Origin: Seonamhaeicola sp. S2-3
GTDB lineage: Bacteria > Bacteroidota > Bacteroidia > Flavobacteriales > Flavobacteriaceae
NCBI RefSeq assembly: GCF_001971785.1
Contig: NZ_CP019389.1
Span: 3,421,001 to 3,485,000, forward strand
Direction of reading: 5' to 3'
Length of the DNA: 64,000 nucleotides
The notes under the pieces were generated by a model, which made no database searches, was not told the DNA's origin, and saw only the letters and a program-made list of their open reading frames with translations. The translations under genes and the position numbers were made by a program. Of the stretch, positions 1-64,000 are shown piece after piece; positions within the stretch are counted from its first letter, which is position 1; each line of letters opens with the position of its first letter.

Positions 1-249
1 ATAAGGCACTGAGGTATCATCCTCTTTTATTCTAGATTTCATCTCTTCAAATAATTCTGTTTGAAAAGATTCTGTGGGTTGCATGACTGCCTTAGTGTAT
101 TCATTTTCAGCATTTAAATAGTCTATAACTTCTTGGTTTTCTCTTTGGTTTAACCAATAATAGTTATCTACTCTTACATCGTTATGAATCCTTAATTCTT
201 TAGGCTTTTTAGCTGCAACTGGTGCCTTAATTTTTGTTTTCAAAAGCAA
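1..249 (-). CDS. Oligopeptidase B-like S9 family peptidase, N-terminal fragment
   Basis: The minus-strand frame is open from the window edge to a TTG at 249 (a second TTG lies at 243), preceded in frame by a TAA. The 83 visible residues contain the entry sequence RIHNDVRVDNYYWLNQRENQ and then a stretch ending EMKSRIKEDDTSVPY. This is the start of the beta-propeller domain in oligopeptidase B (prolyl oligopeptidase family S9A, which cleaves peptides after basic residues). The catalytic hydrolase domain lies outside the window, so activity cannot be judged. There is no ATG near the start, so a TTG start is inferred. It is divergent from the YbaB gene. Confidence 0.75.
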   Translation of the reverse strand, partial: MLLKTKIKAPVAAKKPKELRIHNDVRVDNYYWLNQRENQEVIDYLNAENEYTKAVMQPTESFQTELFEEMKSRIKEDDTSVPY

Positions 250-328
250 TTTTATTTATTCTTAAAATTTTAGCCCTCAAAAATATAAAAATTAAATAGC
301 TTTGTGCTGATAAAAAAATTATAAGATT

Positions 329-643
329 ATGTTTGGAGACATGATGGGTAAACTTAAAGAAACCCAAAAGAAAGTAGAAGAAACTAAAAAACGATTAGAT
401 ACTGTTTTAGTTGATGAGCAAAGCTCTGATAAAAAATTACAGGTAACCTTAACTGCTAATAGAGAAATTAAATCTATTTCTATTGATGATACGTTACTAG
501 AAGATAAAGAACAACTTGAAGATTACCTTATCATTACTTTAAACAAAGCTATTGAAAAAGCTACAAAAGTTAATGAAACCGAACTTGCTGCAGCTGCTAA
601 AGCGGGTTTACCTAACATACCAGGAATGGATATGTTTAAATAA
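329..643 (+). CDS. YbaB/EbfC family nucleoid-associated protein
   Basis: A 104-residue protein with the YbaB/EbfC layout: an N-terminal helix rich in Lys and Glu ([20 protein letters not shown]), a short beta sheet, then a second long helix and a Gly/Pro-rich tail ending GMDMF. The family forms dimers that bind DNA and help organise the nucleoid. Members are usually 100-115 residues, so this is full length. A -7-like box TAGCTTTG sits at 297-304, giving a leader of roughly 20 bases. In many other bacteria ybaB lies beside dnaX and recR; that context is absent here. The downstream threonine aldolase is convergent, with the two stops one base apart. Confidence 0.85.
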
Positions 644-644
644 T

Positions 645-1661
645 TTAAACATTTTTTAAAGCTTGTAAAACTTTTTCATGCATATCATTTGTATAGTCTA
701 AATGGGTTACTATACGTAGCTTATGGCTTCCCATACTAATAATATGTATATTTTTTTGAGCTAACTTTTTAACAAAATTGTTTTCATCTACATCGTTATT
801 CAATTCAAAAATAACAATATTAGTTTCAATAGGTTCAACCTTTTTAATTATAGAAAGTTTAGATAAAACTGCTCCTATTTCTTTTGCTTTATTATGATCT
901 TCAGCCAACTTTTCTACATGATTATCTAAAGCATAAAGTCCTGCTGCTGCTAAATATCCTATTTGTCGCATATTACCTCCAAACACTTTTCGTATTCGTA
1001 AGGCATTTTTCATTATTTGCTCATCTCCCACTAAAACAGAGCCTACAGGACATCCAAGTCCTTTACTTAAACAAACCGAAATAGTATCAAATAAAGCACC
1101 GTATTGTTGTGTAGTTTCTTGTTTAGCTACCAACGCATTCCATAATCTGGCACCATCTAAATGAAAGCCCAAATTATTGTTTGCACACACTTTTTTTATT
1201 TTTTTTAATTCCTCAAAATCCCAACAAGCTCCTCCCCCTTTATTAGTAGTATTTTCTACTTCAACCATAGTAGTTTTTGCATACCAATAATCGGTAGGAT
1301 TTATAGCTTCTTTAACCTGTTCTGCTGTAAACATTCCTCTTGTGCCATCTACTAATTTACAAGACACGCCGCTATTTAATGCAGCACCACCAGACTCGTA
1401 ATTATAAATGTGTGCATATTTATCGCAAATAACCTGTTCTCCTGGTTGTGTATGTAATTTAATGGCTGTTTGGTTAGCCATGGTACCACTAGGAAAAAAC
1501 AAAGCGGTAGATTTACCAAACATATTGGCAACACGCTGTTCTAATTGGTTTACGGTTTCATCTTCTCTAAAAACATCATCACCAACTTTGGCCTGCATCA
1601 TGGCTTCTAACATGGCTTTTGTTGGCTTTGTTACGGTATCGCTTCTAAGGTCAATTATCAT
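645..1661 (-). CDS. ltaE: Low-specificity L-threonine aldolase
   Basis: A PLP-dependent fold-type I enzyme that splits L-threonine or allo-threonine to glycine and acetaldehyde. The protein begins MIIDLRSDTVTKPTKAM, the usual family N-terminus, so I place the start at 1661. The open frame continues to 1715, but those 18 extra residues look like leader. With this start the protein has 338 residues. The PLP lysine is K200 in the motif CLSKGLGCPVGS, and the HLDGARLWNA motif (around 167-176) supplies the aspartate and arginine that hold the cofactor. It stands alone, convergent with ybaB and divergent from prfB. Confidence 0.9.
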   Translation of the reverse strand: MIIDLRSDTVTKPTKAMLEAMMQAKVGDDVFREDETVNQLEQRVANMFGKSTALFFPSGTMANQTAIKLHTQPGEQVICDKYAHIYNYESGGAALNSGVSCKLVDGTRGMFTAEQVKEAINPTDYWYAKTTMVEVENTTNKGGGACWDFEELKKIKKVCANNNLGFHLDGARLWNALVAKQETTQQYGALFDTISVCLSKGLGCPVGSVLVGDEQIMKNALRIRKVFGGNMRQIGYLAAAGLYALDNHVEKLAEDHNKAKEIGAVLSKLSIIKKVEPIETNIVIFELNNDVDENNFVKKLAQKNIHIISMGSHKLRIVTHLDYTNDMHEKVLQALKNV

Positions 1662-1707
1662 TCTAAAATTTTTAGACAATAAAACTAAAAAAATATCCTT
1701 AGTATTT

Positions 1708-1736
1708 TTTGTCAATCACTATTAATTATATTTTTG
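1708..1736 (+). promoter_or_regulatory. Bacteroidota-type promoter of prfB
   Basis: TTTG at 1708-1711, a 17-base spacer and TATTTTTG at 1729-1736 match the Bacteroidota housekeeping consensus (-33 TTTG, -7 TAnnTTTG). Transcription would start around 1743, leaving a leader of about 12 bases before the prfB ATG at 1755. Confidence 0.55.
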
Positions 1737-1754
1737 CTAAAAACTACATTTACT

Positions 1755-2865
1755 ATGATAACATCAGATCAAATTAAAGATCTAAATACCCGCCTTGACA
1801 AACTAAGGCACTATCTTTGACATAGATAGAAAACTTATTGAAATACAAAACGAAGAAGAACAAACTTACGACCCCAACTTTTGGGATAACCCCAAAGAAG
1901 CCGAAGTTGTTATGAAATCGCTCAGAGTTAAAAAGAAATGGGTTGAAGATTACAACAACTTAAAATCTCAAATTGAAGATTTAGAAGTGCTTTATGATTT
2001 TTATAAAGAAGGGGAAACTTCTGCAGAAGATGTTGAAACCAACTATAGCAAAACAGCTACTTTACTTGAAGATATAGAATTTAGAAACATGCTTTCTGAT
2101 GAGGGAGATAGCCTAAGTGCTGTACTTCAAATTACAGCAGGTGCAGGCGGAACAGAAAGTTGTGATTGGGCCAGCATGCTTATGCGCATGTACTTAATGT
2201 ATGCCGAAAAATCTGGTTTTAAAGTAAAAGAATTGAACTACCAAGAAGGTGATGTTGCTGGTATAAAAACGGTGACATTAGAGATTGAAGGCGATTTTGC
2301 TTTTGGTTGGCTAAAAGGAGAAAATGGGGTTCATAGACTAGTTAGAATATCTCCTTTTGATAGTAACGCTAAACGCCATACTAGTTTCGCATCTGTTTAT
2401 GTGTATCCTTTAGTAGATGATACTATTGAAATAGATATAAACCCTGCTGATATTGAAATTACTACAGCTCGATCTAGTGGTGCCGGTGGGCAAAACGTAA
2501 ATAAAGTTGAAACCAAAGTGCAATTATTACATAAGCCCACAGGTATTCAAATTCAATGTTCTGAAACCCGTTCACAGCACGATAACAGAGACCGTGCCAT
2601 GCAAATGTTACGCTCGCAATTATATGAAATTGAACTTGAAAAACAACGTGCCCAAAGAGACGATATTGAAGCCAGTAAAATGAAAATTGAATGGGGTAGC
2701 CAAATTAGAAATTATGTAATGCACCCTTACAAATTGGTAAAAGACGTTAGAACAGGTCATGAAACTGGAAATGTAGATGCTGTAATGAATGGCGACATAG
2801 ATTCGTTTTTAAAATCATACCTTATGATGATGGGGCAAAAAGTTGAAGACAACAATCAATTATGA
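1755..2865 (+). CDS. prfB: Peptide chain release factor 2, with programmed +1 frameshift
   Basis: RF2 terminates translation at UGA and UAA. The gene is read as 1755-1817, then after skipping T1818, 1819-2865 (369 residues). The first 21 codons end in CTT followed by an in-frame TGA. A +1 slip into GAC restores the main frame, the classic autoregulation in which scarce RF2 allows more frameshifting. The stop-recognition tripeptide SPF is at about residues 199-201 and the catalytic GGQ at 244-246 ([13 protein letters not shown]). The length is normal for the family. The downstream HAD gene starts in the last four bases (ATGA). A caller that ignores the shift would start at the internal ATG at 1912 and lose 52 residues. 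Confidence 0.95.
1806..1821 (+). promoter_or_regulatory. prfB recoding site (AGG CAC TAT CTT TGA C)
   Basis: The slip codon CTT (1815-1817) is followed by UGA (1818-1820) and C, the weak-termination context used in bacterial prfB. In E. coli the upstream stimulator is an AGGGGG Shine-Dalgarno-like run. Here only AGG (1806-1808) remains and the next codon is CAC. The zero frame and the +1 frame are both clearly coding on their respective sides of the site. Confidence 0.9.
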
Positions 2866-3479
2866 GTAAAATAGATACTATCATTTTTGACCTTGGTGGT
2901 GTGTTAATTGACTGGAATCCAGAATACGTGTATCTAAACGAGTTTAATGGAGACCGCAAAAAAATGCAGTGGTTTTTTGATAATATTTGTACTAATGATT
3001 GGAATGAAAATCAAGACGCTGGTTATCCCTTAGCTAAAGCTACAGAAGAACGTGTAGCCATGTTTCCTGAATATGAAAACCTAATAAGAATGTTTTATGG
3101 AAGATGGACTGAGATGTTAGGTAATGAAATTTCAGGAACCGTTAAAATTTTAAAAAGATTAATTGATCGCAATAGTTATAAAGTGGTAGCACTTACTAAT
3201 TGGAGTGCAGAAACCTTTCCTATTGCTTTAAATAAATTTGAATTTTTACAGTGGTTTGAAGGTATTGTAGTATCAGGTGAAGAAAAAACAAGAAAACCCT
3301 TTGATGACATTTATTATTTAACCCTAAATAGATATAACATTATAGCAGAAAATGCCATTTTTATAGATGACAATTTAAGAAACATTAAAGCCGCCAACAA
3401 TATCGGTATCAATGGTATAGAATTTAAAAACCCAAAACAATTAATTAAAGCGTTAAATTCATTTAATATAAATATATAA
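2862..3479 (+). CDS. HAD superfamily phosphatase, YihX-like
   Basis: A 205-residue haloacid dehalogenase-like hydrolase. The nucleophile motif near the N-terminus is [13 protein letters not shown] with D10 as nucleophile. The second acidic position is glycine, as in the YihX-type (glucose-1-phosphate phosphatase-like) subgroup. Motif II is VALTNWS, the motif III lysine is in EKTRKPF, and motif IV is [13 protein letters not shown] helical cap lies between motifs I and II. The substrate is unknown. It overlaps the prfB stop by four bases and its own stop overlaps the next start by one base, so three genes appear to be translationally coupled. Confidence 0.85.
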
Positions 3480-3820
3480 TGATAAAAATATATCACAATA
3501 ATCGTTGCAGTAAATCGCGTTTAGGTTTAGCTGCTTTAGAAGAATCTGGTAAAGAATATGAAGTTATAAAATATCTTGAAAATGTACCTACTAAAGCAGA
3601 ATTAAAAGAAATTATTAATCTTTTAGGTATTAAACCTATTGAATTAGTAAGAAAAAATGAAGCTGTGTGGAAAGAAAAGTATAAAGGAAAAGAATTAAGT
3701 GATTCTGAAATTATTTCTGCCATGGTTGAAAACCCCAAACTAATTGAAAGACCAATAGTTATAAATGGAAATAAAGCAGTAATTGGCAGACCTACAGAAA
3801 AAATACTAGATATAATTTAA
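3479..3820 (+). CDS. ArsC/Spx-family arsenate reductase-like protein
   Basis: A 113-residue thioredoxin-fold protein of the ArsC family. The single catalytic-type cysteine is C10 in IYHNNRCSKSR, followed by helix RLGLAALEESGKEYEVIKYLE. The C-terminal part has RPIVINGNKAVIGRPTEKI, the conserved cis-proline and the arginine that binds oxyanion in glutaredoxin-dependent arsenate reductases. No arsR, arsB or acr3 gene is nearby, so a housekeeping role is as likely as arsenic resistance. Its ATG uses the last base of the upstream stop. Confidence 0.85.
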   Translation: MIKIYHNNRCSKSRLGLAALEESGKEYEVIKYLENVPTKAELKEIINLLGIKPIELVRKNEAVWKEKYKGKELSDSEIISAMVENPKLIERPIVINGNKAVIGRPTEKILDII

Positions 3821-3905
3821 CGATTTCAAAATTCTCTTAACAGAATTTTAACCTTTTCTAAGTAAACCAAAGGTTAGTTTTGTAGTCTAAAAAACAAACG
3901 TTTTA

Positions 3906-6464
3906 ATGAAACCAATACTAACCTGTATACTAGTTGCTTTTTGCATTTCTATTGCTGTAGCGCAACCAAATATTAAAGATAACTCCACAACTCATTATTC
4001 CGAGTTAAAAGACGCTACTATTACTGGAAAAGTAATAGATAAAGAAACTAAAGACCCTTTAGAATATGCTACCGTATCTTTTTTTAGTAAAAAAGAGAAC
4101 AAAATTGTGGCTGGAAGCATCACTGATATGGAGGGTAATTTTAGTGTTCGCGTTCCTAGAGGTGTTTATGATATTTCTATTGAATACATTTCATTTAAAA
4201 CAATAAAAATATTTGATAGAGAAATATCTAAAAACGAAAATATTGGTGTTTTTGAACTAGAAGTAGATATTGAATCTTTAGGTGAAGTTGAAATTATTGC
4301 AGAAAGAACTACTGTTGAAATTAAACTTGACAAAAAAATATATAACATTGGTAAAGACCTTACTACTGCTGGAGGCACCGTAAGTGATGCCTTAAACAAT
4401 GTGCCATCGGTTTCAGTAGATATTGAAGGTGCGATTAGCCTTAGAGGTAATGAAAACGTTAGAATATTAATTAACGGCAAACCATCTGCCATGGCTGGTT
4501 TTGGGGACACCAACGTACTAAGTCAATTACCAGCCGAAGCAATAGAACGTGTAGAGGTAATAACCTCTCCTTCTGCTCGTTATGATGCTGAGGGTACTGC
4601 AGGTATTTTAAACATTATTTTACGCCAAAAAGAAACCTTAGGCTTTAACGGTTCCATCACGGTTACAGGAGGAAACCCTGAATACGCAGGGGTTGCAACC
4701 AACATTAACTACCGTACCGAAAAATTTAATCTTTTTTCAAACCTTGGGTTTAGATATTTTGATGCGCCAAGAAATAGTTACAGCAACACCACCTATTTAG
4801 ACCAAATTGAAGATGGAAACATCATAACTCCAGAATACGAACAAATTATTGAAGACCAAGATGTAACACGGTTAAACCGAAATTATAATGCTAATATAGG
4901 TATGGAATATTTCCTATCTAAAAAAACCTCTATAACTGGTAGTTTGTTTTACAGATATGGTGAAGATGCCGATTTATCTAAGGTTTATAGCGACAGATAT
5001 AACAGCAATGCTTTAGTTGAACAAACACTTAGAAATGAAAAGCAAGATGAAGACGGTGACAATTACCAAATAGCACTTAATTACATTACTAAGTTTAATA
5101 ATGAAGGTCATGAGTTAACAGCAGATTTTCAATATGAAACAGGTTCTGAAACACAATATACTGCCATTGATGAAGATTATATTATTTCAGATGAAACAGA
5201 CCCTGAACCATTTCAAAATGAAATAGAAGACGAAACTGAAGACGAAAAAGAATATTTAGCACAAGTAGATTATGTATTACCAATTGGTGAAAATGCCAGA
5301 TTTGAAGCGGGATACCGCGGTAATTTTAAAAATGAAGTGAAAGATTACATTTTACAGCAAGAGGATATTACCAATGACAGTTTTTATATAAATGACACCT
5401 TATCTAATGTTTTTGATTACACTGAAAATGTAAACGCCATTTATTCGCAATACGGAACCAAATTTGGTAAATTTTCATTTCTACTAGGGTTACGATTAGA
5501 AAACACCCAATTAAAAGGCAAAATAGATTCTAGACTAACCGATGAAGAATTACAAGAAGCCTATGGATTCCCTATAGAAACTGATTTTGATAATAATTAT
5601 TTTGGTCTATTCCCTACTCTAAATATTATTTATAACATAGGTGGTGATGATACAGACTCTGAAGAAAGCATTACTTTAGGTTATAACCGCAGAATAAATA
5701 GACCTAGAGGCTATTTTATAAATCCTTTTCCAACGCGTTCTAGTAGAACAAATGTTTTTCAAGGAAACCCTAATATAAGTCCTGCTTTTGCTAGTGCTTT
5801 TGATATTGGATATCTAAAACGTTGGGATAAACTAACATTTACTACTTCGGTATATTATCAATATGAAACCGATTCTTTTGAACGTATTGAAGAAACAACA
5901 GGCCAACAAACTACAGATGGAATTGATATTATTAGAGTCATTCCTGTTAATTTATCATCAAATGCGCGTACTGGTGGTGAGTTTGGATTTTTATACAATC
6001 CAAACAAATGGTTACGTTTAAATTCAAGTTTCAATATTTATCAATTTAAAACAAAAGGTGAATTTAATGATGTAGATTATAGTGCCGAAAATACTAGCTG
6101 GTTTGCCAGATTGAGTAGTAAAGTAACCTTACCTAGTAACATTGATTGGCAAACAAATGCGTTTTATAGAGGAGCTCAAGAAGATGCACAAACTGAAACC
6201 GATGGTATTTTATCTATAGATTTAGCTTTTAGTAAAGAAATTTTAAACGACAATGCATCCATTTCATTAAACGTTAGAGACCTTTTAAACTCTAGAAAAA
6301 GAAATGCTTTTACTACTACAGATTCTTTCTTAAGAGAAAGCGAAATGCAATGGAGACAACGTCAAATTAATTTGTCTTTCATGTACAGATTTAATCAACA
6401 AAAACAACGTAACGAGCGTAATAGAAACGGTAACGGAGGCAATGAAGATGAGATGGATTTTTAA
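3906..6464 (+). CDS. TonB-dependent receptor / outer-membrane beta-barrel family protein
   Basis: An 852-residue outer-membrane protein. A signal peptide (MKPILTCILVAFCISIAVAQ) is followed by a CarboxypepD regulatory-like beta-sandwich (about 38-125, ITGKVIDKETKDPLEYATV). A plug domain follows (about 130-245, with VSDALNNVPSVSVDIEGAISLRGN cut here in two: VSDALNNVPSVSVD then GAISLRGN, and VEVITSPSARYDAEGTAGIL). The rest is a beta-barrel of alternating strands ending in an Asn/Arg-rich tail. No SusD partner is adjacent, so it belongs to the single-component OMP_b-brl_3-like group with unknown substrate. A -7 box TAGTTTTG is at 3875-3882. A strong terminator follows. Confidence 0.88.
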   Translation: MKPILTCILVAFCISIAVAQPNIKDNSTTHYSELKDATITGKVIDKETKDPLEYATVSFFSKKENKIVAGSITDMEGNFSVRVPRGVYDISIEYISFKTIKIFDREISKNENIGVFELEVDIESLGEVEIIAERTTVEIKLDKKIYNIGKDLTTAGGTVSDALNNVPSVSVDIEGAISLRGNENVRILINGKPSAMAGFGDTNVLSQLPAEAIERVEVITSPSARYDAEGTAGILNIILRQKETLGFNGSITVTGGNPEYAGVATNINYRTEKFNLFSNLGFRYFDAPRNSYSNTTYLDQIEDGNIITPEYEQIIEDQDVTRLNRNYNANIGMEYFLSKKTSITGSLFYRYGEDADLSKVYSDRYNSNALVEQTLRNEKQDEDGDNYQIALNYITKFNNEGHELTADFQYETGSETQYTAIDEDYIISDETDPEPFQNEIEDETEDEKEYLAQVDYVLPIGENARFEAGYRGNFKNEVKDYILQQEDITNDSFYINDTLSNVFDYTENVNAIYSQYGTKFGKFSFLLGLRLENTQLKGKIDSRLTDEELQEAYGFPIETDFDNNYFGLFPTLNIIYNIGGDDTDSEESITLGYNRRINRPRGYFINPFPTRSSRTNVFQGNPNISPAFASAFDIGYLKRWDKLTFTTSVYYQYETDSFERIEETTGQQTTDGIDIIRVIPVNLSSNARTGGEFGFLYNPNKWLRLNSSFNIYQFKTKGEFNDVDYSAENTSWFARLSSKVTLPSNIDWQTNAFYRGAQEDAQTETDGILSIDLAFSKEILNDNASISLNVRDLLNSRKRNAFTTTDSFLRESEMQWRQRQINLSFMYRFNQQKQRNERNRNGNGGNEDEMDF

Positions 6465-6490
6465 AGATAAAAAAAAGGAAGTGTATAAAA

Positions 6491-6519
6491 AAAGGAAGCT
6501 TAAAAATTAAGCTTCCTTT
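6491..6519 (+). terminator. Rho-independent terminator after the TonB receptor
   Basis: A perfect 13-bp stem (6491-6503 with 6507-6519), a 3-base AAA loop and runs of A and T on either side. It can work in both directions and also serves the convergent small gene at 6544-6723. Confidence 0.85.
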
Positions 6520-6543
6520 TTTTATTAAATATTTTTAGATTGA

Positions 6544-6723
6544 TTATTGAGCCGCTTCTCGTTTAGCTTTCTTTTCTTCTTTAATTTCTTTTAATCTTTC
6601 AATTAAAGAACCTCCAATCCAATAAGGAATAACAAAGGTTAATAAAAATATCATTAACCAAAATCCAATAGTTAATATGGTTAAGAATGCTAAAAAGCCT
6701 AAATATTGATCAAAATCAAACAT
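6544..6723 (-). CDS. Small single-pass membrane protein, 59 residues
   Basis: An ATG at 6723 opens a 59-residue frame: MFDFDQYLGFLAFL, a long hydrophobic segment (about residues 8-36, including FWLMIFLLTFVIPYWIGG), then a charged helix ending RLKEIKEEKKAKREAAQ and a TAA. The topology is one, possibly two, membrane segments followed by a basic cytoplasmic tail. It lies below the usual length cut-off of gene finders, but has clear amino-acid bias and its own terminator. Function unknown. Confidence 0.6.
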   Translation of the reverse strand: MFDFDQYLGFLAFLTILTIGFWLMIFLLTFVIPYWIGGSLIERLKEIKEEKKAKREAAQ

Positions 6724-6816
6724 AATTATAAATTTCTTTTTAAAAACTTATGCAAAGATAATGCAAAGCGAAGTCTTATACAATACTCCACATAAATTTA
6801 TTAACATAGTTTTCCA

Positions 6817-7458
6817 CTAATCTAAATTAGGCTGTGGCGTAAGCCTTAAATAAGGTTTCACCTCTTTAAATCCTTTAGGAAAAATACTTGGAATATCTTC
6901 GGTAGCCACTGCTGGTACTACCACACAGTCATCACCATTTTGCCAATTGGCTGGTGTTGCAACCTTATGATAAGCTGTTAGTTGTAAAGAATCTATAACA
7001 CGTAACAACTCATCAAAATTTCTTCCTGTTGAAGCTGGATACGTTATAATTAACTTAACTTTTTTATTATTATCAATAACAAAAACAGAACGTACAGTTA
7101 AATTACTATCTGCATTTGGGTGTATCATATCATATAATTCAGAAACTTTTTTATCTTCATCAGCAATTATTGGGAAGTTTACTGTTGTGTTTTGTGTTTC
7201 ATTAATATCTTTAATCCAACCTTTATGAGATTCTACACCATCAACACTAAGCGCTACTACTTTTACGTTACGTTTTTCAAATTCTTCTTTGTATTTAGCT
7301 ACTGTACCTAACTCTGTTGTACAAACAGGTGTATAATCTGCTGGGTGCGAAAATAAAATACCCCAACTATCTCCTAACCATTCATGAAAGTTAATTTCAC
7401 CTTCTGATGATTGCGCTACAAAATTTGGAGCTTCATCTCCTAATCTAATTGTTGCCAT
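6817..7458 (-). CDS. 1-Cys peroxiredoxin (Prx6 family)
   Basis: A 213-residue thiol peroxidase that reduces hydrogen peroxide and organic peroxides. The peroxidatic cysteine is C46 in HPADYTPVCTTELG. The resolving cysteine of 2-Cys enzymes is absent, and a second conserved-position cysteine occurs in NGDDCVVVP, as is common in Prx6. The long C-terminal extension (TPQPNLD end) gives the usual Prx6 length of 210-225. It stands alone, transcribed away from fumC. Three other peroxidases (AhpC, KatG, Tpx) are encoded elsewhere in the window. Confidence 0.92.
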   Translation of the reverse strand: MATIRLGDEAPNFVAQSSEGEINFHEWLGDSWGILFSHPADYTPVCTTELGTVAKYKEEFEKRNVKVVALSVDGVESHKGWIKDINETQNTTVNFPIIADEDKKVSELYDMIHPNADSNLTVRSVFVIDNNKKVKLIITYPASTGRNFDELLRVIDSLQLTAYHKVATPANWQNGDDCVVVPAVATEDIPSIFPKGFKEVKPYLRLTPQPNLD

Positions 7459-7737
7459 AATTTCTATATTTATTTAGTTTTAATTTTAATTCCTACTAAA
7501 TTAATAGAATTAACATTTACAACAATACTTTTTTAGTTATTTATATGTTAAAATCAAGTATGTATTTCCTTCAAATAGCATTAATAATTGATGTAGAATT
7601 TACCATTTGTTACAATTATGTTATTAAAATCATCACAATATTTGGTGCTGTATAATCTTAAAAAAACTAACAAATATCATAGATAAAAAAGTAGTAAACT
7701 GTAACTTTGTAGCTCACAACAAAAAAGGATAATAACC

Positions 7738-9135
7738 ATGAGTTTTAGAATAGAAAAAGATACTATGGGCGAGGTAAAAGTACCTGCCGATAAACTTTGG
7801 GGAGCCCAAACAGAGCGCTCTAGAAACAACTTTAAAATAGGACCAGCTGCCTCAATGCCTTTAGAAATTGTTTATGGCTTTGCATACTTAAAAAAAGCTG
7901 CAGCTTACACCAATTACGAACTAGGAGTTTTACCAGTTGAAAAACGCGACTTAATAGCGCAAGTATGTGATGAGATTTTAGAAGGAAAACATGATGATCA
8001 ATTCCCTCTAGTAATTTGGCAAACGGGTTCTGGTACACAAAGTAACATGAATGTAAATGAAGTGATTGCTAATAGAGCACATCAGTTAGCTGGCAAAGTA
8101 ATTGGAGAAGGTGAAAAAACCATTCAACCAAATGATGATGTAAACAAATCGCAATCATCAAATGACACCTTCCCTACTGGAATGCATATTGCTGTTTACA
8201 AAAAAATAGCAGAAGTAACTATACCAGGAATAACCCAGTTACGCGATACATTAAAGAAAAAATCTGAAGCTTTTAAAAATGTTGTAAAAATAGGTAGAAC
8301 TCATTTAATGGATGCAACTCCATTAACCTTAGGACAAGAACTTTCGGGTTATGTTGCTCAATTAGACCATGGCTTAAAAGCCTTAAAAAACACATTACCA
8401 CATTTAAGCGAATTGGCACTTGGCGGAACTGCCGTTGGTACTGGTTTAAATACACCAAAAGGGTATGATAAACTTGTGGCTAAATATATAGCAGAATTTA
8501 CAAATTTACCTTTTGTAACTGCTCCTAATAAATTTGAAGCTTTAGCAGCCCACGATGCCTTAGTTGAAACACACGGCGCTTTAAAACAATTAGCTGTTTC
8601 TTTAAACAAAATAGCGAATGATATTAGAATGATGGCTTCTGGACCACGCTCTGGGATTGGAGAAATAACAATTCCTGCAAATGAACCTGGTAGTTCTATT
8701 ATGCCTGGAAAAGTTAACCCTACGCAATGTGAAGCCATGACTATGGTTTGTGCACAAGTAATAGGAAACGATGTTACTGTTTCTGTTGGAGGAACTCAAG
8801 GACATTATGAACTTAATGTGTTTAAACCTGTAATGGCTGCTAATGTATTACAGTCTGCCCAATTAATTGGAGACGCATGTGTTAGTTTTGATGTTAATTG
8901 TGCTGTAGGTATTGAGCCTAACCAAGAGGTAATTACTAAATTACTTAATAACTCTTTAATGTTAGTTACTGCTCTTAATACTAAAATTGGGTATTATAAA
9001 GCGGCAGAAATAGCTAATACAGCTCATAAAAATGGAACGACTTTAAAAGAAGAAGCGATAAATTTAGGCTACGTAACCGAAGAGGAATATGATGAATGGG
9101 TAAAACCCGAAGATATGGTTGGCAGTTTAAAATAA
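7738..9135 (+). CDS. fumC: Class II fumarate hydratase
   Basis: An iron-independent fumarase of the aspartase/fumarase superfamily, 465 residues, interconverting fumarate and malate in the TCA cycle. The signature loop [13 protein letters not shown] is at residues 318-330. Other active-site blocks are [12 protein letters not shown] (about 97-108), [12 protein letters not shown] (139-150) and [11 protein letters not shown] (186-196). The N-terminus [25 protein letters not shown] (first residues [11 protein letters not shown]) is typical. A -7 box TAACTTTG lies at 7702-7709. A terminator follows at 9161-9189. Confidence 0.97.
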
Positions 9136-9160
9136 GTTAACAAGCATATTAACAGAATAA

Positions 9161-9189
9161 AAAAACAGGTAAATAAATTACCTGTTTTT
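9161..9189 (+). terminator. Terminator of fumC
   Basis: A 12-bp stem AAAAACAGGTAA (9161-9172) pairing with 9178-9189, a 5-base loop ATAAA and a trailing T run. Confidence 0.85.
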
Positions 9190-9291
9190 TTGTGGTTGGT
9201 TGGTTAGCTATCAATCCTTTGTATTTTTACAAATTCCTAAGGAAATCGTTTCAAATATAAAATATAGCACTTTGCAAACTATTAACAAATG

Positions 9292-9876
9292 TTAATCTGT
9301 TTCAATTTTCTTTCTAATTCTACTTAATTGCACGGGTGTAATTCCTAAAAAAGATGCTATATGATATTGTGGCACAAGCGAATCTACATCTGGAATTCGT
9401 TCTTTTAACAACAAATATCTTTTTGTAGCATCTAATGATATCATTTCTATAACACGCTGCTCAAAAACCATAAAAGTATCTTCCAAAACTTTTGAATACA
9501 TTGTGTTTAAGGCTTCGTCTGTTTTACATAACTCTATTACATCATAATAATTAACTTCATAAAGTTGACATTCTGTAATTGCTTGAAAAGATAATAATGA
9601 AGGCTCTTTCTTTATAAGTGCTGTTAATGGCCCCACAAAACACATAGGAAAATATAGTGTTTTATTAAATTCTTTACCAGACTCTGTTCCTAAATAACAC
9701 CTTAATACCCCAGACACAAGCATATATATTTTTTTAGGAATGTCTCCCATCTTCACTAAATGTGTACCTTCTTTTATTGTTTTAAACTTTGCTATACTTT
9801 TTAATTCTTCAATTGTTGCTTCTGAAAGAGAGCTAATAGAATTTAAAAAATCAACATGAGATTTATCTGGAACCAT
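9292..9876 (-). CDS. Crp/Fnr family transcriptional regulator
   Basis: A 194-residue regulator with an N-terminal cyclic-nucleotide-binding-like beta barrel (about 15-125; EGTHLVKMGDIPKKIYMLVSG) and a compact C-terminal winged-helix ending in SFLGITPVQLSRIRKKIE. This short form, with a YLLLKERIPD linker and a Q-x-S-R-I-R recognition helix, is the common Bacteroidota type. The residues needed for cAMP binding are not evident, so the ligand is unknown. It stands alone with a leader of AT-rich sequence. Confidence 0.88.
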   Translation of the reverse strand: MVPDKSHVDFLNSISSLSEATIEELKSIAKFKTIKEGTHLVKMGDIPKKIYMLVSGVLRCYLGTESGKEFNKTLYFPMCFVGPLTALIKKEPSLLSFQAITECQLYEVNYYDVIELCKTDEALNTMYSKVLEDTFMVFEQRVIEMISLDATKRYLLLKERIPDVDSLVPQYHIASFLGITPVQLSRIRKKIETD

Positions 9877-9983
9877 TTTATAATTATAAAAACTTAATTA
9901 AAACTAAGTATTACGTTTAATTTTTCACTAGCTTTTCTATAATTGGCATAAATAATTGTTTAGCTGCATATTTATATAAAAAA

Positions 9984-10011
9984 AAGGCCTTAAGTAAATA
10001 CTTAAGACCTT
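9984..10011 (-). terminator. Terminator of the coiled-coil membrane protein gene
   Basis: A 12-pair stem with one mismatch (9984-9995 with 10000-10011) followed, on the minus strand, by a run of T. Confidence 0.75.
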
Positions 10012-10034
10012 GCTTTTAAGTGTTATTTTAAAGT

Positions 10035-10919
10035 TTACTTTAGTGTAAACTCTGAAGTTGATACTAAATCTTTTTCATTAAACACATTAACTATATATCT
10101 TCCTTTTTCAAATTTATCTTCTCCTTTGGCTGCAACAAACTCACAAACATTTAGGTTTGCATTTTCATAGTTAAACTTACTTATCACACTATAGTTTAAC
10201 GTTTTATCTTCAAACTGCACTTGCTCATTTAAACCTAAAGTATTGTTTTTTGGGTCTATTACTTGTATATACAACTCATGATCTCCTGCTTGTACTAAAC
10301 TGTTTTTTGCTACAGTAAAACATACTCTAATTTTATCTGTTCTTTTAGCTCTTTCTGTTGGTATTAATTTGCCTGATGTTCTTTCTATTACCCCAAATCC
10401 TTTTAAACCAACGGTTCCTAGTATAGAGGCATTTTCTACTACTTCGGCCAAAGCTGTATTTTGTACTAATAAAGAATCTGTAAACATAGTACGCTCTTCT
10501 AATTTAACTCTAGTACTGTCTAAAGAGGTAGCTAAATAACTATTCTCTACTCTTAAAGAATCGTTTTGGGCAAGCAATACATCCATTTCTTTTTGAAGTG
10601 ATAAATATTTCTTTTTATATCTCCATAAACTTCTAACATTAGTTTCTGATATTTTTAAAGAATCTATTAAACCTTGAATTCTTTCTCTAGCCTCTACCAA
10701 TTCTTTACTTTTAGCTTCATTTTCTCCAATAGCTTCATCATATTGTTTTGCCATGGCATTTAAATCATTCATTACTAACTCTTTTTCTTGAGTTAGCTCA
10801 TTTTGAATCTTTTTACTATTGCTATAAAGGTTTATTGTATAAAAACCTACAGCTAAAAATAACGCCAAAGCAATTCCTAATGCTATTTTTAAACCATTAC
10901 TACTTTTTTTACCTTCCAT
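10035..10919 (-). CDS. Membrane-anchored coiled-coil protein of unknown function
   Basis: 294 residues. One membrane segment near the N-terminus (about 9-32, IALGIALALFLAVGFYTINLY) is followed by a long coiled coil (about 35-150, rich in Glu, Lys, Leu). A predicted beta-rich C-terminal domain (about 165-294) includes KIRVCFTVAKNSL and GRYIVNVFNEKDLVSTSEFTL. Similar flavobacterial proteins are often labelled as chromosome-partitioning proteins, but nothing here (no P-loop) supports that name. Most of the protein is likely outside the cytoplasm. It is monocistronic with its own terminator. Confidence 0.6.
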   Translation of the reverse strand: MEGKKSSNGLKIALGIALALFLAVGFYTINLYSNSKKIQNELTQEKELVMNDLNAMAKQYDEAIGENEAKSKELVEARERIQGLIDSLKISETNVRSLWRYKKKYLSLQKEMDVLLAQNDSLRVENSYLATSLDSTRVKLEERTMFTDSLLVQNTALAEVVENASILGTVGLKGFGVIERTSGKLIPTERAKRTDKIRVCFTVAKNSLVQAGDHELYIQVIDPKNNTLGLNEQVQFEDKTLNYSVISKFNYENANLNVCEFVAAKGEDKFEKGRYIVNVFNEKDLVSTSEFTLK

Positions 10920-11024
10920 AATTATTTTTTTAATGTTTGTGGTTTCTGTATTAAGTTTAATTTTTATTGTTTCTTTTTTTAATGCTATAAATAAATGTAT
11001 TTTTATTAAAATTAAAAAACAAAA

Positions 11025-12035
11025 ATGAATAAACTAGTTTTATTTAATAATACGTATAAAAATAAACTTTTAAATAAACGAGTTGGCGAATCCAAATTCG
11101 GTCAACATGTTAAATTATTAACTCGCATTTCTAACATATACGAACAACTTAAAAATTTAGATGTTACGTATGTAATTTTTGGTATTCCTGAAGATGTAGG
11201 CGTTTTTGCTAACCTGGGAAATACAGGTACAGCAAAGACTTGGGAGGCTACACTTAAAAGTTTGTTAAATATTCAAAGTAATAAATACAATAAAGCTAAA
11301 AAGGTACTAATATTAGGTTATTTAGATTTTAGTGATGAAATAAATCAAATATCTAAACTAGATAATTCTAAAAAAGAAGACCTGAAAATAGCTAGAGATA
11401 TAGTTGCTGATATAGATAAACACGTTACGTTTTTGATAAATCAAATTGTTATGGCTGGTAAAAAGCCAATAATAATTGGTGGAGGTCATAACAATGCGTA
11501 TGGCAATATTAAAGGAACTTCTTTAGCTTTTAAAAAGCCAATTAATGTAGTTAATTTTGATGCTCATGCCGATTTTAGACCTGAAGAAGGACGCCATAGT
11601 GGTAATGGTTTTAGTTACGCTTTCGCTGGAGGTTTTTTAAATAAATATTTTGCTTTTGGTTTGCATGAAAATTATAATTCTGATAAAACGTTTACTACAC
11701 TTAGCAAAGTTAAAGCTGTTAAATACAACACCTATGAAAGCATTGAAATTAGACAAGAATTAGACTTTAACGCTCAAATGCAACGCGCTTTAAAACATGT
11801 TTCTAAGGATGTTTTTGGAATTGAAATTGATTGTGATGCTATTGAAAATATACCTAGTAGTGCCATGACACCAAGCGGATTTAGTGTTAGCAAAGCCAGA
11901 AAATTTGTGAACTTTTTTGGCAAACATGAAAATGCTCAATATCTACATATTTGTGAAGCGGCTCCTAAAAGAAAAACTGAAGCCCAAGTTGGCAAACTTA
12001 TTACTTATTTAATAACCGATTTTATTAAAGCCTAG
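11025..12035 (+). CDS. Ureohydrolase family protein, formimidoylglutamase/arginase-like
   Basis: A 336-residue metalloenzyme of the arginase/agmatinase/formimidoylglutamase superfamily. The dimanganese ligands are visible: H155 in IGGGHNNAYG, D179-H181-D183 in NFDAHADF, and D269/D271 in GIEIDCDAIE. Bacteroidota members with this GGGHNN block are usually called formimidoylglutamase (the HutG step of histidine degradation), but no hut genes are adjacent. The exact amidino substrate is therefore uncertain. After the TAG the frame continues open for 33 more codons (see findings). Confidence 0.82.
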   Translation: MNKLVLFNNTYKNKLLNKRVGESKFGQHVKLLTRISNIYEQLKNLDVTYVIFGIPEDVGVFANLGNTGTAKTWEATLKSLLNIQSNKYNKAKKVLILGYLDFSDEINQISKLDNSKKEDLKIARDIVADIDKHVTFLINQIVMAGKKPIIIGGGHNNAYGNIKGTSLAFKKPINVVNFDAHADFRPEEGRHSGNGFSYAFAGGFLNKYFAFGLHENYNSDKTFTTLSKVKAVKYNTYESIEIRQELDFNAQMQRALKHVSKDVFGIEIDCDAIENIPSSAMTPSGFSVSKARKFVNFFGKHENAQYLHICEAAPKRKTEAQVGKLITYLITDFIKA

Positions 12036-12057
12036 TTACAATATCAATCACACCCTC

Positions 12058-12126
12058 TTGGACTTGTTTTAGATTTACTTAAAGAGGACTTCTCTTATGG
12101 TGCTTTAGATTCTAAAACAAGTTCAA
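12058..12126. repeat. Imperfect long inverted repeat between convergent genes
   Basis: The arm TTGGACTTGTTTTAGA (12058-12073) matches the complement of 12111-12126 at 15 of 16 positions, with a 37-base loop. The core ACTTGTTTTAG resembles the short palindrome at 55032-55048, so both may be REP-like sequences. It could also act as a terminator for either convergent gene. Confidence 0.5.
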
Positions 12127-12143
12127 AAAAACAATAGAAAAAA

Positions 12144-13826
12144 TTATTTGTTAGCTTTTAAAGAATCAATCTGTTTTTGAAGATTTTCAATTTGAATTTC
12201 TTTATCTGTTTTTATCTCAGTAGTATCTACTGTTTGTTCTACAATATCGATGTCTTTAGCTTCTTCAACATAATAATAACCAATACCTTCACTAGCTCTC
12301 CAAGCTTCACTTAATTGATCGTACACCGTTTTATCCCATTGGCTAGGGTGTTTAACATCTATCCAAACTACATCTCTATATTCACTATCTACCAAAGCTA
12401 AATCTGGTGTTGCAGAACCATCAAATTTTTCTGATTCATTTTCTCTAATAGCAGAAATGGTTCCTAAGAAAAACATACGTTTTCTACCTGCAATATTTTT
12501 TATATATGGTCTAAATTCTACAGGTTTATTAACAGACCAATCAACCTCTTTTCTAGACTCTATAACTTTTAATGGCATTGCCGAAACTCCGGCATATCCC
12601 TGTTTTTTAGATGCGTGGTCATAATAATAAAATTTATCACTGCCGTCTGCTGGAATAAATACGCTAAAGGTTAAACTGGTGCGCTCATCTCCTACGGGTT
12701 CTAATCCAAACCAATGATATAGCCCACTGTAGGCTCCAGTGTCTGTATCAGAAAAATCAAAATCTGTTACAAAAGGTTGCTGGTTTTGGTCGTCTGGTAA
12801 ATCAGGAATTTTTACTGCTGTTTCCATATTCCACGGTAAAGGGTCACTAAATCCTCCTAAAAATTTTAAAGACTCTGCTTGCAAACGTGACACCTTTTCA
12901 GCAAGTGTATTTTGACGTGTTAAAAAGGTGTGATTTTTCATTTCATCTGGACTAATGTAAGTGCCTTTGCCTATTAAAATACGCTCTAAATAATCACTAA
13001 AATCATGTTTGCCATTTTCAATTATCATTACACCACCAAATGTTGGATACGGAAAGAAAAAACCTTTCCATTTAATTAGGCTTACCACTTCTACCCATTG
13101 TCCATTATCATTTTTCATGTAATACGTATCACTAGGCTCTAAAGTAAATAACTGAAAAATATTAAATCTTTGTACTACAGCATTATAAGTATTTCTGCTA
13201 AACTTTAAAGATTCACCTATGGAAAACGTTACTGGAATTCTATTTTCACTAGAAAAACGTGGGAATGGTGTGGTACTAGATACAGCAAAAACCTCTTCGG
13301 TATTATCAGTTATACCTTGCCAAACGTATTTTTCTGTTGGTTGAATAGCCATAGTCCATTTATTTTCGTCATCAATTCTAACCAAATGAGGTAATGATAC
13401 ATCTTTGGTTTCGCCAACGCTTTCATTTGCCATAGAAAAAATGTTGCGTAATGGTTGAATACGTTCATTTTGCGTTAATGGTAATTCATTTATTTCAATA
13501 CGATTTAAGTTATTAAAAACATTATAGGTTTTCATATAATCGTACATTTTAAAATGCCAACCAACAACATATAGAATACCAAAGAAAATTATTAAAGCTC
13601 CCAAAACACCTAGCCTGCCACCCATACTAGAGGTTTTTCTAAATTTTCTAAGTCCGAAAAACAACACCAAACCACTTAAAAGAATGATGAAAATAAATTT
13701 TCTTAAAAACAGTAATGCTGGTTGGTAATCATCTCTTAAAACAAATAAAATAATGAGTATAACTAACCCTAAAACAATGGTGTTTCGTTTTTGTTTTCGG
13801 CCTTTATTCCAATAGTTTTTTAACAT
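12144..13826 (-). CDS. Unknown large membrane protein, last gene of the AAA+/NUDIX cluster
   Basis: 560 residues, not recognised. Three hydrophobic segments occupy the N-terminal 95 residues (about 17-33, 40-58 and 72-90). The remaining 460 residues are a soluble beta-rich region with many aromatic residues (for example WHFKMYDYMKTYNVF, ITDNTEEVFAVSSTTPFPRF, HWFGLEPVGDERTSLTFSVF). The C-terminus is a short coiled coil ending IQIENLQKQIDSLKANK. The soluble part follows membrane segments, but which side of the membrane it faces cannot be read reliably. It is the promoter-distal member of a minus-strand run starting near 21602. Confidence 0.6.
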   Translation of the reverse strand: MLKNYWNKGRKQKRNTIVLGLVILIILFVLRDDYQPALLFLRKFIFIILLSGLVLFFGLRKFRKTSSMGGRLGVLGALIIFFGILYVVGWHFKMYDYMKTYNVFNNLNRIEINELPLTQNERIQPLRNIFSMANESVGETKDVSLPHLVRIDDENKWTMAIQPTEKYVWQGITDNTEEVFAVSSTTPFPRFSSENRIPVTFSIGESLKFSRNTYNAVVQRFNIFQLFTLEPSDTYYMKNDNGQWVEVVSLIKWKGFFFPYPTFGGVMIIENGKHDFSDYLERILIGKGTYISPDEMKNHTFLTRQNTLAEKVSRLQAESLKFLGGFSDPLPWNMETAVKIPDLPDDQNQQPFVTDFDFSDTDTGAYSGLYHWFGLEPVGDERTSLTFSVFIPADGSDKFYYYDHASKKQGYAGVSAMPLKVIESRKEVDWSVNKPVEFRPYIKNIAGRKRMFFLGTISAIRENESEKFDGSATPDLALVDSEYRDVVWIDVKHPSQWDKTVYDQLSEAWRASEGIGYYYVEEAKDIDIVEQTVDTTEIKTDKEIQIENLQKQIDSLKANK

Positions 13827-13831
13827 AATTA

Positions 13832-13961
13832 TTAATTCTCTCTGTGTTTGTTAACGTATTTTATACTTAGTATCATAGCTATAATCATTAAAATAGGCAC
13901 TACTGGTCTTAATAAATTCTGCCAATGCCAAAAATTGTTATAGTCTAAATATCAATTTCAT
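13832..13961 (-). pseudogene. Small membrane-protein gene with an apparent frameshift
   Basis: An ATG at 13961 overlaps the stop of the upstream 177-residue gene (ATGA), which normally marks a translationally coupled gene. That frame stops after seven codons. One base over, a frame beginning YLDYNNFWHWQNLLRPVVP runs through a hydrophobic helix (PILMIIAMILSIKYV) to KHREN and a TAA at 13832. Joined by a single-base shift near codon 4-5 it gives a 42-43 residue single-pass membrane protein. Either the gene is broken, there is a sequence error, or the second frame uses an unusual start. Confidence 0.45.
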
Positions 13962-14491
13962 TTTAAATATCCTTTATCTTTTAAACGTTCTCTTGCACTT
14001 TTTTTAGGTTTTGCAGAAGACTCTTTATTTACATCTTCCTTTAAATCTTCTTCATTATTTGATTTAATATCTTCAATAATATCTTTTCCTTTTTCAATGG
14101 TATCTTTAACTATATCTTCTAAAGAATCGCTTTTTTCTTCAATAACTTTACCAGATTTTAACACAAAACTTGCAACATAAGTACCTATTAATGTTCCGGC
14201 AGAAATAGATGAAAACGCCGAAATTCCATTATAGCTAGTAAAAATTTCAAAAGGTGATATAAACTGAATGGCTAACCCAACTATCAAAAACAACCCAACA
14301 ACATAAACCAATCTTGGTAAAAAGGATTGTTTATAAACAAACCCTTTTTTATTACTAGGTTTCATTTGTAACTCTTTACTGTTGAATATTTTGTTAAAAA
14401 AACGATATAAAGAATTGCTTTGGGATTCTCTCCAGTAAATGAAAATTCCTAACAAAATTGCCGCTATAAAAATTACTAATTCTAATCCCAT
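13958..14491 (-). CDS. Unknown membrane protein with charged C-terminal tail
   Basis: 177 residues, not recognised. It has an N-terminal membrane segment (about 2-20, LELVIFIAAILLGIFIYW), a basic loop, a second (about 58-78) and a weaker third hydrophobic segment (about 90-112). A strongly charged, probably coiled-coil tail (about 115-160) ends KKSARERLKDKGYLK. It sits between the 411-residue protein and the 560-residue membrane protein in the same orientation, so it is a plausible membrane partner in the cluster. Confidence 0.6.
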   Translation of the reverse strand: MGLELVIFIAAILLGIFIYWRESQSNSLYRFFNKIFNSKELQMKPSNKKGFVYKQSFLPRLVYVVGLFLIVGLAIQFISPFEIFTSYNGISAFSSISAGTLIGTYVASFVLKSGKVIEEKSDSLEDIVKDTIEKGKDIIEDIKSNNEEDLKEDVNKESSAKPKKSARERLKDKGYLK

Positions 14492-14544
14492 ATTTTTTTA
14501 GTTAAAGGTGAATCGTTACGTTTAAAACTATTGGTCTGCGTTAT

Positions 14545-15780
14545 TTAAACATTGTTACTAATTGTTTCAACCACCCAATCTTTTAAAGATTCATCCCAAT
14601 TTTTATAATTGTTGTAAAAATCTTCTTTATTGTACCAGTACCAATATAATATATCTTTAGGAGAAATATTTACCAATAATTTCCAGATTAAATCTTGATG
14701 TTTTGCTTCTAAAGATGAATGTGGTTTATGCAGCGCATAAAACAGCATAGGGTCTACAATATCGGCTATTTTAAACTCATTACTTGTTTCTAACTTCTCT
14801 AAATAGCGTTCTACGCTCATTACTTTTTTTCTAGAATCTATATCTAATTTATTCAAATAGCTTTTAAACAAAATGGGGTTACTTAAAATATCTTTTATGG
14901 GGTGTTGTGGGTTCTTTAAATGCAACGCCAATTCATATTTTTTTATACGCTCATAACGCTTTGTTTCTACAACTTTTTCAAGGTTATACTCTATAATAAC
15001 ATGGTCTCTTAACTTAGCTATTAATTCTTTTTGATGAATATGATAAATAAGTACTTCATGGCTAGTATCTTTAATAGCTTCTTTATGCCATTTTTTATCT
15101 TCAAATACTACTATTGGAAATATAAAATCTCTTAATACATAAACACCTCCAAAAGCCCTAGTATAAAATGAACTCACCTTAAAATCTATTGCAGGAAGGT
15201 TTAAATCTCTTTCTCTTAAATCTCCATATTTCTTAGCTGAATTTAATAATTCTGCATGAATATCTTCATCAATAAAATTATAATTTTTTTTGAATTTTTC
15301 TATTAATTGGAGTTGCTCATTTTGCTGATGATATAAATTATTCATTAGATGAAAATTTATATGTATGGTATTGTATTTAAGCACATCTAGGGGTTCATAA
15401 AACACATCTATTTTTTGATCAAAATCAATACAAATGGCAGAATCTCTGGTAATATCTTTTATTTTTTCATCATAAATTTTAAAGATGTATTTCATCATTT
15501 CCCTATCAAAAGAATGAAAGGGTAAATACACTGGTTTTCCTTTTTGTAGCGGTGTAATAATAATACCATGAGGATTAGCTTCTCCGTTGTTAAGATAATT
15601 TAAATCTTGTTTTTCCTCTGCTATTTCTGGGCTCCACCCTATTCCATCAACTAAAAAAGTTTTTAGTTTAGTTGGGGTAAAACCAAGTTTTTCTAAACAT
15701 TTGTTGTAGCGTTCTACCAATTTCCCGCTTACAGGAATTAATTCGCTTTTGTATAGATTAGCTTTTATTAATTTTTGCAT
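14545..15780 (-). CDS. Unknown cytoplasmic protein of the AAA+/NUDIX cluster
   Basis: 411 residues, no family recognised with confidence and no signal peptide or membrane segment. The N-terminal third has GIGWSPEIAEEKQDLNYLNN and HGIIITPLQKGKPVYLPFHSFD. The middle holds INFHLMNNLYHQQNEQ and an IDFKVSSFYTRAFGGVYVLRDF stretch (parts shown). The C-terminus is helical with several Trp/Tyr (ILYWYWYNKEDF). It begins four bases after the NUDIX stop, so the two are almost certainly co-transcribed and co-translated. Confidence 0.65.
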   Translation of the reverse strand: MQKLIKANLYKSELIPVSGKLVERYNKCLEKLGFTPTKLKTFLVDGIGWSPEIAEEKQDLNYLNNGEANPHGIIITPLQKGKPVYLPFHSFDREMMKYIFKIYDEKIKDITRDSAICIDFDQKIDVFYEPLDVLKYNTIHINFHLMNNLYHQQNEQLQLIEKFKKNYNFIDEDIHAELLNSAKKYGDLRERDLNLPAIDFKVSSFYTRAFGGVYVLRDFIFPIVVFEDKKWHKEAIKDTSHEVLIYHIHQKELIAKLRDHVIIEYNLEKVVETKRYERIKKYELALHLKNPQHPIKDILSNPILFKSYLNKLDIDSRKKVMSVERYLEKLETSNEFKIADIVDPMLFYALHKPHSSLEAKHQDLIWKLLVNISPKDILYWYWYNKEDFYNNYKNWDESLKDWVVETISNNV

Positions 15781-15784
15781 TATT

Positions 15785-16369
15785 TTACTCTATCAACTTA
15801 TGAATTATAGCATATTGTAGGAGTACAATGGTTCTGGTATCAACTATTTCTCCGTTATGTAACATACTAACTGCTTTGTTAAAAGGTAGTTCTATTACTT
15901 CAATATCTTCATGTTCACTGCCCAATCCGCCACCTTCACTAACTTTCATTTCATCGGTATATTCTCCTATAAAAAAATGCATTTTTTCGGTCATAACTCC
16001 CGGTGATGAATATGCTTCATATACCTTTTTAACACTTTTTAAACGGTATCCTGTTTCTTCTTCGGTTTCTCTAATAATACAAGCTTCAGGATTATCTTTA
16101 TCTAACATTCCTGCTGTAACTTCTATTAAAAAACCATCGTCATTATCATTTAAAAAAGTAGGCATTCTAAACTGTTTGGTTAAAATAACCGTTTTCTTTG
16201 TTTTGTTATACAGAAGAATGCCAGCACCATCGCCTCTATCATATACCTCACGCATGGTGTTTACCCAACGTCCATCTTTCATCAAATAATCAAAATTGAC
16301 TTTATTTAAAATATAATAATTATCTGAAAGAAGGGTTGTTTCTATGTTTTTAATACGTTTTTTAGTCAT
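15785..16369 (-). CDS. NUDIX hydrolase, NudK (GDP-mannose hydrolase)-like
   Basis: I place the start at 16369 (MTKKRIKNIE), which overlaps the stop of the AAA+ gene by eight bases; an upstream ATG at 16399 would overlap more. The 194-residue protein has the Nudix helix AGMLDKDNPEACIIRETEEE followed by TGY. It also has the NudK/YffH-type downstream block with YSSPGVMTEKMHFFIGEY and EDIEVIELPF. Characterised NudK hydrolyses GDP-mannose and related nucleotide sugars. Here the gene is embedded in a cluster of unknown proteins, so the real substrate could be a cluster-specific nucleotide. Confidence 0.85.
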   Translation of the reverse strand: MTKKRIKNIETTLLSDNYYILNKVNFDYLMKDGRWVNTMREVYDRGDGAGILLYNKTKKTVILTKQFRMPTFLNDNDDGFLIEVTAGMLDKDNPEACIIRETEEETGYRLKSVKKVYEAYSSPGVMTEKMHFFIGEYTDEMKVSEGGGLGSEHEDIEVIELPFNKAVSMLHNGEIVDTRTIVLLQYAIIHKLIE

Positions 16370-18323
16370 CTTCAAATGTTTTTCTTGCTTCTTTTTCAAT
16401 ATTTAACTGGTTTACTCTAGCATCAACTTTTCGTTTAAAATCGGTATCAGCAATTGTAGCTACATTGTCTAGGTAGCGTACTACTTCTTGACGACGGATT
16501 TCTGAAAAATCAAGCCCCTTCATATTAGCTCTCATTAATTCTTGTAGCATATTGAATTTGGTTTCATAATCTTGTTTAAAGTATATTTCTGGATTTTCAA
16601 ACCAATCTTTTTCTAAATCAAAATCGGTTAAACGTAATGATACTGCACTTTGAATATTTCTAACATCTCTTGATGAAAAGAACGGAAATTCTTTTTGCAT
16701 AGATTTATATAAGTTGGCGTAAAACAAATGCTGGTTTGCGTTGAATTTTTTTTCTACGTCATCATAAATTTCATGAACACGTTCTTCTGAAGGTTTTTCA
16801 ATAGAACTCAATATTTCTCCCATATTTTTAGCCAATCCTTGATCTTGAAGGTATTTGTATTTTTTGGGGTGTTGCATGTTTACAAAGTCTGGCAATGTTT
16901 CATCTAGTTTTCGCCACCAAAGGTAATCTTGATCTAAAAAATCATGCTCTGTTCTAGCCCCATCTATTTTAAAACGTCCCTGTACACGAGAAATGACTGC
17001 TTTATCTAACATTTCTGGAAGATTTGTAAATAAACCAATAGAACTGTTTCCGTAATTTACTGCATAAGCGCCTTCGGTATATCTTAAAAAGACTCCTATC
17101 ACCTCTTTTACTCCTGCCGAAACCCCTTGTGCGGTACGTTCTTGTAAATTATTTTCGGCATCATCAATAGGCGCAAAAATTAATTTTGAAGGGTCTTGTA
17201 AGGGTTTCATCCATGCAACCATTTTTTCGGCAGAACCACCTTGAAAGGTACTGATTAAAGTATCTGGCATAGGATGAAAGAGAAACGGAATATCTAATGC
17301 ATCGCAATGTTCTTTAAGACGTGTAGCTATTGCTGCAATAAGCATACTTTTTCCTGTTCCTGGAATACCATAGCCCATAAATACTGGCATAAAACCACCT
17401 AATTCTTGAAAAGGATTTTTTTTAGCTGTAAAATCATAACTCAATAACCGTTCTGTTAAACGGCGTGCAAAATGTTTTGCATCTCGGTTTCCTACAATTT
17501 GTTCAAACTGAATTTTATTAAACTCTACACTTTTAGCGGCGCCTTGAAATACATTATTCCACCCCGATAATGCAAACTCTGAATTTTCTAATTTATAGGT
17601 TCTATCTTCAATGGTTTCTGTGTACTCTAAACTATTTTTTCTGAGTTGAATTTCATCTATTAAAGCTTCAAAATAAACCACTGTAAAGTTGATAACATCT
17701 TTATCTGATTTAATAATTTCTGGATGACCTAAATACTTATTGTAATAATATAAACTACAGGAAATACCTTTATTGGGTGATAATATTGATACTTCTGGAA
17801 TGCCTGCAAATTTTTGTTTCATCACACTTAAATCATCAGAGGCATGTGGTTTTAAATCGTGCAAAATTTTATAAGCCATAGAAAACAACATAAAAGCCGT
17901 ACCGGTGTGCATTTTGCTTTCAAATTCTCTTTTTCCTTTTGTATCTAAAGCAGATTTGTTTTCATTTAAACTAGATAAACCTGAGGCATCAGAATAACTA
18001 TCTTTAATCCAAATGCCTAGTGTTATACCTTCTTGAACTGCAAAAAGGGTTTGATTTAAAAAAATTGGAATTGCTACTGAATCTGGTAAAAGTCGTTTTT
18101 TTAAAGCTAGTATAGTTTTAGATACAGAGGTGATTTCTGTGGTTCTACTCCCGTTGTTGGCTCGGGATAGATATAATAAAATAGATTCATCTTTACCATT
18201 ATTATCCCGATTTTTTGCTCTAGAGCTTTGTTCCCATTGGATACTTTTAAGATAAGATGTTGCTTCATCTCGAAGCATATCTAATTCTGCTTGTTTTATA
18301 GGAAATGTTGAGTTGTGTTCCAT
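16362..18323 (-). CDS. AAA+ ATPase with long unknown N-terminal domain
   Basis: 653 residues. The first 260 residues are an unrecognised, mostly helical region. The AAA+ module follows: Walker A GYGIPGTGKS (317-326), Walker B LIFAPIDDAE with D387/D388, sensor-1/arginine-finger block GLFTNLPEMLD then SRVQGRF (430-451). A helical C-terminal part (about 455-653) follows. The TNLPEMLD-AVISR layout is that of the classical AAA clade (FtsH, Cdc48), suggesting a ring-shaped remodelling motor. No protease or nuclease motif is visible. It overlaps the NUDIX gene, so partnership is likely. The repeat at 18337-18362 abuts its start. Confidence 0.8.
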   Translation of the reverse strand: MEHNSTFPIKQAELDMLRDEATSYLKSIQWEQSSRAKNRDNNGKDESILLYLSRANNGSRTTEITSVSKTILALKKRLLPDSVAIPIFLNQTLFAVQEGITLGIWIKDSYSDASGLSSLNENKSALDTKGKREFESKMHTGTAFMLFSMAYKILHDLKPHASDDLSVMKQKFAGIPEVSILSPNKGISCSLYYYNKYLGHPEIIKSDKDVINFTVVYFEALIDEIQLRKNSLEYTETIEDRTYKLENSEFALSGWNNVFQGAAKSVEFNKIQFEQIVGNRDAKHFARRLTERLLSYDFTAKKNPFQELGGFMPVFMGYGIPGTGKSMLIAAIATRLKEHCDALDIPFLFHPMPDTLISTFQGGSAEKMVAWMKPLQDPSKLIFAPIDDAENNLQERTAQGVSAGVKEVIGVFLRYTEGAYAVNYGNSSIGLFTNLPEMLDKAVISRVQGRFKIDGARTEHDFLDQDYLWWRKLDETLPDFVNMQHPKKYKYLQDQGLAKNMGEILSSIEKPSEERVHEIYDDVEKKFNANQHLFYANLYKSMQKEFPFFSSRDVRNIQSAVSLRLTDFDLEKDWFENPEIYFKQDYETKFNMLQELMRANMKGLDFSEIRRQEVVRYLDNVATIADTDFKRKVDARVNQLNIEKEARKTFEDD

Positions 18324-18336
18324 TTTTAGTATTCAG

Positions 18337-18362
18337 TTTGCAGCCTTCAGTATTCAGTTAAA
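18337..18362. repeat. Short direct repeats beside the IVP cassette
   Basis: Two copies of AGTATTCAGTT (read on the plus strand) separated by TGCAGCCTTC lie just upstream of the AAA+ start codon. They resemble, but are not identical to, the GGCAGTATACAG tandem repeat on the other side of the IVP cassette at 18973-19026. Confidence 0.6.
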
Positions 18363-18391
18363 AACACCTAAAGCATGTGGTTTTACCTAAT

Positions 18392-18751
18392 CTATTTAAA
18401 TTTATCAGGATTATTCATCATGTAATTAATAAGCTTACCAATTTCTTCACTTTTACTTAATAAATCTCGTTTCTTTGCATTTGAAATATAATTGCAAGCT
18501 TCGGCAAAATCAAGCCAAAGTTGGGTTTCAGTATTTTCACTATCAGCATCAGATAATTTACTTTTAAAATGCTTTATATATTGTCTTTTTCTGTAACTTT
18601 CTGCTATATTTGAACAAACAGACCTGCTAGAACGTATTATTTGTGATGTTAAAGAAAATGTTTCAGATTTTGGAAACTCTTTAGTTAAATGAAATATTTC
18701 CATTGCTAAATCAAATCCTTTTTGAAAAGCTAAAAGTGTTCTAAAACTCAT
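18392..18751 (-). CDS. Four-helix-bundle protein (23S rRNA intervening-sequence protein, S23/IVP family)
   Basis: 119 residues with the IVP/S23 pattern: LLAFQKGFDLAMEIF in helix 1, LTSQIIRSSRSVCSNIAES (the conserved Arg/Ser-rich turn) in helices 2-3 and ETQLWLDFAEACNYIS in helix 4. Family members were first seen inside 23S rRNA intervening sequences and are common as stand-alone genes in Bacteroidota. They are related in fold to the Avd protein of diversity-generating retroelements. There is no rRNA here. It splits the AAA+ gene from the 356-residue gene and is flanked by short repeats, so it looks like a later insertion. Confidence 0.85.
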   Translation of the reverse strand: MSFRTLLAFQKGFDLAMEIFHLTKEFPKSETFSLTSQIIRSSRSVCSNIAESYRKRQYIKHFKSKLSDADSENTETQLWLDFAEACNYISNAKKRDLLSKSEEIGKLINYMMNNPDKFK

Positions 18752-18929
18752 CTACTATTCTCTTTTTTTAATATTCCTTCAACAGCTTCAGCAATGTGTG
18801 TTGAATAAAGAGCAATATGCTCTGCTGCACTTAAACTATCTGGTTTTTTTCTATTAACACAGGGCTTATCTTAATTGCAACATTAATAACAAGATCTTTA
18901 TACTCTTCTGGTGATAATTCTAAACTCAT
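18748..18929 (-). CDS. Small gene coupled to the IVP gene, with -1 frameshift at A AAA AAC
   Basis: An ATG at 18929 opens MSLELSPEEYKDLVINVAIK and continues to ISPVLIEKN before a stop after 32 codons. In the -1 frame coding resumes with PDSLSAAEHIALYSTHIAEA and ends in a TGA that overlaps the IVP start (ATGA). The switch point is the heptamer A AAA AAC (18849-18843), a canonical -1 slippery site. Fused, the product is 60 residues, mostly helical. It may be a real recoding event, a one-base deletion in a pseudogene, or a sequencing error in a 7-A run. Function unknown; its partnership with the IVP protein is inferred from the overlap. Confidence 0.5.
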
Positions 18930-18972
18930 ATTAATATTTTATTTTCAAACTTTTAATTAATTTATATTTAGG

Positions 18973-19026
18973 ACTGCCTACTGTATACTGCCTACTGTAT
19001 ACTGCCAACTGTATACTGCCAACTGC
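18973..19026. repeat. 14-bp tandem repeat (GGCAGTATACAGTW)
   Basis: On the minus strand three full units GGCAGTATACAGT(T/A) and a partial unit lie directly downstream of the 356-residue gene's stop. With the repeats at 18337-18362 they bracket the IVP cassette. Confidence 0.8.
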
Positions 19027-19029
19027 TAA

Positions 19030-20100
19030 CTATTTATTAACCAATTGTTCTATCTTTAAACCTGCCATTTCTATGGGTGGTTTAGCTAGATTATTCATTA
19101 TTTTTGGGGTTTTATTGTATAACAACTGAATGATTCTATGTGGTGCTAATACATAGTTTTGTTTAAAAACGTCATCCCAACGTTGCAATATTTGTTTGTT
19201 AAAAAAACTACCTTCTTTAAATTGGCTATTAGATTTTACTTCGTCTATTTTAAATGATAATGCGTAAGACTCTACAGGAATATTTTTTTCAATTATACCT
19301 TCTAAAATGGTATGTGTTAGTTCGTTTTCATCTTTTGCAAACATATTGTGTAGAGGTCCTAAATCAATACGTTTTATAAGTTTTGGATGTACTTTTTCTA
19401 ATTTTCTATCAATGCCATAAGCCATTGTATCTAAATTCATTTTTCTATCGGCTGAATGTTTTAAAACCTCATATATTTCATCTTTATAATCGTTTATTCT
19501 ATTCCCATCATAATTGAAATACATAAAACATACAAATGGGCGGTTATTGGCTACATCATAAAAACTCCAACTTGTTAGTAAATCTGCATTAGAGCCTTTT
19601 GGTGCATTAATGATTTTACCTTGCACAAAGCGGTTAAATATATACTGTTTATTAACTGATGAATAGTAAACAATAGATGCTGCTTTAAATAGTTTACTGC
19701 GTTTAATAGGTTCTTTTTTTCGCATTAAAGTATCTAGAAACTCTTCTTGTAGAACGCTTATTGGGGTTAGTTTGTCTAAATAATCATCGCGTAATTCTAA
19801 ATCGTTAAACAGGTATCTGAATTCTAAATAATTAGGAAAACCAGACTCTGTTAAATCTACCTTCATATTGTCTTCTTGGTCATACATGTATTTAACTCGC
19901 ATAGCTTCAATGGAATACAACAATAAATCGCAATATTGCTTAAACATATTGAGTTCCTGATTATTAACAAGTTTATTACGCTGTACAGCCACAATAAGTT
20001 CTTTAAATACAAAATCTACCATTTTATGGTAAAATATGTAATGTTCTTTAGAGTCTAAGGTTGCAGAGTCTAAGGGTGTTGTAATGTGATTAATTGACAT
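19030..20100 (-). CDS. Unknown protein of the AAA+/NUDIX cluster, 356 residues
   Basis: Not recognised. A soluble, largely helical protein beginning MSINHITTPLDSATLDSKEH. Features are a Tyr/Phe-rich N-terminal helical region (about 20-90) and a central block with WSFYDVANNRPFVCFMYFNY (about 178-197), probably beta strands. A C-terminal part contains VESYALSFKIDEVKS and VLAPHRIIQLLYN. No catalytic motif is evident. It has the same orientation as the AAA+ gene, from which it is separated by the IVP cassette. Confidence 0.6.
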   Translation of the reverse strand: MSINHITTPLDSATLDSKEHYIFYHKMVDFVFKELIVAVQRNKLVNNQELNMFKQYCDLLLYSIEAMRVKYMYDQEDNMKVDLTESGFPNYLEFRYLFNDLELRDDYLDKLTPISVLQEEFLDTLMRKKEPIKRSKLFKAASIVYYSSVNKQYIFNRFVQGKIINAPKGSNADLLTSWSFYDVANNRPFVCFMYFNYDGNRINDYKDEIYEVLKHSADRKMNLDTMAYGIDRKLEKVHPKLIKRIDLGPLHNMFAKDENELTHTILEGIIEKNIPVESYALSFKIDEVKSNSQFKEGSFFNKQILQRWDDVFKQNYVLAPHRIIQLLYNKTPKIMNNLAKPPIEMAGLKIEQLVNK

Positions 20101-20167
20101 TTTTTAATATTGAGTGTACAAGTAAGCAGAAAATACATTTTGTTTTTGCTTTTGTTAGCAAGTAAGT

Positions 20168-20251
20168 GCGTTAAGGATTGTAGTGGAAAGCCCACAGCGT
20201 AGCGAGGACTTGCAACGGAAAGCCTGACCCCGCCCTAAGGCGGGGTAACGC
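20168..20251 (+). ncRNA. Structured intergenic element, copy 1 (candidate non-coding RNA or palindromic repeat)
   Basis: A GC-rich island in AT-rich DNA. GCGTT (20168-20172) pairs with AACGC (20247-20251) to close the element. Inside lie two similar blocks, GGATTGTAGTGGAAAGCC and GGACTTGCAACGGAAAGCC, and a strong hairpin CCCCGCC-CTAA-GGCGGGG (20228-20245). A diverged second copy is at 29964-30106 on the other strand, with a compensatory change in the closing stem. It lies antisense to and between two genes of the 12-21.6 kb cluster. I recall similar elements in other flavobacterial genomes. The Rfam Flavo-1 motif is the first thing to compare, but I cannot confirm identity. Confidence 0.5.
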
Positions 20252-20261
20252 CCTGTGTGTT

Positions 20262-21602
20262 TTAAGACAATAAATCGTCTTCTGTTGCTTCTGGTTTTGG
20301 TTTACCTTTTGGAGCATTATCTCCTTTTGGTTTATTTGCATCTGCTTTATAGTATTCTTCAAAAATTTCTTTCATATCAATACCGTAGCGTTCTGCAAAA
20401 TTCTTTTGAATATCTATATCTTTTTCTCTAATTTCTTGTAAAGCTTCGGCATAACTGCTGTAAACGCCTTGCATAACTTTTTCATGAACAGGTATATTAT
20501 CCATCATATCTTGACGTGCTTTGGCGCTTGCTGTATGCATTGCCGCTAGGGTTTCTCCAATATGCTCATCGGTTTTTACCCCTAAATGTTCTAGGATAGC
20601 TGCAAATTCTTGATCTGTACGAGCTTTTAAGGCTACTACGTAACCATCATAATACTTTAAGCGTTCTTCGGTATCACTTTTTAATTTAGCGCGGTGTGTT
20701 TGTAAATTGCTTCGTAAAGAGGTAAGTACCTTGATTGTTAAATTATGCTTGTGTACAAAACTGTCTTTACTTGCAGCCAATGTGGTATAAGCGTTTTTAA
20801 GTCCTTCTAATTCTTCTACCTTTTGTTCTAATTGTGTTACTCTACCAATGGCTTGTGCGTATTCTGCAGACTGTTTATCTGCAATATCTTCTAATTCTTG
20901 TCTGGCTTGTTTTAATAAGGCATAATGCTCTTCTAATTTTGTCTCTACTTCTTTCTTTTTTTCTAGTGCTTTTGTATGGTTTTTGGTAGCTTCTACAATA
21001 GCATCTTGAAGTTTATCTTCAACTTCTTTAATTTCTAGTTCTCTATTTTTTAAGCGAGTTACTGCTGCTTGACTTTTATAGGAAAGCTCACTTAAAAGTG
21101 TTTGAACATCTGCATTTTCAATACGCGCCTGAAACATTGCTTTGGCTTTATTATCGGCGGCAGCTCTTACTTTTTCTGCTTCTTTTAATTCTTCTTGTGC
21201 TTTTCTTATTTTACTCTTACGCCCCCAAAGGTTATTCCACCAAGTGTCTGGTTTAGCTTCTGCATCTTCAAGTTCAACTCTTGCACGTTCTAAAGCTTTT
21301 TGAGCGTCATCAATTACTTTCTGCTCTGTAGCGTTTAAAGAAGAGAATTTTTCAAATAAAATACCTACTTCGTCTTGATAATCTGTTAAATCTTTTATGG
21401 CATCTAAAAGGGTTGTTCTATCCTTTTCTGCCATATGAACCACATCATCTAAGGTAGCGTTTAATATTTTTTGGCGGACTTCAGGGTCATCTTCCTGCGC
21501 TAATTTAGATTTCATAGTGTCAATGGCTTTCCCCCAATTGACATCTACTTTTTCGGTTTTTTCGTTAGAATTGGTTTCTAATAAGTCAAAATCATCAGAC
21601 AT
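20262..21602 (-). CDS. Long coiled-coil protein, first gene of the AAA+/NUDIX cluster
   Basis: 446 residues from the preferred start MSDDFDLLETNS at 21602; an upstream ATG at 21629 would add nine residues of leader-like sequence. No signal or membrane segment. A helical N-terminus is followed by a Trp-bearing loop (KPDTWWNNLWGRKSK), then a near-continuous coiled coil rich in Ala, Glu, Lys and Gln. A C-terminal helical region (GVKTDEHIGETLAAMHTAS) leads to a disordered Lys/Pro tail ending EATEDDLLS. The general shape recalls TelA-type toxic-anion-resistance proteins, but I cannot support that assignment from motifs. It probably forms filaments or scaffolds. Confidence 0.6.
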   Translation of the reverse strand: MSDDFDLLETNSNEKTEKVDVNWGKAIDTMKSKLAQEDDPEVRQKILNATLDDVVHMAEKDRTTLLDAIKDLTDYQDEVGILFEKFSSLNATEQKVIDDAQKALERARVELEDAEAKPDTWWNNLWGRKSKIRKAQEELKEAEKVRAAADNKAKAMFQARIENADVQTLLSELSYKSQAAVTRLKNRELEIKEVEDKLQDAIVEATKNHTKALEKKKEVETKLEEHYALLKQARQELEDIADKQSAEYAQAIGRVTQLEQKVEELEGLKNAYTTLAASKDSFVHKHNLTIKVLTSLRSNLQTHRAKLKSDTEERLKYYDGYVVALKARTDQEFAAILEHLGVKTDEHIGETLAAMHTASAKARQDMMDNIPVHEKVMQGVYSSYAEALQEIREKDIDIQKNFAERYGIDMKEIFEEYYKADANKPKGDNAPKGKPKPEATEDDLLS

Positions 21603-21868
21603 AGTAAGGTTTGTGTTTAAGTTGAACAATTTTATGGGTAAGCAATTTCGTTAAAAAAGATGACTTTTAAAATTTAAATTACTCAAATAATTGGTATATA
21701 ATATCATTAAATTGTTACAAGTACATCATGTTTTCGATGAAATGCACGCTATAATTGTAAGACTTTTTATTAAAAAAAAGTAATCTAAACCCTTTGTATT
21801 GTAAGAAATCAGGCAAAAAACAAGACACTCTTATTAACAAATTTTGTTCATATTCTTTTCATTATTAG
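21603..21868. other. Intergenic region between divergent genes
   Basis: AT-rich spacer of about 300 bases (with the promoter that follows) separating the cluster's first gene from the plus-strand 74-residue gene. I see no open frame with coding bias. A promoter for the minus-strand cluster should be here, but I could not find a convincing TAnnTTTG box on that strand. Confidence 0.5.
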
Positions 21869-21900
21869 TTGTTTAGTGCTTGAATTTATTGTTATATTTG
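21869..21900 (+). promoter_or_regulatory. Bacteroidota-type promoter of the 74-residue membrane protein gene
   Basis: TTG at 21869-21871, a 21-base spacer and a perfect TAnnTTTG box (TATATTTG, 21893-21900) lie 31 bases before the start codon. Confidence 0.7.
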
Positions 21901-21930
21901 AAATGCTATTAACAAAATTCTACCAAACTC

Positions 21931-22155
21931 ATGTCACTTAACCTTACTTCATACTCTCTTCTTATTGCTGAGTATACCATACTTACTGTTTTAGTTATTG
22001 TAGTGATATTTTTTTCACTTCTTTTAATTTTAGGTATAAGAAAATCATATAAGTTAAAAAAGGAAAATGAACGACTTGATAAAATAAGTAAAGAGATTGC
22101 ACGTAAAAAAATTGAAGAATACAAAGACTTTACTGGAGGACATATGTACCAATAA
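21931..22155 (+). CDS. Small single-pass membrane protein, 74 residues
   Basis: One hydrophobic helix (about 10-37, ILTVLVIVVIFFSLLLILGI) is followed by a basic, charged helix (SYKLKKENERLDKISKEIAR) and a short tail ending DFTGGHMYQ. A clear promoter and a terminator bracket the gene, which supports its reality despite its size. The function is unknown. The arrangement (membrane helix then coiled, charged tail) suits a small membrane adaptor. Confidence 0.65.
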   Translation: MSLNLTSYSLLIAEYTILTVLVIVVIFFSLLLILGIRKSYKLKKENERLDKISKEIARKKIEEYKDFTGGHMYQ

Positions 22156-22169
22156 CAGGTATTATAAAA

Positions 22170-22196
22170 AATAAGCCTACTAAAAGTAGACTTATT
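22170..22196. terminator. Bidirectional terminator between the 74-residue gene and ettA
   Basis: A 12-pair stem with one mismatch (22170-22181 with 22185-22196), a 3-base loop, and A/T runs on both sides. Confidence 0.7.
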
Positions 22197-22203
22197 TACT
22201 GAT

Positions 22204-23895
22204 TTATCTTACTAGTTTTTTGTACTTTATTCGTTTTGGAATCAAATCTCCACCAAGACGTTTCTTTTTGTTTTCTTCGTAATCTGAAAAGCTACCTTCA
22301 AAGAAATATACTTGCGAGTCTCCTTCAAAAGCCAAAATATGCGTACAGATACGATCTAAAAACCATCTGTCGTGACTAATAACTACAGCACACCCAGCAA
22401 AGTTTTCTAAACCTTCCTCTAACGCTCGTAATGTATTAACATCTAAATCGTTAGTTGGCTCATCTAAAAGTAACACATTACCTTCTTCTTTTAAAGTCAT
22501 GGCCAAATGCAAACGGTTTCGTTCACCACCTGAAAGCAATTTTACTTTTTTGTTTTGCTCACTGCCAGAGAAATTAAATCTACTTAAATAAGCTCGAGAG
22601 TTGACTTGCTTACCTCCCATCATAACCAACTCTTGTTCATCACTAAAGTTTTGCCAGATGGTTTTCTCTGGGTCTATATTTGAATGACCTTGGTCTACAT
22701 AAGCTATTTTAGCAGTATCGCCAACTTTAAATTCGCCTTTATCTGGTGTTTCTTCACCCATTATCATTCTGAAAATGGTAGTTTTACCTGCTCCATTGGG
22801 TCCGATAACCCCTACAATTCCTGCTTGTGGTAATTTAAAATTTAAATCTTCATAAAGCAACTTATCATCATAACCTTTACTCACACCAACAGCTTCAATA
22901 ACATTGGTTCCTAAACGTGGGCCATTAGGAATATAGATTTCTAGTTTTTCATCAAGTTGTTTTTGATCTTGACTCAACAGCCTATCATAATTCTTTAAAC
23001 GTGCTTTTTGCTTAGTTTGACGCCCTTTAGCTCCTTGTCTAACCCATTCTAACTCTCGTTCTAAGGTTTTTTGACGTTTAGAAGCAGCTTTTCCTTCTTG
23101 AGCCATTCGTTTAGACTTTTGGTCTAGCCAAGAAGAGTAATTTCCTTTCCAAGGAATACCCTCTCCTCTGTCTAGCTCTAAAATCCAACCAGCAACATTA
23201 TCTAAGAAATATCTATCGTGAGTTACCGCAATTACAGTTCCTTTATATTGCGCCAAATGGTGCTCTAGCCAATGTACCGATTCGGCATCTAAATGGTTGG
23301 TAGGCTCATCTAAAAGTAGTACATCTGGTTCTTGAAGTAATAATCTACATAAGGCTACTCTACGACGCTCTCCTCCCGATAAAACGCCTATTTTTTTATC
23401 GCCATCAGGCGTTCTTAAGGCATCCATGGCTATTTCTAGTTTGGTATCTAATTCCCAAGCATTGGCTGCATCAATTTGATCTTGCAATTCTGCTTGGCGG
23501 TTCATTAGTTTTTCCATTTTATCAGGATCACTATATACCTCTTCTAAACCAAACTGATCGTTTATTTTATTATATTCTTCTAGAATTGCTACGGTTTCGG
23601 CTGCACCTTCGCGCACCACTTCCATAACAGTTTTTTCATCATCTAATTGAGGTTCTTGCTCTAAATACCCTACTGAATATCCTGGTGAAAAAACTACGTC
23701 TCCTTGATAGTTTTTATCTACACCAGCAATAATTTTTAACAAGGTAGATTTACCAGACCCATTTAAACCTAGAATACCAATTTTGGCACCATAAAAGAAA
23801 CTTAAATATATGTTTTTTAAAACGGGGGTGTTAGCACTTTGAAATGTTTTGGTAACACCCGACATTGAAAAGATTACTTTTTTATCGTCACTCAC
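22204..23895 (-). CDS. ettA: Energy-dependent translational throttle protein EttA (ABC-F)
   Basis: 563 residues with two ABC ATPase cassettes and no membrane domain. Walker A motifs are GLNGSGKST (about 39-47) and GPNGAGKTT. Signature motifs LSGGERRRVA and LSGGERNRLHLA are each followed by a Walker B LLLDEPTNHLD or LLLDEPTNDLD. The charged linker between cassettes and the short arm insertion fit EttA, which binds the ribosomal E site and gates entry into elongation according to ATP/ADP. The length matches EttA (555-565). A GATATTTG box at 24163-24170, upstream of the small gene that precedes it, may be the promoter of both. Confidence 0.95.
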   Translation of the reverse strand: MSDDKKVIFSMSGVTKTFQSANTPVLKNIYLSFFYGAKIGILGLNGSGKSTLLKIIAGVDKNYQGDVVFSPGYSVGYLEQEPQLDDEKTVMEVVREGAAETVAILEEYNKINDQFGLEEVYSDPDKMEKLMNRQAELQDQIDAANAWELDTKLEIAMDALRTPDGDKKIGVLSGGERRRVALCRLLLQEPDVLLLDEPTNHLDAESVHWLEHHLAQYKGTVIAVTHDRYFLDNVAGWILELDRGEGIPWKGNYSSWLDQKSKRMAQEGKAASKRQKTLERELEWVRQGAKGRQTKQKARLKNYDRLLSQDQKQLDEKLEIYIPNGPRLGTNVIEAVGVSKGYDDKLLYEDLNFKLPQAGIVGVIGPNGAGKTTIFRMIMGEETPDKGEFKVGDTAKIAYVDQGHSNIDPEKTIWQNFSDEQELVMMGGKQVNSRAYLSRFNFSGSEQNKKVKLLSGGERNRLHLAMTLKEEGNVLLLDEPTNDLDVNTLRALEEGLENFAGCAVVISHDRWFLDRICTHILAFEGDSQVYFFEGSFSDYEENKKKRLGGDLIPKRIKYKKLVR

Positions 23896-23943
23896 TATTT
23901 GAAAGTTTATCAGATTAGAAAATATAGATGTTTTTAGGTGATT

Positions 23944-24126
23944 TTACACCCTACCTTTTAAGGCATTAAACACCCAAGCAATTGCAAAAAAACCAAATCC
24001 TACAGAGGCAAAGCCCCATCCAGCTATTTCATCATATCTAAAAGCTCCTAAAGCTATTAAACCTACACCTACAAAAATCATAATCCATGTAGCCCAAGCC
24101 AACACTGTGTTTTTATTCATTGACAT
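23944..24126 (-). CDS. Small two-pass membrane protein (CAL67264-like family)
   Basis: 60 residues with two hydrophobic helices (about 9-27 VLAWATWIMIFVGVGLIALG and 37-54 FASVGFGFFAIAWVFNAL) separated by a short RYDEIAGWG turn. I recall this as a small flavobacterial membrane protein family named after Gramella CAL67264; the role is unknown. It lies 48 bases upstream of ettA on the same strand. Confidence 0.7.
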   Translation of the reverse strand: MSMNKNTVLAWATWIMIFVGVGLIALGAFRYDEIAGWGFASVGFGFFAIAWVFNALKGRV

Positions 24127-24186
24127 AATTTATATAAAATCTTTTAATTTAATTCTAAAAACAAATATCGTACTTTTTAAACAAAA

Positions 24187-24211
24187 AAAGCATTCAAATT
24201 TTGAATGCTTT
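24187..24211 (-). terminator. Terminator of the FMN reductase-MarR-pirin operon
   Basis: Inverted repeat AAAGCATTCAAA / TTTGAATGCTTT followed on the minus strand by a T run, 21 bases after the pirin stop. Confidence 0.75.
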
Positions 24212-24231
24212 CCATAATACTTGCTTTTAAG

Positions 24232-24957
24232 TTATAACGAAACCATAGGAATTTCAATAAATAGCAGCTCAGTTTCTTCTTGAGTTTTAATAATAACATT
24301 TTGAGTTTCTGAAATTCCAATGGCATCTCTAGTTTCTAAAAAATCATTATTTATAGTTATTTTACCTGAAATATTCATGATATAAACTCCATGATCTTCA
24401 CTTTTCAAATTATAGGTAAATGTTTCACCTGCTTTTAAATCAATACGAGATATTTTGGCATCTTGATTAATTTTTAAACTCGTTTCATCTGCATCATTAA
24501 AAGAGGTTACTAAGGTTTGTAGTTTACCTTTTCTGTCTTCAGCCTTAAATTCTTTTTGGTCATATCTTGGTGATACACCTTGCTTTTCTGGGATAATCCA
24601 AATTTGAAATAAATTTAAGTTTTCATCAACAGAGCCATTAATTTCAGAATGTTGCACTCCTGTACCAGCACTCATAACTTGCACTTCGCCTGGAACTACA
24701 GGAATCCATTCACCTCCCATATTATCGCGATGTTTTAAAACACCTTTTAAGGGAATTGTAATAATTTCCATATTTTCATGCGGATGCGTACCAAAACCCA
24801 TTTTTGGTGCAATAACATCATCATTTAAAACACGTAAAGCCCCAAAGTGAAGGCGTTCTGGGTTAAACCAACCTGCAAAACTAAATGAATGGTTGGCTTG
24901 TAACCAACCATGATTTGCAAATCCTCTTGTATTGGCTTTGTGTATTATAGTTTTCAT
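24232..24957 (-). CDS. Pirin family protein
   Basis: 241 residues, a double cupin. The N-terminal cupin has the metal-binding pattern FGTHPHENMEIITIPLKG and the downstream VQVMSAGTGVQHSEING, with the expected His and Glu ligands. The second cupin is degenerate. The opening (TRGFANHGWLQANHSFSFAG) is typical of YhaK/pirin-like proteins, some of which act as quercetin 2,3-dioxygenases and others as redox sensors. It is the last gene of a three-gene operon with an FMN reductase and a MarR regulator, which points to redox or electrophile stress. Confidence 0.9.
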   Translation of the reverse strand: MKTIIHKANTRGFANHGWLQANHSFSFAGWFNPERLHFGALRVLNDDVIAPKMGFGTHPHENMEIITIPLKGVLKHRDNMGGEWIPVVPGEVQVMSAGTGVQHSEINGSVDENLNLFQIWIIPEKQGVSPRYDQKEFKAEDRKGKLQTLVTSFNDADETSLKINQDAKISRIDLKAGETFTYNLKSEDHGVYIMNISGKITINNDFLETRDAIGISETQNVIIKTQEETELLFIEIPMVSL

Positions 24958-24987
24958 TTTTAATCCTTTCTGGGTTTACCCCATTAA

Positions 24988-25425
24988 TTATCTTATTTTA
25001 TCTAAAAGATTACTTAATTGAATGGCTTCTTCTTCGGTTAGGTTTTCTAATAAATCTTCTTTAAAATCTTTGTCAATATCTTTTAACAATTGCAATCCTT
25101 CTTTAGTTATTTCAATATGTACTACGCGTCTGTCTTCAGGACACGGTAGCCTATCAATTAATTTTTTAGCACATAATTTATCCATTAATCGTGTTGCGTT
25201 TGGAGCTCTTTCAATCATGCGTTCTTTAATAGTTTGAACTTTTAAAGGTTTTCCTGCTCCTCTTAAAATACGTAGGATATTAAACTGCTGTGGCGAAATA
25301 CCAAAGGGTTTAAAAAACTCATTTTGATGGCTGTTAATCCAGTTTGCCGTATAAATAATGTTTATTAAAGCCTTAACTTTATTATTTACAAATTTTGATT
25401 GAATGTCTTTTGATATATCGCCCAT
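24988..25425 (-). CDS. MarR family transcriptional regulator
   Basis: 145 residues with a winged helix-turn-helix: FGISPQQFNILRILRGAGKP leading into KERMIERAPNATRLMDKLCA (recognition helix) and the wing with CPEDRRVVHIEITKEG, the D-R-R signature of MarR. Helices at both ends supply the dimer interface. It lies 10 bases after the FMN reductase stop and likely represses its own operon through the palindrome at 26008-26025. The two cysteines near the recognition helix and wing could sense oxidants or electrophiles; this is inference. Confidence 0.9.
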   Translation of the reverse strand: MGDISKDIQSKFVNNKVKALINIIYTANWINSHQNEFFKPFGISPQQFNILRILRGAGKPLKVQTIKERMIERAPNATRLMDKLCAKKLIDRLPCPEDRRVVHIEITKEGLQLLKDIDKDFKEDLLENLTEEEAIQLSNLLDKIR

Positions 25426-25435
25426 TACTTAATGT

Positions 25436-25966
25436 TTAAAGTGCTTTTTGAAATTCTTTAACTTGACTAATCAAACTAGTTTTTAAAGCTTCTGTTATAA
25501 TTTCTCCATCTTTAAAATTATCATTAAAAGAAGGTAAACTAAATTGGGCTACAATATTTCCTCCGTTAAAAGGAAATCTGTCTTTTGCAATCTCTAAAAC
25601 CGAAGCGCCTCCTCTTGCTCCTGGAGAGGTAGCCATAAGCAACATAGGCTTGTCTAACCAAAGTTTACCGTTAATTCTAGACATCCAATCAAACAAATTT
25701 TTAAAAACAGTAGTGTAAGCACCATTATGTTCTGCTAAGGATAAAACAATACCATCAGAACTTTGGATTTGTTCAAAAAATTTATGAGCATCATCAGGGA
25801 TACCTTTCTGGTTTTCTAAATCTATGCCGTAAAGTGGTAAATTATAATCGTTTAAATCTAAAACCGTTACTTCTACCCCTTCTACTAAATTTGCTGCATA
25901 AACCGCTAATTGCTTATTAATTGATGTTTTACTACTACTACCTGCAAAGGCTATAATTTTTTTCAT
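25436..25966 (-). CDS. NADPH-dependent FMN reductase family protein
   Basis: 176 residues with a flavodoxin-like fold. The phosphate-binding loop is AGSSSKTSINKQLA (about 8-21) and the flavin-contact loop is SLAEHNGAYTTVFKNLFDW, in which the usual PEYN is AEHN. Members (ArsH/AzoR/ChrR-like) reduce quinones, azo dyes or FMN using NADPH. It is the first gene of the operon with MarR and pirin. Confidence 0.88.
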   Translation of the reverse strand: MKKIIAFAGSSSKTSINKQLAVYAANLVEGVEVTVLDLNDYNLPLYGIDLENQKGIPDDAHKFFEQIQSSDGIVLSLAEHNGAYTTVFKNLFDWMSRINGKLWLDKPMLLMATSPGARGGASVLEIAKDRFPFNGGNIVAQFSLPSFNDNFKDGEIITEALKTSLISQVKEFQKAL

Positions 25967-25986
25967 TTTATTTAAATTTTATTCTA

Positions 25987-26025
25987 CAAATATATCACTT
26001 AAAATATTATATTCCAAGGAATATA
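25987..26025 (-). promoter_or_regulatory. Promoter with overlapping palindromic operator (FMN reductase-MarR-pirin operon)
   Basis: On the minus strand a perfect -7 box TATATTTG (25994-25987) lies 20 bases from a -33 TTG (26017-26015). That TTG is in the centre of the palindrome TATATTCC-AA-GGAATATA (26008-26025, read on the plus strand; 8-bp arms). Binding of a MarR dimer there would hide the -33 element. The transcript would start about 14 bases before the ATG at 25966. Confidence 0.7.
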
Positions 26026-26120
26026 TTTCCATGATATATAATTTATGATTTTATTAAGAATTATGCTTCTGTTTTAAAAGAAATAACTTCTTTTGTACTT
26101 TAGCATTAAAGATGAACTAA

Positions 26121-27749
26121 ATGGATATCAACTTCAATATAAACGAAGATTACAATAAACTTTTACTTTCAGAATTAAATAAACGACTTATTAAAGTAAA
26201 ACTTGGTGGTGGTAAATCTAGAATTGAAAAGCACCACTCTAAGGGCAAATTAACAGCTAGAGAACGTATAGATTATTTATTAGATAACAAGTCGAAATCT
26301 GTTGAAATTGCTGCTTTTGCAGGTGAAGGCATGTATGAAGAACACGGAGGATGTCCGTCTGGAGGCGTTGTAGTTAAAATAGGCTACATAAAAGGAAAGC
26401 AATGTGTTGTAGTTGCTAATGATGCTACAGTAAAAGCAGGTGCTTGGTTTCCTATAACAGGGAAAAAGAATTTAAGAGCACAAGAGATTGCTATTGAAAA
26501 TAAATTGCCTATCATTTATTTAGTTGATTCTGCAGGTGTTTATCTGCCCATGCAAGATGAAATTTTCCCAGATAAAGAACATTTTGGGCGTATTTTTAGA
26601 AACAATGCCATTATGAGTAGTATGGGTATCACTCAAATTGCAGCTGTAATGGGTAGTTGTGTTGCTGGTGGAGCTTACTTACCTATTATGAGTGACGAAG
26701 CTTTAATTGTAGACAAAACAGGTAGTATATTTTTAGCAGGCAGTTATCTTGTTAAAGCGGCTATTGGTGAAACCATTGATAACGAAACTCTTGGAGGCGC
26801 CACAACACATTGTGAAATTAGTGGTGTTACCGATTATAAAGCAAAAGATGATAAAGATGCTTTAGATACCATAAAAAGTATAATTGATAAAATTGGCGAT
26901 TATGATAAGGCTGGATTTAACCGCATTAAGCCTGAAAAACCCTTAGAAAATCCTGAAGATATTTACGGCATTTTACCTAAAAGTAGAACCGATCAATACG
27001 ATATGTATGAAATTATAAAACGATTGGTTGATAATTCTGAATTTGATGAATACAAAGCTGGCTACGGAAAAACCATTATTACCGCTTATGCTAGAATTGA
27101 TGGATGGGCTGTTGGTATTGTTGCCAACCAACGTAAATTGGTAAAAACCCAAAAAGGAGAAATGCAATTTGGAGGTGTGATTTATAATGACAGTGCCGAT
27201 AAAGCAACCCGATTTATAGCCAATTGCAATCAAAAGAAAATACCGCTTCTTTTTTTACAAGACGTTACCGGATTTATGGTTGGCAGTAAAAGTGAACATG
27301 GGGGTATTATAAAAGATGGTGCTAAAATGGTTAATGCTGTTAGCAATTCCGTTGTACCAAAATTTACAGTAATTGTAGGTAATAGCTATGGTGCAGGCAA
27401 TTATGCTATGTGCGGAAAAGCCTATGACCCTAGATTAATTGTATCATGGCCAAGTGCAGAACTTGCTGTAATGAGTGGTAATTCTGCTGCTAAAGTTTTG
27501 CTTCAAATAGAGAAAGCCTCATTAGAAAAACAAGGTGAAAAATTCACCAAGGAAAAAGAAGATGCGCTTTACAAAAAAATTAAAGACAGATATGATAATC
27601 AAGTGTCGCCGTATTACGCTGCTGCCAGAATTTGGACAGATGCTATTATAGACCCTTTAGATACTAGAAAATGGATTAGTATGGGCATTGAAGCTGCAAA
27701 CCACGCTCCTATTGAAAAGAAATTTAATTTGGGGGTTTTGCAGGTTTAA
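26121..27749 (+). CDS. Acyl-CoA carboxylase, carboxyltransferase (beta) subunit, methylcrotonyl-CoA carboxylase-like
   Basis: 542 residues with the two crotonase-like halves of biotin-dependent carboxyltransferases. The N half has GKLTARERIDYLLD, the acyl-CoA binding region with GGVVVKIGYIKGK, and MGSCVAGGAYLPIMSDEALI (oxyanion hole glycines). The C half has FLQDVTGFMVG and NSYGAGNYAMCGKAYDPR. The blend of HGGCPSGGVV and LPMQDEIFPDKEHFGRIF is typical of methylcrotonyl-CoA carboxylase beta, used in leucine degradation. The biotin-carboxylase subunit is not in this window. It stands alone with a terminator behind it. Confidence 0.9.
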   Translation: MDINFNINEDYNKLLLSELNKRLIKVKLGGGKSRIEKHHSKGKLTARERIDYLLDNKSKSVEIAAFAGEGMYEEHGGCPSGGVVVKIGYIKGKQCVVVANDATVKAGAWFPITGKKNLRAQEIAIENKLPIIYLVDSAGVYLPMQDEIFPDKEHFGRIFRNNAIMSSMGITQIAAVMGSCVAGGAYLPIMSDEALIVDKTGSIFLAGSYLVKAAIGETIDNETLGGATTHCEISGVTDYKAKDDKDALDTIKSIIDKIGDYDKAGFNRIKPEKPLENPEDIYGILPKSRTDQYDMYEIIKRLVDNSEFDEYKAGYGKTIITAYARIDGWAVGIVANQRKLVKTQKGEMQFGGVIYNDSADKATRFIANCNQKKIPLLFLQDVTGFMVGSKSEHGGIIKDGAKMVNAVSNSVVPKFTVIVGNSYGAGNYAMCGKAYDPRLIVSWPSAELAVMSGNSAAKVLLQIEKASLEKQGEKFTKEKEDALYKKIKDRYDNQVSPYYAAARIWTDAIIDPLDTRKWISMGIEAANHAPIEKKFNLGVLQV

Positions 27750-27756
27750 AACAAAA

Positions 27757-27780
27757 AAAGCATAACCTATCCTATGCTTT
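27757..27780 (+). terminator. Probable terminator of the carboxyltransferase gene
   Basis: AAAGCATA (27757-27764) pairs with TATGCTTT (27773-27780), loop of 8 bases, only a short T tract. Confidence 0.5.
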
Positions 27781-27824
27781 TATAAAATTTTATGCGCAAA
27801 TACATTAAAAAAAATAACTACAAA

Positions 27825-27857
27825 AAAAAGTGCAACTTAAAATTAAGTTGCACTTTT
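27825..27857 (-). terminator. Terminator of dnaK
   Basis: A 15-bp stem (27825-27839 with 27843-27857), AAA loop, followed on the minus strand by a T run. Confidence 0.85.
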
Positions 27858-27879
27858 TAATTTAACAATTTGTTGTTTA

Positions 27880-29799
27880 TTACTTCACTTCTTCAAAGTC
27901 TACGTCTTCTACATCGCTTCCTTCGTTAGCATTACCAGCATTACCTCCTGCATTAGCATCTGGTCCTGGTTGAGCACCACCTGCTTGTTGCGCTTCGGCT
28001 TGAGCTTTGTACATTTCTTCAGAAGCAACTTTCCAAGCTTCGTTAATTTTCTCTAAAGCAGGCTCTATAGTAGCTATATCTTTAGTTTCATAAGCTTTTT
28101 TCAATTCTTCTAAAGCTTCTTGAATTGGTTTTTTCTTATCATCAGATAATTTATCACCAAATTCTTCTAATTGTTTTTCCGTTTGGAAAATCATAGAATC
28201 TGCTTCGTTTAATTTTTTAGCAGTTTCAGCCGCTTTTTTATCCGCTTCAGCATTAGCTTCAGCATCAGCTTTCATTTTTTGAATTTCTTCTTCAGTTAAT
28301 CCAGAAGACGCTTCAATTCTAATATCTTGTTTTTTACCAGTCGCTTTATCTTCAGCAGACACTTTAATAATACCGTTGGCATCAATGTCAAATGTTACTT
28401 CAATTTGAGGTACGCCTCTTTTTGCTGGTGGAATACCATCTAAATGGAAGCGTCCTATTGTTTTGTTGTCTGCAGCCATTGGTCTTTCACCTTGTAACAC
28501 ATGAATTTCCACTGAAGGCTGATTATCAGCAGCTGTAGAGAATATTTGTGATTTCTTAGTAGGAATGGTTGTATTTGCTTCAATTAATTTAGTAAATACA
28601 TTACCCATAGTTTCTATACCAAGAGATAACGGTGTTACATCTAAAAGTAATACATCCTTAACATCACCAGTTAAAACACCACCTTGAATACCAGCACCTA
28701 ATGAAACCACTTCGTCTGGGTTTACACCTTTACTTGGTGCTTTTCCAAAGAATTTTTCAACAGCTTCTTGTACCGCAGGAATACGTGTAGAACCACCTAC
28801 TAAAATAACCTCGTCAATATCGGATTTTGACAATCCTGCAGCTTTAAGAGCAGACTCACATGGTGCTATGGTACGTTTTACTAAGTCGTCTATTAATTGT
28901 TCAAATTTAGAACGTGTTAAAGTACGTACTAAGTGTTTTGGACCACTTGCAGTAGCCGTTATATAAGGTAAGTTAATTTCTGTTTGAGCAGATGATGACA
29001 ACTCAATCTTAGCTTTTTCGGCAGCTTCTTTTAAACGTTGAAGTGACATTGGGTCTTCTCTAAGATCCATACCCTCATCATTTTTAAACTCATCAGCTAA
29101 CCAATTAATAATTTTTTCATCTACATCATCACCACCTAAATGTGTATCTCCATCGGTAGATAATACTTCAAATACGCCATCTCCTAATTCTAATATAGAA
29201 ACGTCATGTGTACCTCCACCAAAGTCAAAAACCACTATTTTTTGGTCTTGTCCTTTTTTATCTAAACCGTAAGCTAAAGCTGCTGCTGTAGGCTCGTTAA
29301 TAATACGCTCAACTTTTAACCCAGCAATTTCACCAGCTTCTTTTGTAGCTTGACGCTGAGCGTCGTTAAAGTAAGCTGGTACTGTAATTACAGCTCTACT
29401 AACGTCTGCACCTAAATAATCTTCGGCCGTTTTCTTCATTTTTTGAAGAATCATAGCCGATAATTCTTGTGGTGTATATAATCTACCGTCAATATCAACT
29501 CTTGGTGTATCATTATCACCCTTAACAACTTTATATGGTACACGTTCTGCTTCACTACTAGACTCAGAATATTTATTACCCATAAAACGTTTTATTGAAT
29601 AAACTGTTTTTTTAGGGTTTGTTACCGCTTGTCTTTTTGCAGGATCACCAACTTTAATCTCACCACCCTCAACAAAGGCAATTACCGATGGTGTGGTACG
29701 TTTACCCTCTGCATTTGGGATTACTACAGGATCATTACCTTCCATTACAGAAACGCAAGAGTTGGTTGTTCCTAAATCTATTCCAATAATTTTACTCAT
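27880..29799 (-). CDS. dnaK: Molecular chaperone DnaK (Hsp70)
   Basis: 639 residues. The ATPase domain has [18 protein letters not shown], the [17 protein letters not shown] block, the [14 protein letters not shown] phosphate loop and [13 protein letters not shown]. The substrate domain contains [20 protein letters not shown] and [17 protein letters not shown] helical lid ends in a Gly/Ala-rich tail and the EEVK-type C-terminus ([10 protein letters not shown]). The chaperone partners dnaJ and grpE are not adjacent, as is usual in flavobacteria. An unusual palindrome and a TGGCAT-type element precede the gene (29860-29900). Confidence 0.98.
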
Positions 29800-29859
29800 A
29801 ATATGTTATACTTTATTGTGTTGAATTTGAATGTTCATTTTTAAACTCGTTTACTAAAT

Positions 29860-29900
29860 GTCAATGATTATGCCATTACAAAAATGCTGACACAGTGTCA
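29860..29900 (-). promoter_or_regulatory. dnaK upstream element: TGACAC palindrome plus TGGCAT-N5-TTGAC
   Basis: On the minus strand TGACAC-T-GTGTCA (29900-29888) is a perfect 6-bp-arm palindrome. Twelve bases later comes TGGCATAATCATTGAC (29875-29860). This has GG and GA 10 bases apart, close to a sigma-54 -24/-12 element, whose second dinucleotide should be GC. No CIRCE element (the HrcA operator) is present. A heat-shock operator plus promoter is the simplest reading. Confidence 0.5.
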
Positions 29901-29963
29901 TATTTTTGTTAATTTACAGTCATAAGCAAAATAAATAGTGGCACATTAAAAGTTATAATAATT

Positions 29964-30106
29964 ATGGCGCTCCCCACCAGATCGGGCTTTACTCAATTAT
30001 TAAATTTCAAATTAATGAATTCGTGAATATGAATATTTTACTACTCGCTCCTTTCTAATGTCGGGGAACTCAAACATACCGTTCAATCCCTAGCGCACTT
30101 GCTAGC
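29964..30106 (-). ncRNA. Structured intergenic element, copy 2 (candidate non-coding RNA)
   Basis: On the minus strand the order of blocks matches the element at 20168-20251: GCAAGTGCG leader, GCGCT closing arm (30096-30092), GGGATTGAACGG, a GAGCGAG block, AAAGCCCGA, then AGCGC (29971-29967). The closing pairs are GCGCT/AGCGC here and GCGTT/AACGC in copy 1, so a T-A pair became C-G with pairing kept. The middle is about 60 bases longer and AT-rich. It lies in the 405-base gap between divergent dnaK and sdaA; apart from this element and the two promoters the gap holds no gene. Confidence 0.5.
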
Positions 30107-30150
30107 AACAACAACACCTATTATTATGCTTAAACTTTACACCTTACACT

Positions 30151-30181
30151 TTTGTGAGCATAAAAAAACAATCTATATTTG
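30151..30181 (+). promoter_or_regulatory. Bacteroidota-type promoter of sdaA
   Basis: TTTG (30151-30154), a 19-base spacer and TATATTTG (30174-30181) form the best consensus promoter in the window, 23 bases before the start codon. A decayed copy of the same region is at 34031-34085. Confidence 0.8.
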
Positions 30182-30204
30182 TTTTAACTATAACGTTGTA
30201 GTAA

Positions 30205-31626
30205 ATGGAATGTATCTCGGTTTTCGATATGCTAAAAATTGGCATTGGTCCTTCTAGTTCCCATACACTAGGTCCATGGCGCGCAGCAGAAGAATTTATA
30301 AAAGAATTAAAAAGCTCCAATAACTTTGAACACATTCACCATGTTTCTGTTAACCTATACGGCTCCCTTTCTTTAACAGGAAAAGGACACGCAACCAATT
30401 ATGCAGTGGTTTTAGGTTTACTTGGAGCAAACCCTGAAACTATTCCGGTTGAACATATTCCTAAAAAAATAGAAACGGTTAAATCATCAAAGAAATTACA
30501 TCTTAATGGTGAAATTTTAATCGATTTCAATTTTGAAAAAGATATCAAATTCAAAAAAACATTTTTACCCTTTCATGCCAACGGTATAAAATTTACAGCA
30601 CAAACAAAATCTAAAAAAATAACATCAACCTTTTATTCTATTGGTGGCGGATTTGTAATTAAGGAAGATAGTAATAACACCAAAAAGAATTTTGAAATTA
30701 AATGCGCTTTCCCCTATCCTATTGAAAAAGGCACAGAGCTTTTAGAGTTTTGCAAAACACTTAATAAATCTGTTTCTGAAGTTGTTTTAGAAAACGAAAA
30801 ATCCATTAGAAATGAAGATGACATTAATAAAGAACTAAAACGCATTTGGGATGTTATGTTAGAGTGCATATACACTGGTTGTCATACCGAAGGCATATTA
30901 CCTGGTGGATTGAACGTAAGAAGGCGTGCCTTTGATATGCACCAAAAGTTAATTGGTAATAAACCATACACCAACCCTGTAGAATGGATTTATAGTATTA
31001 GAGACACCGAGGTTAAATTTCGTCAAATTATAAAATGGGTTAGCTGTTTTGCGCTTGCTGTAAATGAAGTTAATGCTGCTTTAGGACGTGTAGTTACAGC
31101 ACCAACAAATGGTAGTGCAGGCGTAATTCCTGCAGTTTTAATGTACTATTTAGTTATTGAAAATCATGATGGTAATTTTGAAGATATTAAACAATTTTTA
31201 CTAGTAGCCGGAGAAATTGGTAGCATTTTTAAAAAAGGAGCCACTATTAGTGCTGCTATGGGGGGCTGTCAAGCAGAAATTGGAGTATCTTCTGCTATGG
31301 CTGCGGCAGCTCTTTGTGAACTTTTAGGCGGTACACCCGAACAAGTGTTAATTGCTGCTGAAATAGCTATGGAACATCACCTAGGATTAACCTGCGATCC
31401 CATTGGTGGTTTAGTACAAATACCATGTATTGAACGCAATGCCATGGGGGCAATAAAAGCCATAAATGCAGCTGAATTAGCCCTAGACACAACTCCCGAA
31501 AATACCAAAGTACCACTTGATAAAGTAGTAAATACGATGTGGGAAACCGCAAAAGATATGAATACCAAATACAAAGAAACTAGCGAAGGTGGTTTAGCGG
31601 TTGGTGTTCACTTAACAGATTGTTAG
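30205..31626 (+). CDS. sdaA: L-serine ammonia-lyase (iron-sulfur type, single chain)
   Basis: 473 residues; converts L-serine to pyruvate and ammonia using a 4Fe-4S cluster. The beta domain opens with [20 protein letters not shown]. The alpha domain has the [13 protein letters not shown] block, the cysteine in [20 protein letters not shown], and the cysteines of [20 protein letters not shown]. The length fits the fused alpha/beta type. The last 174 bases are repeated 2,645 bases downstream at 34098-34271 with 6 differences, 5 of them synonymous, so this locus is a mosaic. Confidence 0.95.
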
Positions 31627-31755
31627 TTTTTATTTTAACTACCTCTAGTTAAAAACTGTAATTAGTCACTTAAACTAAAATATTAGACATTTATAAAATA
31701 TTATTGTTAGGTTTTATTTATATTTTTATTTTGAGCATTATATCATTATCGTGCT

Positions 31756-34005
31756 ATGATAGATAAATGTCATCAAATAATTTTTTGGTTTAAAAATATT
31801 ATTAAAAAAATCAAACCTGGAAAAACTGCAATAAAAGGAGCTTCTCTAAGTTTATTAATTGTTACATTCTTTTTTTGGATACTATATTGCTCTCTAATAT
31901 ACATCAATCTTAAGGATTTTTGGATAATAATACTTTGCTTAGTTTTTGCTTTGTTAATCATTGTATTTGGATATTTCATTAAATGGAGTATTATATTTTT
32001 AGTTCGCATACCTAAAATATTAATCATAGCGATTTCAATAGCGCCCCCCTTAATATACATAATGACATCTGATGGGTTATTAACAACGTTTATTGTTATT
32101 ATATTATCATTATGCGGAGCTAGTATATTAGTTTTAAAAAAAGGGTTTAAAAATTTATCTATCACACATAAAATACTCACTGTATTAGTCGCTTCTTTAG
32201 GATTTGTTGGGTTAAGCGGTGTTATTTTTCTATATAATAAAAATGTTTTTAATGTTACTCCTATAGCAAACGCAGCGCTATTATCTGAATCACAAATTCA
32301 GCAATTAGACTTTATTTCCCCTTTAGAAAAAGGTCCTTATAAAGTGAAGTATTTAACTTATGGTAGTGGAACCGATCTTCATAGACCAGAATATGCTACA
32401 AAAGTTGATTTTATAACTAATCCGGTAAATGGTAGGTTCCTTAACGATCAGAGCGGATTTAGAGGTTGGTGGCGTAAGAAATATTGGGGGTTTAACTCAA
32501 AATCTTTACCTTTAAATGCAAGAGTTTATTTTCCAGAAGGAGAAGGTCCATTTCCTTTAGTTTTAATTGTTCATGGCGATCATAGCATGCAAGATTATTC
32601 CGATGATGGATATGGTTATTTAGGTGAATTGTTAGCTTCTAAAGGGATAATAATGGCCTCGGTTGATGAAAATTTTCTTAACAAATCGTGGTCTAATTTC
32701 TTCAAAGGCTTAAACAAGGAAAATCATACAAGAGGTTGGTTATTATTAGAGCACTTAAAAACTTGGCACGAATGGAATAAACAGAAAGACCATGTATTCT
32801 ATAAAAAAATTGATACAACAAATTTGGCATTAATAGGACATTCTAAGGGAGGTGAAGCAGTAGTATACGCCTCAGTATTCAATAAATTACCTTTTTATCC
32901 TGATGATGCTTCAATAAAATTTAATTACAACTACAGTATTAAGTCAGTTGTTGCAATTGCTCCTGTAGACGGGCAAAATAAACTGGGTGGTAGTAATCCA
33001 GTGCTTGAAGATGTAAATTATCTCGTGTTACATGGCTCACATGACGGAGATGTGAGTTCCTTCATGGGGTCTCAACAATATGAAAGAATCGTTTTTAATG
33101 ATAGTCTATATCATTTTAAATCTGGAGTTTATATTTATGGAGCTAATCACGGACAGTTTAATTCTAGTTGGGGTAGCAATGATACTTTTAACCCTTTTAC
33201 TGGGTTACTTAACCAAAAACAGCTTATTAGTGAAGAAGATCAGAAAAAAATCACTAAAACTTACATTAGCTCATTTCTTGATATCACATTAAATAATAAA
33301 AAAGAATATCTACCCTTGTTTATTGATGCTAGAAAAGGTAAAAACTGGCTACCTAAAACAATTTATTTAAATCAATTTGAAGATTCAAGTTTTGAGGCTA
33401 TTGCTAATTTTGACGAAGATTTTAATCTTCAAACCGTTTCTAAAAAGGGAGGGAAAATTGAGACAAAAAATTTATCCTTGTGGAAAGAGCAAGAAATACA
33501 ACTTAAATGGCGAAAAAAAGGCAGTAGATCTCTTTTCCTTGAATGGAAATACAACCATAAAGATAAAAGCAAATCAATTAAATCTATGCCTGAATCGTTA
33601 ATTGCTAGCTATACAATCAATATACCTCCTACTCCTTTAGACTCTACATTATCATTTGTGTTTTCAATGTCTGAGTATAAAGAAAATAATAATCCTAATC
33701 AAAAACCTATAGACTTTACTATCCTATTAAGTGACACATTTGGAAATGAAATCACATTTCCGTTAAGTAAATTTTCTCTTTTGCAAAAAAAAATAAAAGC
33801 GGTCATTAAAAAGTCAGAGTTCATTAAAGGTATTAAGCAATCTGAAATGGTATTTCAAACGTTTTATTTTCCTTTAAAAGATTTCCAAAAAAACAATCCA
33901 AACTTTGATTTCTCTAATACAAATAAAATAAGTTTCATTTTTAATATAAATAAAACAGGTTCAGTAGCCATTGATAATATTGGGTTTATGAAAAGTTTAA
34001 ATTAA
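31756..34005 (+). CDS. Membrane-anchored alpha/beta hydrolase
   Basis: 749 residues. Roughly five hydrophobic helices fill the first 165 residues. A soluble alpha/beta-hydrolase domain follows (about 250-500) with oxyanion region [11 protein letters not shown], nucleophile S363 in [10 protein letters not shown], the likely acid D430 in [10 protein letters not shown] and H465 in [10 protein letters not shown]-terminal beta-sandwich-like region (about 520-749) ends [13 protein letters not shown] and may bind carbohydrate or lipid. The hydrolase core resembles chlorophyllase/PET-hydrolase-like lipases. The gene sits between the intact and the deleted copy of sdaA, so it probably arrived by recombination. 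Substrate unknown. Confidence 0.75.
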
Positions 34006-34030
34006 AAAGAGATGTTTTTTACCTTTTAGT

Positions 34031-34271
34031 TCTTTTTTGGAACATAAAAACATTCTATTTTTATTTTAACTATAATATTGTTGTAAATACTTTGATTATA
34101 AAAGCCATAAATGCAGCTGAATTAGCCTTAGACACAACTCCCGAAAACACCAAAGTACCGCTTGATAAAGTAGTAAATACCATGTGGGAAACCGCAAAAG
34201 ATATGAATACCAAATACAAAGAAACTAGCGAAGGTGGTTTAGCGGTTGGTGTTCACTTAATAGATTGCTAA
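34031..34271 (+). pseudogene. Remnant second sdaA: promoter region joined to 3' end
   Basis: Bases 34035-34086 align with the upstream region of sdaA (30151-30205), including the shared block TTTTAACTATAA. Then 34098-34271 match the last 174 bases of sdaA (31453-31626) with six differences, ending in its own stop. About 1.25 kb of the gene body is missing at the junction near 34087-34098. The -7 box has changed from TATATTTG to TATTTTTA, so it is probably silent. The 34006-34384 gap holds only this remnant and a terminator. Confidence 0.85.
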
Positions 34272-34334
34272 AAAACACATATTCTACAAGATATTATGTT
34301 GAAGAATCATTTGTTTTTGTATAAAATTTAGCAT

Positions 34335-34365
34335 AAAAAAAGCGACTATAACAGTCGCTTTTTTT
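34335..34365. terminator. Bidirectional terminator after the cold-shock gene
   Basis: A stem of about 13 bp around AAGCGACT / AGTCGCTT (34335-34347 with 34353-34365), 5-base loop, A and T runs on both sides. Confidence 0.85.
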
Positions 34366-34384
34366 AAAAGATTATCGAAGCGTT

Positions 34385-34576
34385 TTATACTACTTCAACG
34401 TTTATGGCATTTAAGCCTTTTCTACCTTGTTCAGTGTTATATTGAACTTTATCATTTTCTCTAATTTCATCTATTAAACCAGATGAATGTACAAAAATAT
34501 CTTCGCTTGAATCGGCTGGTGTAATAAAACCAAATCCTTTTAAATTGTTAAAAAACTTTACTGTTCCTTCTTTCAT
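34385..34576 (-). CDS. Cold-shock protein (CspA family)
   Basis: 63 residues, a single OB-fold cold-shock domain with RNP1 LKGFGFITP and RNP2 DIFVHSSGL, ending INVEVV. The family binds single-stranded RNA and melts structure at low temperature. It lies 40 bases downstream of a DEAD-box helicase on the same strand, with no separate promoter visible in that gap, so the two are likely co-transcribed with the desaturase. Confidence 0.95.
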   Translation of the reverse strand: MKEGTVKFFNNLKGFGFITPADSSEDIFVHSSGLIDEIRENDKVQYNTEQGRKGLNAINVEVV

Positions 34577-34616
34577 AATTATTATATTTATTTATTATTT
34601 TATTGTTTTTGTGTAA

Positions 34617-35774
34617 TTAATTTACAAATGTGTAGGCCATTCCTGTGGTTTCTGCTCGTCCTGTCCTTCCTATTCTATGTATATAACTATCCATACTTTG
34701 GGGTAATTGATAATTAATAACATGCGTTACGCCTTTTATATCAATTCCGCGAGCAGCTACATCTGTTGCTACCAGTATTTTTGTTTTACCAGACTTAAAT
34801 TGCGCAATGGCTTTTGTTCTATAATTTTGAGATTTATTGCCATGAATGACATCAGATTTTAAACCCGACTTAATAAGTTGTTTACTTAGCTTGTTTACAG
34901 CTCTTTTAGTTTCTGCAAATAGCAGCACTTTTTCAAAAGAAGGTTCATTAACAAGGTTAAATAATACATCAAATTTATTTTCATTGCTTCCTACTTTAAT
35001 AATATCCTGCTCTACATTATCACTTGACTTAGTACCGTTAGATACAGCCACGTGTATAGGGTTATGCACAATTTGATTAATGAGTTTTTCTTGAGAAGAG
35101 TTTACCGTAGCACTAAATAACATAGTTTGCTTTCGGCTATGCATACCTGAAACTAGTTTTTGAATATCTTTAATAAACCCCATGTCTAACATACGGTCAA
35201 ATTCATCTAAAACAAGTGTAGATATATTATTAATTCTCAATGCTTTTCTATCTATTAAGTCGTTTAATCGTCCTGGGGTTCCCACAACTAATTTCAAATT
35301 TTGCTTGGTTTTTACTATGTCTTTTTCAACATTAGTACCTCCTATAAAGCATGCAGATTGAAACCTTAAATCTTTTGTTAATGATTTAAATTCCTCAAAA
35401 ACCTGTTGCGCAAGTTCTCTTGTAGGAACTACTACCAATCCAGTAATTTCATTATTTTCTAACATTTGTTGAACCATAGGAATAAGAAACGCACCTGTTT
35501 TACCAGTACCCGTTGCAGCTATTCCTATTAGGTTATTTCCTTGTAATAAATCATCTATAGATTTATCTTGAATTTCTGTTGTAGTAGAATATCCCTTATC
35601 TGAAATATTCTTACTTAATTGTTGATGCAATTCTATTTCTGCAAAATCTCGCGTTATAACTTGAGGTTTTTCAATAGTTTGTGTTGCTTTTTTAACCAGT
35701 AACTCTGGATTCAATCTAGAGACAGGTCGTTTACCAGATGATCTTTTCTGGTTTCTATTTTTATTATAATTCAT
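34617..35774 (-). CDS. DEAD-box RNA helicase (RhlE-like), short C-terminus
   Basis: 385 residues. Motifs: Q-like TTEIQDKSI, motif I AATGTGKTGAF, Ia VVPTRELAQQ, Ib GTPGRLND, motif II LVLDEFDRML (DEFD instead of the usual DEAD), motif III SATVNS, motif V ATDVAARGIDIKGV and motif VI HRIGRTGR. The protein stops only 12 residues after motif VI (AETTGMAYTFVN), earlier than most relatives, which have 20-60 or more extra residues, often basic. The basic N-terminus (NKNRNQKRSSGKRPVSR) may provide RNA binding. It lies between the desaturase and cold-shock genes. Confidence 0.9.
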   Translation of the reverse strand: MNYNKNRNQKRSSGKRPVSRLNPELLVKKATQTIEKPQVITRDFAEIELHQQLSKNISDKGYSTTTEIQDKSIDDLLQGNNLIGIAATGTGKTGAFLIPMVQQMLENNEITGLVVVPTRELAQQVFEEFKSLTKDLRFQSACFIGGTNVEKDIVKTKQNLKLVVGTPGRLNDLIDRKALRINNISTLVLDEFDRMLDMGFIKDIQKLVSGMHSRKQTMLFSATVNSSQEKLINQIVHNPIHVAVSNGTKSSDNVEQDIIKVGSNENKFDVLFNLVNEPSFEKVLLFAETKRAVNKLSKQLIKSGLKSDVIHGNKSQNYRTKAIAQFKSGKTKILVATDVAARGIDIKGVTHVINYQLPQSMDSYIHRIGRTGRAETTGMAYTFVN

Positions 35775-35790
35775 TTGTTTTTTTTATTTA

Positions 35791-36846
35791 TTAAGAATTG
35801 CTTTGTATGGGTTGCAACTCCATGCGCCCCAAATCTCGGAGCATTTTAAAGTGTTTGATAACAGCGGTTAAAAAAGAACCACTGGAATGATACGGAAGCC
35901 CAAACTCTTCGGCCGTCTGTTTTACTATTGGGGATATTTTTCTATAATGTATATGTGATATATACGGAAATAAATGATGTTCTATTTGATGTGTTAACCC
36001 TCCTACAAACCATGACAATACAGGACTTTTACTTCCAAAATTACACGTGGTTTCTAATTGATGTGCTAAACGTTCAGATTCCATATTTCCATGTTCATCA
36101 GGAAGCGGAAAAGCTGCTTCTGGCGATACATGTGCCGTTTGGAATATTAATGAAATGGTTAACCCTGTTACAAAATGCATGGCTAAAAAAGCCAATATTA
36201 CAATCCAAGGTGCAAATGATGTAAAAATCAAAGGGAGTACAAGAGCATAAGAATAATAAAGCGCTTTCCAAGCCACAATTTTAAGCACACCGTTGATATA
36301 AGTCTTTCGGTCTTTGACCAATCCCATTTTATAATACTTTCTATAGCTAATAAAATCTTTTGAGGTAACCCATGAAATGGTTGATAAACCGTAGAAAAAC
36401 CAAGCGTAAAGATGCTGAAATTTATGAAGTTTGTTTTTAGGTGCATGAGGTGAAAACCTAAGGAAAAACGGTGCATTGATATCATCATCATGGTCTTCAA
36501 TGTTTGTAAAACTATGGTGCAATACATTGTGCTGTAATCGCCATACTTTATCATTGGCACCAATTAAATTAATAGTATACCCCATTATTTTATTAATGGT
36601 TTTGTTTTTTGAATAAGAGCCATGAATGGCATCGTGCATAACGCCCATACCAATACCTGCCATACCTAATCCGCTTAGGATAAACAATCCAAATAACAAT
36701 GGAATACTACTTATGGGTAAGAAAATAATGGCCGCCAAAGGCGTAAAGAACATCAACAGCATTACAATGGTTTTAAAAACCATACGTTTATTGCCATATC
36801 TACTTTTGTTGTTGCTTTTGAAATATTCAGAAACACGAAACTTCAA
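35791..36846 (-). CDS. Fatty acid desaturase (acyl-CoA/acyl-lipid, front-end type)
   Basis: A 351-residue membrane di-iron desaturase with three histidine boxes: HDAIHGSY, HNVLHHSF and HQIEHHLFP, separated by paired membrane helices. The HxxHH third box with Q before it is typical of linoleoyl-CoA-type desaturases. The start given is a TTG at 36846. The frame stays open upstream, and the peptide LTFPRSVSSDFSKT preceding it looks like a genuine N-terminus for this family. Translation may therefore begin at an ATT near 36900; no ATG exists in between. It is the first gene of a cold-type operon. Confidence 0.9.
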   Translation of the reverse strand: MKFRVSEYFKSNNKSRYGNKRMVFKTIVMLLMFFTPLAAIIFLPISSIPLLFGLFILSGLGMAGIGMGVMHDAIHGSYSKNKTINKIMGYTINLIGANDKVWRLQHNVLHHSFTNIEDHDDDINAPFFLRFSPHAPKNKLHKFQHLYAWFFYGLSTISWVTSKDFISYRKYYKMGLVKDRKTYINGVLKIVAWKALYYSYALVLPLIFTSFAPWIVILAFLAMHFVTGLTISLIFQTAHVSPEAAFPLPDEHGNMESERLAHQLETTCNFGSKSPVLSWFVGGLTHQIEHHLFPYISHIHYRKISPIVKQTAEEFGLPYHSSGSFLTAVIKHFKMLRDLGRMELQPIQSNS

Positions 36847-36900
36847 TGTTTTAGAAAAATCAGAGCTTACTGATCTTGGGAATGTTAATTTTTTAATAAT

Positions 36901-37256
36901 AAAAGAATTTGTTAAACAATATGTACTTCAAAACAGGAAAAAAACGTGAAGTAAAATCTAAATGGAAATGCTTAACGAAGAACTACTTTAAGTAGGGTAT
37001 TTTAACTATTTTTAGAGCTAGTATAAAACTAACCGGTTGCAAATATAAGAAACCTTATTAAGATAACCTAATTTTTAATAAACATTAAATTAAATGGGTA
37101 CAACGTTTTCATAAAACCTACTCAAATTTAATGACATATAGAGGTTTATCATTTAACATTAACTAAAATTGGTTTTTTTTACAAAAAAGGATAAGCATTA
37201 AACAAAAAAATAACAGTTTAATTTACTACTTTTGTTTGCTATTTCTAAACTAATAA
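36901..37256. promoter_or_regulatory. Divergent promoter region between the desaturase operon and panB
   Basis: About 350 bases without a gene. On the minus strand a perfect -7 box TATATTTG (37047-37040) would give the desaturase operon an untranslated leader of roughly 130 bases. On the plus strand TACTTTTG (37227-37234) is a -7 box for panB with a leader of about 15 bases. No good -33 element was found for either. Confidence 0.55.
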
Positions 37257-38078
37257 ATGATGTCTACAGCCAAAAAAGAATACAAACGTATCACCGTAAA
37301 ATCATTAGTTGACATGAAGTCTACTGGTGAAAAAATATCAATGCTCACTGCATACGATTATACTATGGCAAAAATTGTTGATAGTGCAGGTGTAGATGTT
37401 ATTTTAGTTGGTGATTCTGCAAGTAATGTTATGGCGGGTCATGAAACCACTTTGCCCATTACTTTAGATCAAATGATTTATCATGCATCTTCTGTTATTA
37501 GAGCTATAGATAGAGCTTTGGTAGTAGTAGATTTGCCTTTTGGAAGCTACCAAAGTGACCCTAAAGAAGCGCTCCGTTCTGCTATTAGAATTATGAAAGA
37601 AAGTGGCGCTCATGCTGTAAAACTTGAAGGAGGAAGAGAGATTAAAGAATCTATTAAACGTATTTTAAATGCGGGTATTCCTGTTATGGGGCATTTAGGG
37701 TTAACCCCTCAATCTATTTATAAATTTGGAACCTATACCGTTAGAGCTAAAGAAGAAGAAGAGGCAGAACAACTTATTAAAGATGCTAAAATGTTAGAGC
37801 GTACTGGTTGTTTCGCTATTGTTTTAGAAAAAATACCTGCAGAACTTGCTAGAAAAGTTGCAGAAAGTGTTAGCATTCCTATCATTGGTATTGGTGCTGG
37901 CCCTCATGTTGATGGCCAAGTATTAGTAGTTCATGATATGTTAGGAATGACACACGAGTTTAATCCGCGCTTTTTACGAAGATATTTGAATTTATATGAA
38001 GATATGACAAATGCTATGAAGCAATATGTATCTGATGTTAAAAGCTTAGATTTCCCTAATGAAAATGAACAGTACTAG
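37257..38078 (+). CDS. panB: 3-methyl-2-oxobutanoate hydroxymethyltransferase
   Basis: 273 residues; transfers a hydroxymethyl group from methylene-THF to alpha-ketoisovalerate to give ketopantoate in pantothenate and CoA synthesis. The family blocks are [45 protein letters not shown], and the [20 protein letters not shown] signature near the C-terminus. The first codons are ATGATG, so the start could be one codon later. panC and panD are not adjacent. It is followed by a pseudouridine synthase on the same strand. Confidence 0.97.
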
Positions 38079-38134
38079 GCAACTATAAAAATTAAATCTT
38101 TGGGCTCTAGCGTAAGCGCTTTAGAGTATAAATA

Positions 38135-38836
38135 ATGACAACTAAAACGCTATCAAACAAAAATAACCTTCAAATTCTTTATGAAGATAATCACATCATC
38201 ATAGTTAACAAACGTGCGGGTGATATTGTTCAGGGTGATAAAACAGGCGACAAACCTTTAAGTGATGTTGTTAAAGATTACATTAAAGATAAGTACAATA
38301 AACCCGGAAATGTATATTTAGGCGTTGTACACAGATTAGACAGACCCACAACTGGTATTGTAGTATTTTCAAAAACAAGTAAAGCATTACCAAGACTAAA
38401 CAAACTTTTTGCCGATAAAAAAGCTAAAAAAACCTATTGGGCTGTTGTGAAAAACAAACCTAAAAAACCTGAAGACACTCTTATTCATTGGCTTAAAAAG
38501 AACCCTAAAAACAATAAATCTTACGCATATTTAAAAGAAATTGCTGGTAGCAAAAAAGCCATTCTTCATTTTAAACAATTAAAAAAACTAGACAATTATT
38601 TTTTACTAGAAGTTAGCCTTGAAACAGGAAGGCATCACCAAATTAGGTGTCAACTATCAACTATGGGCTGTCCAATAAAAGGCGATTTAAAATATGGGTT
38701 TGCTAGAAGTAATAAAGATGCCAGTATTCATCTGCATGCAAGACAAATTCAGTTTATTCATCCAGTTTCAAAAAATAATATAAATATTATTGCGCCACTA
38801 CCTAAAGATTCTATTTGGGATGCTTGCCTAAATTAA
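38135..38836 (+). CDS. RluA family pseudouridine synthase
   Basis: A 233-residue RNA pseudouridine synthase without an S4 domain. The catalytic aspartate is in GVVHRLDRPTTGIVVFSKT. The downstream KTYWAVV, SLETGRHHQIRCQL and GDLKYGF blocks are the other conserved motifs of the family. Because the S4 domain is missing, the target (23S rRNA or tRNA) cannot be predicted. An imperfect hairpin sits in the 56-base gap after panB. Confidence 0.92.
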   Translation: MTTKTLSNKNNLQILYEDNHIIIVNKRAGDIVQGDKTGDKPLSDVVKDYIKDKYNKPGNVYLGVVHRLDRPTTGIVVFSKTSKALPRLNKLFADKKAKKTYWAVVKNKPKKPEDTLIHWLKKNPKNNKSYAYLKEIAGSKKAILHFKQLKKLDNYFLLEVSLETGRHHQIRCQLSTMGCPIKGDLKYGFARSNKDASIHLHARQIQFIHPVSKNNINIIAPLPKDSIWDACLN

Positions 38837-38858
38837 ATATCTTTATAAAAACTTTATT

Positions 38859-40244
38859 TTGGCAACTACTATTCTAGAAATCCTTTCTGCGCAACGCAAG
38901 TTTTTTAAATCTCAAAAAACAAAAGATGTTAACTACAGATTGCAGTTTCTAAAAGCTTTAAAAACTGAAATCCTTTCTAAAGAGCAAGATATTTATTTTG
39001 CTTTAAAGAAAGACTTCAATAAATCTGAATTTGAAGCTTTTATTAGTGAGTTTGGGTTAGTAATTTCTGAGTTAAACTTAGCTATAAAAAACCTAAAAAA
39101 GTGGGCAAAACCACAAAGCGTAAAATCATCTTTACTCACTTTTCCTTCTAAAGATTTTATTTACAAAGAACCCTACGGAAATGTTTTAATAATAGCCCCA
39201 TGGAACTACCCGTTTCTACTAGCAATAGAACCTTTAATTATGGCTATTGCTGCAGGAAATACCGTAGTACTAAAACCAAGTGAATTAACTACAAACACCT
39301 CTAAAATACTTTCAAAAATAATCACCAAAGTATTCCCTATTGAAATGGCTGCTTCAATAGAAGGTGGTATTGATATAGCTACAGAATTACTTGCACAAAA
39401 ATGGGATTATATATTTTTTACTGGCAGTGTTCCTGTTGGAAAAATTGTAGCAAAAGCAGCAGCAAAATATCTAACGCCTGTTACCTTAGAATTAGGTGGA
39501 AAATCGCCTTGTATTATTGATGACACAGTTAATACAAAACTTACAGCAAAACGTTTGGTTTGGGGTAAATTTTTAAATGGCGGACAAACCTGTATTACCG
39601 CCGATTATCTTATTGTTCATAGAAATATTAAAGATGCTTTAATTAAAAATATTAAAAACGAAATTATTGCATTTTATGGCGAAAACCCTATAAATTCATC
39701 AGATTTCCCAAGAATAATTAATTATAAACACACAAAACGTTTAGCAAAAACTTTGGAAGGTGTAAAGGTTATTTTTGGCGGACAAATTGATGTTGATAAT
39801 TGCTACATATCTCCTACTCTTGTTGATGAACCCAATTTAAATAGCGCCTTAATGTCTAATGAAATTTTTGGCCCCATCTTACCAATTTTAAGTTATGATT
39901 CTGAAAAAGACATTGAAAAAATTATTTGGAACTATGAAAAACCTTTAGCACTATACATCTTTTCTAATAATAAAGCATTTATTAAAGAAAACATCACCAA
40001 GTATGAATTTGGCGGTGGAGTAGTTAATGATTTACTAATTCATTTTAGTAATAATCGTCTACCTTTTGGCGGTGTTGGCACTAGTGGTATGGGCGCCTAT
40101 CATGGTAAGCATGGGTTTAATACATTTACTCATAATAAACCCATAATTAAACGAGGTAATTGGATAGACCCAAACATTAGGTATGCCCCATACAGTTACA
40201 AAAATTTAAACATCATAAAAAAGATGTTTAAGTGGTTTGGATAA
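38859..40244 (+). CDS. Aldehyde dehydrogenase (class 3-like), TTG start
   Basis: 461 residues. Motifs are the NAD-binding FTGSVPVGKIV, the general base region TLELGGKSPCII and the catalytic cysteine in FLNGGQTCITADYL. The C-terminal NRLPFGGVGTSGMGAYHGKHG (19 of these residues conserved) and a hydrophobic C-terminus give it the features of class 3, fatty-aldehyde-type enzymes. The only reasonable start is TTG at 38859; the reading frame aligns with family N-termini there and no ATG is close. It is in line with the pseudouridine synthase gene, 22 bases apart. Confidence 0.92.
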   Translation: MATTILEILSAQRKFFKSQKTKDVNYRLQFLKALKTEILSKEQDIYFALKKDFNKSEFEAFISEFGLVISELNLAIKNLKKWAKPQSVKSSLLTFPSKDFIYKEPYGNVLIIAPWNYPFLLAIEPLIMAIAAGNTVVLKPSELTTNTSKILSKIITKVFPIEMAASIEGGIDIATELLAQKWDYIFFTGSVPVGKIVAKAAAKYLTPVTLELGGKSPCIIDDTVNTKLTAKRLVWGKFLNGGQTCITADYLIVHRNIKDALIKNIKNEIIAFYGENPINSSDFPRIINYKHTKRLAKTLEGVKVIFGGQIDVDNCYISPTLVDEPNLNSALMSNEIFGPILPILSYDSEKDIEKIIWNYEKPLALYIFSNNKAFIKENITKYEFGGGVVNDLLIHFSNNRLPFGGVGTSGMGAYHGKHGFNTFTHNKPIIKRGNWIDPNIRYAPYSYKNLNIIKKMFKWFG

Positions 40245-40246
40245 AT

Positions 40247-41050
40247 TTAATTATTAAATGGGTAAGTTATTATCATTTCTACCCCTTTTCCTTCTTCAGA
40301 TTTTAACTCAAAATCAGCATTAATTAAAGCGGCTCTACTTTTCATATTTAAAAGTCCAGCTCCTTTTTCAACCGTTGTAACATCAAACCCTTTGCCGTCA
40401 TCTTTTGCTGTAATAGTTAGTTTTTTTGGTTGGTAATTTAAAGTAATACTAAGGTTTTCTGCTTCGGAGTATTTTACAGAATTTGATAAAAACTCCTGAA
40501 TAATTCTAAATAGAATGATTTCATGTTTTGTATTAGTAAAAGGTCTTTTTTCTCCTATGGTATGTTTTTGTGCAGAGGCAAACTTCATTTTTTTTAAACG
40601 CTCTAGTTCATTATATACAGATTGTTCAAAACCAATATTAAGTATTACTTCATTGTTTAGTGTTCTTGAAAGTGCTCTTACTTCTTTTAAACTTTCTTTT
40701 AAAGCATCTGAAGTGTCTTTAAATTTATCTTTAATATCATCAGACACTTGCATTTTTAAAATACTCAACTGCATACTTGCAAATGAGAGTAGTTGCCCTA
40801 CATTATCATGTAATTCCCAACCTACATTTTTTAGTGTTTGCTCTTGAGTTTCTGTTTGTGCTTGGGCTATCTCTTCTTCAAAAGCCTGTTTCTGCTTAAT
40901 TTTATCTAGTATTAATTTATTCTTTCTTTTTTGAAAAACTACAAAAAACACAATAACCAATGATGTTATAATTACCAAAACTAGTATCATATACACCAAT
41001 AAATGCCTTTCTGAAGTTGTACTAACAATTTGTTCTCTAGCTTGAATCAT
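40247..41050 (-). CDS. Membrane sensor histidine kinase (HisKA_3/NarX-type core)
   Basis: 267 residues: one membrane helix (about 17-42), a short coiled coil (QKQAFEEEIAQAQTETQEQT), then the dimerisation box with the phospho-histidine in WELHDNVGQLLSFASMQLS. The ATPase domain has the N box REFLSNSVKYSEA-like stretch (RIIQEFLSNSVKYSEAE) and GKGFDV. No large sensor domain is present, so the signal may come from the two genes that precede it in the operon. No response-regulator gene is adjacent, though such kinases normally pair with a LuxR-type regulator. Confidence 0.88.
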   Translation of the reverse strand: MIQAREQIVSTTSERHLLVYMILVLVIITSLVIVFFVVFQKRKNKLILDKIKQKQAFEEEIAQAQTETQEQTLKNVGWELHDNVGQLLSFASMQLSILKMQVSDDIKDKFKDTSDALKESLKEVRALSRTLNNEVILNIGFEQSVYNELERLKKMKFASAQKHTIGEKRPFTNTKHEIILFRIIQEFLSNSVKYSEAENLSITLNYQPKKLTITAKDDGKGFDVTTVEKGAGLLNMKSRAALINADFELKSEEGKGVEMIITYPFNN

Positions 41051-41059
41051 AAACGTTTA

Positions 41060-41776
41060 TTAAGCATTAACAACTTTATTTTTGGGTTTGCAAAAAATTA
41101 AAGCAAAGGTAAACGTACTATACATAATTATGTTTGCTAAAAGATAGATTAATCTTCTTAAGGAAATATAGTTCATGTCTATATTAGTCATATAAATATC
41201 ATAAAAAACAATAGGAGTTATAATAAGCCACCAGGTAAAAATAGCTGCACTAATATAAAAGTAGATAGACTTGTAAAACGTTAATATTTTATCTGTTTGT
41301 AACACTTCTATAAAATAAAAAATAGTACAAGTAAAAATAATAATAGTTCCTAAAACACTAATTACTGGAAAATATCTATTAAAGAAATCTTCCCAATGAA
41401 ATAAAATATAGGTAAATGAAATGACTAAAAACGGATAAACTGCGTATTTAATAATAGATTTAAATAGTTGCCTCTCTAAAATTTTTCTATAAAAAAAAGC
41501 AAAAAACAAGATGGCACCAATTTTCCAAAATAAAGTAGACCACCAATAATTTCTGCTTATTTTAGTATTGGCTAAAAATTCTAGTATTCCATCTGGATAA
41601 ATTAAAAGCGTATATTCATTTACAGTATCGCATACAGTAAGATAAACTAAAAAATAAATAAAATATTTAACAGCTGTATTTTTGTATCTAGAAAATAAAA
41701 TCAATCCTGTTATAGCAGCCATTGCTTCTACAGAATGCGTTAACAAACTATAATTATTAAATAGAAAATCTTTCAC
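41060..41776 (-). CDS. Seven-helix membrane protein of unknown function beside a histidine kinase
   Basis: 238 residues with about seven hydrophobic helices and little soluble sequence (for example IYFYISAAIFTWWLIITPIVF). It ends in a short basic tail CKPKNKVVNA. The even spacing of helices recalls 7TM sensor domains, but no named family is recognised. It lies 9 bases upstream of the histidine kinase and 5 bases downstream of the lipophilic-anchored 172-residue protein, so a signalling role is a reasonable inference. Confidence 0.65.
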   Translation of the reverse strand: MKDFLFNNYSLLTHSVEAMAAITGLILFSRYKNTAVKYFIYFLVYLTVCDTVNEYTLLIYPDGILEFLANTKISRNYWWSTLFWKIGAILFFAFFYRKILERQLFKSIIKYAVYPFLVISFTYILFHWEDFFNRYFPVISVLGTIIIFTCTIFYFIEVLQTDKILTFYKSIYFYISAAIFTWWLIITPIVFYDIYMTNIDMNYISLRRLIYLLANIIMYSTFTFALIFCKPKNKVVNA

Positions 41777-41781
41777 TAAAA

Positions 41782-42300
41782 CTATTGAGGATAATTTTGA
41801 TTGCCCCCTGAACCATTATTCAGTGGTGGTATTGGAATATCTTCTTCAGTTGGCGGTAAAAAATTTAAAGTACTAGCATTAGATTGGGCTTTGTTTCCGG
41901 TAGGAACCACAAACATAGTGGTTAAGTTCTGTTTTTTAGAACCCTTTATATTTCCATAAACACCCAAATATACTCTAAGCCCCGTCATATTATACCCTAT
42001 ACTATCAGAGTAGTGTTTTGCATAAGTTAAATAGTTTTCTACATCTTCAACAGGCCACCAAACCCAACGGTTATCTTTTTCTCTACCGTATCTTCGAGCA
42101 GCAGAATCTACGGCTTGTTTACGTTCTTTGTTCCAATTATTATTCAAAATTTTGGCAGCTTCTACAGAAATAACACCTTTTGGTTTAACAATTTTTTTGG
42201 GCGGGTTATTTCCTTCTTCAATAGATTGTCTGGGACAAAAGAAATAAGTGGCTAATGCTCCAATAATAATCCCAATAATTAGTGGCCTTAAATTTTTCAT
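41782..42300 (-). CDS. Unknown membrane-anchored protein, first gene of the kinase operon
   Basis: 172 residues from MKNLRPLIIG at 42300; an ATG at 42327 adds nine leader-like residues. An N-terminal hydrophobic anchor (PLIIGIIIGALATYFF) with a cysteine just after it (FFCPRQS) is followed by a soluble domain. That domain has RYGREKDNRWVWWPVEDVEN, a TYAKHYSDSIGYNMTGLRVY stretch and a Pro/Gly/Asn-rich tail. No family recognised. It precedes the seven-helix protein and kinase with 5- and 9-base gaps. Confidence 0.6.
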   Translation of the reverse strand: MKNLRPLIIGIIIGALATYFFCPRQSIEEGNNPPKKIVKPKGVISVEAAKILNNNWNKERKQAVDSAARRYGREKDNRWVWWPVEDVENYLTYAKHYSDSIGYNMTGLRVYLGVYGNIKGSKKQNLTTMFVVPTGNKAQSNASTLNFLPPTEEDIPIPPLNNGSGGNQNYPQ

Positions 42301-42452
42301 TTTTATGAATTTTAGGTTAAAAAACAATTTTATAAAAATAACAAAAAGATTTGATTACTTTAATAAATATCTACAAAGTTTATAGCTTATAAAAGCTAGT
42401 AAATTACGTACCTGTTGGCGTATAAGCGATTGTTATAAATATGGAAATAAAA

Positions 42453-42911
42453 TTATAAATTTATTACAGTTGTATGTTTTACTTCATTTATAACAAACAT
42501 ACTATGGGTACTACCTATATGACTAATAGTAGTGAGTTTTTTTACCATAAAATCTCTAAACTCAACCATATCTTTTACTAGAACTTTTAAAAGATAGTCA
42601 TAATCGCCACTTAAATGATAACATTCTAACACTTCATTTAAATTGGCAACTTCTTTTTCAAAACTAAACACATAGTCCTGACTGTGCTTAACAAGTTTAA
42701 TATGACAAAAAACTAAAAAATTCTTTTGCACTTTGTCTTTATTAACCAAAGCTATATAGCCATCTATAAATCCTTCTTTTTCTAGTTTCTTTATACGTTC
42801 ATAAACTGCCGTAACCGATAAATTTAACTTATTTGAAAGCTCTTTATTAGTTTGTTTACTGTCTTGCTGCAAATATTCTAAGAGTTTTTTATCTGTGGTA
42901 TCAAAAATCAT
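42453..42911 (-). CDS. Lrp/AsnC family transcriptional regulator
   Basis: 152 residues: N-terminal helix-turn-helix (KLLEYLQQDSKQTNKELSNK, then NLSVTAVYERIKKLEKEGFI) and a C-terminal RAM/ligand-binding domain with LECYHLSGDYDYLLKVLVKD. It is divergent from a methionine gamma-lyase-like gene across a 158-base spacer. An amino-acid-responsive regulator beside an amino-acid-degrading PLP enzyme suggests it controls that gene. Confidence 0.92.
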   Translation of the reverse strand: MIFDTTDKKLLEYLQQDSKQTNKELSNKLNLSVTAVYERIKKLEKEGFIDGYIALVNKDKVQKNFLVFCHIKLVKHSQDYVFSFEKEVANLNEVLECYHLSGDYDYLLKVLVKDMVEFRDFMVKKLTTISHIGSTHSMFVINEVKHTTVINL

Positions 42912-43069
42912 ACTTTAAATTTTTCATAAATATATCCAAATCATACCAAATATCAGTTTTATTTTCACTATTAACCCATTATTATAAATTTATTTTCTAT
43001 AATACACACATACTATTGATTATTAATCTAACAATAACGAGTTTTGAATAAACATAAAACACAACCATT

Positions 43070-44284
43070 ATGCCTTTTAAACCAGCAAATAACATTCAAG
43101 ACTTACAATATTTTGGCGAATTTGGAGGAGTAAACCCATCCATTTCAGATTCTTCAACATACACCTTCTTATCTGCCAAAACTATGTTTGACACTTTTGA
43201 AGGTAACGCAGATGGGTGTTATTTATACTCGCGCCACTCCTCTCCTTCTAATTTGTATTTAGGTGAAGCTTTAGCTGCTATGGAAGGCACTGAAACTGCT
43301 AATGTAACATCATCGGGTATGGGAGCTATATCATCGGTTCTTTTACAACTTTGCAATGCAGACGAGCATATAATTTCTAGTAGAACTATTTATGGCGGCA
43401 CCTATGCTTTTCTAAAAAACTTTGCTCCTAAATTTAATATTAAAACATCTTTTGTTGATATTACTAAGCTAGATGCTGTAGAAGCTGCAATAAACAAAAA
43501 TACAAAGGTAATTTACTGTGAATGTGTTAGTAATCCGCTTTTAGAAATAGCAGATATTAAAGCGCTTTCAAAAATTGCTAAACGCCATAATATAAAACTT
43601 GTGGTAGATAATACCTTTTCTCCATTATCAATTTCACCAGCTATATTAGGGGCAGATGTTGTAATTCATAGTTTAACAAAATTTATTAATGGCTCTAGTG
43701 ATACTGTTGGTGGCGTGGTTTGTGGTACACAAGAATTTATTAATGAATTACGAAATGTTAATAATGGCGCCTCAATGCTATTAGGTGTTACTATGGATAG
43801 TTTAAGAGCTGCTTCTATATTAAAAAATCTTAGAACACTTCATATTAGAATACAGCAACATAGTAAAAATGCATTATATCTGTCACAAAAATTTGAATCT
43901 GATGGTCTTAAAACTGTATATCCGGGATTAAAATCTCATCCTTCTCATAAACTTTTTAAAAGTATGATGAATACTGAATACGGGTTTGGTGGTATGCTTA
44001 CCATTGATGTAGGATCTTTAGAAAAAGCCAACAAACTCATGGAAATGATGCAACAAAAAAACTTAGGCTATTTAGCCGTAAGCTTAGGCTTTTATAAAAC
44101 GTTATTTAGTGCTCCTGGTACTTCTACTTCCTCTGAAATTCCAGAGGAAGAACAACAAAAAATGGGACTTAGCAATGGTTTAATTCGTTTTTCTATTGGG
44201 CTAGATGCCGATATAAAACGCACTTATAAAATGATGCGCTCTTGTATGGAAAAACTAGAAATAGTTAAACCTAAAATTAAATAG
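43070..44284 (+). CDS. Cys/Met-metabolism PLP enzyme, methionine gamma-lyase-like
   Basis: 404 residues of the cystathionine gamma-synthase/lyase family. The PLP lysine is in VIHSLTKFINGSSDTVGGVV (20 residues). Other blocks are YSRHSSPSNLYLGEALAAME near the N-terminus and VSNPLLEIADI with VVDNTF. The substrate-loop residues do not allow a safe choice between methionine gamma-lyase, cystathionine gamma-lyase or homocysteine synthase. Pairing with an Lrp-type regulator, and a similar arrangement recalled from other bacteria, favours the lyase. Confidence 0.88.
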   Translation: MPFKPANNIQDLQYFGEFGGVNPSISDSSTYTFLSAKTMFDTFEGNADGCYLYSRHSSPSNLYLGEALAAMEGTETANVTSSGMGAISSVLLQLCNADEHIISSRTIYGGTYAFLKNFAPKFNIKTSFVDITKLDAVEAAINKNTKVIYCECVSNPLLEIADIKALSKIAKRHNIKLVVDNTFSPLSISPAILGADVVIHSLTKFINGSSDTVGGVVCGTQEFINELRNVNNGASMLLGVTMDSLRAASILKNLRTLHIRIQQHSKNALYLSQKFESDGLKTVYPGLKSHPSHKLFKSMMNTEYGFGGMLTIDVGSLEKANKLMEMMQQKNLGYLAVSLGFYKTLFSAPGTSTSSEIPEEEQQKMGLSNGLIRFSIGLDADIKRTYKMMRSCMEKLEIVKPKIK

Positions 44285-44295
44285 CAAAACTATCT

Positions 44296-44325
44296 AAAAA
44301 ATAGATTTGTTCTCCCCTATTTTTT
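44296..44325 (+). terminator. Possible terminator after the PLP enzyme gene
   Basis: AAAAAATAG (44296-44304) pairs with CTATTTTTT (44317-44325), followed by TTG. AT-only stem, 12-base loop. Confidence 0.45.
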
Positions 44326-44412
44326 GTACTTAAAAATATATGCAGAACAATTTCTATTTGCAAACATGGCTCTAAAGTTGTAACATTACGTCTATTATTT
44401 CAAATTATCTTT

Positions 44413-45897
44413 ATGGAGAGCCAAAACATAAAACCAAAAGAACCGCAAGACGAAAACATAATTGAAAATAAAGAATTAAATATATGGGAAGCCTTAATTC
44501 CGGTTTTTGCTTTGGTTGGCATGCTTTTTTACAATGTGTTTTTTATATATGGAGATGACGCTTTAAGCGGAAGTAATCAATTTATACTATTACTTGGTGC
44601 TGCTGTAGCAGGTATTGTTGGCTATTTTAACAAAGTGTCATACAAACAAATGCTTGATGAAGTTGCCGAAAATATAAAATCTACAACAAGTGCTATTATA
44701 ATTTTACTTATGGTAGGAGCTTTAGCAGGTACGTGGCTAATTAGTGGTATTATTCCATCAATGATATATTATGGTTTACAAATTTTAAATCCTACTATAT
44801 TTTTAGCAGCCTGTGTAGTTATTTGTGCTATCATTTCAATTGCAACAGGAAGTTCATGGACAACTTCTGCCACTGTAGGTATTGCATTAGTTGGTATAGC
44901 TAAAACACTAGATGTATCGGTTGGAATGACTGCAGGAGCCGTTTTATCTGGCGCCTATTTTGGCGATAAAATGTCGCCTTTAAGTGATACTACCAATTTA
45001 GCACCAGCCATGGCGGGTGGCGAGTTATTCTCTCATATTAAGTATATGACACTAACTACAGTTCCCACTATAGCCATTACATTAATTGCTTTTGTTATCA
45101 TTGGTTTATGTATAGATACTACAGGAACCCCTGATATTTCTGATAAATTAGCCGCTATTGATGGTGCTTTTAATATATCTCCTTGGTTGTTTTTAGTTCC
45201 TATTACGGTAATATTAATGATAGTTAAAAAAGTTTCTCCTTTAGTAGCTCTTTTAGTAGGCACACTATTAGGTGGTGTTGCTGCTTTAATTGCCCAACCC
45301 CACATAATTATGGCTATAGCCGATACAGATACACTTACTTTTCAATCGGCGTATAGGGGAATTATGGATGCTATCACTGTAGATACTGCTGTTGAAACTT
45401 CAAGTAAAGAGCTTAATGATTTATTTTCATCGGGAGGTATGACTGGTATGCTTGGTACCATTTGGCTCATTATTTGCGCTATGGTATTTGGAGGCGTTAT
45501 GGATGCCATAGGCGCGCTTTCTAGAATTAGTAAATCTGTTTTAAACTTATTCGATTCTGTTTTCGGACTCTTTGCAAGTACCGTTATTAGTTGTTTAGGC
45601 TTAAATGCATTAGCAAGCGACCAATACTTAGCCATTGTTGTTCCAGGAAAAATGTATCAAAAAGCATTTGAAGAAAAAGGATTAGCTCCAGAAAACTTAA
45701 GTAGAACCTTAGAAGATTCTGGTACTGTAACGTCGGTATTAATACCTTGGAATACTTGTGGTGCTTACCAATCTGGTGTTTTAGGAGTACCCGTAGCAGA
45801 CTATTTCTTTTATGCTATTTTTAATTGGTTAAGCCCTTTCATGACCTTAATTTTTGCTGCTTTTAGAATTAAAATTAAACAAATCACTTCCAAATAA
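44413..45897 (+). CDS. nhaC: Na+/H+ antiporter NhaC
   Basis: 494 residues with 11-12 membrane helices. The conserved NhaC/ArsB-superfamily blocks are visible: TGSSWTTSATVGIALVGIAK, SGAYFGDKMSPLSDTTNLAP, SSGGMTGMLGTIWLIICAM and LEDSGTVTSVLIPWNTCGAY. It exchanges sodium for protons across the inner membrane, which suits a marine lifestyle. It is monocistronic, downstream of the PLP enzyme. Confidence 0.92.
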   Translation: MESQNIKPKEPQDENIIENKELNIWEALIPVFALVGMLFYNVFFIYGDDALSGSNQFILLLGAAVAGIVGYFNKVSYKQMLDEVAENIKSTTSAIIILLMVGALAGTWLISGIIPSMIYYGLQILNPTIFLAACVVICAIISIATGSSWTTSATVGIALVGIAKTLDVSVGMTAGAVLSGAYFGDKMSPLSDTTNLAPAMAGGELFSHIKYMTLTTVPTIAITLIAFVIIGLCIDTTGTPDISDKLAAIDGAFNISPWLFLVPITVILMIVKKVSPLVALLVGTLLGGVAALIAQPHIIMAIADTDTLTFQSAYRGIMDAITVDTAVETSSKELNDLFSSGGMTGMLGTIWLIICAMVFGGVMDAIGALSRISKSVLNLFDSVFGLFASTVISCLGLNALASDQYLAIVVPGKMYQKAFEEKGLAPENLSRTLEDSGTVTSVLIPWNTCGAYQSGVLGVPVADYFFYAIFNWLSPFMTLIFAAFRIKIKQITSK

Positions 45898-45993
45898 CAT
45901 AAACTTATAGCTATTTTTAATAACTATAAAAATTATCTATCAAAACATAAATAATTAAAATTTGTATTTCAAACAGAATTCTATCTACTAATA

Positions 45994-46001
45994 TATATTT
46001 G
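45994..46001 (+). promoter_or_regulatory. -7 box of the ahpC-thioredoxin operon
   Basis: A perfect TATATTTG lies 38 bases upstream of the ahpC start. A -33 TTG at the standard distance was not found. Confidence 0.5.
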
Positions 46002-46039
46002 TGCCAAGAAAATTACTAACAATTAAAATATAAAAGCAC

Positions 46040-46678
46040 ATGTCATTAGTAGGAAAAAAATTTCCAGATTTAAATGTAGACGCCATGAACGAAATGGGCG
46101 ACACTTTTAAGTTAAACGTATTAGAAGAAGCAGTAAACAATAAAAAGAAAGTAGTTCTTTTTTGGTATCCAAAAGACTTTACTTTTGTTTGTCCAACAGA
46201 GTTACATGCTTTTCAAGCAGCATTACCAGAGTTTGAAAAACGCAACACTATTGTAATAGGAGCTTCTTGTGATACTCCAGAAGTACACTTTGCTTGGTTA
46301 AATACATCTAAAGATAACGGAGGTATTGAAGGTGTAACTTACCCTATTCTTGCAGATAGCAACAGAAACCTTTCTAGCATTTTAGGTATTTTAGATATTA
46401 CTAATGAACAATACGATGAAGAAACTGGTACTGTTCAAGTTGAAGGTGACAATGTAACTTACAGAGCCACTTATATTATTGATGAAGAAGGTACTGTACA
46501 ACACGAAAGCATTAACAACATGCCTTTAGGAAGAAACGTTGGTGAATATTTAAGATTAATTGATGCCTTAACCCACGTACAAGAAAAAGGAGAAGTTTGT
46601 CCTGCTAACTGGGAAGAAGGAAAAGAAGCCATGAGCGCTAACCGCGATGGTGTTGCTGAGTATCTTTCTACTCATTAA
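46040..46678 (+). CDS. 2-Cys peroxiredoxin (AhpC/Prx1 family)
   Basis: 212 residues. The peroxidatic cysteine is in KDFTFVCPTELHAF and the resolving cysteine in GEVCPANWEEG. The C-terminus is long, as in Prx1/AhpC. The electron donor is probably the CGNC thioredoxin-like protein encoded 15 bases downstream, since no ahpF gene is present. The operon resembles the flavobacterial arrangement peroxiredoxin-thioredoxin-small DUF protein. Confidence 0.93.
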   Translation: MSLVGKKFPDLNVDAMNEMGDTFKLNVLEEAVNNKKKVVLFWYPKDFTFVCPTELHAFQAALPEFEKRNTIVIGASCDTPEVHFAWLNTSKDNGGIEGVTYPILADSNRNLSSILGILDITNEQYDEETGTVQVEGDNVTYRATYIIDEEGTVQHESINNMPLGRNVGEYLRLIDALTHVQEKGEVCPANWEEGKEAMSANRDGVAEYLSTH

Positions 46679-46692
46679 AAAACACAACAATC

Positions 46693-47007
46693 ATGATTAA
46701 AGAATTAGATCAAGATAATTTGCCTGAATTAGTTTCAGGAAACGACACCGTAATAGTACAGTATTCTGCCACATGGTGTGGAAACTGTAGAATTATGAAG
46801 CCTAAGTTTAAAAAATTGGCTTCAGAAAACGAAAACGTAACGTTTGTTATTGCAGACGCCGAAAAATTTCCTGAATCTAGAAAACTTGCAACTGTTGATA
46901 ATTTACCAACCTTTGCTACGTTTAAAAATGGCAAATTTGTTAACCAAGTTCAAACTAATAAGTTTGACGTTCTAAAAGATTTAGTTAATGAAGTTACCAA
47001 TAATTAA
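46693..47007 (+). CDS. Thioredoxin family protein with CGNC active site
   Basis: 104 residues, a minimal thioredoxin fold. The active site is ATWCGNCRIMKPKF, CGNC instead of the classical CGPC. The cis-proline is in TVDNLPTFATF. The change at the third active-site position is expected to alter redox potential. Its position directly behind ahpC suggests it reduces that peroxiredoxin. Its last 20 bases overlap the next gene. Confidence 0.93.
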   Translation: MIKELDQDNLPELVSGNDTVIVQYSATWCGNCRIMKPKFKKLASENENVTFVIADAEKFPESRKLATVDNLPTFATFKNGKFVNQVQTNKFDVLKDLVNEVTNN

Positions 47008-47245
47008 ACACCTTACAAACTTCATTGAAGAAAATGATGAAGATTTTGTAGGCGAAACAATTGAAACTTTAGAAGCATTAACTGAAGTTCCGTCGCTTAA
47101 AGACGAAGAATTAGACGTTATTGGAGAGCTAATTTCTAATATGTATGGAGCCATAGAAGTTAATAAAATGATTAAAGAAGGCACCCCTAAAAAGGAAGCT
47201 TTAAATAATTTTATGTCTCGTGTTCTAGGTTCTATTGATAAATAA
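46988..47245 (+). CDS. Small acidic protein (DUF6952-like) of the peroxiredoxin operon
   Basis: 85 residues, acidic and all-helical: MKLPIIKHLTNFIEENDEDF, an ETIETLEALTEVPSLKDEEL segment, then helices ending FMSRVLGSIDK. It overlaps the thioredoxin gene by 20 bases in another frame. I recall this as a flavobacterial small family (DUF6952) regularly placed after ahpC-trx; the function is unknown, perhaps an accessory of the peroxidase pair. A strong terminator follows. Confidence 0.75.
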   Translation: MKLPIIKHLTNFIEENDEDFVGETIETLEALTEVPSLKDEELDVIGELISNMYGAIEVNKMIKEGTPKKEALNNFMSRVLGSIDK

Positions 47246-47269
47246 TATTGAAAAAGAAAAATCACTCAA

Positions 47270-47297
47270 AAAACACCTTGCAAAAGCAAGGTGTTTT
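47270..47297 (+). terminator. Terminator of the ahpC operon
   Basis: A 12-bp stem around ACACCTTGC / GCAAGGTGT (47270-47281 with 47286-47297), AAAA loop, then a T run. Confidence 0.9.
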
Positions 47298-47751
47298 TTT
47301 ATAGATACTACATACTACGGAAAATCTATTTAAATTAATGATAGTTTTCTCATAAACATTAAATAAAGGGTTAATAGGTTGACTTATTATGGATAAAAAT
47401 AATAAGTTTTTTGAATGAGAGAATTTGTTAATTTGTTAATAAGAAAAGTAAATAGCAGACCTAAAGGCTTTTACCCTTTCATTAAGCACCAAACCTCTTG
47501 TTATTTTCATGAACTGCCTACAATAAAAAACACAAAACAGAACTTATATTTTGTGGTTTTTCTTACTATGTCCGTCTTAATATAGACAAAATAAAAAAGA
47601 AGGCATTGAAATCAATTACTTATAAAAAATCGATTAAACAACCTAATTTATCGTTTAAAAACCTTTTTTGTTAAAAATTAGAAACATAATCTTACATGTT
47701 TTGCATTGGCAGTAAATTGTTTTAATACATTAGCACAAAAAATTAAAACTT
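47298..47751. other. Intergenic region before the GH5 gene
   Basis: About 450 AT-rich bases with no open frame of coding character. A weak promoter-like pair TTGG (47706-47709) and TACATTAG (47726-47733) precedes the GH5 start by about 20 bases. Nothing else recognised. Confidence 0.5.
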
Positions 47752-50748
47752 ATGAATAAACTGAATCCTAAATTTTACGTATTATTAATTTTTGCTTTAA
47801 TTTCTTACAATATTAAAGCGCAATCTATTGTTGATAAACATGGTAGGTTACAGGTTAATGGCAATACTATTGTAGACCAAAACAACAACGCTGTTAGTTT
47901 GGCTGGTAATAGTTTGTTTTGGAGTAATGCCGGAGATAGTTCCGATTTTTACAATGCAAATACAGTTAATTATTTAGCCGATAATTGGAACAGTTCCATT
48001 ATTAGAGTTGCTATGGGTGTAAAAGAGTCATGGGACGGAGGAACAGGCTATATTGATAGCCCCATTGCTCAAAAAAATAAAATAAAAAAAGTAATTGATG
48101 CAGCCATAGCTAAAGGTATTTATGTTATTATAGATTGGCATACCCATGAGGCTGAAAAATATCAAGAAGAATCTGTTGCCTTTTTTAGAGAAATGGCAGA
48201 ATTGTACGGAGACAAAGACAATGTTATTTATGAAATTTATAATGAACCCATTAATCAATCTTGGTCAACGGTAAAAGCGTATGCAACAGAGGTAATTAAC
48301 GCTATTCGTTCTAAAGATTCAGATAATTTAATTATTGTTGGCTCTCCCAAATGGTCTCAAGATGTTGACATAGCGTCTCAAGATCCAATAGCGGATAATA
48401 ATACAGCATATACATTACATTTTTATGCAGGTACACATACTGAATTTTTAAGAGATAAAGCTAAAATAGCATTAAACAATGGGGTTGCTATTTTTGTAAC
48501 AGAATGGGGAGCTGTAAATGCAGATGGTAGAGGTGATGCATCTATTCCCGAAACACAAGAATGGATGCGTTTTTTAAAAGAAAACAAAATAAGCCATGTA
48601 AATTGGGCTGTTAGTGATAAAGCAGAAGGCGCATCAATTGTAAACTCAGGTAAAGGAGTTTCTGGTTTACAAAATGATGATTTAACAGAAACAGGCGTAT
48701 TTATAAAAGATATTATAAAAAATTGGTCTGATGACACTATAAATGATGATGATACTCCTACTAATGGCAAAGTAGAATGTAATACAGTAGACTGCATTTT
48801 AAATGCTATGAAAAACGCAAAACCAGGAGATGAAATTATTATAGAACCAGGCACTTATGTTGCTTTAGAAAAAGACAATACTAATGGTAGAGCGTCTTTA
48901 TTTTTCTCTGCTAAAGATGGTAATGCAAATAAACCTATTACAATTAAAGCAAAAGACCCTCTTAACCCTCCTATTCTTAAAGGAAAAGAAGGAAGATACG
49001 ATGGATACGTAATGAGAATTACAGGTGATTACTGGCAAATAAAAAACCTTATTTTAGAAGATGGCTCAAAGGGCTTGGTATTTGATAATGCAAATAATGG
49101 CCTTATAGAAAACATAACCGTTAGAGATATTGGAGAAGAAGGTATACATTTAAGAGATGGCTCCAGCAATAATGTAGTTACTGGTTGTAACGTTTCTAAC
49201 ACAGGAGTTAAAAAACCTGGTTTTGGAGAAGGTTTATACGTTGGTTCAGATAAATCTCAGCACAACAATCCGTACAATCCTGATTGTAATAATAATACAA
49301 TAGAAAATTGTATCATAGGTCCCTATGTAGCTGCAGAAGGTGTAGATGTTAAAGAAGGCACTTTAAATACTATTATTAGAAATTGTACTTTTTCTGCTAA
49401 AGGAATTACAGGAGAAAATAGTGCAGATGCATTTATAGACCTAAAAGGAGCTTATACCTTTGTGTATGGTAATACTTTTAATTTAGAAGGATCTACAGTT
49501 ATAAATTCTGTGATAGATTTTCAAGATAGGAAAACAAATTACAATACAGGTTATAGAAATGCTATTTTTGATAATACCTTTAATTTAGGATCAAGAGGAG
49601 TAGATATTCCTTCAATACGAGCAAAAGGAGGTAGCCCTTCAGAAATTCATTTTTGGAATAATACACGTAATCCTAATACCACAGACCCTATTAGTAATTA
49701 TTCTTTGAAAGCAATGATTTTGTCTTGCCCTACTTGGAATATTGTAGATTGCGAAAATGATAATACTACTAATAGTACACCTAGCGTTAGTATTACATCT
49801 CCTGCTAATGGAGGAGTTTTTACAGTAGGAGAATCAATTTCTATTGAAGCTAATGCTGCAGATAGTGATGGTACAATTACTAAAGTAGAATTTTATAATA
49901 ATGAAGTAAAATTAGGTGAAGATAGTACACCTCCATATAAGTATACCATTACAAATGCACAAGCAGGAAACTATAATTTGTCTGTAAAAGCTATCGATAA
50001 TTTAGGCGCAACAGCAGAAGCTAATAGTACTATTACTGTAAGTAATGAAACAGAGCCTAATACTAATTGTCTTTTTAATACACCATCACTTAATAAATTA
50101 CCAACATTTACAGATATTTCTTTCTTTAATGTACATGTAATTGGAACAGGAGGTCCCAATTTATCTAATATGAAAAAATTTAGAATTAATTGGGATAGTG
50201 CAAGTAATAGATTAAGAAGGTTTGCTATAAATACTAAAAATGGTGTCCCTGATTATTATGTAGATTTAAAAAAGAAAATGACTTATGATTTTGGTAACTC
50301 TAAACCAGAATTAACAATAAGTAATTCGGGAATTTTAAATTTAGATGGTTCTTATTGGGCTACAGAAGATAATGGAAATTTTGTAATGGTTTCTAAAAGT
50401 AAAGGTTTTACTATTTACTTTAGTAATTCTGCTACAGCACCTAATTGTAGTGATGCAAAAATTTTGCAAAAAAATTCGAAAATAAAAAAACAGGAACAAT
50501 TAAAAATAAAAGAAGACATCATATTATATCCTAACCCTGTTAAAAATCAACAGTTAACAATTACCCATGTACCTGAAAAAGGAGCAGTAGTTAAAATATT
50601 TGATTTGCAAGGTAAAACCGTATTAATCCAAAAATTAGAAAACGCATCTAAGACTATATTAGATGTTTCTGAATTAAAAACAGGTTTATATGTTGTTTCT
50701 GTTCAAAATAAAGGGATTTTAAAAACAATTTTATTATCTAAATTATAA
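47752..50748 (+). CDS. Secreted multidomain GH5 glycosidase with parallel beta-helix domain and T9SS sorting signal
   Basis: 998 residues. Signal peptide (1-23, ending NIKAQ). GH5 cellulase-type barrel (about 25-325) with acid/base E165 in IYEIYNEP and nucleophile E251 in IFVTEWGAVN. A right-handed beta-helix domain (about 345-645) follows, opening GDEIIIEPGTYVAL and built of N-x-I/V-x-N/C rungs (GLIENITVRDIG, NNTIENCII, NTIIRNCTF). Next come a bacterial Ig-like domain (676-764, PSVSITSPANGGVF), an unknown beta-rich domain (about 770-900) and a Por-type T9SS sorting domain (about 922-998, LYPNPVKNQ to KTILLSKL). The pairing of a GH5 hydrolase with a pectate-lyase-like helix suggests two activities on one polysaccharide. 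No SusCD pair is adjacent. Confidence 0.88.
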   Translation: MNKLNPKFYVLLIFALISYNIKAQSIVDKHGRLQVNGNTIVDQNNNAVSLAGNSLFWSNAGDSSDFYNANTVNYLADNWNSSIIRVAMGVKESWDGGTGYIDSPIAQKNKIKKVIDAAIAKGIYVIIDWHTHEAEKYQEESVAFFREMAELYGDKDNVIYEIYNEPINQSWSTVKAYATEVINAIRSKDSDNLIIVGSPKWSQDVDIASQDPIADNNTAYTLHFYAGTHTEFLRDKAKIALNNGVAIFVTEWGAVNADGRGDASIPETQEWMRFLKENKISHVNWAVSDKAEGASIVNSGKGVSGLQNDDLTETGVFIKDIIKNWSDDTINDDDTPTNGKVECNTVDCILNAMKNAKPGDEIIIEPGTYVALEKDNTNGRASLFFSAKDGNANKPITIKAKDPLNPPILKGKEGRYDGYVMRITGDYWQIKNLILEDGSKGLVFDNANNGLIENITVRDIGEEGIHLRDGSSNNVVTGCNVSNTGVKKPGFGEGLYVGSDKSQHNNPYNPDCNNNTIENCIIGPYVAAEGVDVKEGTLNTIIRNCTFSAKGITGENSADAFIDLKGAYTFVYGNTFNLEGSTVINSVIDFQDRKTNYNTGYRNAIFDNTFNLGSRGVDIPSIRAKGGSPSEIHFWNNTRNPNTTDPISNYSLKAMILSCPTWNIVDCENDNTTNSTPSVSITSPANGGVFTVGESISIEANAADSDGTITKVEFYNNEVKLGEDSTPPYKYTITNAQAGNYNLSVKAIDNLGATAEANSTITVSNETEPNTNCLFNTPSLNKLPTFTDISFFNVHVIGTGGPNLSNMKKFRINWDSASNRLRRFAINTKNGVPDYYVDLKKKMTYDFGNSKPELTISNSGILNLDGSYWATEDNGNFVMVSKSKGFTIYFSNSATAPNCSDAKILQKNSKIKKQEQLKIKEDIILYPNPVKNQQLTITHVPEKGAVVKIFDLQGKTVLIQKLENASKTILDVSELKTGLYVVSVQNKGILKTILLSKL

Positions 50749-50851
50749 TAACAAAGTGTAAACCTTTAAGGGATAGTGTATATACTTAAACACAGTAAAT
50801 AATTGAAAAACAAACTAAATGACATTATCCCTTAAAATGTCTGAATTTATT

Positions 50852-50882
50852 AAGGGTTTGACTTTATTGAAGTTGAACCCTT
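50852..50882 (+). terminator. Terminator-like hairpin after the GH5 gene
   Basis: AAGGGTTTGACT pairs with AGTTGAACCCTT (50852-50863 with 50871-50882, some G-U pairs), followed by TCTTAAAG. A second, longer inverted repeat (TAAGGGATA / TATCCCTTA) lies at about 50768-50835. Confidence 0.6.
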
Positions 50883-51290
50883 TCTTAAAGTATAGCTGTA
50901 AATTAATTTAAAATTACTCTCCCAATTATATAGTTGTATTGACCATTTTTTAATAGCTTCTTTAAGGGCTCAAAATGTAGATTTCATAATAATCTAATCG
51001 GTAAAGAATTATAATTTGTTTAGTGTATTTTTTTAATTTTCCCATTAAGGATTTCAATAACATTGGTGTTATCAATAGTTTTTATAATCTTAACCAGAAA
51101 TTTATAAAATATAGTAAGTTCTACCTAATTATCTCTCCAGCTTTTAATAGCGTAAGAGTTCTTCTTAAATTTACATGTTTTAGCACAGTCACTTAAAGCA
51201 GTTTCAGCATCCTGTTTGGTAGGCGTATTGTAAATACTTTTCATATCTCTAAATAATGTTTTTTAATAATTTTATATATGTAAGAACTTC
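50883..51290 (-). pseudogene. Decayed IS256-family transposase, C-terminal part
   Basis: On the minus strand a short intact frame (51244-51125) reads MKSIYNTPTKQDAETALSDC and ends SYAIKSWRDN before a TAG. Past that stop the same frame gives IKTIDNTNVIEILNGKIKKI, and further on, after more stops, ALKEAIKKWSIQLYNWES. These match in order the C-terminal landmarks of IS256-type (mutator) transposases: the IYN segment, YAIKSWRDNW, TTN-x-IE-x-LN-x-x-IRK, and KKW-x-x-x-x-x-NW. No inverted repeats were found. It occupies the 810-base gap between the GH5 gene and katG. Confidence 0.75.
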
Positions 51291-51500
51291 ATCTAAAAAC
51301 GCAATAAATTAGTTCTTATCATATTTTAAAATGTTTTAAGAATTCTTAGTTTAATAAATCCTCTTTCTTCATTGTGTATAAAATTTTATATAAATAAAAA
51401 TATAGTGAGTGCAATCCTTGATATTTTTAAACTTTACACACTTGGTGAGATACTACCTGTTAAACATAAGCTTTTTATCGTTTATCTTATTAAAAAACAA

Positions 51501-51533
51501 AAAAGGATGAACTTTATAAAAGCCTATCCTTTT
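51501..51533 (-). terminator. Terminator of katG
   Basis: AAAAGGAT (51501-51508) pairs with ATCCTTTT (51526-51533), 17-base loop, then a T run on the minus strand. Confidence 0.65.
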
Positions 51534-51558
51534 TAAATATACTTTTAATTAAGTTTAC

Positions 51559-54086
<2,528 letters not shown>

Positions 54087-54587
54087 ATGGCAACAGTAAC
54101 CTTAAAAGGAAACGCAATAAACACCTCTGGAGAATTACCAAAAATTGGAACTAAAGCTCCTGATTTTACTTTAACAGCAACCGATTTATCTCCTAAAAGT
54201 TTAAATGATTTTTCAGGAAGCAGAGTAGTTTTAAATATATTCCCGAGTGTAGACACGGGTACATGTGCAGCGTCTGTTAGACAGTTTAACACTGAAGCTA
54301 GCGAATTAGAAAACACTAAAGTACTTTGTATTTCTAAAGATTTACCCTTTGCCCTTGCGCGTTTTTGCGGTGCAGAAGGTTTAAATAATGTTATAAGCTT
54401 ATCTGATTTTAAAACAGGAAACTTTGGAACATCATATGGCGTAAACTTTGTTGATGGTCCATTAGAAGGTTTACTTTCTAGAAGTGTTGTAGTTTTAGAT
54501 GAAAACGGAACTGTTTTATACACAGAGCAAGTTGCAGAAACTACAGAAGAACCTAATTATAAAGCAGCTTTAGAGGTTCTTTATTAG
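54087..54587 (+). CDS. tpx: Thiol peroxidase (atypical 2-Cys peroxiredoxin)
   Basis: 166 residues. The peroxidatic cysteine is in [19 protein letters not shown] and the resolving cysteine in [14 protein letters not shown], the spacing of Tpx. It reduces peroxides, preferentially organic ones, with electrons from thioredoxin. It is followed 9 bases later by a diacylglycerol kinase gene on the same strand, an arrangement I recall as frequent in flavobacteria ahead of ftsK. Confidence 0.95.
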
Positions 54588-54596
54588 TATTACCTA

Positions 54597-54965
54597 ATGA
54601 ATAAAAAAGAATCCTTCTTTGTAAATCGCTTTAAAAGTGTTGGATATGCTTTTAAAGGTGCTATATACCTTATTAAAACCGAAGCTAGTATTAAAATACA
54701 GCTATTCATAGCCATAGTAATTACAATAGCAGGATTCTTTTTTAATATTTCAACCACTGAATGGATTCTTCAGTGTATAGCCATTGCTTTGGTAATGTCT
54801 GTTGAAGGTATAAATACTGCTATTGAGGCCGTTGCAGATTTTATTCACCCAGAACATCATAATAAAATAGGTATTATTAAAGATATTGCTGCAGGCGCTG
54901 TTTTTATTTCTGCTTTTTTTGCTGTAATAATTGGTTTAATTATATACATACCCAAGATTTTTTAA
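54597..54965 (+). CDS. Diacylglycerol kinase family protein (DgkA)
   Basis: 122 residues with a short amphipathic N-terminal part (FFVNRFKSVGYAFKGAIYLI) and three membrane helices. The conserved active-site stretch is VEGINTAIEAVADFI, followed by KIGIIKDIAAGAVFISAFFA. DgkA phosphorylates diacylglycerol; many Gram-positive relatives use undecaprenol, and the specificity cannot be read here. The third helix is complete and the length is normal. Confidence 0.92.
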   Translation: MNKKESFFVNRFKSVGYAFKGAIYLIKTEASIKIQLFIAIVITIAGFFFNISTTEWILQCIAIALVMSVEGINTAIEAVADFIHPEHHNKIGIIKDIAAGAVFISAFFAVIIGLIIYIPKIF

Positions 54966-55031
54966 AATAATATTCTAGCTAGGATAAACGTTAGTAATTT
55001 GTATTTTTGTTGCATTGTGATAAAAATCAAT

Positions 55032-55048
55032 CCTGAACTTGCTTCAGG
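55032..55048. repeat. Short palindrome CCTGAA-N5-TTCAGG
   Basis: A 6-bp-arm palindrome around CTTGC in the spacer before ftsK. I recall similar CCTGAA..ACTTG..TTCAGG sequences as dispersed REP-like repeats in flavobacterial genomes. The core also resembles the arms at 12058-12126. Confidence 0.45.
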
Positions 55049-55075
55049 CTATCAATTTGATACCTTAAACCATTA

Positions 55076-57466
55076 ATGGCGAAGAAAAAAAACAACACAA
55101 AAAAGACACCAAAGAAAAAACTTAAAGCTCCAAGTTTTAAATTATCAAACCAGCAAAAACTGGTATTTGGTAGCTTTTTAGTAATGTTTGGCATTGTATT
55201 GTGCATAGCCTTTATTTCGTTCTTTTTTACTGGCGATATTGACCAAAGTACGCTTTCAGATTTCACATCACGAGATGCAAAAGCTAAAAATTGGCTAAGT
55301 AAGTCTGGTGCTTGGTTAAGTGATTTTTTCATTCAAAAAGGTTTTGGGGTAGCTTCTTTTATCATTTCAGGACTTATGTTTCTATCGGGAGTTTATGTTT
55401 TAATGAATCTTCCTAAAGTACGTTTAAGAAAACATTGGTTTTGGGGGTTATTAATAATGGTATGGCTATCTATACTTTTTGGTTTTTTTGCAAAAACAAA
55501 CGATGTCCTTGGAGGTACTATTGGGTTTGAAATAAACGCCTTTCTTCAAGATTATCTTGGTAAAATAGGCACTTCGCTTCTATTACTTTTTGGCTTAATT
55601 ACCTATTTAGCTATTCGATTTAAAGTAACTTTTGAAAGTATTCTTAACCTTTTTAAATCAGCAAAAAAAGATATAAAACAGGAGTTTTCAGATTTAAAAG
55701 AAGATAATGTGGTTGTGGTTGATAATAACTTATCTGAAGAAGCCGAAGCTATTAAATCTGCCTTTGAAGTGTCTTTAGATGATACTAAAGAAAAAACCGT
55801 AAAACAAACAACTTCTGTAAAAGAAAAGCCTGCTGTAAAAGTTGAAGTAACTCCGCAAACGCCTGAAGAAGAAAATGATATTGAAATAAAAGTAGAAAAA
55901 GTAGCCGAAGAACAATCAGAAACTGACAATCTTTCTAATAAATTGGTTGAAGATTTCGGGTATTTTGACCCTACTTTAGAACTTAGTAAATATCAGTTCC
56001 CTCCTTTAGATCTTCTTAAAAAATATGATACAGAGGGCATTACAATAAATCAAGAAGAGTTAGAAGAAAATAAAAACAGAATAGTTGAAACTTTAAACAA
56101 CTATAAAATTGGTATAGCAAGTATAAAGGCTACTATTGGACCAACAGTAACACTGTATGAAATTGTGCCAGATGCAGGGGTTAGAATTTCTAGAATTAAA
56201 AATCTGGAAGATGATATTGCATTATCACTATCGGCATTAGGTATTCGTATAATTGCTCCCATTCCTGGTAAAGGTACTATTGGTATTGAGGTGCCTAATA
56301 AAAAATCTACTATTGTTTCTATGCGTTCTGTTATTGCATCAAAGAAATTTCAAAGTTCAGAGATGCATTTACCAATTGCTTTAGGTAAAACTATTAGTAA
56401 TGAAACTTTTGTAGTAGACCTTGCTAAAATGCCTCACTTACTTATGGCAGGTGCCACAGGACAAGGTAAATCTGTTGGATTAAATGCCGTTTTAACATCA
56501 TTACTTTACAAAAAGCATCCTGCTGAAGTTAAATTTATTTTAGTAGATCCTAAAAAAGTAGAGCTAACACTTTACAACAAAATAGAACGCCACTATTTAG
56601 CTAAATTACCAGATAGCGAAGAAGCCATCATTACAGACAATACCAAGGTTATCAATACACTAAATTCTTTATGTATTGAAATGGACAACCGCTACGAGTT
56701 GTTAAAAAATGCCATGTGTAGAAACATTGCAGAGTACAATGCTAAATTTAAAGCCAGAAAATTAAACCCAAATGATGGTCACCAGTTTTTACCATACATT
56801 GTTTTAGTTGTTGATGAGTTTGCAGATTTAATAATGACTGCTGGTAAAGAAGTTGAAACTCCTATAGCGCGTTTAGCTCAATTAGCTCGTGCTATTGGTA
56901 TTCATTTAATTATAGCAACTCAGCGTCCGTCAGTTAACGTAATTACTGGTATTATTAAGGCTAATTTCCCTGCGAGAATAGCGTTTAGAGTAACATCAAA
57001 AATAGATTCTAGAACCATTTTAGATGGTGGTGGCGCCGACCAGTTAATTGGTCGTGGTGACATGTTATTTACTCAAGGAAATGACATGATTAGAATTCAG
57101 TGTGCTTTTGTAGATACGCCAGAAGTAGAAAAAATAACCGATTATATTGGTGCTCAAAAAGCCTACCCAGATGCTTATCTTTTACCAGAATATGTTGGAG
57201 AAGAAAGTGGCACAGGTATTGATATAGATATTGCAGATAGAGATAAACTATTTAAAGAAGCTGCAGTGGTTATTGTAACCGCACAACAAGGCTCTGCTTC
57301 ATTGTTACAAAGAAAATTAAAATTAGGGTATAATAGAGCTGGCAGATTAATAGATCAATTAGAAGCTGCTGGAATTGTTGGTCCGTTTGAAGGTAGCAAA
57401 GCAAGACAAGTTTTAATACCAGATTTAATAGCATTAGATCAGCATTTAGAAAATGAAAGTCTTTAA
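55076..57466 (+). CDS. ftsK: DNA translocase FtsK/SpoIIIE
   Basis: 796 residues. A basic N-terminus (MAKKKNNTKKTPKKK), four membrane helices (within about 30-185), a short acidic linker (about 185-290), then the translocase motor. Motor motifs are Walker A AGATGQGKSVGLN, Walker B IVLVVDEFADLIM, and the IIATQRPSVNVITG and RGDMLF blocks. The C-terminal gamma winged helix with QQGSASLLQRKLKLGYNRAG binds polar DNA motifs. It pumps DNA through the division septum and activates dimer resolution. The linker is short compared with E. coli, as is usual in Bacteroidota. Confidence 0.97.
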   Translation: MAKKKNNTKKTPKKKLKAPSFKLSNQQKLVFGSFLVMFGIVLCIAFISFFFTGDIDQSTLSDFTSRDAKAKNWLSKSGAWLSDFFIQKGFGVASFIISGLMFLSGVYVLMNLPKVRLRKHWFWGLLIMVWLSILFGFFAKTNDVLGGTIGFEINAFLQDYLGKIGTSLLLLFGLITYLAIRFKVTFESILNLFKSAKKDIKQEFSDLKEDNVVVVDNNLSEEAEAIKSAFEVSLDDTKEKTVKQTTSVKEKPAVKVEVTPQTPEEENDIEIKVEKVAEEQSETDNLSNKLVEDFGYFDPTLELSKYQFPPLDLLKKYDTEGITINQEELEENKNRIVETLNNYKIGIASIKATIGPTVTLYEIVPDAGVRISRIKNLEDDIALSLSALGIRIIAPIPGKGTIGIEVPNKKSTIVSMRSVIASKKFQSSEMHLPIALGKTISNETFVVDLAKMPHLLMAGATGQGKSVGLNAVLTSLLYKKHPAEVKFILVDPKKVELTLYNKIERHYLAKLPDSEEAIITDNTKVINTLNSLCIEMDNRYELLKNAMCRNIAEYNAKFKARKLNPNDGHQFLPYIVLVVDEFADLIMTAGKEVETPIARLAQLARAIGIHLIIATQRPSVNVITGIIKANFPARIAFRVTSKIDSRTILDGGGADQLIGRGDMLFTQGNDMIRIQCAFVDTPEVEKITDYIGAQKAYPDAYLLPEYVGEESGTGIDIDIADRDKLFKEAAVVIVTAQQGSASLLQRKLKLGYNRAGRLIDQLEAAGIVGPFEGSKARQVLIPDLIALDQHLENESL

Positions 57467-57479
57467 CGACATTAAAAAA

Positions 57480-58142
57480 ATGAAAATGAAATACTTTAAA
57501 ATGAATCTTAAACTTTTTATCACACTAATAGTTTTAGTGTTATCGGTCAATGTATTTGCACAAAATAAAGGTAAAGCTTTATTAGATGAAGTTTCTAAAA
57601 AAGTGAAAAGTTATGACAACATTTCAATAGATTTTAAATACACTTTAGAAAACCTTTCAGAAAATATAAAACAAGAAACCAGAGGCGATGTTATCATGCA
57701 AGGTGAAAAGTATAAATTAAACATACTTGGTGTAACTAGACTTTTTAATGGCTCTAAACTTTATACTATTAGTCCTGAAGACGAAGAAGTAACTATATCT
57801 AGTGAAGGTGAAAATGAAGAAGATGCTATCACCCCAAGTAAAATGCTATCTTTTTATGAAGATGGTTACACTTACCAATTAGACATTCAGCAAAATATTA
57901 AAGGTAGAAAAATTCAATATGTAAAACTTACTCCAATAGATTCAAATTCAGAATTAGAAAGCATTTTATTAGGTATAGATGCGCAAACCAAACACATTTA
58001 CAACCTAATACAAATTGGTAAAAATGGGGCTAAAACCACTTTAACAGTTAATTCTTTTAAAACAAATCAGCCTATATCAAATTCCTTATTTACCTTTGAT
58101 GCCAACAAATATCAAGATTATTACATCAATAATTTAGACTAG
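57480..58142 (+). CDS. Outer-membrane lipoprotein carrier protein LolA-like
   Basis: A periplasmic beta-barrel-half protein of about 220 residues. Start candidates are 57453 (overlapping ftsK), 57480 and 57501. The signal peptide MNLKLFITLIVLVLSVNVFA begins at 57501, so the true start is 57480 or 57501. Mature features are LLDEVSKKVKSYDNISIDFK, RGDVIMQGEKYKLNILG and TLTVNSFKTNQPISNSLFTF, the LolA pattern of strands with a closing DxxxY. LolA ferries lipoproteins from LolCDE to the outer membrane. It lies between ftsK and an LptF/G-type permease. Confidence 0.88.
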   Translation: MKMKYFKMNLKLFITLIVLVLSVNVFAQNKGKALLDEVSKKVKSYDNISIDFKYTLENLSENIKQETRGDVIMQGEKYKLNILGVTRLFNGSKLYTISPEDEEVTISSEGENEEDAITPSKMLSFYEDGYTYQLDIQQNIKGRKIQYVKLTPIDSNSELESILLGIDAQTKHIYNLIQIGKNGAKTTLTVNSFKTNQPISNSLFTFDANKYQDYYINNLD

Positions 58143-58150
58143 GTTATCTC

Positions 58151-60130
58151 TTGAAAATACTAGACAGATACATACTAACCACATATCTTAAAACTTTTAT
58201 CAGTGTGTTTGTAATACTCATACTGATATTTATTTTACAAACCCTGTGGTTATATATTAAAGAATTAGCAGGTAAAGATTTAGATTTAGAAATAATAGCT
58301 AAATTTCTTTTATATTTTTTACCCAAGTTAATCCCCTTAATATTACCGCTTACCATACTACTATCTTCTATAATGGTTTTTGGTAATTTTGCTGAAAATT
58401 ATGAGTTTGCTGCAATGAAATCTACTGGAATTTCATTACAACGCGCCATGTCTGGTCTAAGCATATTTATTGTAGGACTTGCTATTGTTACCTTTTTCTT
58501 TTCAAATAACGTCATTCCGTGGGCAGAACTTAACTCTTATAATTTAAGACGAAATATTGCCAAACTAAAACCTGCTGCAGCAATTGCAGAAGGACAGTTT
58601 AACGAAATAATGAATTATAACATTAAAGTAGAAAAGAAAAGCGGAGATAAAGGGCAATATCTTGAAGATGTTATAATACACATTAAAGGGTCTGATGGTA
58701 GAAAAAATGCCACTACTATTAAATCTAAAACAGGTGAATTTGTTAGTGATGAAAAATCTGAAGTCATTAAATTAATTCTTTTTGATGGAAACTATTACAG
58801 TGACGTATACCCTTCTAAACAAAAAGAAAGACTAAAATACCCGTTTGCAAAAAGCACATTTGAAAAATATATCATCAATATAGATATATCTCAAATGGAC
58901 GATGTTGATTTAGATGAAAAATCACAGACAGACAAGTATAACATGCTAAGTATTAGCGGGCTAAATAAAGCTATAGATTCATTAGAAATAAGAAAAAAAC
59001 ATGAACATGAATCTTTGTCTAAAATTTTGTTACAACGGTCTTCAGTTATTCCTAGACCTAAGCCAATATCTGTAAAAAAGCATAATACCGAGAAAAAAAT
59101 TGATTCTGTTTATACTGGTAACGTTTTAGACTTGTTAGACACAAGAAGAAAAAATGAAATGATAGATGCCGCCATAAGAGGCATTACCAGTGCAAAACAA
59201 ATTCTTATAACTAAAAAAGACAATCAAAAAAGATCTAGAGAGTGGTTAAACAAGCACTACATATCATTACATGAAAAATTTGCGCTTGGGTTTGCTTGTA
59301 TTATTCTGTTTTTTGTAGGCGCTCCTCTTGGTGCCTTAATAAGAAAAGGAGGCATAGGCTTACCAATGGTTATTGCTATACTCCTATTTTTAACATATCA
59401 CTTTATAGGTATTTTTGCCACAAATAGTGCCAAAAACGGAAGCTTGAATCCTGTTTTAGCTAGTTGGTTTTCTACATTAATTATGCTGCCACTAAGTGTG
59501 TATCTTACCAGAAGAGCAACAGCAGATAGAACTTTATTTGAATTTGGGAATATAAGCACTCCCCTCAAAAAGATTTTCAAAATAAAAGAAAAAGATAGTA
59601 TTGATTATAAATTCTTAAATTCATTAAACAACCAAGAACTTTTCAATATTATTAAAAATTATGACACTTTAGGTCATGAAGAAAATGTTAGATTTGAAGC
59701 CATTAAAATACTTAACAGCAAAGGTATTCATAATGATGAATTAAGAGCTAATGGCATCAATATTGATACTAAATTTGACACTACTAAAACTATTGTTAAT
59801 AATTATCAAGATCATTCTAAATTTGCTATAACGCTATATGCTGTTGGTGTAATTTTATTGGTTTTATTCTTTGTATTTAAAAACAATAAATTACCACATT
59901 TAGCATCAGCCTCTATACAACTAAGTATTGTTTCTCTTATTTTATTTGCAATATATTATGCAAAATCAATTATAAACATGCGTCAACTATATGACCATAT
60001 AGATAAAGGTAATAAACTAGTGGTGCTATTTTTAATACTAGGTTTACCTTTTTACATGATTGCATACCCATTTTTAAATGTAAAAATTAAGGAAGACTTA
60101 AGACTTAATTGTTTAGAATCTTTAAAATAA
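58151..60130 (+). CDS. LptF/LptG family permease with long C-terminal extension
   Basis: 659 residues, starting at TTG 58151 (KILDRYILTTYLKTFISVFV, a family N-terminus one residue in). The first about 480 residues form a YjgP/YjgQ permease: three membrane helices, a periplasmic jellyroll (about 140-330 including an inserted charged region), then helices with FALGFACIILFFVGAPLGAL and RKGGIGLPMVIAILLF. Typical LptF or LptG ends near 360-380. Here another 190 or so residues follow (about 470-659) with a soluble helical region and four further hydrophobic helices. It exports LPS together with LptB and its second permease. Confidence 0.9.
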   Translation: MKILDRYILTTYLKTFISVFVILILIFILQTLWLYIKELAGKDLDLEIIAKFLLYFLPKLIPLILPLTILLSSIMVFGNFAENYEFAAMKSTGISLQRAMSGLSIFIVGLAIVTFFFSNNVIPWAELNSYNLRRNIAKLKPAAAIAEGQFNEIMNYNIKVEKKSGDKGQYLEDVIIHIKGSDGRKNATTIKSKTGEFVSDEKSEVIKLILFDGNYYSDVYPSKQKERLKYPFAKSTFEKYIINIDISQMDDVDLDEKSQTDKYNMLSISGLNKAIDSLEIRKKHEHESLSKILLQRSSVIPRPKPISVKKHNTEKKIDSVYTGNVLDLLDTRRKNEMIDAAIRGITSAKQILITKKDNQKRSREWLNKHYISLHEKFALGFACIILFFVGAPLGALIRKGGIGLPMVIAILLFLTYHFIGIFATNSAKNGSLNPVLASWFSTLIMLPLSVYLTRRATADRTLFEFGNISTPLKKIFKIKEKDSIDYKFLNSLNNQELFNIIKNYDTLGHEENVRFEAIKILNSKGIHNDELRANGINIDTKFDTTKTIVNNYQDHSKFAITLYAVGVILLVLFFVFKNNKLPHLASASIQLSIVSLILFAIYYAKSIINMRQLYDHIDKGNKLVVLFLILGLPFYMIAYPFLNVKIKEDLRLNCLESLK

Positions 60131-60146
60131 ACAATATCTTTGCTAC

Positions 60147-61310
60147 ATGATGGTACAAACTATGACAAAAGACACAGCAGCTAAAACGTTTAAACTAAAC
60201 ACAATACAAGAAGCCATTGATGATGTTAGAAAAGGCAAGGTTATTATTGTTGTTGATGATGAAAACAGAGAAAATGAAGGCGATTTTGTAGCTGCAGCCG
60301 ATAAAGTTACCCCTGAAATGATAAACTTTATGGCAACCCATGGTAGAGGACTTATTTGTGCTCCACTTACAGAAAACCGATGTAAAGAACTAGACCTTAA
60401 CATGATGGTTAGAAATAACACAGACCACATGGAAACGGCTTTCACTGTATCGGTAGATTTAAGAGGTGGTGGCGTTACAACAGGTATTTCTGCTAGCGAT
60501 AGAGCAAAAACCGTAAAAGCCTTAATAGACCCTAATACAAAACCTTTTGAACTAGCTCGTCCTGGTCATATTTTCCCATTAGTTGCTAAAGAAGGTGGTG
60601 TTTTAAGAAGAACCGGACATACCGAAGCTGCTATAGATTTTGCTAGATTAGCTGGTTTAAATCCTGCTGGTGTTATAGTAGAAATTATGAATGAAGATGG
60701 TACTATGGCAAGAGTACCAGAACTCATTAAAGTTGCCAAAAAACTAGATTTAAAAATTGTTTCTATTGAAGATTTAGTTGCTTATAGAATGCAACACGAT
60801 TCTTTAATTGAAAAAAAAGAAGATTTTCAAATAGAAACACGTTTTGGAAGTTTTAGATTAAGAGCCTACAAACAAACCACAAACAACCAAGTACATATAG
60901 CCTTAACTAAAGGACAATGGAAAAACGATGAAGTGGTTGCAACCAGAATTAATTCTACATTAGTAAATAATGATATTTTAGGTACACTTACCAACAACGT
61001 TGATGAACAACTTAATGACATGTTCAGGGTTATTGAAAAGGAAGGTAAAGGTGCTATTATCTTTATTAATCAGGAATCTCAATCAATGAATATTTTAAAA
61101 CGCTTATCGTTTTTAAAAGAAAATCAAGTTGCTAACACTGTTACCAAAGCTCCAAGAATAAATATGGATAATAGAGATTTTGGTATTGGTGCTCAAATTT
61201 TACATGATTTAAACATTCATAAATTAAAATTAGTAACAAACTCCTCACAAACTAAACGTGTTGGTTTAATTGGTTATGGCTTAGAAATTGTAGATTATAT
61301 TAATTATTAA
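60147..61310 (+). CDS. ribB: 3,4-dihydroxy-2-butanone-4-phosphate synthase with degenerate GTP cyclohydrolase II domain
   Basis: 387 residues (start at 60147 or the next ATGs at 60150 and 60162). The N-terminal RibB domain (about 15-212) is intact: DDENRENEGDFVAAADKV, the THGRGLICAPL block and RRTGHTEAAIDFARLAGL. The C-terminal half aligns with GTP cyclohydrolase II but lacks its zinc cysteines: where active enzymes have GSLRCDCGEQL this has GTLTNNVDEQL (about 279-289). The QEGRGIG loop is QESQSMN (309-315). So only the DHBP synthase step of riboflavin synthesis is expected. Its stop overlaps the convergent lipoprotein gene by four bases. Confidence 0.9.
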   Translation: MMVQTMTKDTAAKTFKLNTIQEAIDDVRKGKVIIVVDDENRENEGDFVAAADKVTPEMINFMATHGRGLICAPLTENRCKELDLNMMVRNNTDHMETAFTVSVDLRGGGVTTGISASDRAKTVKALIDPNTKPFELARPGHIFPLVAKEGGVLRRTGHTEAAIDFARLAGLNPAGVIVEIMNEDGTMARVPELIKVAKKLDLKIVSIEDLVAYRMQHDSLIEKKEDFQIETRFGSFRLRAYKQTTNNQVHIALTKGQWKNDEVVATRINSTLVNNDILGTLTNNVDEQLNDMFRVIEKEGKGAIIFINQESQSMNILKRLSFLKENQVANTVTKAPRINMDNRDFGIGAQILHDLNIHKLKLVTNSSQTKRVGLIGYGLEIVDYINY

Positions 61311-62269
61311 TTTTTCACTTCAAAAACCCTAAATAAACCTTTGCTTTTGGTATTTGGAACCTCTGAAATAAGAGCGTATTTACCAGGTTTTAAGTCGGCA
61401 TAAAAATAACCAGTACTACCTGCAGGCATTTCATTAACACCTCCTAAAAAGGTAATACCATTTGGCACTGGGGTAATAAGCCCCTTGGGATCAGACCAAT
61501 CCATCCATGCTTCCAAAGCATCTTCACTGGCATCGCCTTCTAACCTTACTAAATTCACATCATGCTGCATAAAGTTTTCATGATGGTTTTGTTCTTTATA
61601 AAATACTGAAAACACTTGTTTGCCCTTAGTAATGTCTTTATCATAAACTATACCTTCACTATTAGACACCACAATATTTACAGTGGGTTCTGGTGGTGTA
61701 TTTCCACTATCTTCCTGAGTTACTATAATAGGTTTAGCCATTCCCATTAATGTATGAAATTTACCGTTAGGCATCTTTACATAACATTCCATAATATAAT
61801 AACCAGGTTCTAACTTTACTGTTGTTACAGCGGTGTGTTTAGGAGCAATTAAACCAGATCCGCCAGAAAATACAATGTCTCCAAACCATGCAGGCAATTT
61901 GCCAAAGGCAGCAAATCCTTCTTCTGGTTTTCCTTGATTAATTAAATCCATTCCTTCAGCAAAAACTGGAGCTACATCTGTTAAAGTATTTGCCACAGTT
62001 TTTCCTTCAGGATATTTATCTAACAAAAAGAAATGCGTTTCGTTAGAAAGGTTTTGGTATTTAAATGTATTCCATCCTGAGGGAATAGTGTCTACACTTT
62101 GAAATTCCATACCACGTGTTATAATGTCAATAACATTGGTTGGTTCTTTTATAGCTACTTCAGTTTCTGTAGTTTTTTGAATGGCCTCTACTTTCTTTTC
62201 ATTTTTGCAGTTGAATAAAAAACATAATGATATAGGTATAAAAAAAATAAGCTTGATAGTCTGTTTCAT
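61307..62269 (-). CDS. Lipoprotein with cupredoxin-like domains
   Basis: 320 residues with a lipoprotein signal (IFFIPISLCFLFNCKNEKK, lipid on the cysteine of FNC). The first half has a beta-sandwich ending LEPGYYIMECYVKMPNGKFH then GMAKPIIV. The Cys-x(n)-His-x(n)-Met spacing resembles a plastocyanin-type copper site. A second sandwich-like half ends GYFYADLKPGKYALISEVPN then FRVFEVKN. A possible metal or redox function is inference only. It lies 30 bases downstream of the T9SS-secreted protein on the same strand, and ends overlapping ribB. Confidence 0.65.
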   Translation of the reverse strand: MKQTIKLIFFIPISLCFLFNCKNEKKVEAIQKTTETEVAIKEPTNVIDIITRGMEFQSVDTIPSGWNTFKYQNLSNETHFFLLDKYPEGKTVANTLTDVAPVFAEGMDLINQGKPEEGFAAFGKLPAWFGDIVFSGGSGLIAPKHTAVTTVKLEPGYYIMECYVKMPNGKFHTLMGMAKPIIVTQEDSGNTPPEPTVNIVVSNSEGIVYDKDITKGKQVFSVFYKEQNHHENFMQHDVNLVRLEGDASEDALEAWMDWSDPKGLITPVPNGITFLGGVNEMPAGSTGYFYADLKPGKYALISEVPNTKSKGLFRVFEVKN

Positions 62270-62299
62270 AATTATAGTTTTTAAGAGATTGATTTAAAG

Positions 62300-64000
62300 T
62301 TAGTTAATCATTATTTTTTTTGTAACAATACCTTTATCTGTTTGAATTTTAAGAAGGTATAAACCTTTCTGGTAATTAGTAACATTAATTTTGTTTTTTA
62401 AAGGTTGATTGAATTGTTGCCCTAGAATATTAAAAAGAGTTATTTTTTTTATGTTAATTGTACTTAGAGCCACAATATTTAGTGTTTTGTTTACAGGGTT
62501 TGGGTAAACCTGTATTTTTGCTGCTAAAGATTTTGGAGCATCTATAGCTAGTGTATTAGAACAATCTACACTAAAGATTGTTTGTACATCAATGTTTGAC
62601 CAATTGGTAGTGGAATACTCTGTATTATCTACATTTATGCAATTAAGGTTAGGATTGTTTGTAGCGTTAAATACTAAAAATGACGTGTTTATACCATTTT
62701 TTACGTTTAAATCTTCCAATTGATTATTTGAACAGTTTAAAGATTTTAAAGCACTCAAATTACTCACGTCTAAGCTTATTAAATTATTGAAACTACAGTT
62801 TAAAACCTCAATTGTATTTTGGTTGGAAATTAATTGTCCTTTTGTATTTACAGATTTATCACTGAGATTAACTCCTGTTAAATCACTTAAATCTGAAATA
62901 TTATTTCCTGCAATATTTAATTCTATTAGATTAGTAAATAATTCAATACCTGAAATATTACTTATTTTTCCGTTTACATTTGGTAGGTTTATATTAGTTT
63001 CAGGAAACGAGATATCCAAATGTGTTATATCTTCTAAATCTTCAACAAGTACTAAGTTGTTTAATAGTCCATCTGTATCAATGCCTAAATCTATTAGAGC
63101 TTGTTCAAAAAACTCATCGGGAATACTAAAAGTGCTACTATCATCTACTGTATCGGGGTTACAATCATCATCAATTCCATTATAGGGTACCTCGGTTCTG
63201 CCAGGGTGTATTAACGGGTTGTTGTCATTACAATCATATTCAATATTTTGATCATTTGCATGAATTGTAATATATCCCGCAGATGGGTTACAAAAAATAA
63301 TATCGTTAGAATCTCCATAGCCATCATTGTCATTGTCTGCAAGGTAAAAAACTAAATCTTCTTCTTCATCAATATCTCCATCACAGTCGTTATCTTTATT
63401 ATCAGCACATTCAATAGATACCGCAGGGTTTATGTTTGGGTCGGTGTCATCACAATCTGTTAGAGGTAAAATAGTTGTGGTGTATCCTTCTCCAGGCGAT
63501 TCACACCTTTTTGTTGTGAATGAAGCATACCCATCACCATCCAAGTCTAAATACCAATCTCTTTGAGGGTTAATAGTTGGGTCTGTATCGTCGCAATCGG
63601 GATTGGGATTAAGTTCTGCATCAATAAAATAATTTTCTCCTGGTTTATAGCAAGTTTTTATTTCAGAACCTTCTAATGGAAACCCATCATTATCTTCATC
63701 TAGAACCCAAACAGGTTGTTCTGCAATATCAGGATCAGCATCATCAATCAACCCGTTACAATTATTATCATAGCCATCACAATATTCTGCTCCAAAAGGT
63801 TTGTCGTTTTCATTGTTATCATTACAATCTACATCTGCTGCAAACCCGTCATTATCTTCATCTATTTCAGAACAATGAGATACTGGGTAGATAAGTATTA
63901 AGTTTTTACAATAATATTCAGGAGAACTATATTCTAAATACATTTTAATTAAATGACCATTTGTAAAAGTTACAAATATTTCATCACTAGAGTAAGAATT
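62300..64000 (-). CDS. Large secreted protein, C-terminal part: MopE-type repeats, LRRs, T9SS sorting domain (partial)
   Basis: The frame stays open to the window edge (566 residues visible), so the ATG at 63943 is not the real start. Several repeats of the pattern DEDNDGFAADVDCNDNN, CDGYDNNCNGLIDD and DGDGYASF are the MopE-type putative metal-binding motif, rich in Asp, Asn and Cys. Then come irregular leucine-rich repeats (LIELNIAGNNISDLSDLTG, ALKSLNCSNNQLEDLNV) and a C-terminal T9SS type A sorting domain (VYPNPVNKTLNIVAL to KKIMIN). It is probably cell-surface or secreted, calcium- or metal-binding. Its lipoprotein neighbour lies just downstream. Confidence 0.85.
   Translation of the reverse strand, partial: NSYSSDEIFVTFTNGHLIKMYLEYSSPEYYCKNLILIYPVSHCSEIDEDNDGFAADVDCNDNNENDKPFGAEYCDGYDNNCNGLIDDADPDIAEQPVWVLDEDNDGFPLEGSEIKTCYKPGENYFIDAELNPNPDCDDTDPTINPQRDWYLDLDGDGYASFTTKRCESPGEGYTTTILPLTDCDDTDPNINPAVSIECADNKDNDCDGDIDEEEDLVFYLADNDNDGYGDSNDIIFCNPSAGYITIHANDQNIEYDCNDNNPLIHPGRTEVPYNGIDDDCNPDTVDDSSTFSIPDEFFEQALIDLGIDTDGLLNNLVLVEDLEDITHLDISFPETNINLPNVNGKISNISGIELFTNLIELNIAGNNISDLSDLTGVNLSDKSVNTKGQLISNQNTIEVLNCSFNNLISLDVSNLSALKSLNCSNNQLEDLNVKNGINTSFLVFNATNNPNLNCINVDNTEYSTTNWSNIDVQTIFSVDCSNTLAIDAPKSLAAKIQVYPNPVNKTLNIVALSTINIKKITLFNILGQQFNQPLKNKINVTNYQKGLYLLKIQTDKGIVTKKIMIN

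Follow-up and report, generated by a model that had tools for sequence, protein, structure and literature searches.

Do seven consecutive genes on one strand of the window (the whole stretch of 64,000 nucleotides analysed here, within which all positions are counted) constitute a single multi-gene system, and which of them belong to it? The original prediction joined an AAA+ ATPase, a NudK-like hydrolase, a coiled-coil scaffold and membrane proteins into an undescribed set. A set of several genes that encodes an AAA+ motor, a coiled coil and membrane proteins is apparently undescribed indeed: no earlier description was found in the open-access literature searched, which also yielded no mention of DUF6638, the family of one of the members, and mentions of DUF1523 and DUF2333, two families met in related operons, under unrelated titles.

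Gene content of the operon

All seven genes named earlier are open frames on the minus strand, at the places predicted (Table 1). An eighth gene lies inside the interval and codes for a 119-residue IVP protein. With the NUDIX gene starting at its ATG, a start taken from the translation, the predicted 8-base overlap with the AAA+ gene and the 4-base spacer to the 411-residue gene were both recovered. The latter gene, formerly listed as unknown, encodes a DUF6638 protein, scoring 120.4 bits against a gathering score of 27. A small membrane-protein remnant, also predicted, was not found among minus-strand open reading frames of at least 30 codons in the interval. A short open reading frame with a membrane-like stretch occurs outside it, on the plus strand (21931-22155).

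Table 1. Genes of the operon, with positions in the 64,000-nucleotide window
Gene	Position	Strand	Remarks
Core gene 1, coiled coil (446 aa if started at ATG)	20262..21602	-	TTG start at 21629 possible, giving 455 aa
Core gene 2, U356	19030..20100	-	Homologous to Vibrio/rhizobial genes; no Pfam family
IVP passenger, 119 aa, 23S rRNA IVP four-helix-bundle family	18392..18751	-	PF05635, 1e-30; U356/AAA junction
Core gene 3, classical AAA+ ATPase with an unassigned N-terminal part of about 265 aa	16362..18323	-	PF00004, 1.1e-8
NUDIX passenger, NudK-like hydrolase	15785..16399 (TTG) or 16369 (ATG)	-	TIGR00052; AAA/DUF6638 slot
Core gene 4, DUF6638 protein, 411 aa	14545..15780	-	PF20343, 1.2e-34
M177, membrane protein, 177 aa	13958..14491	-	N-terminal hydrophobic segments by eye
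M560, membrane protein, 560 aa	12144..13826	-	N-terminal hydrophobic segments by eye, then a large domain

Rfam gave zero matches across positions 11900-22300, and promoter-like sites were no more frequent than in shuffled sequences (53 versus 49.4, sd 7.5). Comparison of the operon genes with those of four congeners gave dN/dS values of 0.02-0.16 where computable, which are rough because dS was mostly above 1. The neighbouring genes, named partly by eye, resemble housekeeping genes rather than a defence island.

A conserved core of four genes

Gene order and strand are preserved for six genes (coiled coil, U356, AAA+, DUF6638, M177 and M560) at 21 of 22 loci from the same family, L053 being left out of this count as the same locus as L074. 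The gene set is therefore not a product of chance, and no scattering of its homologues was seen. A conserved set is real, although not with the membership predicted: the NUDIX gene (15/22) falls outside the conserved six. As anticipated, the IVP gene is not always part of it, 17 of the 22 loci having the set without that gene. The same six genes, in the same order and on the same strand, are present in four further loci of the window's class.

Beyond the phylum, the quartet coiled coil-U356-AAA+-DUF6638 is homologous and identically ordered in Vibrio and rhizobia, and its order and strand are kept in 134 of 141 further loci, mostly alphaproteobacterial. A jumbo-phage-like contig also carries the whole quartet in this order; a search of phage records with the AAA+ protein gave no match at E ≤ 1e-5. 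The four-gene core and its order are conserved, and their retention across Bacteroidota, Alpha- and Gammaproteobacteria and the jumbo-phage-like contig leads one to expect a general function. Occurrence is patchy: in the Ruegeria family, 104 of the 248 genomes have the AAA+ gene (60 of these 104 were retrieved), and 5 of 395 genomes of the window's phylum are positive, its own included. The 80 genome loci compared are the best 80 of at least 544 stretches when ranked on their likeness to the Vibrio protein, which biases the sample towards Alphaproteobacteria; the stretches were confirmed at E ≤ 1e-3 only and may include other AAA proteins. From the plasmid collection, five of ten records were examined.

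The AAA+ protein contains the motifs GYGIPGTGKS, IFAPIDD and FQGGS, which we take to be Walker A, Walker B and a pore-loop-like motif, respectively, a reading backed by invariant alignment columns. Of 131 distinct AAA+ proteins from the 141 loci, 130 have the Walker A pattern, 129 the pore-loop-like pattern [YFW]QG[KG]S, and 113 the Walker-B-like IDD. By profile, the closest solved relatives are VCP-like (2.4e-10), Rpt4 (2e-8) and Vps4 (1.5e-6), all classical AAA remodellers or unfoldases.

Three of the four core proteins have no assigned function. The coiled-coil protein resembles the first gene product of the Vibrio and rhizobial sets (pairwise E 8e-7 to 6e-4), with a common C-terminal block, and 41 of 43 non-redundant sequences were aligned with that of the window. 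U356 matches its Vibrio and rhizobial homologues at E 3e-11 to 8e-13 (all 53 sequences aligned with the window's) and no Pfam family; the DUF6638 alignment comprises 26 of 57 sequences plus the window's. In Foldseek comparisons, the fold of a U356 homologue, predicted with confidence, found no match in the PDB or viral models, and the all-helical, long-helix model of the coiled coil, which is weak (pLDDT 69, pTM 0.48), found none at E ≤ 1e-3.

In three lineages the gene downstream of DUF6638 encodes a membrane protein: M177 and M560 in Bacteroidota, DUF1523 in Rhodobacterales, and DUF2333 in Hyphomicrobiales. Identity to the four other loci of the window's class is 21-24% for M177 and 34-37% for M560, and hhalign detected no kinship among M560, DUF1523 and DUF2333. 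Since each lineage has membrane proteins of its own and the Vibrio set is followed by none, the link of the core to the membrane is one of proximity only.

Passengers and foreign genes at the operon junctions

The NUDIX and IVP genes are passengers riding on the operon; as core genes they were dropped, being present in only 15 and 5 of the 22 same-family loci, the latter in the U356/AAA junction. The NUDIX protein scores 162.7 bits against TIGR00052 (cut-off 79.55) and falls narrowly below the NudK equivalog PRK15009 (222.9 versus 234). Neither the other four loci of the class nor the Vibrio and rhizobial records examined showed a NUDIX gene. The IVP family has five matches in the window's genome and 0-11 across the nine genomes searched.

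The AAA/DUF6638 junction, which holds the NUDIX gene in the window, is a cargo slot in Alphaproteobacteria, where it is filled in 98 of 131 loci, and an operon-strand open reading frame occupies it in 97 of these 98. The contents fall into 48 BLAST clusters. The slot is empty in 19 of the 131 loci, in the Vibrio locus and in the four other loci of the window's class, and the core therefore persists without cargo. In 35 loci the slot frame begins at -4 relative to the stop of the AAA gene, and in 35 its end lies at -4 relative to the start of DUF6638; in 18 loci, start and stop codons overlap or nearly overlap on both sides. The tight spacing that had been taken as coupling is real, but unrelated cargo is equally spaced in relatives. 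Coupled slot frames have a median GC content 11.5 points under that of the AAA gene, and 36 of 55 lie more than 5 points under it, versus 1 of 131 DUF6638 genes and 0 of 131 U genes.

Operon junctions in Alphaproteobacteria hold foreign genes that are rarely common to close relatives. Six Ruegeria with AAA+ proteins 94-97% identical have zero slot genes in common over 15 pairs; the mean aligned fraction is 0.00 for both the slot and the CC/U junction (below 0.2 in 15/15 pairs), versus 0.99-1.00 for the core genes. When loci L113 and L129 are aligned over 22 kb, unaligned stretches of 100 bases or more occur solely at the three core junctions. Flanks outside the operon vary too in some pairs: for the 500 bases upstream, the aligned fraction falls below 0.2 in 4 of the 15 Ruegeria pairs and in all 3 Sulfitobacter pairs. 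At AAA identities of at least 95%, only 1 of 18 pairs has a slot cluster in common; this count and the joint tree test omit two clusters, DUF559 and a repeat-like one. With DUF559 included, a slot frame is common to 20 of the 47 pairs whose AAA identity reaches 90% or more. Slot content carries little phylogenetic signal overall but does not vary everywhere: DUF559 tracks the tree (4 changes versus 8.7 shuffled), and the largest slot family (13 loci) requires 10 changes versus 12.5 (10-13).

Family scans covered 53 of 70 slot frames; on visual inspection the remaining 17 were judged to be probably false or second frames. Most of the 53 match no Pfam family. Among the others are a restriction endonuclease of the Mrr type, PIN and ParE toxins together with antitoxin families, a DUF559 nuclease and DUF2971, and PADLOC matches include a type IV REase and PDC-S31. 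Hydrophobic segments occur in 27 of 55 coupled slot frames. Confinement of a slot family to the slot was rejected: in the seven genomes with matches to one family, it lies inside the slot in four and elsewhere in three. A toxin/immunity pairing of the two slots was likewise rejected for want of a clear linkage, since a CC/U cluster is also common to 3 of 67 pairs with a common AAA/DUF6638 cluster versus 14 of 1418 pairs without. As for cargo on plasmids, one slot protein had no match and another a single weak one.

A candidate remodelling machine and its alternatives

The preferred explanation, held with about even confidence, is a classical-AAA machine that remodels a coiled-coil scaffold near the membrane and whose operon junctions acquire accessory genes. 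The quartet would constitute one ATP-driven protein-remodelling machine, in which the AAA+ ring may pull on or disassemble the coiled-coil scaffold, its putative substrate, with U356 and DUF6638 as possible adaptors. Lineage-specific membrane proteins would anchor the machine at the inner membrane. The junctions, above all AAA/DUF6638, would be landing sites for unrelated accessory genes; such cargo may ride on the transcription and translational coupling of the operon and be exchanged rapidly, probably via recombination in the conserved flanking genes. The NUDIX and IVP genes of the window would be such riders.

An anti-phage or anti-plasmid conflict system, with a sensing or restraining core and the swappable slot genes as its effectors, is an unlikely alternative. 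Known defence operons carry variable effectors at fixed positions, and the nuclease, toxin and DUF2971 families, the PADLOC matches, the rapid slot turnover and the patchy occurrence all fit. Nevertheless, many loci have the core without cargo, most scanned slot frames lack a Pfam family and about half of the coupled ones have hydrophobic segments, one slot family also resides elsewhere, and the window's operon has housekeeping-like surroundings. The AAA+ protein matches IetA in PADLOC (7.8e-5), but the likeness to anti-phage IetAS is limited to the AAA domain: IetS, beside IetA, is a protease, whereas core scans found no protease family in this operon. Defence-gene integration hotspots also have a fixed site with changing accessory genes; unlike them, the slot is located within an operon whose genes are tightly spaced, frequently holds a single gene, and often has the overlaps restored on both sides. 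Unlikely as well is a related reading, in which the core would control a modular system for conflict or stress with an exchangeable effector. The AAA+/coiled-coil machine would then restrain or deploy a co-translated, swappable slot protein, populations would trade slot alleles among genera via recombination in flanking core genes, and a jumbo phage would have captured the core.

It is very unlikely that the operon is an ESCRT-III/Vps4, PspA or Ter/TelA system in disguise. The AAA+ protein belongs to the classical clade that includes Vps4, matches Vps4 and CdvC, lies beside a helical coiled coil as in Vps4/ESCRT-III and archaeal CdvBC, and, as in ESCRT-III/Vps4, combines a classical AAA+ domain with what is presumably a pore-loop aromatic. 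It differs by its unassigned N-terminal part, with no MIT match in three AAA+ proteins scanned with Pfam, and the core has two further proteins for which we know of no counterpart in Vps4/ESCRT-III or CdvBC. No Snf7 or PspA match was found at E ≤ 0.01 with Pfam in 42 members of the coiled-coil family, PF04012 was not detected in this family or in the window's genome, and no PspA or ESCRT-III name appears for the low-confidence coiled-coil model among the 50 of 601 Foldseek matches listed. Neighbourhoods of PspA or Snf7 with AAA+, as described in PMC11237479, similarly combine a coiled coil, AAA+ and membrane proteins; unlike them, the core and genome here lack a PspA match, and this paper is not among the literature naming DUF6638, DUF1523 or DUF2333. 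The proposed likeness to the Ter/TelA stress system, which PMC7824862 describes, with membrane and sub-membrane components, extends to the general shape but fails on the named components: TelA, TerB, TerC, TerD and TerF, like PspA and Snf7, are unmatched in the scanned core proteins, and the genome has no TelA match.

That the NUDIX protein is a functional subunit, with the system handling a nucleotide signal, is highly improbable, despite its overlap with the AAA+ gene and its presence in the slot of all seven sampled genomes of the window's genus. Of the 22 same-family loci, 7 have an intact core but no NUDIX gene; these seven genomes have a TIGR00052 gene elsewhere in three cases and none above the cut-off in four. 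Since NUDIX is absent beside intact cores and unrelated genes occupy its junction elsewhere, the nucleotide-signal idea loses its basis. Finally, slot variability is hardly to be credited to a fast-drifting non-coding spacer or gene-calling artefact alone, because, although spurious frames arise in high-GC DNA, the Hyphomicrobiales slot is partly repeat-like with doubtful short frames and the longest frame is on the opposite strand in 14 of 98 filled slots, it is on the operon strand in the other 84, slot families recur in 13, 9, 6, 6, 5, 4, 4 and 3 loci, some slot genes match Pfam, and GC3 exceeds GC2 in 47 of 55 coupled frames.

The swapping pattern in Alphaproteobacteria amounts to gene-for-gene replacement inside an operon, and the origin and selective value of such in-operon cargo are directly testable in marine Rhodobacterales.

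The core operon in Bacteroidota

The operon (see the table) encodes several proteins that escape family assignment: neither Pfam nor NCBIfam has a family above cut-off for U356, the coiled coil or the membrane proteins M177 and M560 of the window. The PADLOC matches of the window's proteins are all weak, the best being that of the AAA domain to IetA (7.8e-5).

Features of the operon in the window and of selected compared loci
Feature	Position	Strand	Description
Window	G000:C1:3421001-3485000		from a 3.75-Mb single-contig genome
Operon	21602 down to 12144	minus	order: coiled coil, U356, IVP-type, AAA+, NUDIX, DUF6638, two membrane-protein genes
AAA+		minus	653 residues
IVP-type gene	18392-18751	minus	119 residues; passes PF05635
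DUF6638		minus	411 residues; PF20343, 1.2e-34
NUDIX		minus	NudK-like; passes TIGR00052
Short ORF	21931-22155	plus	one hydrophobic segment; between operon and ABC-F-like gene; sub-threshold match to a Bacteroidetes FtsL-like family (4e-4, 20.7 vs 24.6 bits)
L155, IMG/VR viral contig (359 kb)	5730-13214		DUF2333, coiled coil, U, AAA+, DUF6638 in a row
L074, Bacteroidota locus	2713-11839		AAA/DUF6638 junction enlarged to 9 kb
L248, genome without AAA+ match	5994-6785		slot-family member one base behind an unrelated 467-codon ORF

Among the 59 genomes around the window's own that were searched, 18 match the AAA+ protein strongly and one more weakly (7e-4); the gene is present in 5/198 genomes sampled from the class and 5/395 from the phylum (own genome included in each count). 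DUF6638 occurs in 4 of 296 phylum genomes, all of which belong to the five with AAA+. The six core genes (coiled coil, U356, AAA+, DUF6638, M177 and M560) keep one order and strand in 21 of 22 same-family loci, window included, the exception being L073, where three core genes are visible and the fetched stretch stops early. The NUDIX gene, which the original prediction had placed within the set, is stable in the window's genus (7/7) and occupies the slot between AAA+ and DUF6638 in 15 of the 22 loci; it is best seen as a passenger. The set also travels without the IVP-type gene, a point raised in the same prediction, as the latter stands between U356 and AAA+ in only 5/22.

In three loci (L049-L051), the genes flanking the window's operon are all missing from the 20 kb fetched, so the core set can stand in a different neighbourhood. 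Outside the family, four loci of the class (L069-L072, two of them from one genus) have the same six positions filled and tightly spaced (18, -4, -8, -1 and -8 bases in L072), the M177 counterpart (21-24% identity) being recognised chiefly from its position. Neither NUDIX nor IVP is among the ORFs seen there, and L071 carries an additional 208-codon ORF ahead of AAA+.

The enlarged junction of L074 holds, together with NUDIX, a 1490-aa CheB-CheR-PAS protein, an RDD protein and two opposite-strand AraC-type regulators; that of L073, from a related genome of the same family, is similar, with DUF6638 beyond the fetched stretch. The IVP-type gene is multi-copy (five matches in the window's genome, 0-11 across nine genomes), and more copies or pieces lie inside the DUF6638/M177 junction of two compared loci (L035, L045). 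Such copy numbers and sites at another junction are as a mobile insert would have them.

The core quartet outside Bacteroidota

The ten plasmid-collection records with an AAA+ relative are the same ten that carry DUF6638 (Vibrio, Sinorhizobium, Shinella, Rhizobium); several are chromosome-sized, 'plasmid' being the collection's label. Coiled coil, U, AAA+ and DUF6638 follow the window's order in all five of the ten records examined, with a DUF559-type ORF separating AAA+ from DUF6638 in two from Sinorhizobium. Judged by BLASTP, all four proteins are homologous to those of the window (AAA+ against Vibrio, E about 1e-67; DUF6638 against Sinorhizobium, 2e-32; U356 and the coiled coil against Vibrio, 3e-11 and 8e-7).

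A GTDB contig scan confirmed at least 544 stretches (E<=1e-3), and the best 80 of these all belong to Alphaproteobacteria according to their record titles. With one viral contig and 60 loci from genomes of the Ruegeria family, where AAA+ is found in 104/248 genomes, they make up 141 loci; the quartet is complete, ordered and on one strand in 134, some of the remaining seven being truncated at contig ends. DUF6638 has a membrane protein nearby that differs by lineage: M177 and M560 in Bacteroidota and, among 81 loci, a DUF1523 cluster (33 loci) and a DUF2333 cluster (13 loci; one member of each cluster assigned by Pfam), which we read as belonging to Rhodobacterales and Hyphomicrobiales, respectively. 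Profile comparison shows no mutual relation between M560, DUF1523 and DUF2333, and no membrane protein of these kinds follows DUF6638 in the Vibrio record.

The viral contig L155 has phage-like surroundings, comprising two tRNAs and PHROG matches to a spanin (1.2e-4), a Clp-like ATP-dependent protease, a peptide deformylase, a DNA polymerase exonuclease subunit and HNH endonucleases. Its length and source collection suggest a jumbo phage; further scans found no contig besides it.

Cargo genes at the operon's junctions

The junctions of the Alphaproteobacterial operon very probably take up foreign, translationally coupled genes. Over 131 loci with distinct AAA+ proteins, a junction was counted as filled when a gap of 180-4000 bases held an ORF of at least 55 codons, and as empty below 60 bases. 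The AAA/DUF6638 slot, the same place as that of the window's NUDIX, is filled in 98 loci and empty in 19, the longest ORF being on the operon strand in 84 of the 98. The 97 loci with an operon-strand slot ORF yield 48 BLASTP clusters, many single-member, and some of these single ORFs may be false. A start codon of the slot ORF lies at -4 relative to the AAA+ stop in 35 loci, and the same 4-base overlap is present between the end of the slot ORF and the DUF6638 start in 35; 18 loci, with 13 clusters among them, combine -4 at the AAA+ side with -4, -1 or -8 at the other. CC/U is a second variable junction: it is filled in 67/131 loci, with 51 clusters, and in 55 the longest ORF is on the operon strand. 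A simple window count gives two hydrophobic segments for 19 of the 39 coupled ORFs at this junction and more for 6. The U/AAA junction is filled in 15/131.

A Pfam scan of 53 of the 70 slot ORFs recognises the DUF559 nuclease nine times, PIN twice, and Mrr, ParE, Phd, ribbon-helix-helix, thioredoxin-like and DUF2971 once each; most others match nothing at E<=0.001. Hyphomicrobiales junctions (L132, L139, L149, L124, L148 and others) are often occupied by repeat-like sequence in place of genes, with similar peptide strings in short ORFs, perhaps palindromic elements.

Slot content changes quickly. Six Ruegeria with AAA+ 94.4-96.7% identical have no slot ORF in common in any of 15 pairs; at DNA level, slot and CC/U have a mean aligned fraction of 0.00 (<0.2 in 15/15 pairs), against 0.99-1.00 for the four core genes, 0.70 for 500 bases upstream (4/15 pairs <0.2) and 0.74 for 300 bases downstream of DUF6638 (3/15). 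Loci L113 and L129 have no unaligned stretch of at least 100 bases over 22 kb except at the operon's three junctions, that at U/AAA being an insert of L113; four other comparisons add locus-end stretches and, for L116, 1.7 kb upstream. The contrast is milder in other genera, slot pairs below 0.2 numbering 3/6 in Tateyamaria, 4/6 in Roseovarius, 3/3 in Sulfitobacter and 10/36 in Mesorhizobium, a genus in which DUF559 is frequent.

At AAA+ identity of 90% or more, a slot ORF is common to 20 of 47 pairs if DUF559 is included. Leaving out DUF559 and one repeat-like cluster, as does the joint tree test, a common cluster is found in 1/18 pairs at AAA+ identity of at least 95%, 1/13 at 90-95% and 61/1489 at 75-80%. 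On a FastTree of AAA+, the six remaining clusters of at least three loci need 19 changes against a shuffled mean of 22.0 (18-24), and therefore carry little phylogenetic signal at most. For clusters of 6, 6, 5, 4 and 3 loci the changes number 6, 6, 5, 4 and 3, a pattern that would fit a separate entry of every member; for the largest cluster (13 loci) they number 10 against 12.5 shuffled (10-13), and for DUF559 4 against 8.7.

Coupled slot ORFs have a lower G+C content than AAA+ of the same locus (median 11.5 points; >5 lower in 36/55), a deficit above 5 points found for DUF6638 in 1/131 and U in 0/131. CC/U ORFs lie 3.5 points below AAA+, no more than the coiled-coil gene (3.8; 17/131). One slot family, sought in the 248 genomes of the Ruegeria family, gave seven matches, four directly behind AAA+ and three elsewhere, one of the three a single base behind another gene, so cargo is drawn from a wider pool. 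The member in L248 suggests that slot-type cargo may use other operons too. Judged by target size, this family hits AAA/DUF6638 far oftener than would be expected for 1 kb.

Predicted machine and possible role of the cargo

Classical AAA ATPases act on protein partners by threading them or pulling them apart. The window's AAA+ belongs with them by its nearest profiles (VCP-like 2.4e-10, Rpt4 2e-8, Vps4 1.5e-6), which cover essentially the AAA domain; the N-terminal ~265 residues and the C-terminal part have no assignment. Walker A, Walker B-like and pore-loop-like patterns occur in 130, 113 and 129, respectively, of 131 distinct AAA+ proteins of the compared loci. The coiled-coil model is all helix (pLDDT 69, pTM 0.48) and gives no Foldseek match at E<=1e-3, the weaker matches listed being coiled-coil and helix-bundle proteins. 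U356 was modelled through its homologue in locus L083, 19% identical to it, as a mixed alpha/beta protein (pLDDT 90.4, pTM 0.90). The best E for this model is 0.52 against the PDB, with query-normalised TM-scores of at most 0.17 among the 50 matches listed, and 0.02 (TM 0.09) against viral models; its predicted fold looks unrepresented within these libraries.

The resemblance to Ter/TelA modules originally suggested is not borne out: of the components named in PMC7824862 (signal-synthesis enzymes, TerB/TerD, TerC, TelA/TerF), none is found among the core proteins. PMC11237479 describes PspA/Snf7 neighbourhoods that include an AAA+; family scans find neither PspA nor Snf7 here. DUF6638 has no mention that we found in the open-access literature, and the quartet matches no described system that we could name there.

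A classical AAA protein, a coiled coil encoded alongside, which is the obvious assembly-type partner, and a nearby membrane protein in three lineages lead to a tentative reading, somewhat less probable than its negation, of the core as a membrane-proximal scaffold-remodelling machine. AAA+ would remodel the coiled-coil scaffold close to the membrane, with U356 and DUF6638 as putative adaptors. Since slot families recur and overlaps are restored, cargo would be replaced via recombination in the core genes. By presence and absence alone, the window's NUDIX and IVP are likely further cases of foreign-gene uptake at the operon's junctions. Slot cargo may be a free rider on the operon, as the empty slots in several lineages suggest; it may also be an effector of the machine, and the repeated presence of certain families at this position argues for some function.
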